Under the pieces are notes generated by a model, which was not told where the DNA came from, ran no database searches, and saw nothing but the letters and a program-made list of their open reading frames with translations. DNA of 64,000 nt from Myxococcus stipitatus. Lineage in GTDB: Bacteria; Myxococcota; Myxococcia; Myxococcales; Myxococcaceae. This document shows, piece after piece, positions 1 to 64,000 of the stretch (position 1 is its first letter; every line of letters starts with the position of its first letter). The position numbers were made by a program, and so were the translations under genes. The DNA is taken from positions 372,001 through 436,000 of the forward strand of contig NZ_JAKCFI010000008.1 in NCBI RefSeq assembly GCF_021412625.1. The letters run 5' to 3'.

Positions 1-1
1 G

Positions 2-286
2 GCGTTCATCGGGAGCAGCAACTGGACCTACCGCAGCATGCAGTTCGACGCGGAGGTCAGCGCCATCATCCAGAACCCGGACTTCGTGCGCGACACGCGC
101 GAGGAGCTGTTCCAGCACTGGGGCATGCCGACGGACCTGGCGGAGTGGCGGGAGACGACGGAGGAGAACCTCGAGCGCGACGCGGATGGGAGCGTGCGCA
201 TCGTCCCGTTGACGCTCGCGGACCTGAAGGTCGACTACACGAGCCTGACGGCGTGGGGTTCGTGGGCGGCGGGGAACATGATCTAG
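2..286 (+). CDS. Phospholipase D-like protein, C-terminal fragment
   Basis: The reading frame is open from the window edge to a TAG at 284-286, so the start lies upstream. The first visible residues, GSSNWTYRSMQFDAE, match the block after the HxK of an HKD motif (GSxN followed by a conserved aspartate or glutamate) in phospholipase D/cardiolipin synthase-like enzymes. About 80 residues follow, as is usual after the second HKD motif. The family cleaves or transfers phosphodiester head groups, typically of phospholipids at the membrane. The N-terminal HKD half and any membrane segments are outside the window, so cardiolipin synthase cannot be separated from another PLD-family enzyme. A GGAGG-like sequence just after the stop (287-292) is too far from the next start to matter. 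Confidence 0.72.
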   Translation, partial: AFIGSSNWTYRSMQFDAEVSAIIQNPDFVRDTREELFQHWGMPTDLAEWRETTEENLERDADGSVRIVPLTLADLKVDYTSLTAWGSWAAGNMI

Positions 287-378
287 GAGGAGTGGCTCGG
301 GCCACCGGCTGACGGGTTGGTGGGTCGGAGGGTGCGGTCGGCGACGGGCGGCCCCAACTTGGGGGCAGGAGGAGTTCC

Positions 379-942
379 ATGCCCCATCCCGCCGGACAGT
401 CCAACGCGCCCCTGCCCGCTGGCACGCTCGCGCCGCCTATCGACGCGCCGGTGACGCCGGACCAGAAGGTCTCCCTGGAGGATTTCCGGGGGGCGCCGCT
501 GGTTCTGGTGTTCTACCCGGCGGACTGGAGCCCGGTGTGCAGCGACGAGCTGGCGCTCTTCAACGAGCTGTTGCCGGAGTTCGAGCGCCTGGGGGCGCGG
601 GTGATGGCCATCTCCTGTGACGGGGTGTGGTGCCATCTGGCCTTCGCGCGCGCGAGGAACCTGCACATGGTGCTGGCGTCGGACTTCCATCCGCAGGGGG
701 CCATCTCGCGTGCGTACAACGTGTTCCAGGAGGACGCGGGGACGTCGGACCGGGCGCTGTTCGTGCTCGACGCGGAGGGGAAGGTCTTCTGGAGCCATCG
801 CTCGCCGGTGGCGGTGAACCCCGGGGCCGATGGGGTGCTCGACGCGCTGGAGCGACTGGCCAGGCGGAGCGGCTCTGTGTCCGAGGACGCTGGCGTGTCG
901 ACGCAGCGGGGTGCTCCGGAACATCCGGGGGTGCACTCATGA
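379..942 (+). CDS. Peroxiredoxin (AhpC/TSA family)
   Basis: This 187-residue thioredoxin-fold protein has the peroxidatic block FYPADWSPVCSDEL, with the reactive cysteine at residue 54. Peroxiredoxins reduce H2O2 and organic peroxides in the cytoplasm through this cysteine. The preceding SLEDFRGAPLVLVFYPADW stretch is the usual beta-strand lead-in of the AhpC/TSA fold. A second CDGVWC segment near residues 79-84 could supply a resolving cysteine, but this is not certain. The start follows an AGGAG (369-373) at good spacing. The stop overlaps the next ATG (ATGA at 939-942), so it is translationally coupled to a DsbA-like thioredoxin-fold protein, perhaps its reductant or a functional partner. 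The last 25 residues are low-complexity. Confidence 0.85.
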   Translation: MPHPAGQSNAPLPAGTLAPPIDAPVTPDQKVSLEDFRGAPLVLVFYPADWSPVCSDELALFNELLPEFERLGARVMAISCDGVWCHLAFARARNLHMVLASDFHPQGAISRAYNVFQEDAGTSDRALFVLDAEGKVFWSHRSPVAVNPGADGVLDALERLARRSGSVSEDAGVSTQRGAPEHPGVHS

Positions 943-1481
943 GCAAGCTGCGAGTTCCGGTGGGGGCATTGGACCATGTCCTGGGGCCGCAGGATGCGCC
1001 GGTGACGCTGGTGGAGTACGGCGACTTCCAGTGCCCCTTCTGTGGGCAGGCGTACTGGGAGGTGAAGAAGGTGCTGGAGGAGATGGGCGAGGGGTTGCGG
1101 TATGTGTTCCGGCACTTCCCGTTGACGCAGGCGCACCCCTTCGCGCTCCAGGCCGCGGAGGCGGCCGAGGCCGCGGGCGCGCAGGGGAAGTTCTGGGAGA
1201 TGCATGCGCGGCTCTACGAGCATCAGCAGATGCTCGACTTCGAGTCGCTGCGGGAGCACGCGTGGGCGCTGGGGTTGGAGGACGAGCGTTTCACCCGTGA
1301 GCTCATGGAGCACCGGCACCAGGAGCACGTCCGGCGGGATTTCATGGGAGGCGTGCGCAGCGGAGTCAACGGGACGCCGGGCTTCTTCATCAACGACGAG
1401 CGCTACGTGGGCGAGTTCAGCGCGCCCGTGCTGCTCTCCGTGCTCCAGGGCCGGAGCGCCGAGGCACCTGGGTATTACTGA
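939..1481 (+). CDS. DsbA/FrnE-like thioredoxin-fold oxidoreductase
   Basis: The 180-residue product carries the redox motif CPFC (C32, C35) in the context EYGDFQCPFCGQAY. It also has the cis-proline loop GTPGFFIN near residue 155, the arrangement seen in the DsbA family (thioredoxin_4). It lacks a signal peptide or transmembrane anchor, so it probably acts in the cytoplasm. The ATG at 939 overlaps the stop of the peroxiredoxin gene by 4 nt, so the two form one transcription and translation unit. I infer a thiol-disulfide exchange role linked to peroxide defence. A longer ATG-initiated frame from 627 exists but is only the shadow of the peroxiredoxin gene. Confidence 0.85.
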   Translation: MSKLRVPVGALDHVLGPQDAPVTLVEYGDFQCPFCGQAYWEVKKVLEEMGEGLRYVFRHFPLTQAHPFALQAAEAAEAAGAQGKFWEMHARLYEHQQMLDFESLREHAWALGLEDERFTRELMEHRHQEHVRRDFMGGVRSGVNGTPGFFINDERYVGEFSAPVLLSVLQGRSAEAPGYY

Positions 1482-1703
1482 GGCACGGGGTACCGTGGTC
1501 ATCGTGCGGTGAACGGTTTTGCCGTGGGTGCCGCGACCTTGCCGCTGCGGGGCTCGCATTGAGGCCCGTCGCCGTCGTGGCGCCTGTCCGCTTCATGTGA
1601 CCGAGCGCGTACTCGTACATGGCCGTCTCGACCCCATGTCCGGCGAGGGTGAGGTGGAGTCCTCTTGGATATCGATGGGCACCTGCGTGGCCGACGGCAT
1701 CCG
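1482..1703. other. Intergenic region between convergent genes
   Basis: This 222-base gap separates the dsbA-like gene (ending at 1481) from the stop of the convergent Imm11 gene (1704). I see no convincing ORF, promoter or strong terminator hairpin. It marks the left edge of the accessory block. Confidence 0.4.
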
Positions 1704-2291
1704 TCAATGCAGCTCGGGTGCTTCGGTCACGCGCTCGAACGCTACGCCCAGGTTCCCGACCTGTTCGAGTGCGTCTTTGAGTTCCTGCGAAACAACAAGC
1801 GAGATCTTGAACTTCCTCAGCCGAAAGACCTGCGCGCCCTCGGTCTTCGCAGAGTCGATTCGCAGCCCGTAGATCCAGCGATACTCCCCTTCATATCCAG
1901 GGAAGGGATCGTCCTCGTCATAGTGCTGCACCGCCCGGCACCGGGCCTCGTCGATGGCATCGACCACCTTGGTGACGTTGACGACGAAGTATGGCTCGAC
2001 CTCTCCCTCGACCGACACCGGGAAGAGCTGCACGTCGCCGGGAGCAAGCGACCTGAAGACGTTCGCGACGGCTTCGCTGACGATGGGGATTGCTTCAATC
2101 ACAGAAAAGGAAAACGCCCGCTGCCTGCCCGGATGTGCGACTCGTGCCTTGAGGGCGCCCAGGTCAGGAAGAACGCGTCCGTCCGCGAACATCCATGGCT
2201 CATCAAACGCCTCACCCGAAGCCTGGGTCGGCGTCTCGAGGAGCCACCGGGGCACATCGCCAAGCTCCACTGAGTAGAAATGACGCTCCAC
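1704..2291 (-). CDS. Imm11-family immunity protein (SitI-like)
   Basis: This 195-residue protein matches what I know of the myxobacterial Imm11 family (DUF1629-type), with the signature DVQLFPVSVEGEVEPYFVVNV and a C-terminal LRIDxxK...VFRLxxF...LKDALE segment. Such proteins neutralise a cognate contact-delivered toxin. It starts with GTG at 2291, just behind the SitA-like toxin stop (2293), with a GGGGGAGGG ribosome site inside the toxin's 3' end. The two are clearly co-translated as a toxin-immunity pair. It is paralogous to the protein at 22373-22945, for example in the shared DVQLFPV, LRID and KDALE blocks. The binding partner is inferred from position only. Confidence 0.8.
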   Translation of the reverse strand: MERHFYSVELGDVPRWLLETPTQASGEAFDEPWMFADGRVLPDLGALKARVAHPGRQRAFSFSVIEAIPIVSEAVANVFRSLAPGDVQLFPVSVEGEVEPYFVVNVTKVVDAIDEARCRAVQHYDEDDPFPGYEGEYRWIYGLRIDSAKTEGAQVFRLRKFKISLVVSQELKDALEQVGNLGVAFERVTEAPELH

Positions 2292-2292
2292 G

Positions 2293-3594
2293 CTATCCCT
2301 CCCCCTTCACAATGAGGCTCCGCAACTCGGATCCCTGCGTCATCAGCTCGTCGGCGATCTTCGCAAGTTCCTTCATCAAGCTGGCCCGGCAGGCGTCCGT
2401 CGTTCGGCAACGCGCGACAGAGCGCTCAAGGCGCCGAATCACCGCTCGATGGTACAGCTCAGGGTGAGGCCCCTCGTGTCCCTTGAGCCGCACCTTGTTG
2501 GCAGCATCTTCCAGCGTCATCCCGGCCTTCTCGAAGATCTTCAGGCACTGAGGCGTCCAGGGACCGCCGGTCACATCCGAGATCGGGTTCTTGTTCGTGC
2601 AGATGTGATGAACAGGCCCCACCACGTCACCCGGAAACCGCCCATCCGAGTACATCGCCAGGGCAGCGGCGGCTCCGGGCGCCAGGGCGACATTGAGCAC
2701 ACCAGCTGCGGGAAGTGCCATCGACGTCACGCCTCCACTCATTGCCGCTCCGAGCTGGAATCCCGCTTCGGCCTCAGCCCGAACGACCGCCTGAGTGAAG
2801 CCAGGGAGCCTGGGGGCCTGAGCCGCCATCGCGCTCTTTCCACCCAGGGCCGCAGTGACCAGCAGGACCAGGACGCGTGTGCCGTTCGTCCCCAGCACCC
2901 GCCCGAACCGATGCCCGATGTCCTGTAGCTCGATGACGCTCATCGCCGTCCCGGCATCATCCCACAACTGCACGAAGCCGCGCCCTATCTCCCAGACCGG
3001 CATGACGCCGAGGTAGGCCACCATCGCCGCCGTCAGCGCAACGGCGATGCCCTTCGTGATGGGCTCCGGCAGGGTGATCGTGAGGAACACTGCGAGCGCC
3101 GCCGAGGTCACCATGGCCTTGAGCGCGGCCGGGTTCAGCACCTTGCCGACCTCGGCCTCGACACTCTCCCACACCGTGTCGAGCGCGAAGGACAGGGCCA
3201 TCAAGGTCCGGTCCTTCCGCGAGAACGTCAGCCCTGTTCCGCCCACCAGGGTCAAGCAGTCGTCCGCGTCGGGGCAGATGCGCGCGTACAACGACTCGGG
3301 CGATGCTCCCGAGCCCGAATCCGCGAGTCCGTTCGAGGAGGCGAGCAGCGTCCTGGACCGAACCCAACCTCGCGCATCCACTTCTTCCGCTTCCCTGAAC
3401 GCGACATCCATCCGCAGGTCGAGGATGAGCCGAGCGAGGGCCGACTTGAATTCCTCTTCGCTTACTTCGACGGGCTCGGCGTCCACGGACTCGTGGACAA
3501 CCTGCTGGCCATCACCTTTGTCGAGATGGACCACACGAGTGGTAGCACACCCTGTCGTCCAAAGGCTCACAAGAACCAGCGCAATGAACCGCAT
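2293..3594 (-). CDS. SitA5-type lipoprotein toxin with AHH nuclease domain
   Basis: The 433-residue product begins with a lipoprotein signal (MRFIALVLVSLWTTGC, lipid-attachment Cys16). Hydrophobic segments lie at about 155-200 and 235-315. The C-terminus (325-390) has a VHHICTNKN motif (H329, H330) followed by GPWTP, NKV, GHEGPHP and YH elements, the AHH-type HNH-like nuclease layout. Myxobacterial SitA toxins are outer-membrane lipoproteins exchanged between kin by TraA/B-dependent outer-membrane exchange, killing recipients that lack the SitI partner. The ATG at 3594 has GGGGGA five bases upstream; a TTG 15 nt further upstream is less likely. The Imm11 gene follows immediately. The SitA5 label rests on remembered family architecture. 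Confidence 0.78.
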   Translation of the reverse strand: MRFIALVLVSLWTTGCATTRVVHLDKGDGQQVVHESVDAEPVEVSEEEFKSALARLILDLRMDVAFREAEEVDARGWVRSRTLLASSNGLADSGSGASPESLYARICPDADDCLTLVGGTGLTFSRKDRTLMALSFALDTVWESVEAEVGKVLNPAALKAMVTSAALAVFLTITLPEPITKGIAVALTAAMVAYLGVMPVWEIGRGFVQLWDDAGTAMSVIELQDIGHRFGRVLGTNGTRVLVLLVTAALGGKSAMAAQAPRLPGFTQAVVRAEAEAGFQLGAAMSGGVTSMALPAAGVLNVALAPGAAAALAMYSDGRFPGDVVGPVHHICTNKNPISDVTGGPWTPQCLKIFEKAGMTLEDAANKVRLKGHEGPHPELYHRAVIRRLERSVARCRTTDACRASLMKELAKIADELMTQGSELRSLIVKGEG

Positions 3595-3767
3595 TGAATC
3601 CCCCACCAACGCCTCCCAGGAATTGGAAGGCGCGGAATACTGACCTTGGGGTCTGACTCCTTCAATGGCGCTTCCCTATTCTCAGCGCACTGAACGATTC
3701 GACCAGCGTGCCCAAGGGGGCTCAAGCGGCCTGTCCACCGGCCGGGAGCATCGCTCGGGCGGCCCCA

Positions 3768-4304
3768 TCAGCGGCCCTCCTCGGCCCCGCTGAACCCTCT
3801 CTCCCTCTCAACAGGGCCCCCATCCCTCTTATGCGCATGCGCTGAACTGCGGCCATGCAACAACCTCGACAGCCATCGCCTCAGCCTTGCATACAGACCT
3901 CGGTCAACTTTAGGCGGCGGAACAGCAGCAGCCGGCACGGCCTCTTCTGTCGTCTTGGACGGGCCGTAGTAGCGCTCCTTGGCGATCTTGTCCCGACGAC
4001 GCTCCGCCGCAATCCGCTCGTCGGACCAGGGGCCGGCCTCAATCACCCGCCCATGATCGATCACATAGTGCGAACGGCACGCCAAGTTCCAGCTGCCGAC
4101 CGATGGCCTCAGCGAAATCGTCTCGCCGTCGTAGTTCAGATTCCAGTCGGTCGGCGTCAAGGGCGTCACGACCTCCTCGCCACAGCCGCAGCAGCAACGA
4201 TGGGCAACCGTGCCATACTCCATTGAAACGTAGAGTGTTCCCGGTTCCATCTGCTCCGGGATGTACTGCACGAACTGATGCTCCAGACGAGGGTATCGCA
4301 TCAT
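3768..4304 (-). CDS. DUF6527-like Cys-rich protein of the ubiquitin-like operon
   Basis: This 178-residue protein has a small Cys-cluster, HRCCCGCGEEV, near residues 35-45, and a downstream WNLACRSHYVI segment. Together they look like a zinc-binding site. The architecture resembles DUF6527 proteins, which I recall next to multiubiquitin and ThiF genes in bacteria. The C-terminal 60 residues are basic and probably disordered. Its ATG (4304) overlaps the stop of the E1-like gene (ATGA), so it is the last gene of the operon. A RING-like or other accessory function in conjugation is possible but unproven; no catalytic motif is recognisable. A TTG at 4310 is an alternative start. Confidence 0.6.
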   Translation of the reverse strand: MMRYPRLEHQFVQYIPEQMEPGTLYVSMEYGTVAHRCCCGCGEEVVTPLTPTDWNLNYDGETISLRPSVGSWNLACRSHYVIDHGRVIEAGPWSDERIAAERRRDKIAKERYYGPSKTTEEAVPAAAVPPPKVDRGLYARLRRWLSRLLHGRSSAHAHKRDGGPVERERGFSGAEEGR

Positions 4305-5476
4305 TCGCAATCACTGTTCAGGAGCATGTTGCCGTCGGTCGTATAGGTGCTGTGGTGTTCACGCTCGAGGTCGCGGTAGAAGTCTCGAAGCTTCTTCCAC
4401 TTGATGACGGCCAGCACTGCATTCAGCGCGTTCAGGTCGGCGACCTGGATGTTGGAGGAGTAGAGGTCGTCCACACCGCCACCTTCGAAGGAGATACGGC
4501 CCTTGTGAACGTGGTCGCGCTTGCGCGGCGTGCTCACCGTCACCCGCAGGATGCCGCCGAGAGAGCCGTCGACCAACTCCAGGCCCATCCCAACATCCAC
4601 GAACGGCACCCCGAGCGCCTCCAGCCGACCCACGATGACGCGCTTGGCGGGCCCTGCATCCACGCAGACGAACGCGAAGGAGACTCCATCCAGAAGGTGG
4701 ATGTTGCCCACGTCGAGCAGGACCGCATGGGCAACAATCCGCCGGTGCATCCTCGAATAGATAGCCTTCAGATGGTCGACCTTCTTCGGCGCCTCACGCA
4801 ACTCCTCGATGGACGCTGCGCCCGGTGCGCGAAACGCATTGTGCTGCAGGAACTCGTCGCCATCGAACAGCCGGATCTCCCGGACCGGCGTCTTGGCGAC
4901 GAAGTCGAGCACATAGGAGCCAGTGCCACCGAGGCCGATGATCGCCACCTTCTCCGTCGAGAGGCGCTCGGTCAGCGCGCCGATTCCCACGCGGTCCGAT
5001 GCGGTCTCCGTGTAATTGAAGACGCTGTCCTCCTCGGCCTCCGGCATCCGGAAGGTGCGGGGACTGACGCCTGGCTTCAGGACGGATGCAGGCCCCGAGA
5101 GGATGCTCGCGTACGTTGTCATCTTTTCGTAGTAGTCAGCATAGCCGTTCGGAGGCTTGCTGGAAAAGACGTGCTTCGCGGTCACCCCGCTCCCAAGGTT
5201 GAAGTCAGCGCTCTGGTTGGCAATCCCCTGAATGGGGGTGCCGTTGGGCTGACACGGGAAGTTCCCATCGAAGTAGACAACGTGCGTGTCCGGCTGGCGA
5301 GTGACGTCACCCGCCATGTTCAGGGTGGAGATGAGCGACCCCATCCGCACCTGCCGCTGCGCATCGACGTAGGGCACCTCACGCATGATGAGAAAGCCCC
5401 CCTGGAGCTGCACGAAGTAGCCTTCGTCGCGCAGCCGCTTCAAGTCGGGACTATGACTGAACGGTCTTCGTGACAT
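4301..5476 (-). CDS. ThiF/E1-like ubiquitin-activating enzyme homologue
   Basis: The 391-residue protein has a ThiF/E1 adenylation domain in its second half. It shows the nucleotide loop GLGGTGSYV (181-189), RLFDGD with Asp205, and FVCVDAG (269-275). Family members adenylate the C-terminus of ubiquitin-like proteins. The N-terminal 150 residues form a separate alpha/beta domain containing VVYFDGNFPCQPNGTPI (Cys75), which could be E2-like; that is inference. The ATG at 5476 follows AAGGGGA at good spacing and lies 26 nt inside the end of the triple ubiquitin-like gene, and the DUF6527-like gene overlaps its stop. This is the arrangement of prokaryotic multiubiquitin systems. No separate JAB peptidase or E2 gene is visible. 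Confidence 0.78.
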   Translation of the reverse strand: MSRRPFSHSPDLKRLRDEGYFVQLQGGFLIMREVPYVDAQRQVRMGSLISTLNMAGDVTRQPDTHVVYFDGNFPCQPNGTPIQGIANQSADFNLGSGVTAKHVFSSKPPNGYADYYEKMTTYASILSGPASVLKPGVSPRTFRMPEAEEDSVFNYTETASDRVGIGALTERLSTEKVAIIGLGGTGSYVLDFVAKTPVREIRLFDGDEFLQHNAFRAPGAASIEELREAPKKVDHLKAIYSRMHRRIVAHAVLLDVGNIHLLDGVSFAFVCVDAGPAKRVIVGRLEALGVPFVDVGMGLELVDGSLGGILRVTVSTPRKRDHVHKGRISFEGGGVDDLYSSNIQVADLNALNAVLAVIKWKKLRDFYRDLEREHHSTYTTDGNMLLNSDCE

Positions 5477-6206
5477 TGAAAGTCGTCCCCTTTTCCTTGA
5501 CTTCAACGGAGCCCCCGGCGCCGAGTTCGCCGGCGTGCGGCTTCGAGGCGGCGTGGCGGTAGGTCATCGAGAACACGGCGTTCGGCTCATGCGAGCCGGG
5601 GAAGGCCAGCTGGACGACCTGCTCGAAGGTCACCCGCTTGTCGTTCACGACGCGCGGCCGGGCGTTCACGATGATTTCGAACGTCCGGGCTGGCATAGGA
5701 CCGGTGATGAAGCGCTCGATACCCGGGGCCGTGAGGTCGATCAGGTCCTGGGGCGAGATGAGCCGGTCTTCCCCCCCGCGCACCTCGAGGAACACCGCCT
5801 GGCCCTTGCCTACCTTCGCGAGCGTGTAGAGCGCGGCGCCGCTAATGGCCGGCTTGCCCCACGCGAGCTGGTCGTCATCCAGCGTCAGCTTGAAATCGCG
5901 GTCGGTCTGAAAGGCCACGAAGCGCTCGGCCCCGCGCGTGCGAAGGTCGAACGGCTCGTCGAGGCGGAGGTCCTCGAAGTCGCCGGAGGCCAGGATGGCG
6001 AAGAGGCTGAATCCCCCGCGTGGGTCCAGTCCGGCGCTGGCGAGAATCTGCCGTCCCAGGGGAACGGGGTCGGCCACGTCCACGGAGCGGAAGGAGAGGT
6101 CGCCCTGCGCGACGAGGATGCGGTAGCTCCGCGCGGGCCGCAGGGCCCGGTCCTCCCGCAGCGCGGCTCCTACGTCTTCGTACTCCAGAGGTTCGTCATT
6201 CTTCAT
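5451..6206 (-). CDS. Triple ubiquitin-like (multiubiquitin) protein
   Basis: The 251-residue product contains three consecutive beta-grasp-like units at roughly residues 27-103, 105-177 and 180-251. Each starts with a strand such as SYRILVAQG, DFKLTLDDD or TFEIIVNARPRVV. The third unit, with VNDKRVTFEQVVQLAF, is the most typical of multiubiquitin proteins. The C-terminus is NVTKTVQS rather than the diglycine of eukaryotic ubiquitin. The start at 6206 has GAGGA ten bases upstream; the longer frame from 6239 adds 11 residues without a better site. It overlaps the E1-like gene, its presumed activating enzyme. It lies 87 bp behind the helicase gene and probably belongs to the same operon. Confidence 0.75.
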   Translation of the reverse strand: MKNDEPLEYEDVGAALREDRALRPARSYRILVAQGDLSFRSVDVADPVPLGRQILASAGLDPRGGFSLFAILASGDFEDLRLDEPFDLRTRGAERFVAFQTDRDFKLTLDDDQLAWGKPAISGAALYTLAKVGKGQAVFLEVRGGEDRLISPQDLIDLTAPGIERFITGPMPARTFEIIVNARPRVVNDKRVTFEQVVQLAFPGSHEPNAVFSMTYRHAASKPHAGELGAGGSVEVKEKGTTFNVTKTVQS

Positions 6207-6293
6207 GTTCGTTGAGTCCTCAAAGTGCAGCCGGGTCACTCCCGGCCCACTGATGGCTCAATCGTCACGACGACAGGCAACCGGTAACGTTGG

Positions 6294-9200
6294 TCAGAAT
6301 TCTCTCGAGAGGATGCCTTCCGGCGTAGGCCCACACACGAAAAAGGCCGGGCACCCTGGGCACATGCGCACCGACGGGTCGGCAGGGAAGCGCCCTTGCC
6401 GAATCCCCTGCAAGAAGTCGATGAGCTTGTCCTGACGACTCTGGAGTTCCCTGGTCGTCAGGCTCAGGGGCCGCGAGGTCTGGTCGGCCAGGTGGACCAG
6501 TTCGACAACGGCCCCAGGGAAGACCCGCTGGATGGCGAGAAGAAAAGCAGCGGCGCCCACGTCCGTGGTCTCGGCCGACTTGAAATGCCCGGTCCGGATT
6601 CGACGAAACGTCCGGATGCCATCCGCGCGCACGAGCACGTCGTCCGGCCAGACGATGATTTCGTCCTCAGCGAAGGTCAGGAGGAGGTCGGCCGGCGGCT
6701 CCGACCTGCTCCCGGCACGCACCGAAAGGAAGTACCGGAGCATGGAAAGAGCGACCGCCTTGAAGTCGTCGACATAGCCGTGCCCCGCCAGGCCGTGGGC
6801 GTCGAACGCGGCCATCACGCCTCGCTCCAGCTCGCGCTCCTCTGGAATCGGTCCATTGCCAGCAACGACGGCCTGATAGACGGTGCGGACCGCCTCGTGC
6901 ATCTGCATGAAGGCCGTCGTCGTCCTGCGGCCGCCAATCCGCAGGACGTGCGCGTAGAAGAAACGCCGCGGGCAGCGCCCATAGAGTGAAATCTGTTGTT
7001 CGCTGAAGCGAAGCCGGCCGCGAACCTTGAGCGCGACTTCGCCCGTCTCGGGCGGCAGCAATCTCTCCGGGGCTGGACTCACCTTCCGTCGGCCCAGGGA
7101 CGCCCCCAGCCGGTCGAGAAAGGGGGACAACGCCCGGGCGTGTCCATTGGACTTCTTCGTCGGGGCGTAGAGGACCAGCCGGTCACGCGCCCGCGACAGG
7201 GCCACGTAGAACAAGCACTCCTGCTCTTCGGCCTGCCCGGCGCGGAAGACCTCCGCAGCGCTGCCGTGCCCGCCTTCGACCATGCCCTCTGGCGGAGGAC
7301 ACGGCGGCAGGGGCGGCTTTCGGGGCAGGGTGTCCTGATTGAGGCCGGGCACATGTACGACCGGGAACTCCAGCCCCTTCGCGCCATGGATGGTCATGAG
7401 CCGCACCGCATCGAGGCCATGCGCTGCAGCGGGCAGTTGCCTCAGGTCGCGGTCATCGCCCAGCCGAACGAGCCTGCGCACCCGGTCGAGGAGGCGGAGA
7501 ATGGGTAGGCCGGAGCCAGACGGCTGCACGCGCAGGAAGTTCATCAGCTGCCAGATTGCGATTCCACGCGTCCTATCGGAGACGTCGGACGAGCTGGCCA
7601 GCCGTGCAGCCATGCGCGTCCGTTCGAGCAACACGCTCGCGAGCACGGTCCATGGCGACGCGGCCTTGTCGAAGTCGCGCAGCGTCCTCGCCAGTTCCTC
7701 GAGTGCGGCCCGGCCGGCCTGGGACACCCCGGCTATCGCACCAGGGGCGTGCAACCATGCACCGGGCACCGCGTTGGCCTGGCGTAGATGGTCGAACACT
7801 GCGGCGACGTCGGCGAGCGACATGGTAAACTCGGGCCAGCAGGCCACTCGAACGAGCCCCATGGCCCAGCGGTCGGTGAGGAGCGACAGCAGGGAAAGCA
7901 GGTCCTTGACCTCCGGCCGCTCGAACAGACTTCCGAGGAACAGGACGGGAACGCCCAGGCGCTCGAGGTCGCGTGCCAGCGTCGACAACGTCTCGTTGCC
8001 CGTACAGAGCACGGCCTGATCGCGATAGGCGAAGCCTTCACGCCGCATCTCCTCGATTGCTTCAGCCAGCGCCCCCGTCTGCTGCTCCGCACGGTCGACG
8101 GTGCGCAGTTCGGGGCGGCTGCCACCCGCGCCCCGGTTGGATTCCAGACCGCCATCCGGGTCGCCGGCCTTCATGCTCGCGGCGAAGGCGGAGAACGCAC
8201 TCACTACCTCCTCGACCGAACGGTAGTTCCTCCTCAGCCGGCCGCGCGAACCCCCAGCGAAGTCCTCCGCCCCGAAGCGAGCCATGTTGAATGACGACGC
8301 GCCACGGAAGCGGTAGATCGACTGCTTTGCATCCCCCACGCACCAGAGGTTCTCACCGGAGCCGCGCAAGGCTGCCAGGAGACGGACACTGCTTCGGTTC
8401 ACATCCTGGTACTCGTCCACCAGGACGTGGTCGTACTGGCCCCGCAGGTGAGCGCGAATCATGGGGTTGCCTTCCAGGAGCCGCACGGGCAGGGCCACGA
8501 GATCACCGAAATCAATCCGGTGCGACCGCCGCTTCAAGGCCTCGTAGGCCGCATAGACGCGAGCGACCTCCAGCGCCCGCTCCGCCGCCTCCCGTTCCTC
8601 GGGGCGCCTGGCGTCGCGAAGCATCTGCTCGGCGAGCGCGCCATAGCGCGCTTCGTCCACGACCTCATCTTTGGCGCGGGAGATCGCCGTCAGGATGTCG
8701 GAGATATGCTGGGTCGGGTCGTAGAGGTTGCGGTAACGCACCAGCCCGAGCCGTGGAAACTCCTGTTCGAGGAGCTCCACGGCCTCGGCCCGGTCCATCA
8801 TTCGTGGCTCCTTCGGGAGCCCCAACTCGGCATGGAAGCGGTGGATGAGGTCCAGGCCAAAGGAATGGAACGTGCCGATCCACATCGCCGTCGCGGCCGC
8901 CTTGTTCCCGCGAGCGATTCGCTCCGACATCTCCCTGGCTGCCTTGTTGGAGAAGGTCAGCAGGAGAATCCGGCGGGGGTCGACGCCGTCGGCCAGGAGC
9001 CCTTCGACGCGTCCGGTGAGCGTCTGGGTCTTGCCGGTGCCAGGGCCGGCTTCGAGCAAGTAGGCAGCACCGCGATGGGCGGCTGCGGCGCGCTGCAGCG
9101 GATTGAGCGGCCGCTCAATCCATTCTTCCAGGTGCCCGGGAGGGATGGGCGGCAGGAGAAGCGCATCGAGGAACTGCTGAGCCACCACATCGAAGGGCGC

Positions 9201-9698
9201 ACCGAGCCGTGCCGCGACAGCCGCAGCGGACATCCCGTCTTCGAGGTGGAGCTTGCGCACCACGGTGCGCGGAAGCAGGAACTCGCGCGCGAACAAATCC
9301 ATCTGTACTTCGCGCCGCTGTCGACGGCCGTAGTCCACCACGCGCTCGACGCCTACCGGCGAGGGCTCCGCCGAGCGCGCGGGGTCAATCTCCCGGACCG
9401 GTTCCGTGTCAGGGTCATCCCCGAGCTCCACATGGCCCAGCTCATGAGCCACCAAGAACGCTCGCATGAAGGGCGTCCCGACGTTCTCATGGAGAATGAG
9501 ACCTTCGCTGGGGATAAGCGTGGCACGCGCCCCATTCAGCAAGGCGGCCCCGGCGGCCGTGGGCTCGACGTCGAGCCCCCGGCGCCTGGCTTCCGCCACC
9601 GCAAACTCGTAGGGATACCAGGGATTGAGTCCTCCAGCGACCGCCTGCGCATGCAGCGCGGCCGCGACCTGCCGCCCCAGTTCGACAGCGTCCATCAT
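6294..9698 (-). CDS. ImmA/IrrE peptidase-UvrD helicase-PD-(D/E)XK-like fusion
   Basis: This 1134-residue multidomain protein starts with an ImmA/IrrE-type zinc peptidase (HELGH at 85-89, third ligand probably in DLFAREF near 135). It continues as a superfamily 1A helicase: Walker A AGPGTGKT (217-224), DEYQD, VGDAKQSIYRFRG, NYRS, MTIHGAKGLEF and YVALSRARDRL. The C-terminal 250 residues resemble AddB/Cas4 nuclease modules, with a first cysteine in YGRCPRRFFYAHVL and a terminal MCPGCPAFFVC cluster suggesting a 4Fe-4S site. The nuclease core RTGHFKS lacks the usual acidic-x-lysine signature, so catalysis is uncertain. Its ATGATG overlaps the stop of the HTH gene. The fusion suggests a stress- or phage-sensing repair/defence enzyme. 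Confidence 0.85.
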   Translation of the reverse strand: MMDAVELGRQVAAALHAQAVAGGLNPWYPYEFAVAEARRRGLDVEPTAAGAALLNGARATLIPSEGLILHENVGTPFMRAFLVAHELGHVELGDDPDTEPVREIDPARSAEPSPVGVERVVDYGRRQRREVQMDLFAREFLLPRTVVRKLHLEDGMSAAAVAARLGAPFDVVAQQFLDALLLPPIPPGHLEEWIERPLNPLQRAAAAHRGAAYLLEAGPGTGKTQTLTGRVEGLLADGVDPRRILLLTFSNKAAREMSERIARGNKAAATAMWIGTFHSFGLDLIHRFHAELGLPKEPRMMDRAEAVELLEQEFPRLGLVRYRNLYDPTQHISDILTAISRAKDEVVDEARYGALAEQMLRDARRPEEREAAERALEVARVYAAYEALKRRSHRIDFGDLVALPVRLLEGNPMIRAHLRGQYDHVLVDEYQDVNRSSVRLLAALRGSGENLWCVGDAKQSIYRFRGASSFNMARFGAEDFAGGSRGRLRRNYRSVEEVVSAFSAFAASMKAGDPDGGLESNRGAGGSRPELRTVDRAEQQTGALAEAIEEMRREGFAYRDQAVLCTGNETLSTLARDLERLGVPVLFLGSLFERPEVKDLLSLLSLLTDRWAMGLVRVACWPEFTMSLADVAAVFDHLRQANAVPGAWLHAPGAIAGVSQAGRAALEELARTLRDFDKAASPWTVLASVLLERTRMAARLASSSDVSDRTRGIAIWQLMNFLRVQPSGSGLPILRLLDRVRRLVRLGDDRDLRQLPAAAHGLDAVRLMTIHGAKGLEFPVVHVPGLNQDTLPRKPPLPPCPPPEGMVEGGHGSAAEVFRAGQAEEQECLFYVALSRARDRLVLYAPTKKSNGHARALSPFLDRLGASLGRRKVSPAPERLLPPETGEVALKVRGRLRFSEQQISLYGRCPRRFFYAHVLRIGGRRTTTAFMQMHEAVRTVYQAVVAGNGPIPEERELERGVMAAFDAHGLAGHGYVDDFKAVALSMLRYFLSVRAGSRSEPPADLLLTFAEDEIIVWPDDVLVRADGIRTFRRIRTGHFKSAETTDVGAAAFLLAIQRVFPGAVVELVHLADQTSRPLSLTTRELQSRQDKLIDFLQGIRQGRFPADPSVRMCPGCPAFFVCGPTPEGILSREF

Positions 9699-10276
9699 CA
9701 GTTGTCGTCCGCCATCAACCCGGCGCGCCTCTCCTCGGGCACGCCCGCATCGATCAACAGGCGCTCGAAGCTCACGGGCGCCGCCACCATCGGCTTGGTG
9801 TTCGACTTGTAGCTCCGATCCAGCTCCGGCGTGTATTGCGGCCTGAGGGTACTGACAAGCAGGTCGGGCGTGCTGTTCAACGCCGCTGCCAGGCGCGTCA
9901 GAAAGCGTCTCGGCACCGAGGCGACGTCCACCCGGCGCTCCCGAAAGGCGGTGATGACCTGCCGCGGCACCTCCAGGCGCTTCGCGAGGTCACGCAGCTC
10001 ATCCAGCGACAGAGCGTCGAATGGGCTCACGGGTTTCGGAGTGGCTCCCCGATGACGGCTCCATCCGGCGTCAATCAACGCCTCATCCTCCGGTGCCAGC
10101 GGTCCCTCGTCCTCACAGACAGGCCGGGAGAGCTCTCGCGACAGGTCAACGAGTTCGGAGGTGAGATCTGGATAGTCGCGCAGGTAGCGCTCGAGCGTTT
10201 CCCGACCCGGGTTGAGCTCCACCGCGAAGGCGTCCAGCACATCGTCGCGTGATGGTCGGGAAGTGTGGGACGTCAT
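9698..10276 (-). CDS. HTH-domain regulator upstream of the ImmA-helicase
   Basis: The 192-residue product has a central SLDELRDLAKRLEVPRQVITAFRERRVDVASVPRRFLTRLAAALN segment (about 88-135) that reads as an XRE/Cro-like helix-turn-helix fold. It is flanked by acidic, poorly conserved ends. HTH proteins are common partners of ImmA/IrrE peptidases, which cleave them to relieve repression. Here the ImmA domain is fused to the helicase made by the next gene. The start ATG overlaps the stop of the sigma-like gene (ATGA, 10273-10276) and its own stop overlaps the helicase start, so expression is tightly coupled. I infer it is the operon's regulator and the peptidase substrate; neither is shown. Confidence 0.6.
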   Translation of the reverse strand: MTSHTSRPSRDDVLDAFAVELNPGRETLERYLRDYPDLTSELVDLSRELSRPVCEDEGPLAPEDEALIDAGWSRHRGATPKPVSPFDALSLDELRDLAKRLEVPRQVITAFRERRVDVASVPRRFLTRLAAALNSTPDLLVSTLRPQYTPELDRSYKSNTKPMVAAPVSFERLLIDAGVPEERRAGLMADDN

Positions 10277-11061
10277 GGCTCGGCTCCTTCGGACAGCATC
10301 GCGCGCAGGCTGGCAAAAGCCTTGTCGCGATACGTCCTGATCGTCTTCTCGGACCTTTTCAGGGTACCAGAAATGGTAATTGCGCCCGGTTCCTTGGAAT
10401 CGATGGGAAAGCCTTGTCGAAGCATCTCTATGACCCTTTTGTGCTCTGTCGGCAAGGCTTCAATCGCAGCATCGAGACGCGACTGGTATGCGGCGGAGGT
10501 ATTCTCCATGGCGGCGAAAAGGTCGAAGCTGCCCGCCGCCCGTTCAACCTCGATTGAAGGCTCGCCCGTTTCCTCATCGAGTTCGAGAGCAACCGAGCGC
10601 TTCTCGTCGCGCCAGGCCGGACGCTTGGCGTCGAGCTTCAGGGTCGCGATCGCGCCATCAAAGCGCACCTCGAAGAAGTCGAGCCGTTCTGAATAGAATT
10701 GCCGGTCGGAGGCAAGCAACTCGACGAACTCGAAGAGCACCTTCTCCCTGATGTTGCTCCTGGTCAGCGACACACCGCTCCCGTCTGCGTTTTCTGCCTT
10801 CGGGAGGCAGCGCAGGACCCGCGCCAACAAGATTCTGTAGAGCTGCTCGGAGGCGGCATCGGGCTCACGTGTCCGACCGGCTCGAACGAAGTAGAGCAGG
10901 CACTCGCTCGGCACATAGCCTGGGTCCTCGCGACGTAAGATTCGAGCCCTGGCCACCAGCTCGTCTCGCGATAGCGCCTCCAGTTCGACCAGTTTGGCCT
11001 GAATCTTCGGAGACCGGGAGTACACTCCCCCTGCCGAGGTTTTCCTGAGCGAAGTTACCAA
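10273..11061 (-). CDS. Sigma-70 region 4-like regulator, first gene of the operon
   Basis: The 262-residue protein ends with ALPTEHKRVIEML (about 203-215) and SEKTIRTYRDKAFASLRAML, the layout of a sigma region 4 helix-turn-helix. The N-terminal half (ALSRDELVARARILRRED...YRILLARVLRCLP) is alpha-helical and loosely like ECF sigma region 2, but core-binding motifs are not obvious. It may be a divergent ECF sigma factor or an HTH protein derived from one. The likely start is TTG at 11061, with GAGGGG six bases upstream; no ATG is available in frame nearby. It heads a six-gene minus-strand operon running to 3768. Confidence 0.55.
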   Translation of the reverse strand: MVTSLRKTSAGGVYSRSPKIQAKLVELEALSRDELVARARILRREDPGYVPSECLLYFVRAGRTREPDAASEQLYRILLARVLRCLPKAENADGSGVSLTRSNIREKVLFEFVELLASDRQFYSERLDFFEVRFDGAIATLKLDAKRPAWRDEKRSVALELDEETGEPSIEVERAAGSFDLFAAMENTSAAYQSRLDAAIEALPTEHKRVIEMLRQGFPIDSKEPGAITISGTLKRSEKTIRTYRDKAFASLRAMLSEGAEP

Positions 11062-11490
11062 CGATTACCCCTCACAACGACGGACAAACCTGAACACCTA
11101 CTCAAAGGTAGGAAAGACGTGAAGTGGTTCAATGGCTAGCTTCTTTTCAAGCCAAAACTTCATTTCGCCCCTGACGTCACCTGACACGTTTCTGGAGCGG
11201 GGTGTGCATCTATGACAGGTCCGCTCGTATTCAAATAAGGGTACACAGGAGCCGCCACACGCAGAATACCACCCAGGTAGTATGCCGCAAGACCTCGCCA
11301 TCCTGACCTTTCTGATGGGGTGCATGGGAAACCAGCCGATGCTCCGCGATGTTCCTGGAAGAAGCGACTCTCCAGATTGGCAGCGCGGAGGGTACTCCTG
11401 ACAGCTCCATGGGATCCCTCAAGCAGGTGCGGGGGAGGCGAGCACGGGGCGTGAGGCAGCGGTCCTGTTCCGGACCTACGCGGCGGCCAC
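11062..11490. other. Intergenic region between the defence operon and the CRISPR array
   Basis: This stretch of about 430 bases is relatively AT-rich at 11085-11175 and holds a short inverted repeat, CCTAC-N6-GTAGG, near 11097-11112. It lies upstream of the sigma-like gene, so it probably contains that operon's promoter reading leftwards. It also adjoins the first CRISPR repeat. No protein-coding gene is convincing. No clear -35/-10 pair could be assigned by eye. Confidence 0.4.
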
Positions 11491-12226
11491 GTACTCAACG
11501 CCTCTCGGCATCACGACCAGCGGAACATCAAGGAGCACAACACCGCCGACTCGGTGGGCATCGGGTGCTCAACGCCTCTCAGCATCACGGCCAGCAGGAC
11601 TCCCTACCCGTAGCTCAGCTGGCGAGAGGACGGGTCTGTGCTCAACGCCTCTCGGCATCGCGGCCTGCGGGACCGTCGTGGGCGCGGTGCTGTACATCAA
11701 GTGGAACTGGTTGTGCTCAACGCCTCTCGGCACCACGGCCAGTGAGTGTCGACGGAATCGAGTCCAAGGGGAATGCGGTCATGGTGTGCTCATCGCCTCT
11801 CGGCATCACGGGTACCCGAACAGCACGTCAAGGACGCGGTGGAGACGCTGGAGACGAAGTGCTCAACGCCTCTCGGCATCACGGTCAACGGGAAACGAGG
11901 TGAACGCGGCAGAACCGGACGCGCTTCTGTTGTGCTCAGCGCTCCTCGGCATCACGGCCAGCATGTCCAAATCAGCACGACGTGAAGATTCCACCTGGTT
12001 ACGAGAAGTGCCCATCGCCTCTCGGCACCCGGCCCCGTACTTACAGGGGCACTTCAAGAGCCAGGAATGATCAGCGCCACGTGGCATCGCAGTTCGCGAA
12101 CTCAAACCTCGATAAATACATCGAGAAAGGGACCTGCTCATCGCCTCGCCCCAAAGAGGTCATCGCGGAGGTCCGGATGCCATACGACGTGTGCTCAACG
12201 TCTCTCGACATCACAGCCCGTCGGAC
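11491..12226. CRISPR. Degenerate type III CRISPR array, about 10 repeats of 36 bp
   Basis: Repeats start at 11491, 11565, 11638, 11713, 11786, 11859, 11932 and 12008. A very degenerate copy lies near 12134 and another starts at 12191. The consensus begins GTGCTCAACGCCTCTCGGCA and continues TCACGGCCAGCGGGAC. Every copy carries substitutions, worst towards the right end, and spacers are 37-40 nt. Read on the minus strand, the repeat can form a GCC-GAGA-GGC tetraloop hairpin and ends in GTTGAGCAC, resembling the ATTGAAAC-type crRNA 5' handle. I therefore favour minus-strand transcription, co-directional with the cas genes. The decay and the absence of cas1/cas2 nearby suggest the array no longer grows locally. 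Confidence 0.93.
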
Positions 12227-12413
12227 CACTCCGCCCCTCTATTCATCTCTCAATGACCCTGTCCCGCCGCGCCTGACACCACTCATTCATCCAATGTGTG
12301 CCCCCTCAATCGGCACACCTTCCGAACGGGCCCGACAAATGCCGGACACGAAGGAAGAGCGGCCTCGTGCCCTCCCCTCGTGCCATCGACCCCAGTCTCC
12401 GACTCCGCCCTCA
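12227..12413. other. Gap between CRISPR array and cas6; possible leader
   Basis: No gene is visible in these 187 bases. If crRNAs are made from the minus strand, as the repeat and spacers suggest, the leader and its promoter should lie here. The sequence at 12230-12330 is somewhat less GC-rich than the surroundings. The repeats nearest to it are the most degenerate, which argues against an active leader. Confidence 0.3.
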
Positions 12414-13097
12414 TCACCCCACGAGCTGGCGACGCTCCACGCGAGGCCCCATCGCCAGAAGCCACGTCGGAGGCACCTCCTGGCGCAGCCCCTGCTCCAC
12501 CCGAGGTTTGACAGCCACACGCGGCATCGTGGGCAGGAACACCCCGCATCCCATGTGGCGCCGTCCACCGAGCCCCTGCGCCTGAAGTCGCAACGAGGAC
12601 TCCCGCGACAACCCGCTCAAGGTGAGCCCGTAGCCAATCACCTTCTTCCCAGCGATGGTGACGACCCGCCGACGCCCCACGCTCATCCGGCCCTCGCAGC
12701 TCATCTCCCCGAGGAACTTGTGGACGGCGCTCCGGAACGAGGCGTCATCGATCGCATGCTTGAACGTGACGACACGCGCGGACAGCGACGCCGGAGCCTC
12801 CAGCGAGAAGACCTTCGGCGCGCCGAGCGTCACCACGCCCTCGGAGATGACGAGCGCCGCGTTCGTCAGCGGCAGGAACAGCGGTACCGCCTCGATGGGA
12901 CACCGGACGCGCATCGAGCCGTGCCCCACCCACAGGGACCGCCCCTCCGCCCTCGTGCCGCGCAGGTTGAACAGCCCCACGTCCCTGCGCTCGTGCAACC
13001 CGGGGAGACGATGCGACAGCGCGGAGAACAACGCGTACCCGTGGTCCAGCGGCACCATCCCGCCTCGCGCGGGAAAGACAAGGTCAATGACTGACAT
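12414..13097 (-). CDS. cas6: Cas6 (Cmx6-like) CRISPR RNA endonuclease
   Basis: The 227-residue product matches the layout of the myxobacterial Cmx6 branch of Cas6. It begins with LVFPARGGMVPLDHGYALFSALSHRLP, where the histidine is a candidate catalytic residue. It ends with the glycine-rich RNA-binding loop LQAQGLGGRRHMGCGVFLP (about 172-190). About 37 residues follow the G-loop, more than is usual. Cas6 cleaves pre-crRNA within the repeat to leave an 8-nt 5' handle. The ATG has GAGG four bases upstream. It lies 87 bp after cmr6 on the same strand and directly faces the array, so it probably processes these repeats for the Cmr complex. Confidence 0.88.
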   Translation of the reverse strand: MSVIDLVFPARGGMVPLDHGYALFSALSHRLPGLHERRDVGLFNLRGTRAEGRSLWVGHGSMRVRCPIEAVPLFLPLTNAALVISEGVVTLGAPKVFSLEAPASLSARVVTFKHAIDDASFRSAVHKFLGEMSCEGRMSVGRRRVVTIAGKKVIGYGLTLSGLSRESSLRLQAQGLGGRRHMGCGVFLPTMPRVAVKPRVEQGLRQEVPPTWLLAMGPRVERRQLVG

Positions 13098-13184
13098 GGT
13101 TCCTCACTTGTGACGTGACGCCATTTCAGGCGACGAAGAGCCCGAGACCCACTCGGCGTCTCGGGACAGCGACTCTCGCGACAC

Positions 13185-14375
13185 TCACCCCGTCACTCCG
13201 CGAATCGACCGCAGGAGCGCCTCCAGCCGGAGCTGCTCATCCCCCTTCCGGAAGTTGAACGTCTTGCTCAACACCCGCTCCACACCTTCAAGCGCCGCCG
13301 CGTCCCGCGTCGCCAGGCGCTCCCCCCACTCCACCTCCAGCTGTTTGAACAGCGGCTTCTGCGTCGTCGAAGCCTTCCGCGCCGTGAGCCAGGCTTGCAG
13401 GTCGACCGCCATCGAAGAAAGTCGGACCTCCCGACGCGCGGCCCGCTCCGCCTCCTTGGCGGACTCCGAGACAGGCGAGGCCTCCTCCTCGGACACCGCC
13501 TTGAACCGGCCATATCCCGCCGCCGTCTTCCCGCCCACGCCCCACGTCTCGAGCGCCTCCTGGAGATAGCGCCGAGCGCGCTGCAGCAGCACCTCACCAT
13601 CCGGTGTCCCCGTTGCGACCTCCAGCACCACGAGGAAGCAGTTGCCGGGAGCCACGGTCAGGAACGCCACCGGGTTCGGATCCCCGAAGTCCGAGGGCCA
13701 CGGGGTCACCTCCTCCTTCGCCGAGTAGTACTCCCGCTGATGGACCGTGAGGACGTCTCGCGCCAGCACCTTGCAAGCGGCCGCGCTGCCGGGAACCCAC
13801 AGCGCGTCATGGAAGATGACCTCCCCCTGCGTGGAGAAGACCCGCTGCTTGTCGACATCGACATCTGGTGCGCCGAAGAGCCGACGATACGCATCCCCCG
13901 GGGGACGGACCGGCCTCCGGTCCCGCCACTCCACACCACGGAAGTCCTCGCGCCCGTCCTCGATGACCTCCGGAGCCGGGCCATACGCCGCCTCCACGTA
14001 GCTCGCGGTGAGCCCCTTGAGCGACGAGCCAGGCAGGACCGGCACGCCCCAGGTGTGGTGCAGCGTCAGCCCGACCTCAGTCGGCGAGGGGTTTCCATAC
14101 CCCAACAACAGCCGGCTCTCCGCACGCACGAAGAACGCCACGCTCCGCGTCCCCTGGAAGGAAGCCCTCCACCGAGCATAGGCCCGGCCATAGCGCTCCG
14201 AGGCACCGAACCCGCACAGGGCCTCGAGCCACGCGTCGCGTGCCTTGGCGCTCTGCTCATTGTTGTCCTTGAGGAGCATCTCCGGAGGCGCCCAGCGGGA
14301 ATACGCGAGCCCGGGGTGGGAGGGCGTCTCGCCATCCTCCGGCCACTCCCTGAGCCTATGGAGCGTTCGCCACAT
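13185..14375 (-). CDS. cmr6: Type III-B RAMP protein Cmr6
   Basis: This 396-residue RAMP-superfamily (Cas7-like) protein has GVPVLPGSSLKGLTASYVE, the Cmr6 signature, followed by the typical FSTQGEVIFHDALWVP and a G-rich WGVGGKTAAGYGRF segment near residue 285. It caps the crRNA 3' end of the Cmr complex. About 100 residues after the RAMP fold form a charged C-terminal extension ending in RSIRGVTG. ATG 14375 has AAGGGG nine bases upstream and overlaps the end of cmr5 by 20 nt. The longer frame from 14486 is noise from the cmr5 region. Confidence 0.9.
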   Translation of the reverse strand: MWRTLHRLREWPEDGETPSHPGLAYSRWAPPEMLLKDNNEQSAKARDAWLEALCGFGASERYGRAYARWRASFQGTRSVAFFVRAESRLLLGYGNPSPTEVGLTLHHTWGVPVLPGSSLKGLTASYVEAAYGPAPEVIEDGREDFRGVEWRDRRPVRPPGDAYRRLFGAPDVDVDKQRVFSTQGEVIFHDALWVPGSAAACKVLARDVLTVHQREYYSAKEEVTPWPSDFGDPNPVAFLTVAPGNCFLVVLEVATGTPDGEVLLQRARRYLQEALETWGVGGKTAAGYGRFKAVSEEEASPVSESAKEAERAARREVRLSSMAVDLQAWLTARKASTTQKPLFKQLEVEWGERLATRDAAALEGVERVLSKTFNFRKGDEQLRLEALLRSIRGVTG

Positions 14376-14766
14376 CGGCGTTCCCCTTCTTCTTCTCGAG
14401 CACGAACGTGGCGCTGACCGCCCTGCGCAACCACACCGCGAGCGCGAGCACCTCGCGGGTGACACGCATGTACTCGCTCGGCTCAAGGACGAAGACGTCG
14501 GGAATCAACGAGACCTTCCCCCCGCTCCCGAGCCCCAGCTCCTTGGAGTCCGACAGCTGGTCGAGCAGGAGCTTCGCCGCCTTGTCGGTCGAATCCCGAT
14601 GCAGGAAGACGAGCGCCGCCGCCAGGCCGTCCCGCAGCACGGCGCTGCCTAGCGAGTTGACCCGAATCCTGTAGTCGTCCTGGAGTTCCTTCGAGACGTT
14701 GTCGACGCATCGATAGGCGAACGCCGCGCGAGACTGGTCCCGCGTCAACTTCTGCTGGGGCTTCAC
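14356..14766 (-). CDS. cmr5: Type III-B small subunit Cmr5 (Cas11)
   Basis: This small alpha-helical protein of 136 residues begins VKPQQKLTRDQSRAAFAYRCV and has LGSAVLRDGLAAALVFLHRD in its middle. Both are hallmarks of Cmr5, which stacks along the crRNA-target duplex in the Cmr complex. GTG at 14766 has AAGGAG eight bases upstream and overlaps the cmr4 stop (GTGA). I prefer it to an ATG at 14796 that would add ten residues inside cmr4. It is co-translated with cmr4 and cmr6. Confidence 0.9.
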   Translation of the reverse strand: MKPQQKLTRDQSRAAFAYRCVDNVSKELQDDYRIRVNSLGSAVLRDGLAAALVFLHRDSTDKAAKLLLDQLSDSKELGLGSGGKVSLIPDVFVLEPSEYMRVTREVLALAVWLRRAVSATFVLEKKKGNADVANAP

Positions 14767-15683
14767 GGACGCGTCTCCTTCGAGCTCTCGGTCCACGTCG
14801 CCACCGCGCAGCGCCCACGCCCCACCGTCGCCTTGCCTCCGAGCTGAAGCACCGAGGCGCCCTGGAACGCGCGGGACATCACCTCCCCCGCCGTCAGCGG
14901 CGCGCTCTTGAAGAAGCTGGGCGCCGCGCCCATCACCCCCAGCAGGAGCGACTCCGCCGGCAGACTCTCCTCCGACCAGAGCTGTCCCGTCGCCACGGTG
15001 CCCGTGTCGTGGCTGATACGGACACGCGTATCCACCTGCGTGGCGGTCTCCATGAGGAAGGACATCGTCTCGTCATCCACCACGACGAAGCGCTCGCCGA
15101 TGAGCTTCTCCTCCTCCGGCAACGCCCGCGCGAGGAGCCGGGCCCACGCCTCCACGAGCGGCTCGACCCGGACCTCCAGGTCGTGGTCCTCCAGGAAGAT
15201 GCGCTTCTTGGACCTCGCGACTGTGACGTTCTCCAGACTGGCCACGTAGGCGAGCGACGTCCCCTCCTGACGCTTGAAGCGCCCCGGCACGCCCTGCACC
15301 CCCGACAGGTCCCTGCGCGCCAGCTCCAGCAGGAGCGGCGACGTCACCAGCGCGAATGTCCCGTGGAAGCTGCGCACGGGCATCGCGAGCAGGCGCGCGT
15401 CCCCCACCACCAGCGCACCCGCGTGGTCATCCTTGCCAGGCTCATCGCCCTGGGCTCCCGCGATGGCGCGCTGAGGCCCGAAGAGCGCCTGCCACTCGGG
15501 CTCTGGGATGCGCCCCTTCCGGGCCTCGCGCAGCACGCCCTTGATGGACGACCCGGGGACATAGGGGATGTTCGTCGCGCGCAGCCGCGCGATAGGGAGG
15601 TCGATGACCCCCACGCTCTGTCCGGTCCCCGCATGCAGCGGCGACAGGGCCTGCAACAGATACGGCCGACTCTCCATGCTCAC
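14763..15683 (-). CDS. cmr4: Type III-B backbone protein Cmr4 (Cas7)
   Basis: The 306-residue RAMP protein shows the Cmr4 features SPLHAGTGQSVGVIDLPIARLRATNIPYVPGSSIKGVLRE at its N-terminus. It also has QLGGKATVGRGRC, the G-rich loop, at the C-terminus. Cmr4 forms the multimeric backbone and cuts target RNA at 6-nt intervals using an aspartate in the thumb-proximal loop; VIDLP contains the candidate (about residue 25-30). GTG 15683 has GGAGG seven bases upstream and overlaps the cmr3 stop (GTGA). The ATG 6 nt downstream is the alternative. Confidence 0.92.
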   Translation of the reverse strand: MSMESRPYLLQALSPLHAGTGQSVGVIDLPIARLRATNIPYVPGSSIKGVLREARKGRIPEPEWQALFGPQRAIAGAQGDEPGKDDHAGALVVGDARLLAMPVRSFHGTFALVTSPLLLELARRDLSGVQGVPGRFKRQEGTSLAYVASLENVTVARSKKRIFLEDHDLEVRVEPLVEAWARLLARALPEEEKLIGERFVVVDDETMSFLMETATQVDTRVRISHDTGTVATGQLWSEESLPAESLLLGVMGAAPSFFKSAPLTAGEVMSRAFQGASVLQLGGKATVGRGRCAVATWTESSKETRP

Positions 15684-16867
15684 GTGCGCACCTCCCTCGG
15701 ATTCCAGTGGCCGGGCAGGACCAACCCCAGGCCTTCGTGAGGACCGGCCTCGGGAGGAGTCCCCCAGGCGGCCAGCCACAGCTTCTCGAGCGAGGTGAAC
15801 CCGCTCCCGTCTCGCTTCTCGAAGAAGTACGTGGCGCCCGCGGGCACCAGTCGCCGCGTGGCCCGGGGCGCCCTCGCCACCATGTCCCACGTGGACAACT
15901 CCAGCGGCCGGGGAACCATCGCCGCCCTGAGCACGACCTCCCCGTCCACCCCAGGCAACGTGCCCACCCAGGCGGGACGTCCTTCGTGCGATTCACACAC
16001 CAGGCCATCCGGCAACCAGCCCCGCTGGAAGAAGGCGGGTGTGGCCAGGATGAGCCGCAGGCCCGGAGAACTCGCAGGCAGGTCCGGCGGCGGGGCGAAG
16101 AGCGACGCCGTCACGGGCTCGGTCGACGTCAGGCGGCGCTTGCCCCCGAGCCCCAGGAGCCCCGAGGGAAACGCCTTCGCGGCGTCGGGCACGGAGCACT
16201 CGACGCCCAGCGCCCACTCCCCCACGGGCAGCGCGTCATCGGACCTGGAGCCGAGCGTCTCCAGCACCTCGGACTGATACAGCATCCCCGGCTCGGCGGT
16301 CTGCGATTTCGAGTTCAACGTGACGTGGATGTCATTGCGCCGCACAGGGTCGGGAGCGGCGGGGCCCTTTGGGGGCTCCCCCCTCAACCACTGGCGCATC
16401 ATCGCGTCCGTCCAGAAGGAGGGCCCCGTCTCGGGCTTCGCCTTGGGCAGCGAGGGAACCCAGAGGCCATCGAGTGCCTCGTCATCCCGAGAGCCGAGCG
16501 TCCCGACATCGGAGGAGAGCGGCCTCGGAAGAAGCCGTTGCGACTCCCCCTGCACCCGCAGCACGTCCGCGGGAACCGGCCAGAGTCGGGAGTCCGGGCC
16601 AAAGGACGCTTCCCCCATCGGACGCCACAGCGTCAGCAACTTCCGGACGGCGATGTCTCGTGTCTCCCACTCCCAATCGAGCGACGCGCCCGCGCCACGA
16701 CGCGCCAGGAGCGTCTGCCCCCACGCCGCTCGGAGCGCACCGAGCACGGTCGACGGAGGAGGCCACTCGTGCGAGTGGCTCCGACCGACGTCGCTGGTGT
16801 ACCAGCCCCGTCCGTTCTTGCAGAACAACCCCTCCCTGGGGAGCAGGGCAAAACGAGCCGTGTTCAT
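15680..16867 (-). CDS. cmr3: Type III-B RAMP protein Cmr3 (Cas5)
   Basis: The 395-residue protein contains the Cmr3 hallmarks. The N-terminus MNTARFALLPREGLFCKNGRGWY is followed by HEWPPPSTVLGALRAAW (about residues 33-49). Later come LGLGGKRRLTSTEP and PAFFQRGWLP. Cmr3 is the Cas5-like subunit that recognises the crRNA 5' handle and contacts Cas10. ATG 16867 overlaps the cmr2 stop (ATGA) with GGAGG four bases upstream; the longer frame from 16954 runs into cmr2 and is rejected. Length is close to family norm. Confidence 0.9.
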   Translation of the reverse strand: MNTARFALLPREGLFCKNGRGWYTSDVGRSHSHEWPPPSTVLGALRAAWGQTLLARRGAGASLDWEWETRDIAVRKLLTLWRPMGEASFGPDSRLWPVPADVLRVQGESQRLLPRPLSSDVGTLGSRDDEALDGLWVPSLPKAKPETGPSFWTDAMMRQWLRGEPPKGPAAPDPVRRNDIHVTLNSKSQTAEPGMLYQSEVLETLGSRSDDALPVGEWALGVECSVPDAAKAFPSGLLGLGGKRRLTSTEPVTASLFAPPPDLPASSPGLRLILATPAFFQRGWLPDGLVCESHEGRPAWVGTLPGVDGEVVLRAAMVPRPLELSTWDMVARAPRATRRLVPAGATYFFEKRDGSGFTSLEKLWLAAWGTPPEAGPHEGLGLVLPGHWNPREVRT

Positions 16868-18675
16868 GCGACCTCCTTCGGGGTGTCGGCGTCGTCGGTG
16901 GCCCACGGCTCGGCGCGGAAGAACATCTCCGCCACCCAGACACGCGCCACCCACGAGGAGACACGCTTCTGGACCTCGCCCAGCGGCAAGGGCATCTCCA
17001 GGTCCAGCCCCACCGTGCCGGGCATGAGCCCGTTGTCATCGCCTCCGCCCATGTCCGTGCGCTTCAGGACCCGCCGCACCTCGCGGGCCAGCACGCTGCC
17101 CAGCCGTGGGTCCTGATAGAGCGCGTCCTTCTCATCCGTGGGCCGCGGAAAGCGGCGAGTGAGCTCCTCCACGTCCTGGAGCTTCTTCAGGGGCAGCCTC
17201 CCCCCACGCCTCAACGCGGTGGCCTGCGCCATCTGCGCGAGCGCGCCGGGAGAGGAGGACCAGCGCGCCCGCCAGGTATGCAGGCGTCCCGCGCGCAACC
17301 GGGCCACGATGCCCAGACCATCCCGCGCCTCGGCGCCCTCCCCCTTCGCCAGCTTCTCCGCGCGACGCCCCAGGTCCAGGAGGTCGCCCAGGCTCTCCAG
17401 CACATGACCGATGCCGAGCCCCACGGACAGCGTCGGTGGCTTGTCGACCACTTCTCGCAGGATGCGCATGAAGCTCGCGCGGAGCTGGGCGGCGCACTTC
17501 AGGGCGTTCGGCAGGGCCACGAACGCGAGGACATCGTCGCCGCCCGCGTAGACAAGGACGCCATCATGCTTCTCGACGATGGTTCGAGCCTCGAGCGCGA
17601 AATCCGTGAGCGCGCGCGAGAGCGCCTGGTGGGCCTCATGGCCCTTCTCAGCGAGCACTTCGAGCGCCTTGCCCATGTTGTCCCCATCCGCGGAGAGACA
17701 TACGACATACGGGTAGGGCTCCCCGGCTTCCCTCAAGAGAGGCCGAACATGAGACGCATAGAAGTCCGTCCCGGGCTCCGGCGTGACGTCCTCTTCCTCC
17801 AGGAGGGTCCGCCAGCGGTCCGGCAGCAGGAGCTGCGCGTCGTACGGGAAGCGCCTCACCCACTCCCGCCCTCGGATATCAACACCTGTCACGGCATCAG
17901 GGGCCTGCTGCTTCAACTCCTTGCACCCATCGCGGAGCTTCGAGAACTCGGCCTGGCAGGTCGCCTCGGCATGCGCGAGGAAGGCCGACAATCCGATGGA
18001 GGGCACTGGCACGAACTGCCCGGGCGTGCCTCCGGTCCGCTTGAGCAGGCCGATGGCGTCGAGTTGCTCACGCAGACCGATGCGGAACCGGGCCCACTTG
18101 CCCTTGCGTGGATTCTTCGGGCGCAGCACCGACTCGCGCGCGCCATCCAGGCTCGACTTGTGGATGCCACCGCGCTGGTGCACCCAGGGCGTGAACGCCT
18201 GGAGCCGCTTGCGCCCGGCGATGGCCTCCTCGATCCGAACCAGCGCGGCCTTGTACTCCTTCTCGGACGCATACTGTGTCCAGGCGGCCTGGAACTCGAG
18301 CAACGTGTCGAGCTGCTCCTTCGCGGTCTCCAGGGACGCACCATCCACGAGCTCGCGGTGCTCATGCCACTGCGCGAGGCCCCAGCCCGACAAGCGCTCG
18401 CGCACGGCCTCCCGCGCCTTGCGCGCCACGGCACGCGGGTCACCCTCGGGCAGACGGACGAGCAGCTTGTTGGGCAGGCCAGTGTCTTTCTGGGTACCCG
18501 AAGGAAGGACCGGGAAGATGAACTCAACACCGGGCACTCCCGTGAGCGTCTCCACGGCCGTCTTGCTCAATTCGCTGAGCACGTGACTGCCGAACCAGAG
18601 GTCTCGGGTGCGACGGGCCTGCGCGATGAAGCTCTGCACGGGCCCGATGGTCATCAAGAGCAGATAGGCGGACAT
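16864..18675 (-). CDS. cmr2: Cas10/Cmr2 with GGDD cyclase motif but no HD domain
   Basis: The 603-residue protein opens with MTIGPVQSFIAQARRTRDLWFGS, the first palm-like domain of Cmr2, so the usual N-terminal HD nuclease is absent. Full-length Cmr2 proteins are nearer 850-1000 residues. The polymerase/cyclase motif AGGDDVLAF (GGDD at 378-381) and the ADGDNMG segment (329-335) are intact, predicting cyclic oligoadenylate synthesis when target RNA is bound. The usual zinc-ribbon cysteine pairs are not present; only C240, C251 and C326 are seen. The ATG follows GGAG nine bases upstream and abuts the cmr1 stop. Loss of HD implies defence depends on cOA-activated effectors. Confidence 0.93.
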   Translation of the reverse strand: MSAYLLLMTIGPVQSFIAQARRTRDLWFGSHVLSELSKTAVETLTGVPGVEFIFPVLPSGTQKDTGLPNKLLVRLPEGDPRAVARKAREAVRERLSGWGLAQWHEHRELVDGASLETAKEQLDTLLEFQAAWTQYASEKEYKAALVRIEEAIAGRKRLQAFTPWVHQRGGIHKSSLDGARESVLRPKNPRKGKWARFRIGLREQLDAIGLLKRTGGTPGQFVPVPSIGLSAFLAHAEATCQAEFSKLRDGCKELKQQAPDAVTGVDIRGREWVRRFPYDAQLLLPDRWRTLLEEEDVTPEPGTDFYASHVRPLLREAGEPYPYVVCLSADGDNMGKALEVLAEKGHEAHQALSRALTDFALEARTIVEKHDGVLVYAGGDDVLAFVALPNALKCAAQLRASFMRILREVVDKPPTLSVGLGIGHVLESLGDLLDLGRRAEKLAKGEGAEARDGLGIVARLRAGRLHTWRARWSSSPGALAQMAQATALRRGGRLPLKKLQDVEELTRRFPRPTDEKDALYQDPRLGSVLAREVRRVLKRTDMGGGDDNGLMPGTVGLDLEMPLPLGEVQKRVSSWVARVWVAEMFFRAEPWATDDADTPKEVA

Positions 18676-20121
18676 CTAGAGCATCTCCTTCGCCCCACGC
18701 GGGTGCTTCTTGAGCCAGCTCAGGAAGGCGTCACGCACGTTGGAGTCCACCAACGGCGGATAGAGGGCGGCGTCCTCCCGAGGAACCGGCGCATCGAAGG
18801 CCGCCCTGGAGCCAGGGATCGGAAACGAGCGCTTCTTCTTGCGAACCAGGACGACGTTTCCTCGAGGCCACGCCCGGTGGAGCCAGAGCGCGATGGGCAC
18901 GAACCGCCCCCCGAGTAACGGCATGGCCTTCACGATGAGCGGAGACGCCAGGCGCTCACGAACCTTCGTGTCGTCCTCCCAGCGCAGCTCGACCTCCTCG
19001 GGCTCGGAGGTCGGTGGCGACAACTGGATGTAGGGCACCCTCTCCCGGTTCTTCTCCTGGAAGCGGATGGTCACCGGAAGCCCGAAGCTCGACCGGGGCC
19101 ACACCACCTTGGCCGACTTTCCCTCCCGAGGGTCATGCGCCCACTTGCCATGCGGCGGCTTCAACAGGAGACGCACGTTGTCCGGCTCGGGCCACCGCGA
19201 GCGGCCCGGACGATTCGGAGCCCCCCACTCACGCGCGTACGCCTCCTGTGGCTTCGCCCGCGCGTCCGGCGGCTGCTGCTGGCGGAAGTCCCGCAGCCAG
19301 TCGACCGCCTTGAGCCAGGTCCTCATCGCCTCCCGGGAATCGGAGCCGTGAACGAGACGTGCACCACACAGCGAGGGCATGTCCCGAGCAGGAGCCGCGC
19401 TCACGGGCCCCAGCAACGTCACACCCGGCAGATGCTGACGCAGGGCCGCGGCCGTCGCGGACGCGGGCAACCATCGCGCCTCCTCGGCCGTCACGGTCAG
19501 GCTCCCCAGCCCACGCCGAGTACGGCTGCCGTAGCCACCCCAGAGAATCCAGGCGCGAACCGCGTTCTCGACCTCCGTCTGGTGTTGAACCGGTACGCGA
19601 ACCGTCAGGAGGAACCGCACGCCCGGCCGATACCGCTGCGCGGGAGGTTTCGTCTCCCCCGATTTCTGCGCACGGGCGATCCAGAGCACGTAGGCCCCAT
19701 CCGCGTCCTGCTCGATATCGGAGTCGTCCATGATGCGAGGCTTCAAGGGATCGACGCTCACGAGCACTTCCACTGGCGAGCGTGTTCCCTCGTCTCCGCC
19801 CATGCCGCCCCAGAGGGCTCGCTCGCGACCCGCCAGCTCGCGCGGCGTCGCGCACTGATGGCCATACAAGGCACGCCACCAGAAACGCAGGTGTCCTCGG
19901 ATGGTCGGGGCCCGGATGACATCGACCGTGTCCACCTTCCGGAGCGTCGTCGAGCCCCCCAGGATGGGCGTGACGCTCTCGAGGGACACCGTGAACGAAG
20001 CCAGCAATGGCCCCCGGGCCAATCGCCGCTCGCCACGCGTGGGGTCCGGAAGCGGCTTCCTCAACGGCATGCCGGTCCCTGTCGGCGTGCCTCCAGACAC
20101 ACGCTCGTCGGTGCTCTCCAT
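18676..20121 (-). CDS. cmr1: Type III-B RAMP protein Cmr1 (Cas7)
   Basis: This 481-residue protein has the Cmr1 core: SLESVTPILGGSTTLRKVDTVDVIRAPTIRGHLRFWWRAL near residues 46-85, and AWILWGGYGSRTRRGLGSL near 188-206. Cmr1 is the RAMP subunit that joins Cmr6 at the 3' end of the complex and helps capture target RNA. A 35-residue N-terminal tail precedes the fold. ATG 20121 has GGAGGA ten bases upstream. The gene lies 103 bp behind the SAVED effector and adjoins cmr2, the usual first gene of the Cmr core. Confidence 0.9.
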   Translation of the reverse strand: MESTDERVSGGTPTGTGMPLRKPLPDPTRGERRLARGPLLASFTVSLESVTPILGGSTTLRKVDTVDVIRAPTIRGHLRFWWRALYGHQCATPRELAGRERALWGGMGGDEGTRSPVEVLVSVDPLKPRIMDDSDIEQDADGAYVLWIARAQKSGETKPPAQRYRPGVRFLLTVRVPVQHQTEVENAVRAWILWGGYGSRTRRGLGSLTVTAEEARWLPASATAAALRQHLPGVTLLGPVSAAPARDMPSLCGARLVHGSDSREAMRTWLKAVDWLRDFRQQQPPDARAKPQEAYAREWGAPNRPGRSRWPEPDNVRLLLKPPHGKWAHDPREGKSAKVVWPRSSFGLPVTIRFQEKNRERVPYIQLSPPTSEPEEVELRWEDDTKVRERLASPLIVKAMPLLGGRFVPIALWLHRAWPRGNVVLVRKKKRSFPIPGSRAAFDAPVPREDAALYPPLVDSNVRDAFLSWLKKHPRGAKEML

Positions 20122-20224
20122 TTGAATGTGCTCCTCCAGATGCGCCTGCGTCAGCAGCGAGTGGAACGTCCGACCGCGTGGGCTTCCGCGCTGAAGACGG
20201 GAACGGGGAAATTCGTTACCTCGC

Positions 20225-21697
20225 TCATCCGGTCTCCAGCGTGAGGAACGGGACGTACCCGCCGGAGACGGTGCGCTCGTAGGTCACCACCGTCCCGAGC
20301 GCGTTGAGGCGCTGGCCCAGGAACAGGCAACTGGTCGCTGGCGCGAAGGGAATCAGGTGCGTGGAGGTGGTCCGATACGCGTTGCGCGCGCGGCGGATGT
20401 GCTCCCGGGCCTGGACGGCGAAGGCCACCGCGTCCCCGGCCGACGTCACGGCACCGTCTCCCGGCCCCTCCTCGGGCTCCAGGATGAGCACCGCGCGGAA
20501 GCGCCCCGGGCGCTCGGCCTCGAAGCGCTCCAGGTCCACGCGGGCGTCGTTCGTGAGCTGGAACAGCACCAGCAACGCGCGGGCCTCGGGTGAGCCGGCG
20601 CGCTCCTCGACTCGCAGCCTCCGGGACGAAGAGCCCGCGTCCGAGCGCCAGTGGAACACTTCGCCGCGGGTCGGCTGCTCCGCTCGGAAGCGGAAGCCCG
20701 CGACCTCGGAGAAGACGACCCCGACCGCCAGCGACACGCTCAGCGGCAGCTTGCCCCGGAGGTCCACGAAGGTCCCATCGGCCCTGCGCGCCAAGCTCCG
20801 CTTCGCCTCGAGCAGCTCTGGGAGGAGCCTTCCGCGCCAGACCTCCTCTGACGGGAGCCCTCGCGTGTCCCGGTCGAACCAGGCGGTCCAGTCCAGCTCC
20901 ACCGTGGGAGCCCTGTCCCACTGGCGCCGGGCCCAGCCGTGAATCCAGAGGCTGACCTGGGGCGACGCCTCGCTCGACGCATACAGCTCGCGCTGACGAA
21001 GGAAGGCCCGCAGGGACTCGCGCGTGATGCGCCGCGCGTCACCCGCGACCTCCACGCATTCGCGCAGATGGTCCACGGCGGTGGAGCGGGGATTGGGCCC
21101 CTTGCGCAGGCCCAGCCGCTCCATGCGCTCGTCCACCTGCTCCTCCAGGTCGGTGATGCTCCCGTAGCCGAGCCGGAGGCGCAGGTCCCCGAAGAAGTCG
21201 CGCAACGACTCCGGAGTCGTCTCGAACTGCTCGCACCAGCGCGACGAGTGCGCGGCGAGCGCCCCCTTCGTGGTCTCGGTGAAGAACGACTCGGCGAGCC
21301 GATGGTCCCGCCCCTGGAGATGGCGCCCCAGCTCCGCGTCCGCGCCCCAGTTGCTCACCAGCACGATCTCCACGCGTCCTCGGTCGCGGAGCTTCCGCCA
21401 GCTGTCGTACAGCTTGTGCAGCAGTGAGCGGCCCTGCTTCGTGGTCGCCTCGGACAGCGACTCCCACGAGTAGTGGCTGCGCTGGTCGACATGGAACTTC
21501 ACCTGCACGTAGCGGCTGGCCGCGCCGGTGTCCTCGCGCGCGTACAGCGTCACGTCATCCGCGAAGCCCGCATCCGGGTCCTCGATGAAGCCGCAGGTAT
21601 AGAGGCCGGGCTCCTCGAGCAGCCTCAGCAGCTCGTACCAGCCATATAGATGCTGGAATCGGTCTCCTTGAAGACGCGATGCGCTCTGGTTGCCCAT
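20225..21697 (-). CDS. Cap4-like nuclease fused to a SAVED cyclic-nucleotide sensor
   Basis: The N-terminal 200 residues look like the DUF4297/Cap4 DNA endonuclease: GDRFQHLYGWYELLRLL, then acidic DD (47-48) and YVQVK (64-67), a PD-(D/E)XK core. The C-terminal 170 residues read as a SAVED domain (LPLSVSLAVGVVFSEVAGFRF, ALLVLFQLTNDARVDLERF, HLIPFAPATSCLFLGQRLN). SAVED domains bind cyclic oligonucleotides. In CBASS this protein pairs with a CD-NTase, but none is nearby. It instead heads the Cmr operon, 103 bp before cmr1, so cOA from the GGDD-containing Cas10 is the likely ligand. Activation would cause DNA cleavage. No clear ribosome site precedes 21697. Confidence 0.72.
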   Translation of the reverse strand: MGNQSASRLQGDRFQHLYGWYELLRLLEEPGLYTCGFIEDPDAGFADDVTLYAREDTGAASRYVQVKFHVDQRSHYSWESLSEATTKQGRSLLHKLYDSWRKLRDRGRVEIVLVSNWGADAELGRHLQGRDHRLAESFFTETTKGALAAHSSRWCEQFETTPESLRDFFGDLRLRLGYGSITDLEEQVDERMERLGLRKGPNPRSTAVDHLRECVEVAGDARRITRESLRAFLRQRELYASSEASPQVSLWIHGWARRQWDRAPTVELDWTAWFDRDTRGLPSEEVWRGRLLPELLEAKRSLARRADGTFVDLRGKLPLSVSLAVGVVFSEVAGFRFRAEQPTRGEVFHWRSDAGSSSRRLRVEERAGSPEARALLVLFQLTNDARVDLERFEAERPGRFRAVLILEPEEGPGDGAVTSAGDAVAFAVQAREHIRRARNAYRTTSTHLIPFAPATSCLFLGQRLNALGTVVTYERTVSGGYVPFLTLETG

Positions 21698-21743
21698 GGT
21701 TTGCTCTTACAGACGGAAGGGCTCGGGAATGAGTACCTCCCGA

Positions 21744-21787
21744 GGGGTAGGGACCTCGTGAACCCAACGGCTTGCGCGGCGTTCGTT
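21744..21787. repeat. 44-bp motif, copy 1
   Basis: The sequence GACCTCGTGAACCCAACGGC, ten variable bases, then TTCGTTACCTGGCG has a same-length partner at 24317-24360. The conserved arms differ at only three positions. The copy lies between the frameshifted small gene and the nuclease-SAVED gene, 50 to 90 bases upstream of the latter's start. It may be a regulatory element or a remnant of a duplicated module. Confidence 0.4.
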
Positions 21788-22110
21788 ACCTGGCGGGCAG
21801 CAGGCCGCGGTGGGCACTGAAGAACGCCTCGAAGAGCAGGCGCATCTGCTCCTGGAGTTCCTCGCGCGGCCGCTCGTCCCAGCGGCTGAGCGCATCGAGC
21901 AGGCGCCCCCCAGCTCCGGTCCTCGTCTCGCACGAGCCTGCGCTGGACGTAGACGGCGGTGACCAGGCCCTCTCCCGCGTCCGCCTGCATGAGCCGTACG
22001 CGATGCTGGGCGTAGCGCTCATGTGGGTCGGGGCAGGTCCGGAGACCGGCGAGCTCGATGGTCACTTGCTCGAGTTCGGGGCTGGCCCGCGACGTGCGCT
22101 TCGCCATCAT
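21786..22110 (-). pseudogene. Small unknown gene broken by a one-base insertion in a G6 tract
   Basis: Two minus-strand frames join into one plausible gene. One runs from ATG 22110 (MMAKRTSRASPELEQVTIEL) to the poly-G run at 21906-21911. The other continues from that run to a TGA at 21786 with RLLDALSRWDERPREELQEQ. Removing a single G restores a 107-residue reading frame; 325 nt minus one is divisible by three. No family is recognised; the protein would be charged and helical. It lies 88 bp upstream of the nuclease-SAVED gene, on the same strand, so it may once have belonged to the type III operon. Homopolymer sequencing error and phase variation are alternatives. Confidence 0.5.
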
Positions 22111-22372
22111 CGAGAAGCGGCAGGCGTGGAACAGCCCCCTGTGATAGGGAAGTTGCCGCCTCGGCAGGCGCCGCAGTTCCCCACGCGAGAACGAACGCGA
22201 GGGCCTATCCAGCCGGCTGGTTCAAAGGCGCACGATCTCCCGGTGCCGGCAGCTCCCCTCCTGGGGATTCACCCAGTGGGACAAACTGGCAGCAGCGCTG
22301 TCCCAGAACGGCAACGCCCCGACGCTGCCATGAGGAGTGCCGGGGCGAGCTCAATGACCACGGAGGAGTGGT

Positions 22373-22945
22373 TCAGACCTCGTCGAAGCGCCCCCCGAAG
22401 ATGCCGTTTGCCTCCAGTGCATCCTTGATCTCTTCGTCGACGATGATTGGCATGTTCCAGCCCCACAACCGAAACACACGCACGTCCCCTACCTTGGACT
22501 TGTCGATGCGCAGCCCAATGACGGACCTGTACTGTCCGGCTCGGTCGGCATGAAGTTCCTCGTCCGCGGTGAAGTATTGAACCTCCCTGCACGAGGCATC
22601 GTCGATGCAGCGAATCTCTCGCGCCACGTTCAGGATGAAGTAGGGCTTGGACTGCCCCTCCACATCAACAGGGAAGAGCTGCACGTCATCGGGAGCCATC
22701 TCGCGAAAAACAGACGCAGCGCGCTCACTGACAATCGGCGTGAACGCAGTCCCCGCAAACTCAATATCCAGAGGCTCTCCAGGCCGCTCGATGGGAACCC
22801 GCAACCGCTCTTGAAGCTCGACGGGCTTGCCCTGCCTGAACAGCCAAAGGTCGTCGAGTTGTCGGCCTCGAGTGTCGATTGGGTCATCGAGCCCCCAATA
22901 CCCACTCCTCACGTCCATCTTCAAACTGAAGTAGCGCCGTCCCAT
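22373..22945 (-). CDS. Imm11-family immunity protein, second copy
   Basis: This 190-residue paralogue of the protein at 1704-2291 shares DVQLFPVDVEGQSKPYFILNV, LRIDKSK, VFRL and IKDALE in the same order. It starts with ATG 22945 four bases after the stop of the SitA-like gene, so the pair is co-translated. Differences from the first copy are spread along the length, as expected if each immunity protein fits its own toxin. Because the linked toxin gene lacks most of its AHH domain, this immunity protein may protect against related toxins from other cells; that is inference. Confidence 0.78.
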   Translation of the reverse strand: MGRRYFSLKMDVRSGYWGLDDPIDTRGRQLDDLWLFRQGKPVELQERLRVPIERPGEPLDIEFAGTAFTPIVSERAASVFREMAPDDVQLFPVDVEGQSKPYFILNVAREIRCIDDASCREVQYFTADEELHADRAGQYRSVIGLRIDKSKVGDVRVFRLWGWNMPIIVDEEIKDALEANGIFGGRFDEV

Positions 22946-22948
22946 GCT

Positions 22949-23890
22949 CTATTCCCGGGCCCCCTGGGGGACGAGGGCGCGCAGTTCCGACCCTTGCCTT
23001 ACGAGTTCCCGAGCAATCCTGGCAAGCTCTTCCACCAGTCTCGCCCGGCAACGCGCGGCACCTCGACATCCCTGCGTCGCAAATTCGAGCCGCTCGAGAA
23101 TCGCCTCGTGATACTCGCGGGGATGTGGTCCCTGATGCCCCCTGACCCTCACGAGATTCTCAGGGTCATTCAGGTCCATCTCCGCGCGCCTGAAGATGCG
23201 TTCGAACTTCGGCGTCCACGGCCCCGCGCTCGCCAACTCGTCGACGCGCACCGCATCCCGAGACTCCTCCATGAGTCGAAGGAAGCCCTGTCCGATGTTC
23301 CAGACGGGCCCTGTTCCCAGGTACGCAATCAGTGAGGCGGTCAGGGCGATGGCAATCAGCTTCGTGACGGGCTCGGGCGCCACCAGCATTACGAGCGCCG
23401 TCCCTATCATCGTCGTCACCATGGCGCGCAGGGCAGCAGCGTTCACCATGTCGCGAATCGCCTCCTCGACGCCTTCCCACACCGTGTCGAGGGCGAAGTA
23501 GAGCGCGAAGATTCGCCGCTCCGTGGGCCCGAGCGCCAGTCCACCGGCAAGCAGGCTCAAGCAGGTGTGGGGCTCGTCCTTTCGCTGGCAGATGCGCTCG
23601 TAGGACGGGGGGACCGACTTCCCTTGCGCACCGTCGACAATGCCAGCGGAGGACGCGAGCAGTGAGCGCCGGTCGTCCTGCTCTGCTTCTCGGAACGCGA
23701 CGTCCAACCGCATGTCCAGGACGAGCCGCGCGACCGCACTCTTGAACGCATCTTCGCCTATCTCGACGGGCTCGGACTCTTCGGGCGTGAAGGCGATGGG
23801 GTCGCCCCGCCCCGTGTCGAGGTGGACGACGGGAGTCGAAGCGCATCCACTCGCGAGCAGCAGCCATGCAGCAAGTCCTAAAGCTCTCAT
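22949..23890 (-). CDS. SitA5-type lipoprotein with internally deleted AHH region
   Basis: The 313-residue protein has a lipobox (LLLASGC, lipid-attachment Cys near 16) and the same N-terminal region as the toxin at 2293-3594, up to GPVWNIGQGFLRL. It then jumps directly to GPWTPKFERIF. About 118 residues are missing relative to the first copy, including the hydrophobic stretch and the HHICTNKN motif, although GHQGPHPREYH remains. The reading frame is intact, so this is a clean in-frame deletion or a distinct short family member. Nuclease activity is doubtful. It is coupled to the following Imm11 gene. Confidence 0.72.
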   Translation of the reverse strand: MRALGLAAWLLLASGCASTPVVHLDTGRGDPIAFTPEESEPVEIGEDAFKSAVARLVLDMRLDVAFREAEQDDRRSLLASSAGIVDGAQGKSVPPSYERICQRKDEPHTCLSLLAGGLALGPTERRIFALYFALDTVWEGVEEAIRDMVNAAALRAMVTTMIGTALVMLVAPEPVTKLIAIALTASLIAYLGTGPVWNIGQGFLRLMEESRDAVRVDELASAGPWTPKFERIFRRAEMDLNDPENLVRVRGHQGPHPREYHEAILERLEFATQGCRGAARCRARLVEELARIARELVRQGSELRALVPQGARE

Positions 23891-23982
23891 GTGGCCCCCG
23901 GGTCAGCCGCCAGCGCATCTGCGGACGATGCGCGACATAGCAGTCGACCCTGACAGCCTCAAGGGTCCAGGACCTCTCGCTA

Positions 23983-24011
23983 GACCTCCAAGGTCCATGA
24001 CCTTGAAGGTC
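23983..24011. promoter_or_regulatory. Inverted repeat upstream of the SitA-like gene
   Basis: Two 13-bp arms (GACCTCCAAGGTC and GACCTTGAAGGTC) pair with one mismatch around a CAT loop. It lies about 95 bases upstream of the start at 23890. No T-run follows, so an operator is more likely than an intrinsic terminator. Confidence 0.4.
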
Positions 24012-24192
24012 GAACTCCGGCTCCTGGCCAGATGGCGTGTCTATCCAGCGGGTCAGGCCCACTCACATCTTGCCTACCGGGATGGGCAACAGGAGAGCCG
24101 TCAAACCCCGTGCGAGCTAACGGCTGACTTTTCCGCCCTTGACGAACATCCACACGGCACGCGTGGCCATCCGGAACTTCGCCAACCACCAG

Positions 24193-24228
24193 GTGCTCAA
24201 CGCCTCTCGGCATCACGGCCAGCGGGAC
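24193..24228. CRISPR. Solitary CRISPR repeat matching the consensus
   Basis: The 36 bases beginning GTGCTCAACGCCTCTCGGCA and ending CACGGCCAGCGGGAC match the array consensus better than any copy in the array itself. No second repeat is recognisable within 80 bp on either side. It is in the same orientation as the array 12 kb away and on the far side of the cas operon. It is probably a relic of a second array. Confidence 0.85.
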
Positions 24229-24316
24229 CACGTGACCGCCCGCTCCTCCGCAGCCGCCAACGCCCGCAGACGGGATGCACTCCGTTCGCCCATGGTCGGC
24301 TCATGAAGGGGATGGA

Positions 24317-24360
24317 CCTCATGAATCCAACGGCACGCATCCACTTCGTTACCTGACGCC
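24317..24360. repeat. 44-bp motif, copy 2
   Basis: The sequence reads GACCTCATGAATCCAACGGC, a ten-base variable core, then TTCGTTACCTGACG, the same spacing as copy 1 at 21744-21787. It lies 88 bp to the right of the solitary CRISPR repeat. Function is unknown. Confidence 0.4.
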
Positions 24361-24562
24361 CCTCCTCCCCCCAGCCCCGTGACGCACGGCGACGCGGCCC
24401 CTGGGTCCCGACCCTCGACGTCCTCGACGGCGCGTCCCCGCACGACGCGGCTGCGTTCCATCACGCCCGCCTGGAACGCCACCTCCAGCCCACAAAGCAG
24501 ACACACTCCCTGTATTTCCCAGCCATTGAGCCCCTGGCACGGGCCGTGCTGTCTGGAAATCC

Positions 24563-26428
24563 ATGCACTGCACCTCGTGCCACAAGTTGGTCTCGCTGTG
24601 TCAATGCGTCGGGGGTCCCCGCCTCCCCAAGAAGAGCCGGGCCCTCTCGCTGAAGAAGCCCTCCACGACGAGCCAGCAAGGTGGCTCACGGAGGCGCGCA
24701 CCGACGACCTCGGACCGGTCGACCTCATCGACGTCAATCCAGACGGGACCACCGCCAATGGACCTGTCACTGCCGATGGGCGAGCTGGAGCTGATCCAAC
24801 AAGCCATCCGCCACCTCGAAGGGGAGAGCAAACGCTCCTCCTCTCCTCGAGGAGAGCGCTCGACCTCCTCGTCCAACTCCCAACGGCACCCCCTGTCTCT
24901 CATGGAGATGTTCGGCGCCTCGGCGCTCGGCCTCGGAAGCTCGTCGTCCTCATCCCAGGAACAGGACGACCCGCTGCAGATCGTCCCCTATGAGGGAGAA
25001 GCGCTCTCGACCACCCTGGTGGACTTCCTCCAGGAGCAGACGAAGATTCGCGTCTACATCGAGGGGTCGCTCAACTTCGGACACCAGACGAACACCATCA
25101 ACATCCTCTACACGCTGAGGTCCATTGGCTACACGGGGGCGTTCGACATCGTCGTGGCCGAAGCCGAGATGATCAAGAGCCTCACGCACATGTTCCCGTG
25201 GCTGGCCGCGGACTCGGAAGTCACCCTCACCGCACGGGACGACTTCTACCGGTACTCGGAGCCGCTCCCGCTCTGTCTCACGGGAGGCTTCGACAACAAC
25301 GACAACGAGCGGCTGCTCCTCCCGCCCCTGGAGATGGGGGTCAACTGCTTCCTGGCGCTCCAGCCCTACCGCTTCGAGCGGCTCAGCCACGACAGCCGGT
25401 CACGCGTCTACCTCATGCCCACGCACGCACTGAACGGCAGGCACGATGACGACAGCCAGCTGACGGTCATCGACCTCTGCAAGAGGAACCGCGCGTTCCT
25501 CGAGATGTCCTACCTGCCTCCATACGTCCCGCGCACCTTCGCGGAGTGCCAGCGCCTCCTCCAGGGCAGCACCCAGGGTTGGGATGCCGTCATCGATGAG
25601 TCGGAGATGTCGGAGACCGAGCGGAAGCAGGCGCGCAGGCCACGCATCGTCCACAGCCAGCTCCTCCTCTTCTCCGTGTTGTTCTCGGGCGAGTACCACG
25701 TCGCCGCCGCCTACGGGCTCAAGGGCAACTTCTCCCTGAAGACGGACTACTCCGCGGACATCCTCTTCCGGTACTCGACGGCCCTCTCGCTCTGCCCCTC
25801 GAAGCGCAAGCGCTCGGTCATCGTCGTCTTCCACGACACCATCAACGACGTGTTGCTCAAGCGCAAGCTGGCCGTGGAGGGCTACTGGGGCGTCGCCGTC
25901 GCGACGATGCCGGACTTCGCCACCAAGGCCCAGGTCCGCGAGTTCCTCCGCGCCCAGCTCAACGAACCGGGCAATGACATCCTCGTGCTCGTCGTGGGCA
26001 CGGCGCCCCAGCTGCTCTTCAACTTCTGCTTCCAGCATGGAGACCTGCCCTGCATCTTCGAGGGTGAGGGCAGTGTCCCCGTGGCCTTCCTCCGAGGCGC
26101 CCCCTTCCTCTACATGAAGGGCCCTGGCGCCAAGACGGACGAGACCTTCTACCCCAGCCTGAACGGCGCCTATCCCAAGCTCTCCGCGTCGCTCCAGCGG
26201 ATGTCCAGCTGCCTCTTCGACACGGCCCTGACCGACCTGCAGTGCCAGACCTACCTGTTCAAGTTCTTCAAGATGTCGTTCGACACCGACAGCTTGCTGT
26301 GCCGCTACTTCAGGCGCGTGGCCGCCTACTACGCCCAGCCCGCCCACAACCGGCTGTTCGTGGCGCTGGAGCTCGCCATCGCGAAACTGAAGGAGCTGAA
26401 GGAACAGGAGGACGACTCGTCGAGCTAG
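24563..26428 (+). CDS. Unknown 621-residue protein with Cys-rich N-terminus
   Basis: I do not recognise the family. The N-terminus MHCTSCHKLVSLCQC could bind zinc. Residues 15-135 are Ser/Pro-rich and probably disordered, including a poly-Ser run near 125-130. The remaining 480 residues look like a folded alpha/beta protein, starting around IRVYIEGSLNFGHQTNTINILYTLRSIGY (about 156-184). This glycine/histidine-rich turn with a following helix recalls nucleotide-sugar-binding enzymes, but that is only an impression. No signal peptide or membrane segment is seen. The ribosome site before 24563 is weak; an ATG at 24758 (MDLSLPMGEL) is an alternative. A probable secreted or effector role cannot be excluded. 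Confidence 0.6.
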   Translation: MHCTSCHKLVSLCQCVGGPRLPKKSRALSLKKPSTTSQQGGSRRRAPTTSDRSTSSTSIQTGPPPMDLSLPMGELELIQQAIRHLEGESKRSSSPRGERSTSSSNSQRHPLSLMEMFGASALGLGSSSSSSQEQDDPLQIVPYEGEALSTTLVDFLQEQTKIRVYIEGSLNFGHQTNTINILYTLRSIGYTGAFDIVVAEAEMIKSLTHMFPWLAADSEVTLTARDDFYRYSEPLPLCLTGGFDNNDNERLLLPPLEMGVNCFLALQPYRFERLSHDSRSRVYLMPTHALNGRHDDDSQLTVIDLCKRNRAFLEMSYLPPYVPRTFAECQRLLQGSTQGWDAVIDESEMSETERKQARRPRIVHSQLLLFSVLFSGEYHVAAAYGLKGNFSLKTDYSADILFRYSTALSLCPSKRKRSVIVVFHDTINDVLLKRKLAVEGYWGVAVATMPDFATKAQVREFLRAQLNEPGNDILVLVVGTAPQLLFNFCFQHGDLPCIFEGEGSVPVAFLRGAPFLYMKGPGAKTDETFYPSLNGAYPKLSASLQRMSSCLFDTALTDLQCQTYLFKFFKMSFDTDSLLCRYFRRVAAYYAQPAHNRLFVALELAIAKLKELKEQEDDSSS

Positions 26429-26473
26429 CCGAAAGCAGCGACGCCCCACGCGGACCTCTCCTCGCGGGGTATC

Positions 26474-27259
26474 GTGCGCACCATGCCCACCCAGAAGCTC
26501 CTCGGCCGGAAGTCACGACACCTCAGCGCGGGAACCCTCACGGCGGAGGAGCTCCCGTCGCTCCTGAAGCGAACCATTCGCGGGAAGTTCGCGAAGTCGA
26601 GCACGCTCCGCGCGGCGAAGCGCCTCCTCGAGGAACACCTCGCCGGAGAGGGCGCCCACCGGGACATCGTCCACCACGAGGGGAAGCTCGTCCTCGAAGA
26701 GCTCACCACCGCGAGAAGACCTCGGCTGGGCCTCCTCCTCGTCGAGGGCGACCTCGTCGTGAAGGGGCGCTACGAGGACTCGCTGGACCCCGAGTCCATC
26801 GTCGTCGTCACCGGCACCCTGCGCGCGGGGGATGTCATCACGAAGGGGTTCCTCGAGGTTCACGGGGACCTGGTCGCCGAGCGCTCCATCCTGTTCCTCG
26901 ACAACGACGCGTGCTGCGAGGTCCTCGGCGATGTCCGCGCGCCATTCGTGTACACGAACTACCACGCGGTGAAGGTGCACGGCGGCGTGAAGGCCCGACT
27001 CGTCACCGGCGACGCCAGGCACATCCGAAGCGCACAGGAGTACGTCTTCCTCGAGGAGACGACCCGCGAGGTCCGCGACCTCCTCTCGCCCAAGCTGCTC
27101 AAGCGCTTCGCCGACGAGATGTTCGAGGACGAAGAGGGCGAGGAGGTGGACCCGGACGAGCCGTGGATCGACGCCATCGACACGGAGACGCTCGCCGCCT
27201 TCGTCCGCAAAGGCCAGTCCGCGCTGGTGGAAGCGCCTCCTCGACGCCGCCGGAAGTGA
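26474..27259 (+). CDS. Unknown protein with bactofilin-like beta-repeat core
   Basis: The 261-residue product has a central region (about 80-165) of short alternating hydrophobic strands: LLLVEGDLVVKGRYED, IVVVTGTLRAGDVITKGFLEVHGDL and CEVLGDVRAP. This periodicity of G-D/L-V units is like right-handed beta-helix or polymer-forming proteins such as bactofilins. The N-terminus is basic, and the C-terminus has an acidic stretch (EDEEGEEVDPDEP) then a basic tail. No signal peptide is present. It starts 45 bp after the preceding unknown gene on the same strand and may be co-transcribed. Function is unknown. An alternative ATG lies three codons downstream (MPTQKLL). Confidence 0.62.
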   Translation: MRTMPTQKLLGRKSRHLSAGTLTAEELPSLLKRTIRGKFAKSSTLRAAKRLLEEHLAGEGAHRDIVHHEGKLVLEELTTARRPRLGLLLVEGDLVVKGRYEDSLDPESIVVVTGTLRAGDVITKGFLEVHGDLVAERSILFLDNDACCEVLGDVRAPFVYTNYHAVKVHGGVKARLVTGDARHIRSAQEYVFLEETTREVRDLLSPKLLKRFADEMFEDEEGEEVDPDEPWIDAIDTETLAAFVRKGQSALVEAPPRRRRK

Positions 27260-27405
27260 CCAGGGTGGGCACGCGGCCCCACTGTGTCTCCCAGTGCGAC
27301 ATGAGCAACACGGTAACGGATGTCTCTCCTGAATCAGGTGAGTCGCGGTAACCTCGGGGGCACACGGTGCCTCCGTACCGCGCCCCAACGAACCCGGGAA
27401 CGACC

Positions 27406-28371
27406 ATGAGCCGTCTGCTCCTCACCGCCCTCCTCGCGCTGTCCCTCACCGCCTGTTCCGATGACGATGACCCCCTCCCGCCGTCCGGTGACGCGGGCGT
27501 CGACGCGGGCACGGATGGCGGCACGACCGACTCCGGCACGGCCGACTCCGGCACGGAGGACGCGGGCTCGGACGCCGGCACCGACGGCGGCACCAGCACC
27601 GGCAGCTCCGGGGGCTCCGGCAAGCTGCCCTGCGACAGCACCGGCACCGTCACGCAAAACAACCAGAGCTACACCTACTGCGTCGCCAAGGTCGCCGGCA
27701 CCGAGCTGAAAATCGTGGAGCCACGTGTGGGCATCATCGCCTCGCCCATGCACCTGGCCATCTACCTGCACGGCGACGGCGCCCGCGCGCACACCAACGA
27801 CACCGCCCCGCGCATCCAGGCGCCCTGGACCTTCGAGAACCAGACCCTCTACATCTCCGCGCTCGCCCCCAACAAGTGCGCGTGGTGGACCAAGCCCTCG
27901 GTGACCAACTGCACCGTCGAGGGCACCGCGGCCGACCGCGACCTCGACGGTGACAACGCCAAGGCCCTGGTCGAAATCATCGATACCGTCCGCAAGCGCT
28001 GGGACATCATCGACGAGCCCATCCTCTTCGGCGGCTCCTCCGGCGGCTCCGTCTTCCTCACCGCCAGCTTCCTGCCCCGCTACGGCGACCGCTACCGCGG
28101 CGTCTACGCCCTGGGCTGCGGCGGCGAGGCCCCGTGGGCCGACAAGCTCGAGTGGGACAGCACCAACCCCGCCCTGCGCGGCAGCACCCGGCTGTTCTAC
28201 ACCTTCGGCGACCAGGACGCGTACATCACCGACATCCGCGCCAGCATCACCGCCTTCCGCGCCTACCAGTTCCCCCTCACCGAGACGGTCATCGCCGGCG
28301 CCGCCCACTGCGCCTTCGACCACATCGGCGGCGTGAAGGACATCTGGGCCGCGGAGCTCGCCAAGGACTAG
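27406..28371 (+). CDS. Secreted lipoprotein esterase of the PHB-depolymerase-like fold
   Basis: The 321-residue protein has a lipoprotein signal (MSRLLLTALLALSLTACS, lipid Cys17). A long Asp/Gly/Thr/Ser-rich linker (about 20-75) follows, and then an alpha/beta-hydrolase domain. Candidate catalytic elements are the oxyanion-side LAIYLHGDG, the nucleophile elbow FGGSSGGS, an acid near GDQDAY and the histidine in AAHCAFDH. The likely role is cleavage of esters outside the cell or at the outer membrane. ATG 27406 gives the clean signal peptide; the frame from 27367 adds 13 residues without one. It ends at a strong bidirectional hairpin (28380-28416). Confidence 0.75.
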   Translation: MSRLLLTALLALSLTACSDDDDPLPPSGDAGVDAGTDGGTTDSGTADSGTEDAGSDAGTDGGTSTGSSGGSGKLPCDSTGTVTQNNQSYTYCVAKVAGTELKIVEPRVGIIASPMHLAIYLHGDGARAHTNDTAPRIQAPWTFENQTLYISALAPNKCAWWTKPSVTNCTVEGTAADRDLDGDNAKALVEIIDTVRKRWDIIDEPILFGGSSGGSVFLTASFLPRYGDRYRGVYALGCGGEAPWADKLEWDSTNPALRGSTRLFYTFGDQDAYITDIRASITAFRAYQFPLTETVIAGAAHCAFDHIGGVKDIWAAELAKD

Positions 28372-28379
28372 CTCCACCC

Positions 28380-28416
28380 CGATGCCGGGCCTCGCGCGCG
28401 CACGGGCCCGGCATCG
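28380..28416. terminator. Bidirectional hairpin terminator
   Basis: A perfect 12-bp stem, CGATGCCGGGCC paired with GGCCCGGCATCG, encloses a 13-base loop. It lies 9 bases after the esterase stop and between two convergent genes, so it can serve both. No long T-run follows, as is common in GC-rich genomes. Confidence 0.65.
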
Positions 28417-28484
28417 ACCGGAAGCAGCGGCCGGCGACCGCACGCGGCGGCCGTCCAGCAACCCCAGCCATCCCCACGTCCCGC

Positions 28485-29294
28485 CTACTCCTTCACCGCG
28501 CCCGCGGTGAGCCCGGACACGATGCGGCGCTGGAACAGCAACGTGAGCGCCACCAGCGGCAGCGTGGCCACCACGGAGGCCGCGGCAATCTCTCCCCAGG
28601 GCTCGCGGTATTCGCTGGCGAACAGGCTGATGGCCACCGGCACCGTGCGCTTCTCCGGCGTGGAGAGGAACGTGAGCGCGTAGAGGAACTCGTTCCACGC
28701 GAAGATGAAGACGAGGATGGTCGTCGTCGCGAGCCCCGGCGCCGCCAGCGGCAACAACACGCGACGGAACGCCTGGAAGGGCGTGCACCCATCCACCCTC
28801 GCCGCGCGATACAGCTCGTCCGGGAGCTGCCGGAAGAACGACGTCAGCACCCATAGCGTCAGCGGCAGCGCGAACGTCGTGTACGGCAGCGCCAGCCCCA
28901 CCAGGCTGTCCCGCAGCCCCACCGCGCGCAGGATGAGGTACAGCGGGCTCACCGTGGCGATGGGCGGGAACATGCTCACCCCCAGCGCCGCGCCCAGCAG
29001 CAACCCCCGCCCCCGGAACTCCAGCTTCGCCAGCGCGAACGCCGCCGCCGCGCCCACCGTGAGGCAGAAGGCCGTCGTCAGCGCCGCCACCAGCAGCGAG
29101 TTCGCCACCACGCGCAGGAAGGGCCGCCCCCACAACACGCTCGCGTAGTTCTCCAGCGTCAGGTGCGACGGCCACGGCCGCGTCAGCTCGCCATCCGGCC
29201 ACAGGCTCGTCAGCGCCTGCCACAGGAACGGCCCCAGGAAGAACGTGAGGAAGGCCACCACGGCCAGCGCCGTCCCCAGCCCCGCGCGCCTCAT
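28485..29294 (-). CDS. ABC sugar transporter permease (MalG-like)
   Basis: The 269-residue inner-membrane protein has about six hydrophobic segments. It carries the permease EAA motif YRAARVDGCTPFQAFRRVLLPLAAPG (about 170-195), which contacts the ATPase. It belongs to the MalG/carbohydrate-uptake branch, with a typical C-terminal FQRRIVSGLTAGAVKE. ATG 29294 overlaps the stop of the partner permease (ATGA). The long frame running to 30059 is an overlap artefact. No ATP-binding subunit gene is next to the operon, so a shared ATPase elsewhere is inferred. Confidence 0.9.
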   Translation of the reverse strand: MRRAGLGTALAVVAFLTFFLGPFLWQALTSLWPDGELTRPWPSHLTLENYASVLWGRPFLRVVANSLLVAALTTAFCLTVGAAAAFALAKLEFRGRGLLLGAALGVSMFPPIATVSPLYLILRAVGLRDSLVGLALPYTTFALPLTLWVLTSFFRQLPDELYRAARVDGCTPFQAFRRVLLPLAAPGLATTTILVFIFAWNEFLYALTFLSTPEKRTVPVAISLFASEYREPWGEIAAASVVATLPLVALTLLFQRRIVSGLTAGAVKE

Positions 29295-30169
29295 CGCCCC
29301 TCCTCCGCCCGCCCGAGCCACCGCAGCCACACCACCGCCAGCACCACCACGCACGCGAACGTCGCCACCGACAGCGCGCTCCCGTACCCGAAGTCTCCCG
29401 AGCGCATCAGCGTCTTGTACGCGTAGATGCTCAGCGTCTCGGTGGTGTTCGCCGGCCCGCCCTCCGTCAACACGTAGATGGCGTCGAACACGCGGAACGC
29501 GTCCAGCGAACGGAACAACAGCGCCAGCAGCAGCGCCGGCTTCAGCAAGGGCAGGGTGATGGAGCGGAACGTCCGCCACGGCGAGGCCCCGTCCACCCGC
29601 GCCGCCTTGTAGAGGTCCTCGGGAATCCCTTGCAGCCCGGCGAGCACCAGCAGCGCCACGAAGGGCGTCGTCTTCCACACGTCCACCAGGATGGCCGCGT
29701 GCAACGCGTACCCCGGCGCGCCCAGCCAGTTGATGTCCGGCCCGCCCAACAGCCGGTTGATGAGCCCGTAGTCCGGATTGAACATCCACGCCCACAGCCG
29801 CGCGCTCACCACCGTGGGAATCGCCCACGGCACCAGCACCGCCGCCCGCAGGAGGCCGCGCCCCGGGAACGCCCGCTGGAGCAGCAGCGCGAGCGGCACC
29901 GCCAGCACCAGCTCCACCACTACCGCCACGACGGTGAAGTACGCCGTGTTCCCCAGCGCCGACCAGAACCGCGCGTCCCCCGCGAGGTACGCGAAGTTCC
30001 CCAGCCCGATGAAGCGCCGCTCGCCGAAGACGAGGATGAACCGATGCAGGCTCAACCACACCGCCGCGAGGATGGGATAGAGCGCCACGCCCGCCAGCAC
30101 CAGCACGGCCGGCGCCACCAGCAGATACGCCTGTCGTCGCTCCCGCTCCAGCGAGCCTCGCGCGCTCAC
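29291..30169 (-). CDS. ABC sugar transporter permease (MalF-like)
   Basis: The 292-residue membrane protein has a cytoplasmic N-terminus, six predicted transmembrane stretches and the EAA motif YKAARVDGASPWRTFRSITLPLLKP (about 197-221). It is the partner of the MalG-like permease and follows the binding-protein gene. The best start is GTG at 30169, which overlaps the stop of the binding protein gene (GTGA); no ATG is better placed. The product imports an unidentified sugar or polyol with the other two subunits. Confidence 0.88.
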   Translation of the reverse strand: MSARGSLERERRQAYLLVAPAVLVLAGVALYPILAAVWLSLHRFILVFGERRFIGLGNFAYLAGDARFWSALGNTAYFTVVAVVVELVLAVPLALLLQRAFPGRGLLRAAVLVPWAIPTVVSARLWAWMFNPDYGLINRLLGGPDINWLGAPGYALHAAILVDVWKTTPFVALLVLAGLQGIPEDLYKAARVDGASPWRTFRSITLPLLKPALLLALLFRSLDAFRVFDAIYVLTEGGPANTTETLSIYAYKTLMRSGDFGYGSALSVATFACVVVLAVVWLRWLGRAEEGR

Positions 30170-31458
30170 TCGGCCTCCCCCGTCAGGTGGTCCACCTGCC
30201 GCTGCGCGCGCCGCAGCGCCTCCTCCGGCGTGCGCAGCCCCGCCACCGCCGCGGAGAACTCGCTCTGCAACACGTCCGACACGAGGTTGTAGTACGGCGT
30301 CACCGGCCGGGGCCGCGCGCGCTCCACCATCTCCCGCAGGCTCGCGATGAAGGGCGCGCCGTCCTTCAACCGCGGGTCGTCGTACAGCGCCGTCCTCGGC
30401 GGATTGCGCGCGTAGTGCAGCGCCAGCACCAGGTTCGCCTCCGGCGACGTCAGGTGCGCGATGAGCCTCTCCGCCAGCCGGCGGCGCTCGGGGGACACGT
30501 GCGCGTTCACCGCGAGCTGCCAGCCGCCCAGCGCGCCATACCCGGGCTCGCCATCCACCGTGGGCAGCGGCGCGATGCCCACCTTCCCCCGGATGGGCGA
30601 GTCCTCCTTCTGCGCCTCGCTCCACGCATACGGCCAGTTGCGCATGAACACCGCGCGCCCCTCCTGGAACACCCGCCGAGACTCCTCCTCGGAGAACCCC
30701 GTCACCGTCTGCGGCGACACCCCGCTCACCACCAGCCCCCGCAGGTACGCGAGCGCCTCGCGCGCGGGCTTCGTGTCCAGCAACACCCGCCCGCCCTCCA
30801 TCGCCTCGCCGCCGTGCCCCCACAGGGCCTCGTACACGTTGCAGCTCAGCCCCTCGTACTGCCGCCCCTGCCACACGTAGCCCTGCAACGCCGGGCGTCG
30901 CGCGCGCGCCTCCCGGGCGAACGCCTCCAGCTCCGCGTACGTGCGCGGCGCCCGGGGCACCAGGTCCGTGCGGTAGTAGAGGACGCCCACGTCCAGGTAC
31001 CAGGGCACCGCGTACGTGCGCCCGTCCACCACCACCGCCTCCACCGGCCCGGGCAGGAACTCCTCGCGCAGCCGCTCCGGCGGGAACGCCGCCGACACGT
31101 CCGCCACCCACCCCGCCCGCGCGAACTCCGGCACCCACACCACGTCCACCACCAGCACGTCGAAGTCCTGGGCCCCGCCCTCCAGCGACGTGAGGAAGAA
31201 CTGGTGCGCCAGGTCCGAGGCGTTGGGCAACGCCTCCGTCACGAGCTCCACGCCGGGGTTCGCCTCCTCGAAGCGCGACAACAGCTCGCGGAACGGCCCC
31301 GGCGGCCCCCACAGCGGCTGATACTTCAACACCAGCCGCGTCCGCGCGCCGTCCGCGCTCCGCGTCTCGTCCGACCCACGTCGACAGCCCGATTGCATCG
31401 ACGCGACGAGCGCCAGCACGAGCACGTGGAAGAGCGAGCGACCCATGGCGCCGCCCAT
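30166..31458 (-). CDS. ABC transporter sugar-binding lipoprotein
   Basis: This lipoprotein of about 430 residues starts with a signal ending SMQSGC and is exported and lipid-anchored. The mature part has the family-1 solute-binding pattern: KYQPLWGPPGPFRELLSRFEEANPGVEL, YAVPWYLDVGVLYYRTDL, FMRNWPYAW and LGGWQLAVN. It captures a carbohydrate for the two permeases encoded downstream (MalF-like, then MalG-like). The start is ambiguous between ATGs at 31458 and 31446, neither with an ideal ribosome site. The three genes overlap by 4 nt each and form one operon. Confidence 0.88.
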   Translation of the reverse strand: MGGAMGRSLFHVLVLALVASMQSGCRRGSDETRSADGARTRLVLKYQPLWGPPGPFRELLSRFEEANPGVELVTEALPNASDLAHQFFLTSLEGGAQDFDVLVVDVVWVPEFARAGWVADVSAAFPPERLREEFLPGPVEAVVVDGRTYAVPWYLDVGVLYYRTDLVPRAPRTYAELEAFAREARARRPALQGYVWQGRQYEGLSCNVYEALWGHGGEAMEGGRVLLDTKPAREALAYLRGLVVSGVSPQTVTGFSEEESRRVFQEGRAVFMRNWPYAWSEAQKEDSPIRGKVGIAPLPTVDGEPGYGALGGWQLAVNAHVSPERRRLAERLIAHLTSPEANLVLALHYARNPPRTALYDDPRLKDGAPFIASLREMVERARPRPVTPYYNLVSDVLQSEFSAAVAGLRTPEEALRRAQRQVDHLTGEAE

Positions 31459-31706
31459 GACTCCAACCACGCGCCACACCGTCAAGCCGCGCGCGCCCTC
31501 ACGGTTCGCACGCCAACACCCTCGCGGAGGATGTCACGCGCGACACTCGCACTCCCGGCGCGTGCGCGCTCACGCCCTGTAATTCGTGTGCATCTGGAGA
31601 AAAACGTCCCTCTGGAAGTCCGTGTCACGAGACACGCGCGCGTGTTTGCGTTCTCCCCGGGGGCGCGTCTTATCCTTCCACCTGTACATCCGGTGGGGGA
31701 GAGCAC

Positions 31707-32126
31707 ATGGCAGAGCAAACCCGGGAGTGGAAGTTCAACGCGCACCGCGCCCGCGTCGAGTCCTCCGACGTCGCCATCGCGACCTTCGAGGGCCCCATCA
31801 GCCTGGAGGACGCGAAGAAGACGACGGAGGTCTACGGCGAGCTGTTCAACGTGCTCGGCCCCTACTACCTCATCGCGGACATCGGCCGGTCGCAGATCGA
31901 AGCCAACGGACGCCGGTACCTGTCCGAGCACTGCCGCCCCGAATGGTTCCGCGGCCTGGTCTACGTGGGCGCCGACATCGTCCAGCAGACCTTCGGCAAG
32001 GCCATCTCGCTGGCCATGCTCTTCACCGGCAAGGCCTCGTTCGAGACCACCTTCGTGAAGACGATGGAAGAGGCCCACGTGTGGGTCCAGAAGAACCGCG
32101 CCAAGAGCCAGCGCAAGGCGGGCTGA
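31707..32126 (+). CDS. SpoIIAA/STAS-like protein, copy 1
   Basis: This 139-residue soluble protein has the alternating alpha/beta pattern of SpoIIAA-like/STAS proteins: VAIATFEGPISLEDAKKTTEVYGEL, YYLIADIGRSQIEANGRRYLSEH, then GLVYVGADIVQQTFGKAISL. No conserved phosphorylatable serine is obvious. It is about 60% identical by eye to the product of the next gene, so the two arose by tandem duplication. GGGGGAGAGC upstream could be the ribosome site. Family proteins of this kind are common in myxobacteria and of unknown role. Confidence 0.65.
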   Translation: MAEQTREWKFNAHRARVESSDVAIATFEGPISLEDAKKTTEVYGELFNVLGPYYLIADIGRSQIEANGRRYLSEHCRPEWFRGLVYVGADIVQQTFGKAISLAMLFTGKASFETTFVKTMEEAHVWVQKNRAKSQRKAG

Positions 32127-32289
32127 CGCGCCTTCACTCCCAGTCCCGTGGCCGGTGGCGGCCATGACCTGTCCCCTGTCGGACTGAACCCAGGGCGTGC
32201 CGAAAGCCCTGCTTTTGTTGCGAGGGCTGGATTCTCGCCCCTCGCTGCCGTCGAGCGGTATGCTCGGAGTGTCAGCCGAAGGGAGTGCC

Positions 32290-32700
32290 ATGCAGCAACA
32301 GGAATGGAAGATTGGTTCGCATCACATCCGCTTCGAGCCGCCGGACGTGGCGGTCGCGGTGTTCACCGGGCCGTTGACCCTGGAGGACATGAAGCGCACG
32401 GTGGAAATCTACGGGCAGCTCGCGAAGAACGGCCCGTACTACCTGGTGGCGGATATCGGCGGTTCGCAGCTGCACGCGGAGGCGCGCCGCTATCTGTCTG
32501 ACAATACCCGCGCGGACTGGTTCCACGGCTGCGTCTACGTGGGCGCCGACCTGGTCCAGCAGACGTTCGGCAAGGTCATCTCGCTGGGCCTGTTCCTGTC
32601 CGGCAAGACGGAGTTCAAGACGGAGTTCGTGAAGACGATGGAGGAGGCGCGCGCCTGGGTAGACCAGCAGCGCCGCGCCAACGTCCGCAAGAGCGGCTGA
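32290..32700 (+). CDS. SpoIIAA/STAS-like protein, copy 2
   Basis: The 136-residue paralogue shares GPxTLED, YYLVADIGGSQ, RRYLSDN, VYVGADLVQQTFGK and FVKTMEEA with copy 1. It begins at ATG 32290 with GGGAG upstream; a longer frame from 32197 would have no match in copy 1. It is followed by a hairpin (32735-32759). The spacing between the copies (163 bp) suggests separate or read-through expression. Confidence 0.66.
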   Translation: MQQQEWKIGSHHIRFEPPDVAVAVFTGPLTLEDMKRTVEIYGQLAKNGPYYLVADIGGSQLHAEARRYLSDNTRADWFHGCVYVGADLVQQTFGKVISLGLFLSGKTEFKTEFVKTMEEARAWVDQQRRANVRKSG

Positions 32701-32734
32701 CGCCCCGTCCTCCGGGTACGCCGTCCGCCACGCC

Positions 32735-32759
32735 AGCGGCCTCCTCCCCGGGGGCCGCT
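32735..32759. terminator. Hairpin terminator after the STAS-like gene
   Basis: AGCGGCC and GGCCGCT form a perfect 7-bp stem around an 11-base loop, followed by CTCCTGTTGCT. It lies 35 bases after the stop of copy 2. Confidence 0.5.
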
Positions 32760-33135
32760 CTCCTGTTGCTCCCGCACCCTCCCGTCGAGCGTCGCCAGCC
32801 CTCGCGACGCACCGGGAGGCCAGGGGTGAACAGCCCCTGTGTCCTCCAGTCCAGGTTTCACCCGGCATCCGTGGGTGGCCAACACTCCCGGCTCACCGCC
32901 GTTTGCGCCACCACTGCATTCTCACAATATTTCCAGAAGACCAGTTTCATCAAAATTATACCCCCACACTGGCCAGAAAGCATGAATTTATGGTATAGCC
33001 AGTGATTCTGGAGCGCTGACAACCCGGGTCCTCATCGCGTCCTGCTCCAGCACTGGCCGTAGCCCATGTCACATCCCCAACCCGTGTTTGAGCGGTGAGG
33101 CGGGGGGCCCACGGCTCGAGCCGACGAGTGATTCC
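32760..33135. other. Non-coding region with AT-rich island before the P450 gene
   Basis: No gene is seen. Bases 32915-33010 are strikingly AT-rich for this window and contain a 7-bp inverted repeat, CACTGGC (32967-32973) and GCCAGTG (32998-33004), 24 bases apart. A further CACTGGCC occurs near 33050. It probably carries the promoter and control site of the cytochrome P450 gene. Confidence 0.45.
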
Positions 33136-34440
33136 ATGCCCGTGACGGTTCAGAAGCAGGAAGAGACTGGTGTTCCAGCGCACGCGCCGGCGGCGCGCTG
33201 TCCCCACCTGGGGGCGCAGTACAACCCGTTCGCGGGGCCGCACGTCGACAACCCCTATGCCTTCTTCGAGCGGCTGAGGCGGGAGGAGCCGGTGACGTTC
33301 AGCCCCATGCTGGGCATGTGGCTGGTGAGCCGGCTCGACGACATCCACCGGGTGCTGCGCGAGCCCGGGCGCTTCTCCAGCCGGGACATGCTGTCGAGCG
33401 GCACGCAGCTGACGGACGAGGCGAAGGCCATCCTCGCGGAGGGCTTCCCGCTGGACCACATCCTGCTGGGCATGGACCCGCCGGACCACACGCGGCTGCG
33501 CCGGTTGATGAACCGGGGCTTCACCGCGCAGCGCATCGCCAGCACGGCGCCGCTCATCGAGAAGCACGCGCGGCGGCTGGTGGCGCGCTTCGCGCACGCT
33601 GGGAAGGCGGACCTGCTGGAGGAGTTGGCCTACCCGCTGCCGGTGCTCGTCATCCTGGGCATCATGGGCGTGCCGGACGAGGACATGTGGAACATCAAGC
33701 GCTGGAGCGCTGACTGGCAGTCGCTCACCTTCGAGCACGTGCCCCCGGAGAAGCAGCCGGAGATGGCCCGCGGCGTGCTCGCGCTGCAGCGCTACTGCAT
33801 CGATCTGGTCGAGCAGCGCCGGCGCCAGCCGCGCGAGGACCTCACCAGCCACCTGCTCGAGGCCACCGCGGACGGCGACTCCATGTCGCTGCACGAGCTG
33901 GTCATGGCCATTGGCGCCTCCATGCTGTCGGCCGGCCACGAGTCCACCACCGCGCTGATGGCCAACACCTGGAAGCTGGCGCTGGAGCACGGCCTGTGGC
34001 AACGGCTGCGCGAGGACCGCGCGCTCGTGCCGAAGTTCATCGAGGAGGGGGCGCGCTGGGACTCCGTCCAGCACGCCATGATTCGCACCACCGTGGAGGA
34101 CGTGGAGCTGGGAGGCGTGCTGCTGCCCAAGGGCTCGCGGTTGCTGCTGCTCTACCGCTCCGCCAACCGCGACGAGTCGCTCTGCCCGCACGCCCACAAG
34201 CTCGACCTGGACCGCGAGAAGGTGCCCCAGCACCTCACCTACGGCCGCGGCACCCACTTCTGCCTGGGCGCCCCCCTGGCCCGGCTCCAGGTGCAGATCG
34301 CCACCAACCTCCTGCTCGACCACCTGGAGGACCCGCGCCTCGTGCCGGGCCAGGACTTCGGGACGTGGCAGAGCATCGTCCTGCGCCAGATGAAGCACCT
34401 GCGGGTCGAGTGGACGCCCTCCCCGGCCGCCACGCCGTAG
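33136..34440 (+). CDS. Cytochrome P450
   Basis: This 434-residue cytosolic P450 has the I-helix oxygen-binding motif AGHEST near residue 268. The EGAR (ExxR) K-helix motif lies near 300, and the haem loop YGRGTHFCLGAPLAR has the iron-ligand Cys376. Bacterial class I P450s hydroxylate or epoxidise a wide range of substrates using separate ferredoxin partners, none of which is nearby. ATG 33136 (MPVTVQKQEE) fits family length; a longer frame from 33088 adds 16 residues. It ends at a terminator hairpin. The substrate cannot be told from sequence; the next gene encodes a desaturase, but each gene has its own upstream region. Confidence 0.92.
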   Translation: MPVTVQKQEETGVPAHAPAARCPHLGAQYNPFAGPHVDNPYAFFERLRREEPVTFSPMLGMWLVSRLDDIHRVLREPGRFSSRDMLSSGTQLTDEAKAILAEGFPLDHILLGMDPPDHTRLRRLMNRGFTAQRIASTAPLIEKHARRLVARFAHAGKADLLEELAYPLPVLVILGIMGVPDEDMWNIKRWSADWQSLTFEHVPPEKQPEMARGVLALQRYCIDLVEQRRRQPREDLTSHLLEATADGDSMSLHELVMAIGASMLSAGHESTTALMANTWKLALEHGLWQRLREDRALVPKFIEEGARWDSVQHAMIRTTVEDVELGGVLLPKGSRLLLLYRSANRDESLCPHAHKLDLDREKVPQHLTYGRGTHFCLGAPLARLQVQIATNLLLDHLEDPRLVPGQDFGTWQSIVLRQMKHLRVEWTPSPAATP

Positions 34441-34465
34441 TCCGGACACTCCCGAAAACCACACC

Positions 34466-34501
34466 AGGGGCCCTGCGGGCGACTCGTGCCGCGGGGCCTC
34501 T
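34466..34501. terminator. Terminator hairpin after the P450 gene
   Basis: A 13-bp stem (AGGGGCCCTGCGG with CCGCGGGGCCTCT, two G-U pairs) and a 10-base loop lie 25 bases after the stop. Confidence 0.55.
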
Positions 34502-34744
34502 CGTCCGTCCGGGGGCCTACACACAGCCCCCGCCTTCGTCCGCTTCCGTGCGGTCCACTCCCACCCCACCCTCAGCAAAGGTCGAGGTCATTGCAAACCC
34601 ACAGGGGGTTCTAAACGACCTGACTTCCCGCCTTCGCTCTGTAGTGCGTACGTTCCAGAAAGAAAATTCTTGCAAGACTGCCCGTAGTTGCGGGAAAGAG
34701 TCTGGGAATACCCTGCTTGCGAGTGAATAGCGGAAGGAGCTCCC
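34502..34744. promoter_or_regulatory. Upstream region of the desaturase gene
   Basis: This 243-base gap holds an AT-richer part (34655-34735) and a clear AAGGAG ribosome site ending at 34740 before the ATG. I could not assign a -35/-10 or sigma-54 site with confidence. Confidence 0.4.
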
Positions 34745-35815
34745 ATGTACGCGCAGGTCGTTGACGAGGCGGATGTGCAGTTCTCGCGGCGGGTGGACCG
34801 CCAGGCGATGGCCGCCGTGACGCGTGAGATGTCCCGGGTGAGCAACCTGCGGGCGGTGTGGGCGATGGGCACCCAGTGGGCCGTCATCGTCGCGTCCATC
34901 GCGGCGGTGGTGGTGGTGGACCGCTGGTGGATGTGGCCGCTGGCGGCGGTGGTCATCGCCACGCGGCAGCACGCGCTGTTCATCCTGCTGCACGAGGCCT
35001 CGCACCACCACCTGCTGTCGAACCGCAAGTGGTCGGACGCGGTGTCGGACCTGGTGTGCGCCTTCCCGCTGAACATGACGACGGTGGGCTACCGGCACGA
35101 GCACCTGCTGCACCACCGCTACGTCAACACGAAGCAGGACCCATACTGGGTGCACATGCAGCCGGACCCGTCATGGCACTTCCCGCGCACGCCGGTGCGC
35201 GCGGCGGCGGTGTTCCTGGGCGACGCGCTGGGCGTGTACATGCCCGGCCACATGAAGGTGGTGACGCCGTGGACGTACTGGGGGCGGCTGCTGGGCGGGG
35301 CGAAGCCGGCGCTCAGCAAGGCCGAGCACGTCCGCTATGCCCTCTACGTGACGGGGCTCGTCACGCTGCTGGTGACGACGGGCGCGTGGCTGCACTGGCT
35401 CCTGCTGTGGGTGCTGCCCACCACGACGGTGATGATGGCCTTCTTCCGGATGCGCGCGCTGGGCGAGCACCCGCTGGACGCGGAGGGCAAGGGCGACGAG
35501 ACGCGTGAGACGCGCGACATCCGGGCCACCGCGCTGGAGGGCTTCTTCGTGTCACCGCTCAACAGCAACTACCACCTCACCCACCACGCCTTCCCGTCCG
35601 TGCCCTTCTACAACCTGCCCAGGATGCACCAGGAGCTGGAGAAGGCGGGCCTGCTGGAGGACGGGGTGAATCGGTTCGACTCGTACCTCGGCCGGAAGGA
35701 CAACAGCCTGGTGAAGTACCTGGTGCGCAAGCCGGACTCGTCGGAGACCGCCCCGGTGATGGACGTCCGTCCCGCCCGGACGGTGTCGTCGACCAGCGTG
35801 CCGCTGCACTCGTAG
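34745..35815 (+). CDS. Membrane fatty-acid desaturase
   Basis: The 356-residue integral membrane protein carries the three histidine boxes of di-iron desaturases/hydroxylases: HEASHHH (H83-H89), RHEHLLHH (118-124) and NYHLTHH (about 276). Hydrophobic segments lie between the boxes. These enzymes introduce double bonds or hydroxyl groups into lipids in the membrane using O2. It starts at ATG 34745 after AAGGAGCTCCC. The C-terminal 40 residues are hydrophilic. Substrate is unknown; a role in membrane fluidity or in carotenoid/lipid modification is inferred from the fold only. Confidence 0.88.
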   Translation: MYAQVVDEADVQFSRRVDRQAMAAVTREMSRVSNLRAVWAMGTQWAVIVASIAAVVVVDRWWMWPLAAVVIATRQHALFILLHEASHHHLLSNRKWSDAVSDLVCAFPLNMTTVGYRHEHLLHHRYVNTKQDPYWVHMQPDPSWHFPRTPVRAAAVFLGDALGVYMPGHMKVVTPWTYWGRLLGGAKPALSKAEHVRYALYVTGLVTLLVTTGAWLHWLLLWVLPTTTVMMAFFRMRALGEHPLDAEGKGDETRETRDIRATALEGFFVSPLNSNYHLTHHAFPSVPFYNLPRMHQELEKAGLLEDGVNRFDSYLGRKDNSLVKYLVRKPDSSETAPVMDVRPARTVSSTSVPLHS

Positions 35816-35837
35816 CACCTTCCCCGGCAGGCCCCGC

Positions 35838-36764
35838 TCACGGGAAGCGCCGGAGCGAGGTCCACGGGAAGGGCTTCCAGAAGGGCGTGGCCACCGCGTC
35901 CGCGCCCAGCGAGAACCAGGGAGAGGCGTCCTCTCCGGAGGCGAGGACGTGGAAGTCCTGGGCGGGCATGAAGCCCTGGCCGAGCAAGGCCACGCGCTCG
36001 CCCGCCGCGTTGGTCGCCACGTCCAGCACCAGCACCGCGTGGCCCGGGCTGCCGCCCAGCACGAGGAAGTCCCCGGGACGGACCTCTTCGCGAGACGGGC
36101 GGCCCCTGGCGCCGTCCAGCGAGAGCGTGCCCGCGTAGGTGAACACCAGGTCCAGGTACGCGCGGAACGCCTTGCGCGAGTCGTCCGCCGCCGCGCTCCG
36201 CGCCCACGTCACCTTCGAGCCGGCGATGCGGGGGCGGTCGCCTTCCGCGTACTTCGGCCACGAGGCCAGGTGGCCGCTGGTGAACCGGTAGGCGATGCGC
36301 TCGCGTTGCTTGCTGGACCAGAGCCACTCGGCGTGCAGCCGGATGACGGAGTCCGCGCACTGCTGGAGGTTCGCCGTGCCGATGTCCAGCTCCGCCACCG
36401 CCGCCAGCCGCGAGTCGTCGCCCGCCAGCACCTGGGCGCCCCGGTGGTGCAGCACCGGCGTGCCCCGCGCGCGCAGCGGCAGCCCCCGCAACCACGCGCC
36501 GAACGAGCCCGCCTCCACCGCGACGCGCGTGAAGCCCTCGGGCGGCGCGATGGCGTCCGACAGGGCGCGCACCCGCGCGTCCTTCGACAGCCACGCGTAG
36601 CGCGCCAGCTCGTCCTTCGTCGGGGCGCGCGGCTCGGCGGCGTCCGCCTCCGTCGGGGCGCCCAGGGCCCGGGCCGCGCTCGCGGACACGAGCAGCAGGC
36701 CCGCCACGACGGCGAGCGGGAGGGACGCGAGGCGGAAGGGACGACGGGACGCGGATTCGGACAC
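35838..36764 (-). CDS. Exported DUF4846 protein
   Basis: The 308-residue protein has an N-terminal signal/anchor (LPLAVVAGLLLVSASAARALG). It then shows the DUF4846 pattern as I know it: PPEGFTRVAVEAGSFGAWLRGLPL, LDIGTANLQQCADSVIRLHAEWLW, RFTSGHLASWPKY, YAGTLSL and GGSPGHAVLVLDVA. The family is exported, of unknown function, and often reads as a cysteine-protease-like papain fold (C in QQCAD and H in GHAV as candidate pair). It converges with the desaturase gene 22 bp away. Confidence 0.78.
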   Translation of the reverse strand: MSESASRRPFRLASLPLAVVAGLLLVSASAARALGAPTEADAAEPRAPTKDELARYAWLSKDARVRALSDAIAPPEGFTRVAVEAGSFGAWLRGLPLRARGTPVLHHRGAQVLAGDDSRLAAVAELDIGTANLQQCADSVIRLHAEWLWSSKQRERIAYRFTSGHLASWPKYAEGDRPRIAGSKVTWARSAAADDSRKAFRAYLDLVFTYAGTLSLDGARGRPSREEVRPGDFLVLGGSPGHAVLVLDVATNAAGERVALLGQGFMPAQDFHVLASGEDASPWFSLGADAVATPFWKPFPWTSLRRFP

Positions 36765-36954
36765 GAGGGTGGACTCCGGAGAGAGACGGGGGGAGCGCGC
36801 CTCCCCCGGAGGATGGAGGCCCGTGGCGGCCCGGAGGTTCCATCAGAGCACACGGCGTCCGGGTGCAGGAGGGCGTCGCACCCGCCTGGCCGCCTGCCCG
36901 TCCACGAGGGAAGGGCCGAGTGCCCGACTCCGCCCCATCCCCGGCGACAGGTGC

Positions 36955-37593
36955 ATGACGAGGTCCGAGCACTACCTTTGGTCGAAGATGGGCCGTCAGG
37001 CGAGCCTCGTGTTGCTCAATGCGTTGTCGTTGTCCCGACTGCCCATGGCGGCGGCGTTCATCGCCGTGCCCGACACGAAGGTGCGCGCGGCGCTCGTCCT
37101 GCTGGCGGCCCTCTCCGACTTCCTGGATGGGTGGCTGGCTCGCCACAAGGGCCTGGCAACGCGTCTGGGCGCGCTCATCGACCCGGTGGCGGATCGCGCC
37201 TTCATGGTGACGGCCATCCTGGTCTGCTACCTCGACGACCTCATCGGCCTGCCGGAGGTGCTGGTGCTGCTGGTGCGCGACATCGGCACCGCCATCGGCT
37301 TCCTCGTCACCTTGCTGGTGCCCCGACTACGGCTGGTGGAGCTCAAGGCGCGGATGCTCGGCAAGCTCGTCACCACGCTCCAGCTGGTGACGCTGCTGTG
37401 CGTACTGCTGTACCCCCCGGTGGTGCGCCCGCTCGTCGCGCTCATCGGCGTGCTGTCGCTCGCGTCCGTGGTGGACTACTGCCGCGCGGTGCTCCAGGCG
37501 AGGGCCCCGGGGCGCGGCGCCTCGAGGGAGACGGGCTCGCGCGATGGGGCGACGCGGAGGTCCTCCGCGCCCATGCATCCCGTGCGCAAGTAG
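36955..37593 (+). CDS. CDP-alcohol phosphatidyltransferase
   Basis: The 212-residue membrane enzyme has the complete family motif D-x2-DG-x2-AR-x8-G-x3-D-x3-D: D55, D58, G59, A62, R63, G72, D76 and D80. Such enzymes transfer a phosphatidyl group from CDP-diacylglycerol to an alcohol (for example glycerol phosphate, serine or inositol). Four to six membrane segments are apparent. The last 20 residues (ETGSRDGATRRSSAPMHPVRK) are encoded by the first unit of a tandem repeat that continues downstream, so the C-terminus is extended by repeat DNA. The start at 36955 has a weak ribosome site; ATG 36988 is possible. Confidence 0.85.
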   Translation: MTRSEHYLWSKMGRQASLVLLNALSLSRLPMAAAFIAVPDTKVRAALVLLAALSDFLDGWLARHKGLATRLGALIDPVADRAFMVTAILVCYLDDLIGLPEVLVLLVRDIGTAIGFLVTLLVPRLRLVELKARMLGKLVTTLQLVTLLCVLLYPPVVRPLVALIGVLSLASVVDYCRAVLQARAPGRGASRETGSRDGATRRSSAPMHPVRK

Positions 37594-37800
37594 TGGAGTG
37601 GGAGACGGGCTCGCGCGGAGGGTCTCCGCGCCCATGCGCCCCGTGCGCGATTCGAGGAAGCGAAGACGGGCTCGCGAGGCGGGGCGACGCGGCGGGGCTC
37701 GTCGCCATGCATCCCGTGCGCGAGGAGTGGAGTGGGAGACGGGCTCGCGCGGAGGGACGACGCGGAGGTCCTCCGCGCCCATGCAATCCCGTTCCGCGAG
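37530..37800. repeat. Imperfect tandem repeat, about 4 units of 60-75 bp
   Basis: Units begin near 37530, 37605, 37664 and 37734. Each contains GAGACGGGCTCGCG and CGCCCATGCATCCCGTGCGC-like blocks. The first unit overlaps the end of the CDP-alcohol phosphatidyltransferase gene and the rest lie in the intergenic space. Copies differ by small insertions and substitutions. Confidence 0.7.
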
Positions 37801-37812
37801 CCCGTGGGGTCG

Positions 37813-38040
37813 TCAGCCCTGGGGCGGTGGCGCGGAGTCGGTGCCGTGTGGCTCCGGCAGGCCCAGGGACCGGGCGCGCTCGGCGGACGCGGCGGCCCGT
37901 TCGGATTCGGTCATCTCCATCCAGACCTCGTCCATGTCATCCAGCAACGCATCCTCTTCGGGGGAGTCCCCTTCCGGATGGCGAGCGCGCACGCTCGGCA
38001 ACTTGCGCAGCAGCGCGCGGTAGCGATCAAAAGCAGTCAT
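37813..38040 (-). CDS. Small acidic protein of unknown function
   Basis: This 75-residue protein starts at ATG 38040 behind a GGGAGG site eight bases away. It reads MTAFDRYRALLRKLPSVRAR, then an acidic, helical PEEDALLDDMDEVWMEMTESER segment, ending in a Pro-rich tail. It has no signal peptide. Its codon usage and the good ribosome site support a real gene, but I recognise no family. Confidence 0.6.
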   Translation of the reverse strand: MTAFDRYRALLRKLPSVRARHPEGDSPEEDALLDDMDEVWMEMTESERAAASAERARSLGLPEPHGTDSAPPPQG

Positions 38041-38103
38041 GAAGGGAACCTCCCAGCCTGGGACGGGCCTGCACGTGGGTGACTGACGAGATGGGCTCGG
38101 GCT

Positions 38104-38790
38104 TCACTCCTCCGCGTTCGACTTCGGGAGCACGACGATCAGCTCGGTCTGGTGGTCGCCCAGCATGTCCACCACCGCGCGCACGCGCTCGCCGGGCTTC
38201 AGCTCGCGCACGCCAATGGACTTCCCTCCGCGCGTCACCTTCGTCCGGTCCTCCACGCTCAGGGGGAGCGGCTCGCCGGAGTCGTCCGTGAGGACCACCC
38301 GCGACGGCGACACGGAGCGCACCACGCCGGAGAAGGTGGCCGTCACCACCGCCTTCCCCGTGGGCGCGGGCACATTCGTCCCCGCCGGGGGCACCTCGCT
38401 GACGCCCGGTGGATTGCGCGCCGCCCCCTCGCTCCCGGAGCCGCCCACGCCGTCTCCGGCCGACACGCCCCGCGGCGGTGCCCCCCCGGAGCCGGAGCCT
38501 CCCGTCCCCGACGTGTCCGGAGTCCGGGCGCGCAGGCTGTCGACCTCCCGACGCAGCTCCGCCACCTCGGCGCGCAGCGTCGCCACGCTGTGCCACAGCT
38601 CGGAGACCTCGGCCGCCGAGGGCGCGGACCGCGTCGCGGGCGTCGTGTCCGCCTGGGGAGAGGCGGCGGCCCGCCGGGCGGTGCCTACGTCGGGAGCCCG
38701 CTGCGCGTCCTCCATGCAGCCCCCACCACCGACGAGCAGCAGCGCCAGCCCGGCGCCCCAGACTCCCCACCCCGCGACCTCGCGCTGCAT
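38104..38790 (-). CDS. Lipoprotein with coiled-coil and C-terminal beta domain
   Basis: The 228-residue protein begins MQREVAGWGVWGAGLALLLV and reaches a lipobox ending VGGGGC. A heptad-like segment (VSELWHSVATLRAEVAELRREVDSLRAR) predicts a coiled coil near 60-88. A Gly/Pro-rich linker follows, then about 75 residues of beta-rich sequence (KAVVTATFSGVVRSVSPSRVVLTDDSGEPLPLSVED...). The start has GGGAGGGC seven bases upstream; the frame extending to 38889 is not preceded by such a site. It probably sits in the periplasm or outer membrane. Function is unknown. Confidence 0.6.
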   Translation of the reverse strand: MQREVAGWGVWGAGLALLLVGGGGCMEDAQRAPDVGTARRAAASPQADTTPATRSAPSAAEVSELWHSVATLRAEVAELRREVDSLRARTPDTSGTGGSGSGGAPPRGVSAGDGVGGSGSEGAARNPPGVSEVPPAGTNVPAPTGKAVVTATFSGVVRSVSPSRVVLTDDSGEPLPLSVEDRTKVTRGGKSIGVRELKPGERVRAVVDMLGDHQTELIVVLPKSNAEE

Positions 38791-39047
38791 GTGGCTCGCC
38801 CTCCCTTCCCTCCCATGAAAGGTGGGGCCTGCCCGCTCATTCACAACCACCGCTCCCCTCGCGACAGGCCCGGAGAGCAGGCCACCCACCAGGCCGTGGC
38901 CCGCCCGTGCCCGAGGCCCGCCACGGCGTGGAGGGCCCCGGCTCGAAAAAACACGGCGCCTGAAACTTCCACCGCGCTCGCGACACTACGCGGCTGACCG
39001 GGGCGGCACGTCGGCGCCACGGCCTTCTCTTCGCCAGGAGTCCCACC

Positions 39048-40370
39048 GTGTCCAAGTCGTTCGTCTGGGTCAGCCTCGTCGTGGGGCTCGTATTGGGTTT
39101 CGTGGGAGGTCGCGCCATCCCGGGGACCCGTCCGGCCCAGGGCACGCCCCCCGGAGCACCCGCCCCCGCGCCGAATCCCCTGGCGCAGCGTCAGCGCGCG
39201 CCCATCTCGCCCACCGTCTACAAGGTGCCGCTGGACGGCTCGTCGTTCGCGGGCAACGAGGGCGCGCTCGTCACCGTCGTCGAGTTCTCCGACTACCAGT
39301 GCCCCTTCTGCGCGCGAGGCCACGGCACGGTGAAGCAGCTCCAGCAGCGCTATGGCGACAAGCTGCGGCTGGTGATGAAGCACCATCCGCTGAGCAACCA
39401 CCCGCGGGCCCGCCCCGCCGCCCTCGCGGCGCTCGCGGCCGGCGAGCAGGGGAAGTTCTGGCCCTACCACGACGCCCTCTTCGCCAACCCGAAGGCGCTG
39501 GCGGACGAGGACCTGGAGCGGCTGGCGGGGGAGCTGGGGCTCGACGTGGCGCGCTGGAAGCGCGACCTCGCCTCGCCCGCGCTCGCGGCGCGCATCCAGA
39601 AGGACGAGGCGCTCGCGCTGCAGGTGGGCGCCACCGGGACGCCCGCCTTCTTCGTCAACGGCCGCTTCATCAACGGCGCCCAGCCCCTGGAGGTCTTCAC
39701 CTCCGTGGTGGACGAGGAGCTCGCCAAGGCGGAGGCGCTGGTGAAGTCCGGCGTGCGTCCGACGGAGGTCTACGCCCGCGTCATCGAGCGCGGTGTCGAC
39801 CGTCCCCCCGCGCCGCCCGCGCCCGCCGAGCTGCCGACGCAGAAGGTGGAGGTCGGCAACGCGCCCTCGCGCGGCCCCGCCAACGCGCCCGTCACGCTGG
39901 TGGCCTTCTCGGACTTCGAGTGCCCGTTCTGCTCGCGCGCGGTGCCCACGCTCCACGCGCTGGAGCAGGAGTACGCCGGCAAGCTGCGCGTGGCCTTCAA
40001 GCACCAGCCGCTGCCCAACCATCCGCACGCGCGCCTCGCGGCGGTGGCCTCGCTCGCGGCGCACGAGCAGGGCCGGTTCTGGGAGATGCACGACGTGCTC
40101 TTCGCCAATCAGCGCGCCCTCACGCGCGAGGACCTGGAGGCCCATGCCCGGAAGGTCGGCCTGGACATGGCCCGTTTCACGCAGGCGCTCGACTCGTCGC
40201 GCTTCGACGCGCACATCCAGCTGGACATGGCGGAGGCGACACGGCTGGGAGTGACGGCCACGCCCACCTTCTTCGTCAACGGCCGCCCCATCGTGGGGGC
40301 GCTGCCCATCGACCACTTCCGTCGCGTCATCGACGAGGAGCTGAAGAAGTCCGGCGTCGCCACGCGGTAG
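39048..40370 (+). CDS. Membrane-anchored double-domain DsbA-family protein
   Basis: The 440-residue protein has an N-terminal membrane anchor (SFVWVSLVVGLVLGFVGGRA). Two DsbA-like thioredoxin folds follow in tandem: domain 1 has FSDYQCPFCARG (near 83-94) and GTPAFFVN, domain 2 has FSDFECPFCSRAV (near 288-300) and ATPTFFVN. Both CPFC motifs and both cis-proline loops are intact. It is probably a periplasmic thiol oxidant or isomerase. The GTG at 39048 has AGGAG eight bases upstream. The two domains are about half identical, consistent with an old internal duplication. Confidence 0.88.
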   Translation: MSKSFVWVSLVVGLVLGFVGGRAIPGTRPAQGTPPGAPAPAPNPLAQRQRAPISPTVYKVPLDGSSFAGNEGALVTVVEFSDYQCPFCARGHGTVKQLQQRYGDKLRLVMKHHPLSNHPRARPAALAALAAGEQGKFWPYHDALFANPKALADEDLERLAGELGLDVARWKRDLASPALAARIQKDEALALQVGATGTPAFFVNGRFINGAQPLEVFTSVVDEELAKAEALVKSGVRPTEVYARVIERGVDRPPAPPAPAELPTQKVEVGNAPSRGPANAPVTLVAFSDFECPFCSRAVPTLHALEQEYAGKLRVAFKHQPLPNHPHARLAAVASLAAHEQGRFWEMHDVLFANQRALTREDLEAHARKVGLDMARFTQALDSSRFDAHIQLDMAEATRLGVTATPTFFVNGRPIVGALPIDHFRRVIDEELKKSGVATR

Positions 40371-40391
40371 CGCGAGTCCCCGCCCGCCGCG

Positions 40392-41603
40392 TCAGCGGGA
40401 CGACGCGACGGGCGCGCGCACCCGGGGCACGAGGAAGAACAGGCGCCCCTTCTGCTTCATCATGCCGGCGGCCAGCTCCGCCGCCGGTCCCCGCCCCCAG
40501 AAGACATCCACGCGGCCCGCGCCGCGAATGGCCCCGCCGGTGTCCTGGTTGAAGACGAAGCGGGACAGGGGCCGCCACTGCACGGAGCCGTCCGCCATGC
40601 GCACCGGGTGGTCGGTGAGGATGAAGGCCAGCCCTCCCTTGGGGAACAGGCGCGCGTCGGTGGCGATGGAGCGCCCCGGCGTCACCTCGCGCCCGAGCGA
40701 GCCCACCGCGGCGCCCTGGAGGAAGCGGAAGAAGACATACGACTCGTTGTAGTCCAGCACGCGCTCGCGCTGAGAGGGATTGGCCGCCAGCCAGCCGCGC
40801 AGCGCCTGCATCGACATCTGCTCCTTGGGGATGGCGCCCTCCTGGATGAGCAACGAACCGATGCTGCGGTACGGGCGCCCGTTGGACGCGGCATAGCCGA
40901 CACGCCGCTCCGTACCGTCCGCGAGGCGCAGCGTCCCGCTGCCCTGCACCTCCATGAAGAACAGGGCCACCGGGTCCTTCGCCCACGCCAGCTCCAGCTT
41001 GCGCTGGGCCAGCCGCCCCGCGCGTATCTCCGCGCGCGTCCAGTAGGGCACCAGCTTCTTCCCCTCCAGCCGACCGAAGACGCGCTCCGAGGCGAAGCGC
41101 TCCGCGAAGGGCTCCAGCGGCACCTCGATGATGTCGTCCGGCAGCCCGAGGACGGGCACCGCGTACTCCTCCGTCCGCGTGAGGCTCGCCTCGACGGTGG
41201 GCTCGTAGTAGCCCGTGAAGAGCACCTGCCCGTCCTCGCCGCCCGCGGACTCCAGCAGCTCGAAGTCCTCCATCACAGCCTCGCTGACCTCCAGGGAGGA
41301 CATGCCGTCGGTGAGGCGCGCGGAGAGCCGCTCCAGCGCGGCTACCAACTGCGCGGCGGTGACCTCCCGCGGACCATAGACGAAGCGGTGGTCGGCCGGG
41401 CGAGTACGCAGCCAGACGAGGCTCTCCGCGAGCGCGACGCGCAGGCCCGCCGTCTCGCCGTCGTCCACCAGCTTCACGGAGTCGGAGAGCTCCACCAGCG
41501 CGTCCTGGGGCCGGGTGACGGCCGGGCGCTGCACCCGCGCGCAGGAAGCGCAGAGGAGGAGGGACAGCACCAGCGAGAGGCGTCGGGCGGGCCGCGAGAG
41601 CAT
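40392..41603 (-). CDS. mltA: MltA-family lytic murein transglycosylase lipoprotein
   Basis: The 403-residue lipoprotein has a signal ending LLLCASC (lipid Cys about 21). It shows the MltA/3D-domain pattern: LFTGYYEPTVEASLTRTEEYAVPV, ALFFMEVQGSGTLRLADG, YAASNGRPYRSIGSLLIQEG, LDYNESYVFFRFL and the terminal FVFNQDTGGAIRGAGRVDVFWGRG with its catalytic aspartate region. It cleaves peptidoglycan glycan strands to 1,6-anhydromuropeptides at the outer membrane during growth. It converges on the DsbA-like gene 21 bp away. Confidence 0.92.
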   Translation of the reverse strand: MLSRPARRLSLVLSLLLCASCARVQRPAVTRPQDALVELSDSVKLVDDGETAGLRVALAESLVWLRTRPADHRFVYGPREVTAAQLVAALERLSARLTDGMSSLEVSEAVMEDFELLESAGGEDGQVLFTGYYEPTVEASLTRTEEYAVPVLGLPDDIIEVPLEPFAERFASERVFGRLEGKKLVPYWTRAEIRAGRLAQRKLELAWAKDPVALFFMEVQGSGTLRLADGTERRVGYAASNGRPYRSIGSLLIQEGAIPKEQMSMQALRGWLAANPSQRERVLDYNESYVFFRFLQGAAVGSLGREVTPGRSIATDARLFPKGGLAFILTDHPVRMADGSVQWRPLSRFVFNQDTGGAIRGAGRVDVFWGRGPAAELAAGMMKQKGRLFFLVPRVRAPVASSR

Positions 41604-41633
41604 GGTCCCTCGTACCTACCCCAGCCCTCGCGC

Positions 41634-41990
41634 TCACGACACTTCCGGGCGGCGTCGGCGTGTAGACGCCATGGCCGCGTGACCGGCGGCCGACCTCCTC
41701 GCTCACACGACACTGCGGGCCGCATCGCCATGGCCGCGCAACTGGCGGCCTCTCTCCTCGCTCCCACGACACTTCCGGGCGGCATCGCCATGGCCGCACG
41801 ACCGGCGGCCACCCTCCTCGCCCCCACGACACTTCCGGGGGCCTCCGCGTGAAGACGCCATGGCCGCGCGACTCGCTCCCACGACACTTCCGGGCGGCCT
41901 CCGCGCGAAGACGTCATGGCCACGCAATTGGCGGCCACTCTCCCCGCGCCCATGACACTGCGGGCGGCCTCCCGCGCGCGCCTACTCCGG
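41634..41990. repeat. Imperfect tandem repeats, about 6 units of 55-71 bp
   Basis: Units begin near 41634, 41705, 41765, 41825, 41880 and 41951. Each opens with CACGACACTTCCGGG or a close variant, followed by GCCATGGCCGCGC-like blocks and a GGCGGCC stretch. They fill the space upstream of mltA. They are unrelated to the repeats at 37.5 kb. Confidence 0.7.
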
Positions 41991-42137
41991 GCAGGGAGGC
42001 ATGCGGTCCCCGGGGACGTGGCCTCCCGCGCGTCCGTCCCCACGCCGCGCACTCGCCGCGACGAGACGTCGACGCCAACTTCGCGGGGCGTCCAGGCTCG
42101 CGGCCATGGCGGCCGGCCTCCACGCGGGAGTCCCCTC

Positions 42138-42494
42138 ATGAGTGCATTGAAACTGGCGAAGGCGCTGGGCTGGCTGAGCATCGGCCTGGGACTGAGCGAG
42201 CTGATGGCGCCCGGCGCGCTGGCCCGCTTCCTGGGCATGCGCAAGGGCATCGGGCTGCTGCGCGCCTATGGCCTGCGGGAAATCGCGGCGGGCATCGGCA
42301 TCCTCACGCGCGACAACCCCACGCCATGGGTCCGGGCGCGCGTGGCCGGAGACCTGCTGGACCTCGCCAGCCTGGGCCCCGCGCTGAAACAGAGCCGCCG
42401 CCAGGAGAACGTCCGCGGCGCCCTCGCCTTCGTGCTCGGCGCCACCGCGATGGATGCGTACTGCGCCCGGCGACTCGGTGAGCTACACGCCTGA
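42138..42494 (+). CDS. Small membrane protein of the SRPBCC-associated type
   Basis: The 118-residue protein begins MSALKLAKALGWLSIGLGLS. It contains LLRAYGLREIAAGIGILTRDNPTPWVRARVAGDLLDLASL, a pattern I know from the membrane region that precedes SRPBCC/cyclase-dehydrase domains; here it stands alone. Three or four hydrophobic segments suggest an integral inner-membrane protein. Its last 85 bp are partly duplicated just downstream (42548-42633). The ribosome site GGGAG lies seven bases upstream of the ATG. Confidence 0.66.
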   Translation: MSALKLAKALGWLSIGLGLSELMAPGALARFLGMRKGIGLLRAYGLREIAAGIGILTRDNPTPWVRARVAGDLLDLASLGPALKQSRRQENVRGALAFVLGATAMDAYCARRLGELHA

Positions 42495-42633
42495 GCCACA
42501 TCGGCGCGCCCCTCGCGCGGAGGCACGCCAGGGTCCTCGCCAGCCACACATCGGCGGCGCCCTCGCCTTCGTGCTCGGCGCCACCGCCGTGGATGCGTGC
42601 CGCGCCCGGCGGCTCGGCGAACCGCGCCTGAGC
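42412..42633. repeat. Duplicated 3' end of the small membrane protein gene
   Basis: Bases 42412-42497 (CGGCGCCCTCGCCTTCGTGC through the end of the gene) recur at 42548-42633 with few differences, separated by 50 bp. The second copy still ends in CTGAGCC, matching the gene's stop region, but has no start, so it is a duplication remnant. Confidence 0.72.
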
Positions 42634-42650
42634 CGCCCCGGGCGCGCCCC

Positions 42651-43742
42651 TCACGCGTAGGGGTTGTAGAACTTCGCGAACGTCGCGCGAGCGAACTCGC
42701 CAAACGTCATCCCCGGCTGGAACGCGCCCACGCGCGTCTCCGCGGGGTCGGTCCCCTTCGGCGCGGCCATGGGCGCGTCGTTGTCCGGCTGCATGAAGAC
42801 GGCGAACGTGGAGCGGGAGATGTTCCGGCTGGCGGGGTACGCCAGCGCCTGCACCGCGTGCGGCGTCGAGCGCAGCAGGCCGCCCGTGACGATTTGAGCG
42901 CTCTCGCCAATCTGGAACGCCAGGCAGTCGCGCGGGATGACCACCTTGCGCTCCTCGCCCGTGCGCGTGCGGACGTACAGGCCCGCCTCCGGGTCCGGCA
43001 CGGCGATGTCCTGGCGCGAGGGCTGCTTCGCGCCCGGCTCCGCCTCGAAGTACATGGCGGGGCACAGCGCCGTGAGCGAGCCGTGGTCGCTGTGCCAGCC
43101 ACACCACGAGTCGCGCGTGCGCGGCGTCGCGTCCTCGTTGATGGCGAAGTAGTAGAGCAGCCGCGCCTTGCACGCGCGCGACTCGCGGATGGTCCGCTCC
43201 AGCTCCGCCTCCGGTGCCAGCCGCTCGCCCAGCCTCGACTTAACGTACCGGTCGCACTGCGCCGCCACCAGCAGGCCCACGTCCACCATCTTCTGGCCCA
43301 ACGCCATGAAGGCCGGCCGCAGCTGGGGGAAGTCCTCTCCCGGCCACACGTTGGGGTGGTAGTTCTCCGGGTACTTCTCCACCAGCGCCGCGTCCGGCTG
43401 CGGCACGTCGTACTGGGGATTGTTGTAGTAGGAGCCCTTGAACTCGTCGAACTGGCCGGGCTTGAGCAGCTCCTTGCCGTGGCTCCAGCCGAAGGAATAG
43501 CTGCTGCGCTCGTGGACGTAGCGGTCCTTCACCTCGTCGGGCAGGGCGGCGAACTGGAAGCCCAGGGGCAGCAGCCCGTTGCGCAGCTCCACCAGCCCGG
43601 GGATACCCCGGACCACGAGCAGACCGATGCCGTCATGCCCGTACGCGCGCTCGATGTCCGCGGACAGGTCCGCGCCCTCGACCAGCTTCGCGTAATCGAG
43701 AACCACCACTGCGTCCTTCACTCCACCCACGTCGCTGCTCAT
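42651..43742 (-). CDS. 2-oxoglutarate-Fe(II) oxygenase (isopenicillin N synthase-like)
   Basis: The 363-residue cytosolic enzyme belongs to the double-stranded beta-helix oxygenases. It has WHSDHGSLT (metal ligands H217 and D219), the distal histidine in STPHAVQAL near 288, and RSTFAVFMQP carrying the probable cosubstrate-binding Arg. Members couple oxidation of a small molecule to decarboxylation of 2-oxoglutarate (isopenicillin N synthase itself does not need it). ATG 43742 follows GAGGCG; the frame to 43886 is not supported. It is monocistronic here and divergent from the lipase gene. The substrate is unknown. Confidence 0.82.
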   Translation of the reverse strand: MSSDVGGVKDAVVVLDYAKLVEGADLSADIERAYGHDGIGLLVVRGIPGLVELRNGLLPLGFQFAALPDEVKDRYVHERSSYSFGWSHGKELLKPGQFDEFKGSYYNNPQYDVPQPDAALVEKYPENYHPNVWPGEDFPQLRPAFMALGQKMVDVGLLVAAQCDRYVKSRLGERLAPEAELERTIRESRACKARLLYYFAINEDATPRTRDSWCGWHSDHGSLTALCPAMYFEAEPGAKQPSRQDIAVPDPEAGLYVRTRTGEERKVVIPRDCLAFQIGESAQIVTGGLLRSTPHAVQALAYPASRNISRSTFAVFMQPDNDAPMAAPKGTDPAETRVGAFQPGMTFGEFARATFAKFYNPYA

Positions 43743-44038
43743 CCCGAACGCCTCGTCTCTCCCTGGACCCGACGCCCGACGTACGGGGGAACACCGCGTG
43801 CTCACCAGGCGACCGGCGCGTGCGCCCAGGGGCGCCCAGCATAGCCGACTCCCCGGCCCACGCGACGCGTCAACACGGCCGCCCACCTCCCGTCGCCCAA
43901 AGCGCCGACACGTCGAGCGACACGTCGAGGGTCACCCCGACCCGGGCGTCCCGTGGCGGCCGCCCCCGTCCCGGCGCACGGCCGACGCCAGGCACATCGC
44001 ATGCACCAGGGTACGGCGACCCCGAAAGGAACCCGCTC
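43743..44038. other. Divergent promoter region, oxygenase and lipase genes
   Basis: This 296-base stretch between two divergent starts has no gene. A GAAAGGAACC ribosome site precedes 44039. No promoter could be assigned confidently. Confidence 0.35.
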
Positions 44039-44995
44039 ATGGCCTCCACCCCCGCGCAGCTCGCCGTCACCCTCTCCGCCGTCTCGTACCTGGGGCAGTT
44101 CGACCCGAACTCGAAGCGCTACACCTTGATGGACCAGGCGCTCGCGGCCACCCTCGACGGGGGCTGGCAGGTGGCGTGGGGTCCGGCGACGCAGGGCGAG
44201 GACCTGGTCTACGTCGCGGCCAACACCGCCGGCCAGTACGCGGTGGTGGTGCGCGGCACGCTGTTCACCCGCATCGAGGACCTCATCCAGGACAAGGACA
44301 TCGGCACGCAGGTGGCGCTGCCCTTCTCGGCGCCCTCGTTCCCCGGCGCCGCCATCTCCTCGGGCGCGGGGAAGGTGTGGAGCAACGTCGTCGCCATGGA
44401 GTCCAGCGTGGGCCCGGGCCAGGGCGCGCTGCTGCCCTTCCTCCAGGCCCTGCCCCAGGGCACGTCGCTGCTCGTCACCGGCCACAGCCTGGGGGGACAG
44501 GTGGCCACCGTGCTCGCGGCCTGGTTCCAGTCCACGCTCACGAACGTGACGGTGCAGCCCATCACCTTCGCCGCGCCCACCGCGGGCAACCCCGCCTTCG
44601 CCACGGCCTTCACGCAGGTGTTCCCCGACGCGGGGCGCTACTTCAACTCGCTCGACGTGGTGCCCCGGGCCTGGACGGCCGACGGGCTCACGTCCATCAA
44701 GGACCTGTACCCTGGCGGTCCCCAGTGCGGACCGCTGTGCAAGGCGGCCGTGGACTGGGCGCTCGACACGCTCGAGAAGAACGGGCTCACCTACCAGCAG
44801 CCGGGCGCCGGCACGCAGCTCACCGGGCAGCTCTATTCCGTGGGCCTGCTGGGCGCCTTCGAGACCGAGGTCGACGACCAGCACCGCGCCCTCTACTACA
44901 TGGACCTGCTCGGCATCCCGCTGTCCACCATCCAGAAGATCGACGACCAGTGGGCACCGCCTTCGTCGTCCGCGGCGGTGCGCGCGGCGGGCTGA
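44039..44995 (+). CDS. Class 3 lipase
   Basis: The 318-residue alpha/beta-hydrolase has the nucleophile elbow LLVTGHSLGGQVATVLAAWF (Ser150), an aspartate in YFNSLDVVPRAW near 205 and a histidine in DDQHRALYYM near 283 as catalytic triad candidates. This is the lipase_3 (fungal-type) fold acting on acylglycerols or other esters. No clear signal peptide is seen. It starts at ATG 44039 and ends at a strong hairpin shared with the convergent SDR gene. Confidence 0.85.
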   Translation: MASTPAQLAVTLSAVSYLGQFDPNSKRYTLMDQALAATLDGGWQVAWGPATQGEDLVYVAANTAGQYAVVVRGTLFTRIEDLIQDKDIGTQVALPFSAPSFPGAAISSGAGKVWSNVVAMESSVGPGQGALLPFLQALPQGTSLLVTGHSLGGQVATVLAAWFQSTLTNVTVQPITFAAPTAGNPAFATAFTQVFPDAGRYFNSLDVVPRAWTADGLTSIKDLYPGGPQCGPLCKAAVDWALDTLEKNGLTYQQPGAGTQLTGQLYSVGLLGAFETEVDDQHRALYYMDLLGIPLSTIQKIDDQWAPPSSSAAVRAAG

Positions 44996-45046
44996 CCCGG
45001 GCTCACGCGGAGGGCGGGCCAGGCGTTCGAGCAGCGCGTCCAGCGA

Positions 45047-45077
45047 GAGCGGGCCCGTCCTTGGGGCGGACCCGCTC
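45047..45077. terminator. Bidirectional hairpin between lipase and SDR genes
   Basis: GAGCGGG pairs with CCCGCTC, then after one mismatch CCGTCC with GGGCGG, around a short loop. It sits between two convergent genes. Confidence 0.5.
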
Positions 45078-45094
45078 CGCCACCTCACCGCGGC

Positions 45095-45916
45095 TCAGAT
45101 GAAGTAGTCGGGGAACAGCTCCGCGCCGGGGACGGACTGGTACTGGTCCAGGTCCGTGACGCCCTCGGCGCGCAGCACGTCCTCGTCGATGCAGAAGTTG
45201 CCGGTGAAGCTCCGGCTGGGCTTGGTGAGGATGGCGTAGGCGGCGTCCGCCATGATTTCGGGCTTGCGGCTGCCGCGAATCGTCTCGTCGCCGCCCAGCA
45301 GGTTCTGCACGGCGGCGGTGGCGATGACGGTGCGAGGCCACAGCGCGTTGACGGCGATGCCCTCCGAGCGCAGCTCCTCCGCCATGCCCAACACGCACAT
45401 GCTCATGCCGTACTTGGCCATGGTGTACGCGACGTGGGGTGCGAACCAGCGCGCCTCCATGTTGAGCGGCGGCGAGTTGTTGAGGATGTGCGGGTTGCTG
45501 GCCTTCTTGAGGTAGGGGAGGCAGGCCTGCGAGCACGCGAAGGTGCCGCGCGTGTTGATGCCGTGCATCAGGTCGAAGCGCTTCATCGGCGTGTCCTCGG
45601 TGCCGGTGAGGCTGATGGCGCTGGCGTTGTTCACCAGGATGTCGATGCCACCGAACTTCGCCACCGCTTGCGCGACGGCGTCGGCGATCTGCCGCTCGTC
45701 GCGGATGTCCACCATGCAGGGCAGCGCGCGGCCACCCGCCTTCTCGATTTCCTCCGCGGCCGTGTAGATGGTGCCCGGCAGCTTGGGGTGCGGCTCCGTC
45801 GTCTTCGCGGCGATGACGATGTTGGCGCCGTCGCGCGCGGCCCGGAGGGCGATCGCCTTGCCGATGCCTCGGCTGGCTCCGGTGATGAACAGCGTCTTCC
45901 CCTCGAGTGTCGTCAT
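45095..45916 (-). CDS. Short-chain dehydrogenase/reductase (HSDL2-like)
   Basis: The 273-residue NAD(P)-dependent oxidoreductase has the TGASRGIG cofactor loop (13-20), NNASAISL, and the catalytic YTMAK motif near residue 162. Sequence features such as AAKTTEPHPKLPGTIYTAAEEIEKAGG resemble the hydroxysteroid-dehydrogenase-like HSDL2 branch. ATG 45916 is reliable from the SDR fold. The actual substrate is unknown. The very long frame extending to 47731 is an overlap artefact. Confidence 0.88.
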   Translation of the reverse strand: MTTLEGKTLFITGASRGIGKAIALRAARDGANIVIAAKTTEPHPKLPGTIYTAAEEIEKAGGRALPCMVDIRDERQIADAVAQAVAKFGGIDILVNNASAISLTGTEDTPMKRFDLMHGINTRGTFACSQACLPYLKKASNPHILNNSPPLNMEARWFAPHVAYTMAKYGMSMCVLGMAEELRSEGIAVNALWPRTVIATAAVQNLLGGDETIRGSRKPEIMADAAYAILTKPSRSFTGNFCIDEDVLRAEGVTDLDQYQSVPGAELFPDYFI

Positions 45917-46042
45917 GGCACGCGTCTCCGTGGGTGGCACGTAAGGTCTGCTTAAGACTTCCCTGGGTATAGCGAGTCTCGCGCCCGAAGCCACGGGCAG
46001 ACAGGGCCGGCCCTCCACTTCCACCGGCCCGGAGGACTCGCG

Positions 46043-47053
46043 ATGAGCGACAAGCACGACACGGCGCCCACGGGGATGACACGCCGGAGGGTGTTGCGCG
46101 GCATGGGACTGACGCTGGCGGCGATTCCGTTGATCCAGGTCGTCGCCTGTGGCGGCGAGGACGACCCCACCCCGCCCGGGACGGGTGACTCCGGCACCGG
46201 AGAGGCGGACGCGAGCACGGACTCCGGCACCGCGGCCAGCGCGTGGGCCACGGGTGGCACCGCCGTCATGTCCGGCGACTACGTGGACCCCTTCACGGCG
46301 GGCCTGGGCGAGACGTGCACGCTGACGTGCGCGGCGACGCTGGGGCCCTGCTATGCCCAGACACTGGTGCGCAAGGACATCAGCGAGGGCCACGACGGGC
46401 TGCCGGTGCGCCTGGCCTTCCTCGTGGTGAACGAGAAGTGCGAGCCGGTGCCTGGCGCCTCCATCGACATCTGGCACGCCGCGCCGGAGGGGCTCTACTC
46501 GGGTGAGGACGCCAGCACGTTCTGCACCGCGGACGACCCGTCCGCCACCTCCGCGCGGTGGTTCCGAGGCGTGCAGGTGACGGACGCCCACGGTCGCGCG
46601 GATTTCGACACGTGCTTCCCCGGTTGGTACAGCAGCCGCACCGTCCACATCCACTTCACCATCCGCATCGGCGAGGCGGAGCACGTGACGTCGCAGCTGT
46701 TCTTCGACGACGCGCTCAACGACGAAATCATCGACCACGAACCGCTGTACAACACGCGCGGCCCGCGCGACACGACCAACGCGAACGACAACGTCGTGTC
46801 CGCGGAGTCCGTGGGCAACTACCTCTTCCAGACCGCGCGACAGGCGGACGGCGCGATGCTGGCGTGGAAGACGCTCGTCATCCGCTCCTCGCTGGACGCC
46901 GCGCAGTGCCAGATTCCGGGCGGCGGCGGGGGCGGCGGTGGACCTCCGCCGGGCGATGGCGGCATGGGTCCTCCGCCGGGTGACGGTGGCATGGGCCCGC
47001 CGCCGGGCTGGGACGGCGGCCTGCCCCCGCTCCCGCCCGACTCGGGGACCTGA
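46043..47053 (+). CDS. Tat-exported intradiol ring-cleavage dioxygenase-like protein
   Basis: The 336-residue protein has a twin-arginine signal (TRRRVLRGMGLTLAAIPLIQVVAC). An Asp/Thr-rich linker follows, then an intradiol dioxygenase domain: CYAQTLVRKDISEGHDGLPV, IDIWHAAPEGLYSG and FPGWYSSRTVHIHF. Tyr and His residues there (two Tyr, two His) match the non-haem Fe(III) ligands of protocatechuate 3,4-dioxygenases. The C-terminus is a Gly/Pro repeat (GGGPPPGDGGMGPPPGDGG). It may oxidise catecholic compounds outside the cytoplasm. GGAGG precedes the ATG. Confidence 0.8.
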   Translation: MSDKHDTAPTGMTRRRVLRGMGLTLAAIPLIQVVACGGEDDPTPPGTGDSGTGEADASTDSGTAASAWATGGTAVMSGDYVDPFTAGLGETCTLTCAATLGPCYAQTLVRKDISEGHDGLPVRLAFLVVNEKCEPVPGASIDIWHAAPEGLYSGEDASTFCTADDPSATSARWFRGVQVTDAHGRADFDTCFPGWYSSRTVHIHFTIRIGEAEHVTSQLFFDDALNDEIIDHEPLYNTRGPRDTTNANDNVVSAESVGNYLFQTARQADGAMLAWKTLVIRSSLDAAQCQIPGGGGGGGGPPPGDGGMGPPPGDGGMGPPPGWDGGLPPLPPDSGT

Positions 47054-47070
47054 GCGCGCACCGGGGCGCG

Positions 47071-47955
47071 TCAGCGGCGCTTCGCGCGCTCCAGCTCCTC
47101 CACCAGCAGCTCCGACACCCTGCGCACGCGCGGGATGTCCAGGGCGGACTTCGCGCAGACGAGGTGGAGCTGACTCCAAGCGTGGGGCCCCAGGTCCATG
47201 TCCAGGGGCACCAGGTCGCGAGGCCGGAGGAAGCGATGCGGGACGTGGGCCAACACCATCGCGCCCAGGCCCGCCTCCGCCGCCGCGAGCATCACCAGGA
47301 AGTTGTCCGCGGTGAAAGCCGGGGAGAAGCCCGGGATGAGGGCCTCCAGTTGAGGGTTGGGCGGCAGCGCCTCGTAGGGCGGAGCCCACGCCACCCACGG
47401 CAGCTGCTGGAGCGTCGGGCGGCGCGGCAGCTTCTCCTTCAGCGTCTTGGAGACGAACACCGTGTTGCGCACGTCCAGCGTGTAGACGAGCTTCAGGTCC
47501 TCCTGGGCGGGGGCGCGCAGGCGCAGCGCGAGGTCGGCCTCGCCGCGCCCCAGGTCCACGTAGGCGACGGAGGACTGCACCTCCAGCCGCAGCCCCGGGT
47601 GCTTGCGCGCCACGTGCGCGGCGAAGGGCGCCAGGAAGTCGAAGCTCACGAAGGGGCTCGCCGTCACGCGCACCACGCCCTTCGGAGACGTGTCCGTGGA
47701 CTCGGCCGCGCGCTGCAGCTCCCCCGCCCACTCCGCCATCTTCCGAGCGGGCTGGAGCAGCCGCTCTCCCGCCGCGGTGAGCGCCGCGCCCTCCACCCCG
47801 CGCCGGAACAGCTTCGCGCCCACGCCGTACTCCAGCGCGGCCAGCCGCCGACTCACCGTGGGCTGGCCGATGCGCAGCCGCCGCGCCGCGCCGCTGAAGC
47901 TGCCCGTCTCCGCGATGGCCAGGAACAGCCGCGCGTCATCCCAGGAGATATCCAT
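47071..47955 (-). CDS. LysR-family transcriptional regulator
   Basis: The 294-residue protein has the LysR N-terminal winged helix (WDDARLFLAIAETGSFSGAARRLRIGQPTVSRRLAALEYGVGAKLFRR, about 5-52) and a type 2 periplasmic-binding-like effector domain. It is divergent from the metallo-beta-lactamase gene, 65 bp away, which it probably regulates. An A/T-rich stretch in the gap (ATGGATGGCATCATACC, 47957-47973) could include its T-N11-A site; I cannot confirm it. Confidence 0.9.
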   Translation of the reverse strand: MDISWDDARLFLAIAETGSFSGAARRLRIGQPTVSRRLAALEYGVGAKLFRRGVEGAALTAAGERLLQPARKMAEWAGELQRAAESTDTSPKGVVRVTASPFVSFDFLAPFAAHVARKHPGLRLEVQSSVAYVDLGRGEADLALRLRAPAQEDLKLVYTLDVRNTVFVSKTLKEKLPRRPTLQQLPWVAWAPPYEALPPNPQLEALIPGFSPAFTADNFLVMLAAAEAGLGAMVLAHVPHRFLRPRDLVPLDMDLGPHAWSQLHLVCAKSALDIPRVRRVSELLVEELERAKRR

Positions 47956-48020
47956 GAATGGATGGCATCATACCTGAATCGCCATTTTCCATGCAGGGAT
48001 GCATCGCTATCTTGGGGACC

Positions 48021-49001
48021 ATGAACGCCAAGCGCATCGCCTTCGCCGTCGCCGCCCTCGTCGGCCTCCTCGTCACCGCCGTTGGCGTGGTCGCCGTCCT
48101 CGCGCTCACCGGAGCACTCGACACGGCCACCACGTCCCACCCCGTGCAGCGCTCGTCGCTGGGAGTGGCGCGCCCGTCGAACGACCTGCTCGCGCTGCTG
48201 GACCAGCCCGGCCCCGTGGAGCTGGAGACGGTGGCCTCCGCGGACTGGGCCGTGGAGCGCAGCGGCCTCATCAACCTGAAGCACCCCACCGCGAAGTCCT
48301 CGGGGCTGGTGGACGGCGACGAGCCCATCCAGGTCTTCTTCCACGCCCTGCGCCACCCGACGAAGGGGCTCTACATCGTCGACACCGGCATCGAGGTCGC
48401 GCTGCGCGACGCGCCGGAGAAGTCCGCCATCCAGGGCATCGTCGCCAGCGCCCTGCACCTGGAGAAGCTGAAGGCGCACCAGCCGCTGGGGGAGTGGCTG
48501 GCGAAGCAGCCGGGGCCGCTGGCGGGCGTGTTCCTCACCCACCTGCACCTGGACCACGTCACCGGCATGGCGGACGTGCCCGCGAACACGCCCGTGTACA
48601 CCGGCCCGGGAGAGGCGGCCGCCGCGTCACCCCTCAACCTGCTGGTGAAGCCCAACACGGACCGCGCGCTGGCGGGCAAGGCCCCCATCTCCGAGTGGGC
48701 CTACACCCACGAGAACCAGGGGCTCTTCGAGGGCGCGGTGGACGTCTTCGGCGACGGCTCCGTCTGGGCGCTCTGGGTGCCGGGCCACACGCCGGGCAGC
48801 ACCGCGTACCTCGTGCGCTCCACGAAGGGCCCCGTGCTGCTGACGGGTGACGCCAGCCACACGCGCTGGGGCTGGGAGCACGACGTGGAGCCCGGCACCT
48901 TCACGCAGGACGCCCCGCGCGGGGTGGGCAGCTTCAAGAAGCTGCGCGACTTCGCCGCCGCGCACCCGAACGTCGACGTGCGGCTGGGACACCAGCACTG
49001 A
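48021..49001 (+). CDS. Exported metallo-beta-lactamase-fold hydrolase
   Basis: The 326-residue protein has an N-terminal membrane/signal segment (FAVAALVGLLVTAVGVVAVLAL). The zinc motif THLHLDH follows (H174, H176, D178, H179), with further ligands in PGHTPGST and TGDASH. The pattern fits lactonase-like members of the superfamily, such as N-acyl-homoserine lactonases. It starts at ATG 48021 after TTGGGGACC and is divergent from a LysR gene. A role in degrading quorum signals or other lactones is possible but not established. Confidence 0.8.
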   Translation: MNAKRIAFAVAALVGLLVTAVGVVAVLALTGALDTATTSHPVQRSSLGVARPSNDLLALLDQPGPVELETVASADWAVERSGLINLKHPTAKSSGLVDGDEPIQVFFHALRHPTKGLYIVDTGIEVALRDAPEKSAIQGIVASALHLEKLKAHQPLGEWLAKQPGPLAGVFLTHLHLDHVTGMADVPANTPVYTGPGEAAAASPLNLLVKPNTDRALAGKAPISEWAYTHENQGLFEGAVDVFGDGSVWALWVPGHTPGSTAYLVRSTKGPVLLTGDASHTRWGWEHDVEPGTFTQDAPRGVGSFKKLRDFAAAHPNVDVRLGHQH

Positions 49002-49034
49002 CGCGCCGGCGCGCGGCGGACGGGGCGCTCGGCG

Positions 49035-50045
49035 CTACGGTCCGTCGAGCGCGTGCTGCTTGAAGAAGTCCCACATGAACGTGGTCGCGTCCGGGCCGGA
49101 GGGGTCGGCGAAGGGATAGCTGGCATCACCGCCCGGCCACGCGTGGTCCATGCCCTGAATCTCGTACTTCTGCGCCACCAGCTCGCCGCCGTACACGTAG
49201 TCCTTCACCGTGTACGCGCGCCCGCCCGGCACGCGCAGCGTCCGCGTGGCCGTGGGCACGGAGCCCACGCTGTCGTTGGCCACGCCGTCGTCGCCGTAGT
49301 CGCTCGCCTGCAGGAACTGCTTCACTGCCTGCTCGCCGTTGATGGGGTTGACGACGCTGTCCTCGGTGCCATGCACGACGAGCACCGGCACGGTGCGGCG
49401 CGGACGCCCCGAGCAGACCCACGCGTCACGCCCCCGGTCATCCGGCGAGTAGATGCTGCCGAAGAGCATGGCGAAGGCGGTACCGGAGACGGTGGTGGCC
49501 GCCTTGTACATGGCGCCCGCGCCAATCATGCCGGCGGCGAACACGTCCGAGTAGCAGGCCATCAGCGTGCCCGTCAGCACCGCGCCCGCGGACACCCCGC
49601 CCAGGTAGACGCGGCGCGCGTCCACGGCGTAGTGCTGCTTCACCATCTCCACCATGCCCGCGACGAGCGCCGGCTCGCCGGTGCCGCGCTCCTGGTTGCC
49701 GCCGAGCATGAAGTTCCAGCACTGCGTCGGGTTCGCGAACGTGGCCTGGTTCGGATACAGCACGAGGAAGCGCTCGGCGTCCGCCTTCGCGTTGAGCCGC
49801 GTCAGCCCCGCGAACTGGTCCGGGTTCTGGAGACAGCCGTGGAGGGCGACGACGAGGGGGAGCGGCGTGCCGGGTTGGTATCCGTCCGGTACCCAGAGCT
49901 GGAAGCCGCGCGCACCCGAAGTGCTCACATAGTTGCCACGGACCCATGACCCGGCGTAGGCCGGGGCTCCCGTGGAGAGGGCCAGCAACAGCGTGAGTCC
50001 CAACAGCGACCGCACCACCGCGTCACCACGTCGAAGCCTCGACAT
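49035..50045 (-). CDS. Secreted PHB-depolymerase-family esterase
   Basis: The 336-residue protein has a signal peptide (SLLGLTLLLALSTGAPAYAG). It shows the family pattern LVVALHGCLQNPDQFAG, YPNQA and the nucleophile GGVSAGAV (G-V-S-A-G). An acid lies near HGTEDSVV and a histidine in GMDHAWPGG. Such LpqC/feruloyl-esterase-like enzymes hydrolyse short polyester or plant-derived esters. It probably acts outside the cell. It is in the same orientation as the upstream hydrolase gene 40 bp away, and may be co-transcribed. Confidence 0.85.
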   Translation of the reverse strand: MSRLRRGDAVVRSLLGLTLLLALSTGAPAYAGSWVRGNYVSTSGARGFQLWVPDGYQPGTPLPLVVALHGCLQNPDQFAGLTRLNAKADAERFLVLYPNQATFANPTQCWNFMLGGNQERGTGEPALVAGMVEMVKQHYAVDARRVYLGGVSAGAVLTGTLMACYSDVFAAGMIGAGAMYKAATTVSGTAFAMLFGSIYSPDDRGRDAWVCSGRPRRTVPVLVVHGTEDSVVNPINGEQAVKQFLQASDYGDDGVANDSVGSVPTATRTLRVPGGRAYTVKDYVYGGELVAQKYEIQGMDHAWPGGDASYPFADPSGPDATTFMWDFFKQHALDGP

Positions 50046-50085
50046 CGTCCTGCCTCCTGGGTTGTGGAGCGCGAAGCCGCGCGGC

Positions 50086-50901
50086 TCAGCGGGCGTGGCG
50101 GGAGCCAGGGACGGCGCGGTCGACCTCGCGGAGGAAGGCCTCCACGGCGTCGGTGAGCGGGCCGGGCTGGTCCAGCGGCGCGGCGTGGCCGGAGTCCTCC
50201 AGCACCTGGAGCCGGGCGGAGGGCAGCAGGTCCACGTAGGCCTGCTTGGCGGAGCGCGGCGTGTAGTCCCGCTCCGAGTGCAGCACCAGCACGGGACAGG
50301 TGATGTCCTTCAACCGGGGCATGACGCTCCACCCCAGCAGGCCGCGCGTCGCGCGCAGGTAGGCGTCCGGGTCGTTGGCGCCGAACGTGGCGATGGCCCG
50401 GCGCCGCAGCCCCTCCTGCTCCGGCTTGGGGAACAGGCGCGGCGCGAGGACGTTGGCCAGCGCCTTGGGTCCCAGCAGGCGCAGCAGCAACAGGCGGGTG
50501 GCGAAGTCGAACTTGCGGCGCAGCGTGCGGGCCACCAGCTCCGGACCGCTGTTCACGATGACGAGGCTGCGCACCAGGTCCGGCCGGTCCACCGCGAGCT
50601 GGAAGCCCATCATCCCGCCCATCGACAGCCCCACCACGTGGACCGCCCCCAGCTTCAACGCGTCACACAACGCCGCGATGTCCCGGGCGAACAGCGGCAC
50701 CCCATACGCCCCTGGAGGGCGGCCGCTCTTCCCATGACCCCGCGCGTCCGGCGCGATGACGCGCCACCCCCTCGACAGGCGGGGGGCCACCAGCTCCCAG
50801 TCCACCCCGCAGGACCCCAGCCCATGGAGCAGCAAGACTGGAATGCCTTGGCCTCCCTCTTCGTAGTGGAGGGAGAACCCCTCGAGCTGGAGCGTGGACA
50901 T
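50086..50901 (-). CDS. Alpha/beta-fold hydrolase, divergent from TetR
   Basis: This 271-residue cytosolic hydrolase has VLLLHGLGSCGVDWE, DARGHGKSG, the nucleophile VGLSMGGMMG, VLHSERDYTPRS and the late GHAAPLDQP histidine. This is the order of haloperoxidase/esterase-like family members. Its substrate is unknown. It is transcribed away from the TetR-family gene, and an operator-like palindrome lies between the two, so it is the likely regulated target. It may be co-transcribed with the PHB-depolymerase-like gene. Confidence 0.85.
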   Translation of the reverse strand: MSTLQLEGFSLHYEEGGQGIPVLLLHGLGSCGVDWELVAPRLSRGWRVIAPDARGHGKSGRPPGAYGVPLFARDIAALCDALKLGAVHVVGLSMGGMMGFQLAVDRPDLVRSLVIVNSGPELVARTLRRKFDFATRLLLLRLLGPKALANVLAPRLFPKPEQEGLRRRAIATFGANDPDAYLRATRGLLGWSVMPRLKDITCPVLVLHSERDYTPRSAKQAYVDLLPSARLQVLEDSGHAAPLDQPGPLTDAVEAFLREVDRAVPGSRHAR

Positions 50902-50957
50902 GCTCGGACTCCCGCCAGGTCGGCCGCCATTTCGTGACGTCCCCCACCCTATCTGAA

Positions 50958-50967
50958 CGAACGTTCG
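50958..50967. promoter_or_regulatory. Operator-like palindrome, TetR/hydrolase intergenic region
   Basis: The perfect 10-bp palindrome CGAACGTTCG sits 15 bases before the TetR ATG within TGAACGAACGTTCGATAA. It resembles the short inverted repeats bound by TetR-family repressors. It lies between the two divergent starts (50901 and 50983). Confidence 0.5.
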
Positions 50968-50982
50968 ATAAGCAAGACAGAC

Positions 50983-51627
50983 ATGAGCCACTCGACCCGC
51001 TCCCGCCTCCGCGCGCAGACGGCCAGCCTCCCGCCTTCCTCCTCCGATGGGACGCGGCGGCGCATCCTGGAGACCGCCCTCCAGTTGTTCGCGAGCCGCG
51101 GGTATCACGACACGTCCATCCGCGACCTGGCGAAGGCGTTGGAGCTGCAGCCCAGCGCGCTCTACGCGCACTTCCCCTCGAAGGAGCACGTGCTCGCGGA
51201 GCTGGTGCGCATCGGGCACGAGGCGCACCATCAGGCGCTGGTGGCGGCGTTGAAGGAGGCGGGGACGACGGACCCGGCGGAGCAGGTGCGCGCGCTGGTG
51301 CGGGCGCACACGCGGATGCACGCGCTGCACCCGCAGCTGGCGCTCGTGGTGAACGAGGAGTTCTACGCGCTCACGCCGGAGATGGCGGCGCCGGCGCTCG
51401 CGCTGCGCCAGCAGTCCACGCTCCTGCTGGCGGAGGTCGTCGAGCGGGGAATCTCCCAGCAGCGTTTCTCGCCCCCGCACCCTCGCGCCACCGCCGCCGC
51501 CATCTCCGCCATGGGCGTGCGGCTGCCCTACTGGTACGAGCTGGACAGCGGGCTCGGCGTGGACGACCTCGCGGACATCCACGCCGAGCTGGCCCTGCGC
51601 ATGCTCGGCGTGCGCGGGCGGGGGTGA
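50983..51627 (+). CDS. TetR-family transcriptional regulator
   Basis: The 214-residue regulator has the TetR HTH (RRRILETALQLFASRGYHDTSIRDLAKALELQPSALYAHFPSKEHVL, about 25-70). A helical ligand-binding domain follows. It probably represses itself and the divergent hydrolase gene from the palindrome just upstream. The C-terminal domain contains no diagnostic ligand motif. Confidence 0.9.
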   Translation: MSHSTRSRLRAQTASLPPSSSDGTRRRILETALQLFASRGYHDTSIRDLAKALELQPSALYAHFPSKEHVLAELVRIGHEAHHQALVAALKEAGTTDPAEQVRALVRAHTRMHALHPQLALVVNEEFYALTPEMAAPALALRQQSTLLLAEVVERGISQQRFSPPHPRATAAAISAMGVRLPYWYELDSGLGVDDLADIHAELALRMLGVRGRG

Positions 51628-51634
51628 GACCGCG

Positions 51635-53245
51635 TCAGTCCAGCAGGTGCGGGTTGCGCACGACGAGCAGCCCGGCCAGCACGGTGGCGACGTAGTCGTT
51701 GAGGTGCCCCGCCTCGATGAGCGCCGTCACGTCCCGCGTGCCGCCCGCGGCGATGGCCTGGTCCACCTTCTGGTCGCCCTGGTTGTAGGCCGCGAGCACC
51801 AGTCGCCAGTCCGCGTAGCGCGCGTTCAGGTCGGACAGCAGCGCCGCGGCGGCCTGCGTCTCCCGCGCCACGTCCAGCCGCTCGTCCTTCGTGTCGCTCA
51901 CCTCCAGGCCATACCGGCGCGCCGTGTCGGGGATGAACATCCACACGCCCGCGCCGCGCATGCCCGGCGCGTACGAGGGGCCCCCATCCGTCTGCGCCAT
52001 GTTCGTCACCGCGGACTCCACCACCGCCACCGCGAGCAGCCCCTCGGGCAGCCCCTTCTGCTTCAGCGTCGACGCGAGCGCCGCGCGGTGCGTGCCCAGG
52101 TTCGTCAACGCCCGCTTCATGAAGGCCTGCCCCTTCTCGGTGCCGATGAAGCGATTGAGCTGCTCGACGACCTTCGCGTCCACCACCACGGACAGGTCGC
52201 CTCCCGCGGGCTGGCTCGCGCGGGCCAGGGCCTGCGCCTCCGCCAACGTCACGGCGCGACCCCGCGCCGCGCCCTGCGCCATGACGGCCACCGGGACGAG
52301 GATGAGGCACAGCGCGGCGAGCAGCGACGTGACGCCATGCGCGCGAACGGGACGGGACTGGAACAGCATGTGGATTCTCCTCTGCGTGGGATGGGACATG
52401 CCGGTGGCACCGGCGGGAAGGGGCGCAGCGCCCGGGAGCCGAAGCGCCGCCTGGAGGAGGCAGCGCGCGTACGCGGTCGCCTGCGCCCGACCGCTGGACA
52501 CCAGCGCCTCGTCACACGCCAGCTCCTGGAGCGAGGCCAGCCACCGGGACAGCGCGTGCGCCGCGGGGTGCCAGAAGAACGCGCCCGTGACGAGCAGTCG
52601 CGCGAAGGCCAGGTGCGTGTCCCGCTGACGGTGGTGCTGCAGCTCGTGCAGCACCGTCAGGCGGAAGGCCTCCGCGTCCTCCAGCAGCGCGGGCGGCACC
52701 ACCACCCACGCCGAGGGACGCCGCCCCACCCGGGGAAACCACGCCGAGAACGCCGGGGCTCCCTCCGTCCCGAGCACCACCGCGACCTTCCCCACCCCGC
52801 GCACCTTCGGCAATCCCTCCAGCCGCCGAAGCAACTGGTGATGCCGCCGGAGCGCCCCCCCGGTGAAGAGCACCGCGCCCACTCCCAGCCCCAGGGCCAC
52901 CCACGTCCACGCCGCCGAGGGACGCAGGGGCTCGCGCCTCGCGGTGGACACCACCGGCAGCGCCGCCTCCGCGCTCCACGAGGACTCCGCGAGCAGCCCC
53001 GCGCGACTCGCCACCGAGCGCTCGAAGGTGAAGAGCGGCCCCGCCGGAGCGAGCGCGTGCGCCGCGAACGCGAGCAGCGGCAACACGAGCGACAACCCCA
53101 GCACACCCCGCCCCACGCGCAAGGCCTGACGCGACGCCAGCGGCGCCCCCACCCATGTCAACACCCCGAGCGCCGCGCGCGCCCCCAGGAGCGCCACGGG
53201 CAACAACACCGCCACGCCGAGATAGAGCGACACCAGGGGGCTCAT
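51635..53245 (-). CDS. BlaR1-like M56 peptidase fused to a lytic transglycosylase domain
   Basis: The 536-residue protein starts like BlaR1/MecR1. It has several membrane segments (1-130) and an M56 zinc-peptidase domain with HELQHHR (H200, E201, H204) and ELACDEAL near 241. After another hydrophobic stretch (305-323), the C-terminus, instead of a penicillin-binding sensor, reads as a lytic transglycosylase: VVDAKVVEQLNRF, LAVAVVESAVTN (candidate catalytic E410), GVWMFIPDTARRYGL and LVLAAYNQGDQKV. It follows a BlaI gene in an operon, so I infer that it senses cell-wall material and relieves BlaI repression. GGAGG precedes ATG 53245. Confidence 0.8.
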   Translation of the reverse strand: MSPLVSLYLGVAVLLPVALLGARAALGVLTWVGAPLASRQALRVGRGVLGLSLVLPLLAFAAHALAPAGPLFTFERSVASRAGLLAESSWSAEAALPVVSTARREPLRPSAAWTWVALGLGVGAVLFTGGALRRHHQLLRRLEGLPKVRGVGKVAVVLGTEGAPAFSAWFPRVGRRPSAWVVVPPALLEDAEAFRLTVLHELQHHRQRDTHLAFARLLVTGAFFWHPAAHALSRWLASLQELACDEALVSSGRAQATAYARCLLQAALRLPGAAPLPAGATGMSHPTQRRIHMLFQSRPVRAHGVTSLLAALCLILVPVAVMAQGAARGRAVTLAEAQALARASQPAGGDLSVVVDAKVVEQLNRFIGTEKGQAFMKRALTNLGTHRAALASTLKQKGLPEGLLAVAVVESAVTNMAQTDGGPSYAPGMRGAGVWMFIPDTARRYGLEVSDTKDERLDVARETQAAAALLSDLNARYADWRLVLAAYNQGDQKVDQAIAAGGTRDVTALIEAGHLNDYVATVLAGLLVVRNPHLLD

Positions 53246-53360
53246 GAGCGGCCTCCGTTCGTCGCCACCGGGCACGCCTCGACAGAACCCCGCGCGGCCT
53301 CGCCGCGGCGTCTCGCGGGACCCGACGGAAGCGCCACGCCCCATGACGGGAAGGCATCCG

Positions 53361-53759
53361 TCATGACCGGCCCCCCTTGCCCTTGAGCAGCTTGCGGATC
53401 TGCTCCACCTCGTCGGGCGCGAGCGGCACCGCCTCCACCAGCCGCGCCACCAGCGCGGAGGGCGTCCCGTCGAAGACGGTGTCCACCAGGTGCCGCAGGC
53501 TCTGCGCCTCGTACGTCTCGCGCGGCAGCACCGCCGAATACAGGTGTCCGCGCCCCTGCTTGCGGCTGACCACCACGCCCTTCTGCTCGAGGATGCGCAG
53601 CACCGTGCTGACGGACGTGTACGCCAGCGCGCGCTCGGCGGGCAGCGCCTCCAGCACGTCCGCCACGCTCACCTCGCCCTGCCGCCACACGATGTGCATC
53701 AGCTCGAGCTCCACCGGCGTGAGCGGCCGGGGCGCCTCGGGCTCGGGATTCTTGGCCAT
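53361..53759 (-). CDS. BlaI/MecI/CopY-family repressor
   Basis: The 132-residue winged-helix repressor shows LTPVELELMHIVWRQGEVSVADVLEAL and YTSVSTVLRILEQKGVVVSRKQGRGHLYSA, the BlaI family pattern. It also has a C-terminal dimerisation helix. In BlaI the repressor is inactivated by proteolysis triggered by BlaR1; the M56 gene follows 115 bp downstream. ATG 53759 has GGAGGA ten bases upstream; an ATG at 53783 lies immediately next to the operators and would add eight residues. It is probably autoregulated. Confidence 0.9.
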   Translation of the reverse strand: MAKNPEPEAPRPLTPVELELMHIVWRQGEVSVADVLEALPAERALAYTSVSTVLRILEQKGVVVSRKQGRGHLYSAVLPRETYEAQSLRHLVDTVFDGTPSALVARLVEAVPLAPDEVEQIRKLLKGKGGRS

Positions 53760-53788
53760 GGATGGAACGTCCTCCGTGGCCATGAACT

Positions 53789-53826
53789 ACTAAGACTTTA
53801 GTTCTTCGTCAACTAAGGCCTTAGTT
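53789..53826. promoter_or_regulatory. Two BlaI-type operator palindromes
   Basis: ACTAAGACTTTAGT (53789-53802) and the perfect 16-bp palindrome AACTAAGGCCTTAGTT (53811-53826) lie 23 bp apart, centre to centre. They lie just upstream of the BlaI start. Two dyads in this place are typical of BlaI/MecI control. The second overlaps the stop codon of the emfourin-like gene. Confidence 0.7.
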
Positions 53827-54144
53827 GTTCCGTTCCCGGCGCGCTCGGGTGGCCCGCTTCACCTGCGACAGCAGCTCCCGCAGGCGCGGGTCCTCCACGG
53901 GCTCCTCCACGCGCACGGAGTGACGCCGCTCCCCGTCCTCCACGGTGAGGGTGTAGCGGCGCCGGTCCGCGCCCTGGGAGCCCGAGCCCACCACCGGCGG
54001 CAGTGTCTCGAAGTGGACATCGCGCAGGGCGCGCTGGAGGGCCTGTGCCTGCTCGGCCGGCAGCTCCTCCAGCGTCACGCCCCGGGGGCGCGACAGGCCG
54101 GGGAACGCGGCCAGCCCACCCTCCTGGGAGAGCAGGATGCGCAT
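53821..54144 (-). CDS. Emfourin-like inhibitor, partner of the M4 protease
   Basis: This 107-residue soluble protein reads MRILLSQEGGLAAFPGLSRP, then a helix LEELPAEQAQALQRALRDVHF, then DRRRYTLTVEDGERRHSVRVEEP. This resembles emfourin, the small protein that inhibits protealysin-like M4 proteases and is encoded next to them. It starts 7 bp after the protease stop, on the same strand, so the pair is co-translated. Identification rests on position plus these motifs. Confidence 0.68.
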   Translation of the reverse strand: MRILLSQEGGLAAFPGLSRPRGVTLEELPAEQAQALQRALRDVHFETLPPVVGSGSQGADRRRYTLTVEDGERRHSVRVEEPVEDPRLRELLSQVKRATRARRERNN

Positions 54145-54151
54145 CGCGACG

Positions 54152-55288
54152 TCACGCCCCGGGCTGGACGGCGGTCTGGCCCCATTGCGGGATGGAGACG
54201 CGGTCCCTGGACACGCGGATGCCCACCTCCTCCCAGCCGGCCTGCACCGCCTCCGACTCCGCGCCCGTCCCGTACAGTCGCGTCGCCGCCATGATGGTGA
54301 TGCGCGCGAAGTCGACGAAGGTGATGTCCGGGATGATGCGCGGGTCTCTTATCGCCTCGTACCAGATGCGCCCGGCCTTCTCCCACGCGAAGCCGCCCAG
54401 CCGCGTGGCCACCAGGTAGAAGGCGTGGTTGGGGATGCCGGAGTTGATGTGCACCCCGCCGTTGTCCTCCCACGTCCGCACGTAGTCGCGCATGTGGCCG
54501 GGCTGCGGGTCCTTGCCCAGCACGTCGTCGTCGAACGCGCTCCCCGGCTCCTTCATGGAGCGCAGCGCCTTGCCCTGGACGTCCTTCGTGAAGAGGCCCG
54601 CGCCAATGAGCCAGTCCGCCTGCCGCGCTTCCTGTCCCAGCACGTGCTGCCTCACCAACGAGCCGAAGACGTCGGACATGGACTCGTTGAGCGCGCCCGC
54701 CTCGCGGAAGTACCACAGCGGCCCCTCGACCTCCGTCACCCCGTGCGTCAGCTCGTGCGCGATGACGTCCAGCGCCAGGGTGAAGCGGTTGAACAGCTCC
54801 CCGTCCCCGTCGCCGAACACCATGCGCTTGCCGTCCCAGAAGGCGTTGTCGTAGTCCCGGCCGTAGTGGACGAAGGCCTGCAACGGCATCCCGTCCCCGT
54901 CGACGGAGTTGCGCCCCAGCACCTGCCAGAAGAAGTCGTACGTGGCCCCCAGGCCGTCGTACGCCTCGTCCGCCGCCGTGTCGCCGCTAGGCGCCTGCCC
55001 CTCCGAGCGGACCAGCGTCCCGGGGAAGGCCTCCTCGCCCTTCAGGTCGTAGACGGTGCGTTGGCGCTGCGACTCCACCACCATGGCCGGCACGCGGCGC
55101 GGAATGGGCGCGGTGGTGGCGCTCCGACCACCCGCGAAGCGCAGCGCCCGGAACGTGCTGTCGGTCGCCACCGTGCGCAGCGCCTTCACCCGCTGCGACG
55201 GCGACCCGTTCTGCGCGATGGAGCGCAGCAGGTACGGTGGAAGGATGCAGTGAATGGAATGGATGTGTCGGCCACGACATGTCGCCAT
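54152..55288 (-). CDS. Protealysin-like M4 metalloprotease
   Basis: The 378-residue protease has the zinc motif HELTH (H178, E179, H182), the third ligand in GALNESMSDV near 203, and the GIPNHAFY region with its catalytic histidine (near 308). Its short N-terminal propeptide contains CILPPYLL (14-21), the PPL-type signature of protealysins. No Sec signal is visible, as in that group. ATG 55288 follows AGGGGGG. The next gene encodes an emfourin-like inhibitor. The cytoplasmic or unconventional export route is inferred from the missing signal. Confidence 0.87.
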   Translation of the reverse strand: MATCRGRHIHSIHCILPPYLLRSIAQNGSPSQRVKALRTVATDSTFRALRFAGGRSATTAPIPRRVPAMVVESQRQRTVYDLKGEEAFPGTLVRSEGQAPSGDTAADEAYDGLGATYDFFWQVLGRNSVDGDGMPLQAFVHYGRDYDNAFWDGKRMVFGDGDGELFNRFTLALDVIAHELTHGVTEVEGPLWYFREAGALNESMSDVFGSLVRQHVLGQEARQADWLIGAGLFTKDVQGKALRSMKEPGSAFDDDVLGKDPQPGHMRDYVRTWEDNGGVHINSGIPNHAFYLVATRLGGFAWEKAGRIWYEAIRDPRIIPDITFVDFARITIMAATRLYGTGAESEAVQAGWEEVGIRVSRDRVSIPQWGQTAVQPGA

Positions 55289-55446
55289 CGATGTCCCCCC
55301 TAGAGAGCTGACAGCCCTCAAGGTAGGGACCTCGCCCCGGTGACAACCGGCCCTGCACACCCGGCCCGCACCGCCCCACGCCCGGCGCCCGGCCCGCGCT
55401 GCGCCGCGCTCCCACGGCGCGGGAGGACCCGGCACCCGCTCGCGCG

Positions 55447-57036
55447 TCACACCCCCAGCGCGTCGCGCAGCTCCGGCAGCTGCTCGGCCTTCACCGCGCC
55501 GAACACGAACCGGTCCGGGCGCAGCACCACCACGTCCGCCGTGTAGCGGCTGAACCACGCATCCAGCTTGCCCGTGACGTCCACCACCGAGGGCACGTCG
55601 TGCCCCTCGTCCGCGTCCGCCTGCACGGCGAGCAGCCGGCCGCCCAGCGCCTCCGCCAGGTTGCGCGCCGCCTCCCGCTGCGCCGCGGGCGCGTTGGCGC
55701 GGCACAGCACCGCGAACTCGTTGCCGAGCGCCTCGTCCAGCAGCACCTCCTCGCCCGACGACAGCCGCACCTTCGGCTGGATGAAGAACGACCCCTGGGG
55801 CGCCTGCGAGTCCTGGCTGCCGCCCTCGAAGTAGAAGCCCTGGTAGTGGCGCGGCGCCTGCTTGAACTCGAAGCCCTGGATGAAGCGCTTCACCCGGGGG
55901 ATGCGCTGCACGGCGCGCATCAGAAGGTCGCGCGCGGTGGCCACCACCGAATTGCGGGCGAGGAACAGGTGTCCCACCCGGATGCACAGCTTCTGCAGCG
56001 ACTCCACGTGCGGACGACGCTCCTCCTCGTAGGTGTCCAGCAGCGAGTCCGGCGCCATCCCCTTGAGCACCCGGTGGAGCTTCCACGCCAGGTTGGACGC
56101 GTCGCGCAGCCCGGAGGTGAGCCCCTGGCCCATGAAGGGCGGCATCGTGTGCGCCGCGTCACCGAGCAGGAAGACGTTCCCGTCGCGCCACTTCGCCGCG
56201 TTGAGGCAGTGGAACGTGTACACCTGCGCGCGCTGGATGTTGACGCGGTCGGGGTCGATGTACGGCGTCAGGAGCTGGCGGATGGTCTCCGGCCGCTCCA
56301 TGTACTCGCGCGTCTCACCGGGCATCAGCATGAACTCCCAGCGGAACTGCCCCGCCGCGCCCGTGGCCACGAAGGCCGGTCGCTTCGGGTCGCACACGAA
56401 GCGGCACATGTCCGGCAGCTCGCCCTCCACGGAGCCGGACACCGCCAGCCACAGCTCGTCGTACGTCCGCCCCGACAGCTTGATGTTCAGGGCCTTGCGC
56501 ACGGAGCTGCGGGCGCCGTCGCACCCCAGCAGGAAGCGGGCCCGGACCGTGCGCACCTCGCCCGTCTGCACCTGGCGGTAGCGCACCGTCACCCCGGTGG
56601 CGTCCTGTTCCAGCGACTCGAGCGAGGCGCCAATCTCCAGGTTCACGTGCGCGAAGCGCTGCATGCCCTCGCGCAGGGAGCGTTCGAGCAGCGGCTGATG
56701 GAAGAACCACAGCGGCGTGTAGCCGTAGCCGAAGTCCGTCTGACCCGGGTGCACCTGCGCGAAGCGCTTGCCGCCGTTGCCCACGTACTCGAAGACCTGG
56801 GACTGGCGCATGTCGCGCCGCAGCTCGTCCACCAGGCCGGCGGCCTGGTAGATGCGCAGCGCTTCGTCATCGCATGAGAAAGCGCGAGGCTGGCCATGCG
56901 GCGCCAGGTCCTGCTCCAGCACCAACGTCCGCACCCCCAGGCTGCCCAGGAGATTGCTCGTCAGTGCCCCCACGGGACCGCAGCCGCTGATGATGACATC
57001 GACCTCCATGTCGGCCTGCTGCCTGTCACAAATCAT
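55447..57036 (-). CDS. FAD-dependent aromatic hydroxylase (MhpA-like)
   Basis: This 529-residue flavoprotein monooxygenase has the FAD-binding SGCGPVGALTSNLL, the DG motif GCDGARSSVRKAL and the GD motif FLLGDAAHTMPPFMGQGLTSGLRDASNLAWKL. A thioredoxin-like C-terminal domain follows. It is in the PheA/MhpA family, which hydroxylates phenolic compounds such as 3-(3-hydroxyphenyl)propionate. ATG 57036 begins MICDRQQADM; ATG 57009 is an alternative. It is divergent from a BTAD regulator, which probably controls it. Confidence 0.88.
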   Translation of the reverse strand: MICDRQQADMEVDVIISGCGPVGALTSNLLGSLGVRTLVLEQDLAPHGQPRAFSCDDEALRIYQAAGLVDELRRDMRQSQVFEYVGNGGKRFAQVHPGQTDFGYGYTPLWFFHQPLLERSLREGMQRFAHVNLEIGASLESLEQDATGVTVRYRQVQTGEVRTVRARFLLGCDGARSSVRKALNIKLSGRTYDELWLAVSGSVEGELPDMCRFVCDPKRPAFVATGAAGQFRWEFMLMPGETREYMERPETIRQLLTPYIDPDRVNIQRAQVYTFHCLNAAKWRDGNVFLLGDAAHTMPPFMGQGLTSGLRDASNLAWKLHRVLKGMAPDSLLDTYEEERRPHVESLQKLCIRVGHLFLARNSVVATARDLLMRAVQRIPRVKRFIQGFEFKQAPRHYQGFYFEGGSQDSQAPQGSFFIQPKVRLSSGEEVLLDEALGNEFAVLCRANAPAAQREAARNLAEALGGRLLAVQADADEGHDVPSVVDVTGKLDAWFSRYTADVVVLRPDRFVFGAVKAEQLPELRDALGV

Positions 57037-57284
57037 GAGAGCCCCCAACTGTGAGTCTGCTGCAATGAATAACGCGCGAGGTGTGACCAGGGTGTGACCG
57101 CACGATTCACCTCGCAACGTCGTCCGCCCCTGACGGCGAGGTGCCGTGAGTTGGAAATTCAAGCGCGTGGGTGCTGGCGGCATTCCACACCCCGGCTGGG
57201 GTCTTCCCTACCCGTGAGGGAGCAGGCGGGCATCGTGTTACGTTACGGCGAGCGTTCTCTCCCATTCCTGGAACCCTGGAGGCC

Positions 57285-59357
57285 ATGGCAGGCGACGACA
57301 CGGCGGGCGCGCAAGTCTTTCGGCTGGAACTGCTGGGCGAGGCGCGCCTGCGGAGCGACAGCGCTTACCTGACGCTGGAGCGGCGCACGGCCGCGGTGCT
57401 GGCATGGCTGGCATTGGAAGGGCCACATCCCAAGTACAGGCTGGCGGGATTGCTGTGGGCCGAGTCGAGCGAGGTCACCGCCCGCAACAACATGCGGCAG
57501 CTCTTGCGCCGGCTGCGCCTGGCGACGGGCACGGAGCTGGTGCACGGCTCGGATGTGCTGTCGTTGGCGGAAAATGTCACCACGGACGCGGCGGAGCTCC
57601 AGGCGCACGTGCTGGCCGGGCGGCACGCCCAGGCGTTGGAGCTGGAAGGCACGCTGCTGGCCGCGCTCGACTTCGACGACTGCCCGGAGTTCCAGTCGTG
57701 GCTGGAGAACGCGCGCGAGCGGCTGGACTCCCTGCGGCGTCGCGCGGCGGCGGCCGAATCCGAGACACGCGAGCGCGCGGGGGACCTGTCCGGCGCGCTG
57801 GAGTTGACGGAGAAGGTGCTGGCCATGGACCCCTACTCCGAGGAGGCGTGGCGGCGGCTGATGCGGCTGCACTACGTGAGCGGGGACCGGATGGCGGCGC
57901 TCAACGCCTTCGAGCGGTGCCGGCGCCTCTTGCGCGAGGAGCTGGACACCCAGCCGCTGCCCCAGACGGTGGCGCTCGCGCGAGAGATCGAGCGCGGCCC
58001 GTCGCTGCCGAGCACGCCCCGCGCGACGACCTCCAAGCTGCCCCTGTCCGTGCTGCGCCCTCCGCTGCTGGTGGGCCGCGAGCGCGAGTGGGAGCGCATG
58101 GAGGCGGCGTGGGAGGCGGGGATGACCATCTTCCTGTCGGGCGAGCCGGGCGTGGGCAAGTCGCGGCTGGCGCACGACTTCGCCGCGTCGCGCGGCAAGT
58201 TCATGGTGCTGGAGTCGCGCCCGGGCGAGCAGCACATCGCCTATTCCTCTCACGTGCGGCTGTTGCGACAGATTCTCGCCCGCTGCCCGGACCCCACGCT
58301 GGAGCCCTGGGTGCGGCGGGAGCTGGCGCGCATGCTGCCGGACATGGCGGGGCCGGAGGGCGTGCCGCCGCCCATGGCGGACGAGTCGGACCGCAGCCGG
58401 TTCCTCGAGGCCCACTGCCGCCTCATCTACCAGGTGTGCGCCGGCTTCGACGCCATGGTGGCGGACGACCTGCAGTACATGGACGCGGCGACGGCGGAGT
58501 TCGCGCTGCTCATGCTGTCGCGCCGCCACGACCCCGGCCCCAACGGCTCCTATCCCCACTTCATCGACACGTTCCGCCGGGACGAGCTGTCCCCGGTGGT
58601 GGCCGCGTGCGTGCAACAACTGGTGGAGGCGGGGCTCGCGGTGGTCATCGAGGTGGAGCCGCTGGAGACGGACGCGGTGGGGGCGCTGCTGGGCAGCCTC
58701 GAGCTGTCCGGCGCCGAGCACCTGCGCGACAACGTCATGCGCTACACCGGCGGCAACCCGCTCTTCATCATGGAGGCGCTGCGACACCTGCTGGAGTCGG
58801 GCGGCCTGGAGCGCGGCTGGCCGGAGCACGTGCAGCCCACCGGCCGGGGCCGTGAGCTCATCCAGCAGCGCCTGGAGCGGCTGTCACCTCCGGCGCTGCA
58901 GGTGGCCCGGCTGGCGGCGCTGGCGCGCACGGACTTCGAGCTGGAGCTGGCCGGCGAGGTGCTGGAGATGTCGTCCCTCTCGCTCGCCACGCACGTGTCG
59001 GAGCTGGAGCACGCGCACGTGCTGCGCGGAGAGCGCTTCACGCACGACCTGCTCTTCGAGGTGGTGCGGGAGACGATTCCGCCCTCGCTCGTGCCGCTGT
59101 TGCACCGGCGGCTCGCCAGCGCGCTGGAGCAGCGCAAGGCCCCGCCCGTCATCATCGCGCAGCACTGGCTGGATGGCCGCGAGCCCGGCCGCGCCGCGCC
59201 CTTCTTCGTCGCCGCCGCCAACGCCGAGTCCGCGGCCCTGCGCCACATGGAGGCCGCGCTCCTGTACTTCCGGGCCGCCACCGCGCTGGAGGAGGCCGGG
59301 GCGGCCGACGAGGCCGCGCGCATCCGCGCCCGCGTGCGCGGCATCCCCAGCGCCTGA
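57285..59357 (+). CDS. BTAD/AAA transcriptional regulator (AfsR-like)
   Basis: The 690-residue protein has an N-terminal DNA-binding domain (FRLELLGEARLRSDSAYLTLERRTAAVLAWLALEG). A BTAD helical domain follows (GALELTEKVLAMDPYSEEAWRRLMRLHYVSGDRMAALNAFERC, near 170-212). The AAA ATPase part carries Walker A SGEPGVGKSR (285-293) and Walker B-like MVADDLQYMD. The C-terminal part is helical. Such proteins regulate metabolic genes in response to ligands. The ATG has GGAGG immediately upstream (tight spacing). It is divergent from the aromatic hydroxylase gene across 248 bp. Confidence 0.85.
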   Translation: MAGDDTAGAQVFRLELLGEARLRSDSAYLTLERRTAAVLAWLALEGPHPKYRLAGLLWAESSEVTARNNMRQLLRRLRLATGTELVHGSDVLSLAENVTTDAAELQAHVLAGRHAQALELEGTLLAALDFDDCPEFQSWLENARERLDSLRRRAAAAESETRERAGDLSGALELTEKVLAMDPYSEEAWRRLMRLHYVSGDRMAALNAFERCRRLLREELDTQPLPQTVALAREIERGPSLPSTPRATTSKLPLSVLRPPLLVGREREWERMEAAWEAGMTIFLSGEPGVGKSRLAHDFAASRGKFMVLESRPGEQHIAYSSHVRLLRQILARCPDPTLEPWVRRELARMLPDMAGPEGVPPPMADESDRSRFLEAHCRLIYQVCAGFDAMVADDLQYMDAATAEFALLMLSRRHDPGPNGSYPHFIDTFRRDELSPVVAACVQQLVEAGLAVVIEVEPLETDAVGALLGSLELSGAEHLRDNVMRYTGGNPLFIMEALRHLLESGGLERGWPEHVQPTGRGRELIQQRLERLSPPALQVARLAALARTDFELELAGEVLEMSSLSLATHVSELEHAHVLRGERFTHDLLFEVVRETIPPSLVPLLHRRLASALEQRKAPPVIIAQHWLDGREPGRAAPFFVAAANAESAALRHMEAALLYFRAATALEEAGAADEAARIRARVRGIPSA

Positions 59358-59360
59358 GCG

Positions 59361-60290
59361 CTAGGCCTTCCTGCCCGCCGCCGTCACCTCGCGCGCCACG
59401 TCGAGGAACGCCCTGAACGCCGGAGACACCCGCGCGCGGCTGGGGAAGTAGAGGAAGAAGCCATCCCCCTGGGCGGCATACGCCTCCAGGACGAGCCGCA
59501 GCGAGCCGCGCTTGAGCTGGGGCGCGACGTCCGGCTCGAAGGCATACATCAATCCCACCCCCGCCTCCGCCAGCTCCACCATGAGGTGCAGGTCGTTGGT
59601 GATGAGCGGGCCACGCACCGGCACCCTCCACGTGCGCGCCCCCCGCTCCAGCTCCCATTGATACAGCGCGCCCGTGGTGTGCGAGCGGATGCACAGGCAG
59701 TCGTGCGACAGCAGGTCGCGGGGACTCTGTGGCGTGCCGCGCCGCCGGAGGTAGGAGGGCGCGCCCACCACCACGAAGCGGAAGCCCTCCGACAGGCGCA
59801 GCTGCACCATGTCCCGCTCCAGGGCCTCGGACAGCCGGATGCCCGCGTCGAGCCCCTCCGCCGCGATGTCCACCATCCGGTCCTCCACGCGCAGCTCCAC
59901 CTCCACCCTCGGATACCGGGCGTGGAAGCGCGCGAGCACCGGCGCGACGACGCGGGGAACGGCGATGCTCGGAACGGTGAGCCGCACCCGGCCCGTCACC
60001 TCGCCCTCCTGGGCGGCGGCCGTGCGCAGCGCCTCCAGCGCCTGGTCCACGGAGGGCCCCGCCCCCTCCAGCAACCGCCGCCCCGCGTCGGTGAGCGACA
60101 CGCTGCGGGTCGTGCGGGTCAGCAGGGGCACGCCCAGCCGCGCCTCGAGCTGACGCACCGACTGGCTGAGCGACGAGGAGGACACCCCCAGGTCCGCCGC
60201 GGCGGCCGCGAAGCTGCGGCGCCGGGCCACCGCCAGGAAGGCGTTGAGCGCATTGAGCGGGGTAAAGGCCATTGCGAAGATTTCCTTCAT
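59361..60290 (-). CDS. LysR-family regulator, divergent from alcohol dehydrogenase
   Basis: This 309-residue LysR protein has the N-terminal HTH (LNAFLAVARRRSFAAAAADLGVSSSSLSQSVRQLEARLGVPLLTR) and an effector domain. It faces an alcohol dehydrogenase gene across 90 bp. This arrangement is typical for LysR control of NADPH-dependent reductases. ATG 60290 (MKEIFAM) is preferred over 60308, giving the usual LysR length. Confidence 0.9.
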   Translation of the reverse strand: MKEIFAMAFTPLNALNAFLAVARRRSFAAAAADLGVSSSSLSQSVRQLEARLGVPLLTRTTRSVSLTDAGRRLLEGAGPSVDQALEALRTAAAQEGEVTGRVRLTVPSIAVPRVVAPVLARFHARYPRVEVELRVEDRMVDIAAEGLDAGIRLSEALERDMVQLRLSEGFRFVVVGAPSYLRRRGTPQSPRDLLSHDCLCIRSHTTGALYQWELERGARTWRVPVRGPLITNDLHLMVELAEAGVGLMYAFEPDVAPQLKRGSLRLVLEAYAAQGDGFFLYFPSRARVSPAFRAFLDVAREVTAAGRKA

Positions 60291-60380
60291 GGCGTGTGCG
60301 GATTCCACTCATTTCGCGCACGGACTCCGGGCCGCATATTCCGCCCGTCGAATCCGGTTTCATCTTCCCCTGGAGTCCCC

Positions 60381-61430
60381 ATGTCGACCGCCCGTGGCTA
60401 CGCGGCCCAGTCCGCGACCTCCCCCCTTGCCCCCTTCCAGTTCGAGCGCCGGGAGCCCGGCCCGCGCGACGTCCAGCTCGAGGTCCTCTTCTGCGGCATC
60501 TGCCACTCCGACCTGCACCAGGCCCGCGACGAGTGGGGTGGCGCCCTCTTCCCCATGGTGCCCGGTCACGAAATCATCGGCCGGGTGACGCGCGCCGGCG
60601 CGGACGTGAAGAAGTTCCAGGTGGGCGACCTGGTGGGCGTCGGCTGCATGGTCGACTCCTGCCGCGACTGCCCGTCCTGCAAGGAGGGCCTGGAGCAGTA
60701 CTGCACCCGGTCGCCCGTCTACACCTACAACTCGCGCGAGCGGGACGGGAAGACGCCCACCCAGGGCGGCTACTCGGACAGCCTCGTCGTGGACCAGGAC
60801 TTCGTCCTGAAGGTGCCCGCCAACCTGGACCCCGCGCGCGCCGCGCCCCTGCTGTGCGCGGGCATCACCACCTTCTCACCCCTGCGCCACTGGAAGGTCG
60901 GCCCCGGCCAGCGCGTGGGCATCGTCGGCCTGGGCGGCCTGGGGCACATGGGCGTGAAGTTCGCGCGCGCCATGGGCGCCCACGTCATCGTCTTCAGCCA
61001 CACCGACAAGAAGAAGCAGGACGCCCTGCGCCTGGGCGCCCACGAGGTCGTCGTCTCCGCCAACGCCGAGGAGATGGCCGCCCGCGCCGGCACCCTCGAC
61101 TTCGTCCTCGACACCGTCTCCGCCCCCCACGACCTCAACGCCTACCTGAACCTGCTGCGCCGCGACGGCAGCCTCGTGCTCGTCGGCGTGCCGGAGAAGC
61201 CCCTCCCCGTCCAGCCCTTCTCCGTCATCGCCCAGCGCCGCAACTTCTCCGGCTCGAGCATTGGCGGAATCCGTGAAACACAAGAGATGCTTGATTTTTG
61301 CGGTAAGCATGAGGTGCTTTCCGACGTGGAGGTCATTCCCATCCAACAGGTGAACGAGGCCTACACGCGGCTGCTCAAGGGCGACGTGAAATACCGCTTC
61401 GTCATCGACATGCGCAGCCTGAAGGAATGA
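60381..61430 (+). CDS. Zinc-dependent alcohol dehydrogenase (YahK/CAD type)
   Basis: The 349-residue enzyme has the catalytic zinc motif GICHSD (C41, H42), GHE (62-64), a structural Cys cluster (CRDCPSCKEGLEQYC), and the NADP-binding GLGGLGHMGVKFARAMGA. It belongs to the cinnamyl-alcohol-dehydrogenase/YahK branch, reducing aldehydes with NADPH. TGGAG precedes the ATG. It is probably controlled by the divergent LysR gene and ends at a strong hairpin. Confidence 0.92.
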   Translation: MSTARGYAAQSATSPLAPFQFERREPGPRDVQLEVLFCGICHSDLHQARDEWGGALFPMVPGHEIIGRVTRAGADVKKFQVGDLVGVGCMVDSCRDCPSCKEGLEQYCTRSPVYTYNSRERDGKTPTQGGYSDSLVVDQDFVLKVPANLDPARAAPLLCAGITTFSPLRHWKVGPGQRVGIVGLGGLGHMGVKFARAMGAHVIVFSHTDKKKQDALRLGAHEVVVSANAEEMAARAGTLDFVLDTVSAPHDLNAYLNLLRRDGSLVLVGVPEKPLPVQPFSVIAQRRNFSGSSIGGIRETQEMLDFCGKHEVLSDVEVIPIQQVNEAYTRLLKGDVKYRFVIDMRSLKE

Positions 61431-61438
61431 CTGACGCG

Positions 61439-61465
61439 ACGCGGCGCCCTCTGGTGGCGCCGCGT
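61439..61465 (+). terminator. Hairpin terminator after the alcohol dehydrogenase
   Basis: ACGCGGCGCC and GGCGCCGCGT form a perfect 10-bp stem around a 7-base loop, nine bases after the stop. No T-run follows. Confidence 0.7.
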
Positions 61466-61559
61466 GCGCTGGCATTCATTGCCCAAGTGACGGGTACGAG
61501 ACAATGCATTGCCCACCGGTACAAGTGCCTGCTCGGTGGGCGGTGCAAATTCTCATATC

Positions 61560-61850
61560 ATGACTACGACACTTGAGCATGCTGGCTACAACAAGATGAC
61601 GGTGCTGTATCCCGAGGACCACGAGCTGCTGTCTCCGGGGCAGTCGGTGAAGGACCCCCAGACGGCGGCGAAGTTGCGGCTCCAGGCCAGCCTCTGGCTG
61701 AGCCGGGCTCAGCGCGAGTATCACGACGCCATCTTCCTGCGGGATGGCACGGAGGACAGCCTGGACCGCTACGCGAGCGCGCGGGCGGAGCTGGACTCCG
61801 CGGAGGCGTGGGCCCTGCGCGTCTCCACCGCGCTCATCCAACGCGGCTGA
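61560..61850 (+). CDS. Small conserved-looking protein of unknown function
   Basis: The 96-residue soluble protein reads MTTTLEHAGYNKMTVLYPED, then ASLWLSRAQREYHDAIFLRDGTEDSLDRYASARAELDSAEAWALR, which looks helical. No good ribosome site precedes the ATG. An internal ATG (MTVLYPED) is an alternative. No family is recognised. It converges with the acyltransferase gene across a hairpin. Confidence 0.5.
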   Translation: MTTTLEHAGYNKMTVLYPEDHELLSPGQSVKDPQTAAKLRLQASLWLSRAQREYHDAIFLRDGTEDSLDRYASARAELDSAEAWALRVSTALIQRG

Positions 61851-61864
61851 GACACGCCACCGAC

Positions 61865-61900
61865 GATGCGCGCGAGCGCCCTCCCGGGGCCGCGCGCATC
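61865..61900. terminator. Bidirectional hairpin terminator
   Basis: GATGCGCGCG and CGCGCGCATC form a perfect 10-bp stem with a 16-base loop between convergent genes. Confidence 0.6.
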
Positions 61901-61920
61901 ACGCGTTTCAGGGCGTCATA

Positions 61921-63168
61921 TCAACCCGCGGTGCCCGGAGAGCCGCTGGCCACGGACGCGGGAGCGGGAGCCGGCGCGGGGCGCTCGCTGTACGGGAAGT
62001 AGTCCTTGAGCTTCAGGAAGTGCTTCTCGAACAGGTTCCAGCTCACCAGCGCGAGGCCCAGCGAGAGCGACGCGGCCACCAGGTAGAACACCACCTGCAT
62101 GGGGAAGTCGGAGCCGGCCACCTGTTTCAGCGGCGTCTTCAGCACCGTGCGCCGGAGGATGGCGTCCAGCGGCGAGTGCACCAGGTAGATGGCGTAGCTG
62201 TACTTGCCGTACGTGAGCAGCACCCGATTGGATAACACGCGGTTGAGCAGGCTGCCGCGCTCCGCGGACACCACCTTGTACACGAGCAGCGTGTAGAGGA
62301 TGCCCACCGCGGTGTAGCCGCCGGTGCGAATCACCGTCTTGAACGCGGGCCCCACCGGCAGGGCGATGGCCGCCGCCACCACGGGCAGCGCCAGCCAGGG
62401 CGCGTAGCGCATCCACGGGAACGCGCTCAGCCCCTTGCCCTCCGGGTGGCGCAGCGCCAGGGACAGCAGCGCGCCCAGCGCCAGCGAGTCCACGCGGCAG
62501 AACGTCACCACGTACGTGCTCTCCTCGCTCGCGCCCCACAGCGTCAGGCCCACGCGCACCAGGATGGCCAGGGCGATGGTGCCCAGACACAGCCGGATGG
62601 CGCCCCGGTACGACACCGCGGCGATGAGGAATGGCCAGACGATGTAGAACTGCTCCTCGATGGCCAGCGACCACACCACGCCCAGGATGGGATGCGTGGT
62701 GTCCACCCAGAGCTGATAGAAGTTGGAGAGGTACAGCAGGTACCAGACGGCGCCGTCGGTGGTGATGCGCTCGTCCAGGTGCAGCCGCCCCACCAGCGGC
62801 GGCAGGACGAGGAACGAGACGGCCAGCGCCGCGTAGTACAGCGGGAAGATGCGCAGGAAGCGCCGCGCGTAGAAGTTGCGGAAGTAATACGTCTGCCCCT
62901 TCGCCTCCCACAGGATGCCGGTGATGAGGAAGCCGGAGAGGACGAAGAACAGGTCCACGCCCGTCCAGCCCGCCCCCGCCAGCCACCACGTGGCCCTCCC
63001 CGCGACGCTCTGGTCGCTCAGGTGCGTCGTGTGGAAGAAGACGACCAACAGGACCGCGAGCCCCCGGACACCATCCAGCACGGGAAGATGGCCGTGCAGG
63101 CGCGGAGCTGGCACCGCCGGAGCACCGGCATCCGGACGGGCGGAATGGGCAGACATGCCGAGTCTCAT
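61921..63168 (-). CDS. Acyltransferase family 3 membrane protein
   Basis: The 415-residue integral membrane protein has the acyltransferase_3 signature near its N-terminus (LPVLDGVRGLAVLLVVFFHTTHL, with a candidate catalytic histidine). It also shows GVDLFFVLSGFLITGIL, FYARRFLRIFPLYY and EEQFYIVWPF. Ten or so hydrophobic segments are apparent. Such proteins O-acylate extracellular polysaccharides, antibiotics or peptidoglycan. The start is ambiguous between ATGs at 63168, 63156 and 63180. Substrate is unknown; no polysaccharide cluster is nearby. Confidence 0.88.
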   Translation of the reverse strand: MRLGMSAHSARPDAGAPAVPAPRLHGHLPVLDGVRGLAVLLVVFFHTTHLSDQSVAGRATWWLAGAGWTGVDLFFVLSGFLITGILWEAKGQTYYFRNFYARRFLRIFPLYYAALAVSFLVLPPLVGRLHLDERITTDGAVWYLLYLSNFYQLWVDTTHPILGVVWSLAIEEQFYIVWPFLIAAVSYRGAIRLCLGTIALAILVRVGLTLWGASEESTYVVTFCRVDSLALGALLSLALRHPEGKGLSAFPWMRYAPWLALPVVAAAIALPVGPAFKTVIRTGGYTAVGILYTLLVYKVVSAERGSLLNRVLSNRVLLTYGKYSYAIYLVHSPLDAILRRTVLKTPLKQVAGSDFPMQVVFYLVAASLSLGLALVSWNLFEKHFLKLKDYFPYSERPAPAPAPASVASGSPGTAG

Positions 63169-63437
63169 ACCAGCATCCATTCCGGGCCAACAAGGTGCCC
63201 TCCCTCGACACAGACATCGTCCCGTGAGAGGGCGCGGTGTCACGACGGCCCCGCGACACACGTGAAGCGCACGCATGACACCACCACGCGCCCACGCGCC
63301 AGCTCCCTCGCCCTCCGACCTTGCGCGCGGCGACATCGCGCCCCTCTCCCGGTGACGGACGCGCGCCGGAAAAAGAAGGGTCGGTGAAACTTCGTGGCGA
63401 CTCGTGACACGGTGGGCCCGTGGCCCTCCTCTCCGCC

Positions 63438-64000
63438 ATGAAGATGGTCCTGGCAGGTGCGCCTCCATCCGACACGGATGGGGAGCGCTCGCTGCTGCGT
63501 CGAGCGCGCGCTGGGGACTCCGCGGCGTTCCGGCGGTTGTTCGAGCGGCACGCGCCGGGCGTGTGGCGCTTCCTGCGCGACCTGTTGCGTGACGAGGAGG
63601 CGGCGGACGAGGCGACCCAGGAGACCTTCGTCCGGGCCCACGGGCGGCTGGGGGCGCTGCGCGACGAGGAGCGGGTCGGCGCGTGGCTGCTGGGCATCGC
63701 GCGGCGCGTGTACCTGGAGTCCCGGCGGGGCCGGGGCGTGCAGGTGGACGTGGACGACGAGGCGCACGCGCACGAGGTGGAGGCGGTGCTGCCCACGCCC
63801 TCTCCGGAGGACCTGCTGCTCGACCGCGAGCTGGAAGGCCTGCTCACCCAGGCGCTGGGGACGCTGCGCGAGGAGCGACGCGCGGCGCTGCTGCTGCGCA
63901 TCGACCACGGGTTGCCCTACGAGGAGATTGCGTCGGTGATGGGCTGGTCGCTCCAGAAGGTGAAGAACGAAATCCACCGCGCGCGGCTGAGCCTGCGCGA
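63438..64000 (+). CDS. ECF-type RNA polymerase sigma factor (truncated by window)
   Basis: The frame from ATG 63438 is open to the end of the window. It reads as an ECF sigma factor: region 2 (FRRLFERHAPGVWRFLRDLLRDEEAADEATQETFVRAH) and region 4 (ALLLRIDHGLPYEEIASVMGWSLQKVKNEIHRARLSLR). The spacer between them carries an acidic insert. The stop codon lies outside. It is divergent from the acyltransferase gene. An anti-sigma gene would be expected downstream. Confidence 0.88.
   Translation, partial: MKMVLAGAPPSDTDGERSLLRRARAGDSAAFRRLFERHAPGVWRFLRDLLRDEEAADEATQETFVRAHGRLGALRDEERVGAWLLGIARRVYLESRRGRGVQVDVDDEAHAHEVEAVLPTPSPEDLLLDRELEGLLTQALGTLREERRAALLLRIDHGLPYEEIASVMGWSLQKVKNEIHRARLSLR

Follow-up and report, generated by a model that had tools for sequence, protein, structure and literature searches.

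Organization of the locus

The window, the 64,000-nt stretch of Myxococcus stipitatus DNA analyzed here, carries six open reading frames (g1 to g6) on its minus strand, where all features described below also lie. The six-gene operon structure proposed in an earlier sequence-only reading was verified: g1 and g2 overlap at 10273–10276, g2 and g3 meet at 9698, g4 and g5 overlap at 5451–5476, g5 and g6 overlap at 4301–4304, and a gap of 87 bp (6207–6293) separates g3 from g4. The gap and the last two overlaps depend on the chosen starts, which are the M at 6206 for g4, 5476 for g5 and 4304 for g6; for g4, the M at 6206 agrees better with homologues than the mechanical start at 6239. Above Pfam cut-offs, g3 matched M78, UvrD and PDDEXK_1, g4 matched Multi_ubiq in three stretches, g5 matched DUF6791 and ThiF, and g6 matched DUF6527, in agreement with the ImmA/IrrE-UvrD fusion, triple ubiquitin-like protein, ThiF/E1-like enzyme and DUF6527-like protein proposed earlier. 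The CRISPR and toxin neighbors were found as well, namely repeats with Cas6, RAMP and Cmr3 genes, and a gene for a SitA5/AHH toxin accompanied by an Imm11 gene.

The locus is best read as two modules, a putative regulatory trio (g1–g3) and a ubiquitin-like module (g4–g6). Judged by sequence, the trio would comprise one protein that resembles sigma region 4, one with an XRE-like HTH and an M78-UvrD fusion ending in a dead, four-cysteine nuclease-like domain; in the second module, a multi-ubiquitin protein would be accompanied by a zinc-type protein and a fusion of E2-like and E1 domains.

The ubiquitin-like module

The g4 protein (5451–6206; 251 aa from 6206) matched Multi_ubiq with 199.7 bits and ends in ...FNVTKTVQS; the C-terminal Ser is present in all 51 distinct g4-family sequences of our set. 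Its closest PDB sequence is 9cd2 (2.3e-28), and matches to BilA and 9cd2 were strong, whereas BubA itself was reached only with E 0.7.

The g5 protein (4301–5476) combines DUF6791 (204.8 bits) with a ThiF/E1 adenylation domain (36.5 bits) and also matched NF004802 with 717.7 bits. Its structure model (pLDDT 88) had BubCD as best match for the E1 (Z 25.0). Structure prediction for the N-terminal DUF6791 domain (5030–5476; AF2, pLDDT 93), which the earlier reading had put forward as a check, returned an E2-like fold with a near-invariant Cys75 and an invariant His65 (alignment A6). The best structural match was a BubB chain at Z 8.5, a value that the tool's own note calls modest, followed by E2, UEV, UFC1 and Atg3 chains at 5.6 or lower (VIA, whose rows depend on Foldseek preselection). 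Foldseek alone gave nothing below E 0.001 for this model, and its top rows were Atg10 and Atg3 E2 chains. We propose from the model that DUF6791 is an E2-like domain, in which case such E1 proteins would hold both activities in a single chain.

The g6 protein (3768–4304; DUF6527, PF20137, 86.3 bits) is predicted to bind zinc. Residues H37, C39, C41, C43, C78 and H81, numbered from 4310, are invariant across 44 sequences. PDB sequence searches with g6 and with DUF7665, a family discussed below, gave no lead.

The putative regulatory trio

The 1134-aa g3 protein (6294–9698) was analyzed by Pfam, a 14-sequence alignment (A5) and a motif check on 18 sequences. Its M78 (ImmA/IrrE) peptidase domain (9174–9587; residues 38–175; PF06114, 53 bits) carries HELGH and a downstream Glu, and the HExxH-plus-Glu motif is intact in 18/18 sequences, as the assignment of an ImmA/IrrE part had implied. 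M78 is also the family of the protease CapP. The C-terminal part had been called Cas4/AddB-like and nuclease-like. The PD-(D/E)XK-like fold stood up to Pfam (6333–7010; residues 897–1122; PF12705, 1.5e-11), but by sequence the domain appears catalytically dead: with the motif register read by eye, the acidic residue is missing in all 18 sequences and four cysteines are present in all 18. The catalytic Lys of (D/E)xK persists in two of them (L135 and L138), no sequence has the complete motif, and an active nuclease was rejected on account of the missing acidic residue. No nuclease relative emerged when PDB sequences were searched with the C-terminal part of g3. Protease, helicase and cysteine residues are conserved in 18/18 sequences although the nuclease acidic residue is gone.

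The g2 protein (9698–10276) has a predicted XRE-like HTH at residues 94–140 and is a candidate substrate of the protease. The HTH assignment made earlier held in profile comparison, where hhalign against 21 XRE domains from the window's genome (21 rows, excluding L125 and L131–L133) gave 82% (P 1.1e-5) and the best of 50 column shuffles gave 4.5%; the same HTH set also matched part of g3 at 21%. It did not hold in Pfam, where g2 matched no family, and assignment as a Pfam HTH was dropped. A PDB sequence search using the g2 profile gave no lead.

The g1 protein (10273–11061; 262 aa, TTG start) is a sigma-region-4-like regulator. Sigma70_r4_2 was found by Pfam in 15 of 22 g1 family members (best 9.1e-7), and residues 135–258 matched 25 sigma factors from the window's genome at 96% (P 2.7e-9, hhalign), compared with 1.3% for the best of 50 column shuffles. 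The region 4 expected of sigma-70 proteins is thus present in g1 by family Pfam and profile comparison, as the earlier reading had it, but the window's own protein lies below the reach of Sigma70_r4_2 in Pfam and no region 2 was detected: residues 1–165 alone scored 0.9% against 25 region-2-bearing sigma factors. Given this lack of a region 2 match, g1 is unlikely to be a canonical sigma factor. Counts of g1 and g2 in the 18-sequence check come from profiles that had absorbed plasmid members across three rounds.

A promoter-like element ahead of the ubiquitin-like genes

Between the modules, at 6260–6287, lies a promoter-like element, TTACCGGT-N15-CGATT (13/13 positions), whose exact match occurs once in the 10.12-Mb genome. 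At a threshold of at least 11/13, the element was present in all 28 A-type loci (the window's kind), always with a spacer of 15, and in none of 14 trio-less loci or 19 g1-upstream controls, two of which reached 10/13; the 13-position consensus used for scoring was settled only once every gap had been inspected, the related sequences are non-independent, and the shuffles preserve base composition only. It passed in 4 of 10 B-type gaps (see below) and 1 of 3 divergent intervals. Mean pairwise identity was 94% in the element versus 38% in the spacer for 20 chosen sequences, a figure inflated by best-match choice. In two loci (L078 and L104) the element sits just before the end of g3 as placed.

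Eight alpha/gamma-type gaps, together with that of the window, first served to derive the motif. A narrower pattern set beforehand, ACCGG[TC]-N13-17-[CT]GATT, matched 23 of 38 gaps when all types were pooled, among them 12 of 18 A-type gaps unused in the derivation (excluding L027, a near-copy of the window), with 51 matches in 1,485,580 nt across all loci, gaps included.

Distribution of the trio and its partners

Co-occurrence and gene order, which had been suggested as a check on the operon, were examined in 48 E1 relatives, the subset of 58 loci whose upstream sequence spans 5.5 kb or more. The full trio lay upstream in 26 of 29 relatives with at least 60% identity versus 2 of 19 below 60%; these counts include near-copies (L030–L033, L051, L075, L084) as well as short contigs, for example L035, that could be contaminants. 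One exception at high identity is L037, whose E1 shares 73% identity and lacks the trio. In L048, g6 is truncated by the contig end. The six-gene order is conserved in Myxococcota, Proteobacteria, Planctomycetota, Verrucomicrobia, Acidobacteria and one cyanobacterial plasmid, and because it recurs across so many lineages the arrangement is far beyond chance. The six genes thus form a conserved unit, and it is not the case that the helicase genes never lie beside multi-ubiquitin genes, the finding that the earlier reading had named as speaking against it. That unrelated genes merely collected in a defence island, as the adjoining CRISPR and toxin genes might suggest, is very improbable and is refuted by an order kept across five phyla and the cyanobacterial plasmid and by the trio counts.

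At less than 60% identity, 17 loci lack the trio. A stand-alone M78 gene lies upstream in 11 of them (shown with an XRE gene beside it in four), another carries WYL+WCX and yet another an HTH gene. The M78 (11/17) and WYL (1/17) genes are arranged in a manner resembling CapH+CapP and CapW.

The trio also has other partners. Of 18 plasmid loci inspected, 17 have a ubiquitin-like gene adjoining the trio, and the other is a broken copy; these annotated loci were chosen for diversity, not at random, among the matches (E ≤ 1e-30) listed across 108 records, which at their weakest are generic UvrD helicases. They include at least two module types: besides the window's kind, the trio was found upstream of a different set, Ubl/DUF7665/JAB/E1 (B-type), and on three plasmids it stands divergently beside the ubiquitin-like genes. 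Since L136–L140, L147 and L150 served to build the B-type models (L138 and L150 being left out of the JAB model), model matches at these loci are partly by construction. In Pfam, the B-type JAB protein reached 24.0 of the 25 bits required for Prok-JAB, the Ubl match was likewise under cut-offs, and the L137 gene named ThiF in its record had no ThiF match. The window's E1 had no tblastn match in a phage collection of 50,697 records, and window positions 2200–12000 had no megablast match on plasmids.

Comparison with known systems

In Bil (BilABCD), the JAB deubiquitinase and the E2 are separate proteins, and in Bub the E1 carries a JAB domain, as class 6e and the name BubCD imply. The oligo-Ubl and E1 proteins of these systems (PDB 8u38, 9ea4, 9eae) are related to g4 and g5. 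Membership in Bil was rejected, as the six genes include no JAB or separate E2 family and the E2-like domain is fused to the E1; with respect to Bub, g5 has DUF6791 where the Bub E1 has JAB, and no JAB peptidase occurs among the six genes. Membership in Gabija was also rejected, as the GajB matches reflect the UvrD domain only; GajA was absent from the matches listed for the other seven proteins scanned, and Pfam found no OLD/TOPRIM family in the six genes.

The ubiquitin-like module itself is already known. Class 6e polyUbl operons, as outlined in sections of Iyer, Burroughs and Aravind (2006; PMC1779556), encode two to three tandem ubiquitin-like domains, an E1 that in some species has 'domain X' instead of JAB, and a small protein that binds metal, with mlr6139 of Mesorhizobium loti as a three-repeat member; neither 'helicase' nor 'UvrD' was found in the text of PMC1779556. 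The three Multi_ubiq stretches of g4 share the tandem arrangement, and g5, with DUF6791-ThiF and no JAB, fits an E1 with JAB or 'domain X'; we infer that DUF6791 is this 'domain X'. Compared with the class 6e metal motif, C-x3-C-x(35-38)-H-x2-C, C39-x3-C43 of g6 fits, and C78-x2-H81 follows 34 residues on in reversed order. No description of the trio cassette or of the element turned up in open-licence PubMed Central searches.

The closest parallels to the trio are regulatory genes that, according to portions of PMC13373217, adjoin ubiquitin-like and other immune operons: CapH+CapP, CapW and CapK+CapS control neighboring immune operons upon DNA damage, and the HTH repressor CapH is cleaved by CapP, a protease activated by ssDNA. 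Window and CapH+CapP share the M78-type HExxH and downstream Glu (18/18 in g3); the XRE partner is matched in g2 by the 82% profile comparison only, not in Pfam. The CapP protease is stand-alone, whereas that of the window is fused to UvrD and a dead PD-(D/E)XK-like domain, and relative to all three controllers the window adds a sigma-like protein and a dedicated promoter-like element. Similarly, in the PprI (IrrE)-DdrO system of Deinococcus, ssDNA activates the PprI metalloprotease and a transcription repressor is cleaved (PMC10904395, in part). PprI-DdrO governs DNA-damage response genes, and the same portion of PMC10904395 leaves a helicase fusion unmentioned, whereas the window's protease is helicase-fused.

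A proposed DNA-sensing switch

We consider it likely that g1–g3 form a DNA-sensing transcriptional switch controlling the g4–g6 ubiquitin-like conjugation module. The UvrD motor and the dead cysteine-rich nuclease-like domain would engage damaged or phage DNA, and by analogy with ssDNA-activated CapP and PprI this may activate the M78 protease on the same chain, which would cleave or displace the XRE-like g2. Sigma-like g1, absent from the mechanism proposed earlier and probably central to the switch, could then drive transcription from the element at 6260–6287. The E1 domain would adenylate the ubiquitin-like C-terminus and transfer it, probably through Cys75, onto the E2-like domain of the same chain, from which it would be conjugated to a target; zinc-type g6 may aid target choice.

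Alternatively, the six genes could be one integrated defence machine, in which the helicase-protease is an effector part that, for example, recruits the ubiquitin-like protein or is tagged by it at phage DNA. The tight gene order across many lineages would suit this reading, as would the direct action of UvrD proteins in Gabija (PMC10952713, in part). We regard it as unlikely, since the trio also partners another kind of ubiquitin-like module, sometimes divergently, M78/XRE or WYL genes replace it in relatives, and a conserved promoter-like element lies in between. The other partner, the divergent cases and the intervening element argue for a portable trio and a separate ubiquitin-like module. 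Of the earlier mechanism, the conserved unit and the protease-plus-HTH switch are retained, the latter fitting the CapH+CapP- and CapW-like genes upstream in relatives, and the single fused machine is not.

Somewhat less probable still is a different wiring, with the element being a g2 operator or an RNA element and g1 an ordinary HTH co-regulator. In its favor, g1 has no detectable region 2, and either g1 or g2 may be the protein that binds the element; on the other hand, two conserved blocks around a fixed 15-nt spacer of variable sequence resemble a -35/-10 pair, and no inverted repeat with arms of at least 6 overlaps the element in the window.

The switch reading builds on gene order, motifs, module swapping and the conserved element with its controls, all observed here. 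Finding the same cassette next to different kinds of ubiquitin-like operons in distantly related bacteria suggests that the switch, triggered by DNA damage, would be of a new type. With slightly less confidence than in the switch as such, we favor a portable form of it, in which a helicase-gated protease would free a dedicated sigma-like factor reading its own bipartite promoter, interchangeable with CapH+CapP-like and CapW-like controllers and serving at least two kinds of ubiquitin-like systems. To our knowledge, bacterial ubiquitin-like systems are a recent discovery and little is known of their triggers. If correct, this proposal would define a distinct class of controllers that carry their own DNA motor, with a promoter predicted to the single base, and the trio with TTACCGGT-N15-CGATT would be a simple marker for finding more ubiquitin-like operons.

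In genome searches, 8 of 193 genomes from the same phylum had a match to the g1 profile (two of them strong), as did 6 of 385 genomes in the class of genome G195 (three of them strong). All five full-length matches from both searches adjoin g2, g3 and g4. Another genome (G022) had an N-terminal g1-like match only, with no g2 or g3 alongside, which may be spurious because its frame overlaps other long frames.

Conservation of the six-gene unit

The six minus-strand open reading frames that the sequence-only reading had placed at 3768–11061, with their junctions, were present as described. In transcription order they form a trio, g1 (10273–11061, sigma-region-4-like), g2 (9698–10276, XRE-like HTH) and g3 (6294–9698, Pfam matches to M78, UvrD and PDDEXK_1), and, after a gap of 87 bp, a ubiquitin-like (Ub) module, g4 (5451–6206 from the best-fitting start, three Multi_ubiq stretches), g5 (4301–5476, DUF6791 and ThiF, the E1) and g6 (3768–4304, DUF6527).

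With the E1 as query, 58 loci were recovered from species genomes, the nearest E1 relative found (95%) lying in a record named Myxococcus qinghaiensis, and the 48 loci with at least 5.5 kb upstream were used for the trio count. All 48 passed the g4 and g6 thresholds, the g6 of L048 being cut by a contig end. In counts that include near-copies, the full trio was present in 26 of 29 loci with E1 at least 60% identical, the exceptions being L040 and L041 (g3 without recognised g1 or g2) and L037 (no trio gene), and in 2 of 19 below 60% (L054, L057); the representatives compared grouped into 10 E1 clusters at 85% identity. A profile search with g1 gave strong matches in 2/193 same-phylum genomes and 3/385 genomes of another class, and all five adjoined g2, g3 and g4. 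The adjacency of the trio and the Ub genes is not chance, and the 26 loci contradict the refuting case named in the sequence-only reading, that the trio genes never stand beside multi-ubiquitin genes.

By record title, trio hosts include Myxococcota, Alpha-, Beta- and Gammaproteobacteria, Planctomycetota, Verrucomicrobia and Acidobacteria, and the trio is also present on a cyanobacterial plasmid. Loci L030–L033, L051, L075, L084 and L035 had equal or near-equal match scores although their records carry the names of several genera; these near-identical copies stem either from very recent transfer or from contaminated assemblies. In rhizobial loci L036, L038, L039, L040, L041 and L044, g6 is followed by a conserved pair of ORFs: one encodes ~885–930 aa, and the other (split in L038) is the second UvrD-like ORF of the locus.

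The trio and the Ub genes as probably separate modules

At E ≤ 1e-30, 108 of 72,556 plasmid records contained a relative of g3, and in 88 the match spanned at least 80% of the length. Among 18 plasmid loci picked for diversity, a Ub-like gene adjoined the trio in 17, with an E1 also in 15; across 17 plasmid trios, g2 was recognised in all and g1 in 15 (not L141, L149). Seven loci were of the multi-Ub type (L134, L141, L142, L143, L144, L149, L151), the typing of L149 and L141 resting on weak matches or annotation, and in L141, L144 and L149 the trio and multi-Ub genes were divergent. Another eight (L136–L140, L145, L147, L150) carried a different set of Ubl-like, DUF7665, JAB-family and ThiF genes, with Ubl and JAB assignments that were weak in Pfam. 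IS66 genes separated the trio from the multi-Ub gene in L135, a Ubl-like match alone remained in L148, and no Ub gene was found at L146, where g3 is broken. The trio and the Ub genes are best read as two modules: the single six-gene system proposed earlier holds as a conserved unit, but its trio also pairs with another Ub-like set and occurs divergently.

The operons of L136–L140, L147 and L150 share the trio cassette; a sequence search with the DUF7665 of L139 gave no PDB relative. In L144 (Rhizobium beringeri pRlX1, 1989–12492), one trio has a Ub-like operon on either side, a divergent multiUb-ThiF-DUF6527 and a downstream multiUb-JAB-large ORF, each preceded by the promoter-like element described below. 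In L055 (Sideroxydans MAG, 89–3660), the trio is preceded on the same strand by two further ORFs, a second, sequence-diverged E1-like one and a weak g6-like one, an arrangement that suggests two Ub modules around one cassette.

Where the trio was missing and E1 was below 60%, an M78 peptidase gene stood upstream on the opposite strand in 11 of 17 loci (L058, L060, L061, L063, L064, L067, L068, L069, L076, L081, L082), as judged from a scan of 20 proteins that drew none from L066 or L074. Neighbours of M78 were scanned in five of these; an XRE gene was confirmed in L058, L068, L076 and L082, and the scan gave no family in L060. Other upstream genes encoded a WYL+WCX protein (L070), an HTH protein (L080), a RES-domain protein (L065) and an AHJR-like nuclease-type ORF (L073). 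The M78/XRE and WYL genes are similar to CapH+CapP and CapW, controllers reported to adjoin 219 of 544 Bub operons (PMC13373217), and the trio therefore takes the position of DNA-damage controllers in sister systems.

A promoter-like element between g3 and g4

The g3–g4 gap contains a bipartite element, TTACCGGT-N15-CGATT (6260–6287), whose exact pattern, with a spacer of 14–16, occurs once genome-wide, at this gap. On a 13-position score fixed after the gaps had been viewed, at least 11 positions matched in 28/28 A-type loci (multi-Ub set with trio), all with a 15-nt spacer, and in 0.25% of shuffles; a narrower pattern, preset from nine gaps, matched 12 of 18 further A-type gaps. Pairwise identity over 20 chosen sequences was 94% at the element positions versus 38% in the spacer. 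At the same threshold the element was found in 4/10 of a second gap set (B-type loci with the DUF7665 set, the second operon of L144, and L148), 1/3 divergent intervals (L144), 0/14 trio-less loci ahead of the Ub gene (L037 included) and 0/19 regions upstream of g1, two of which reached 10. The simplest reading is that the element would be a promoter read by g1, and this would account for a regulator gene travelling with the Ub operon.

Predicted parts of the controller

Region 4 of sigma was clear in g1, and profile comparison detected no region 2. The XRE-like HTH of g2 was recognised by profile comparison only (82%; five other alignments gave 0.1–1.3%, except g3 at 21%). In g3, HExxH, a downstream Glu, Walker A, DE(Y/F)QD and four cysteines were kept in 18/18 sequences. 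All 18 lack the acidic residue of (D/E)xK, and the Lys of that motif is retained in L135 and L138 (register by eye). From these motifs g3 reads as a protease, a DNA motor and a dead domain. The dead domain is probably an iron-sulfur domain like those of the AddB/Cas4 families, although no relative of this type came up when the PDB was searched by sequence. Repressor cleavage by a metalloprotease upon ssDNA binding is shown for PprI-DdrO (PMC10904395) and reported for CapP-CapH (PMC13373217).

The predicted conjugation module

The model of the E1 part of g5 was likest BubCD (Z 25.0, 2.6 Å, 224 residues). DUF6791 modelled alone (pLDDT 93) best matched a Citrobacter BubB chain (Z 8.5, 3.6 Å, 119 residues); the other 49 matches listed, at Z 3.8 to 5.6, were nearly all E2, UEV, UFC1, Atg3 or related chains. 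His65 is invariant in its alignment and Cys75 near-invariant (30/31 sequences of a chosen subset; at most 17/31 for any other cysteine column). We infer that in g5 the E1 is fused to an E2-like domain, DUF6791. The g4 C-terminus (5451–5490) and its homologues end in Ser in 51/51 distinct sequences, without Gly-Gly. In g6, H37, C39, C41, C43, C78 and H81 are kept in 44 sequences and likely form a zinc site.

This multi-Ub/E1/metal-protein core has its counterpart in class 6e as defined by Iyer et al. (PMC1779556), and the PDB contains an entry for a related multi-Ub protein (9cd2). In open PubMed Central texts, excluding the primary papers on Bub, Bil and CapH/CapP, nothing was found that describes the sigma/HTH/M78-helicase cassette, the sharing of it among several Ub-like operons, or the element; this does not prove novelty. 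All support for the system in the window is from sequence and models.

Genomic surroundings

The genome comprises 10.12 Mb in 47 contigs. A CRISPR-like array at 11491–12221 has nine copies of a 31-nt repeat, spaced mostly 73–76 nt with one larger step, and adjoins genes for Cas6, two RAMP proteins and Cmr3 (12414–16954). A SitA5-type polymorphic toxin with an AHH nuclease domain (2293–3609) adjoins an Imm11 immunity gene (1704–2291). The window also has, near its far end (63537–63734), a match to sigma-70 region 2 that is unconnected with the six genes.
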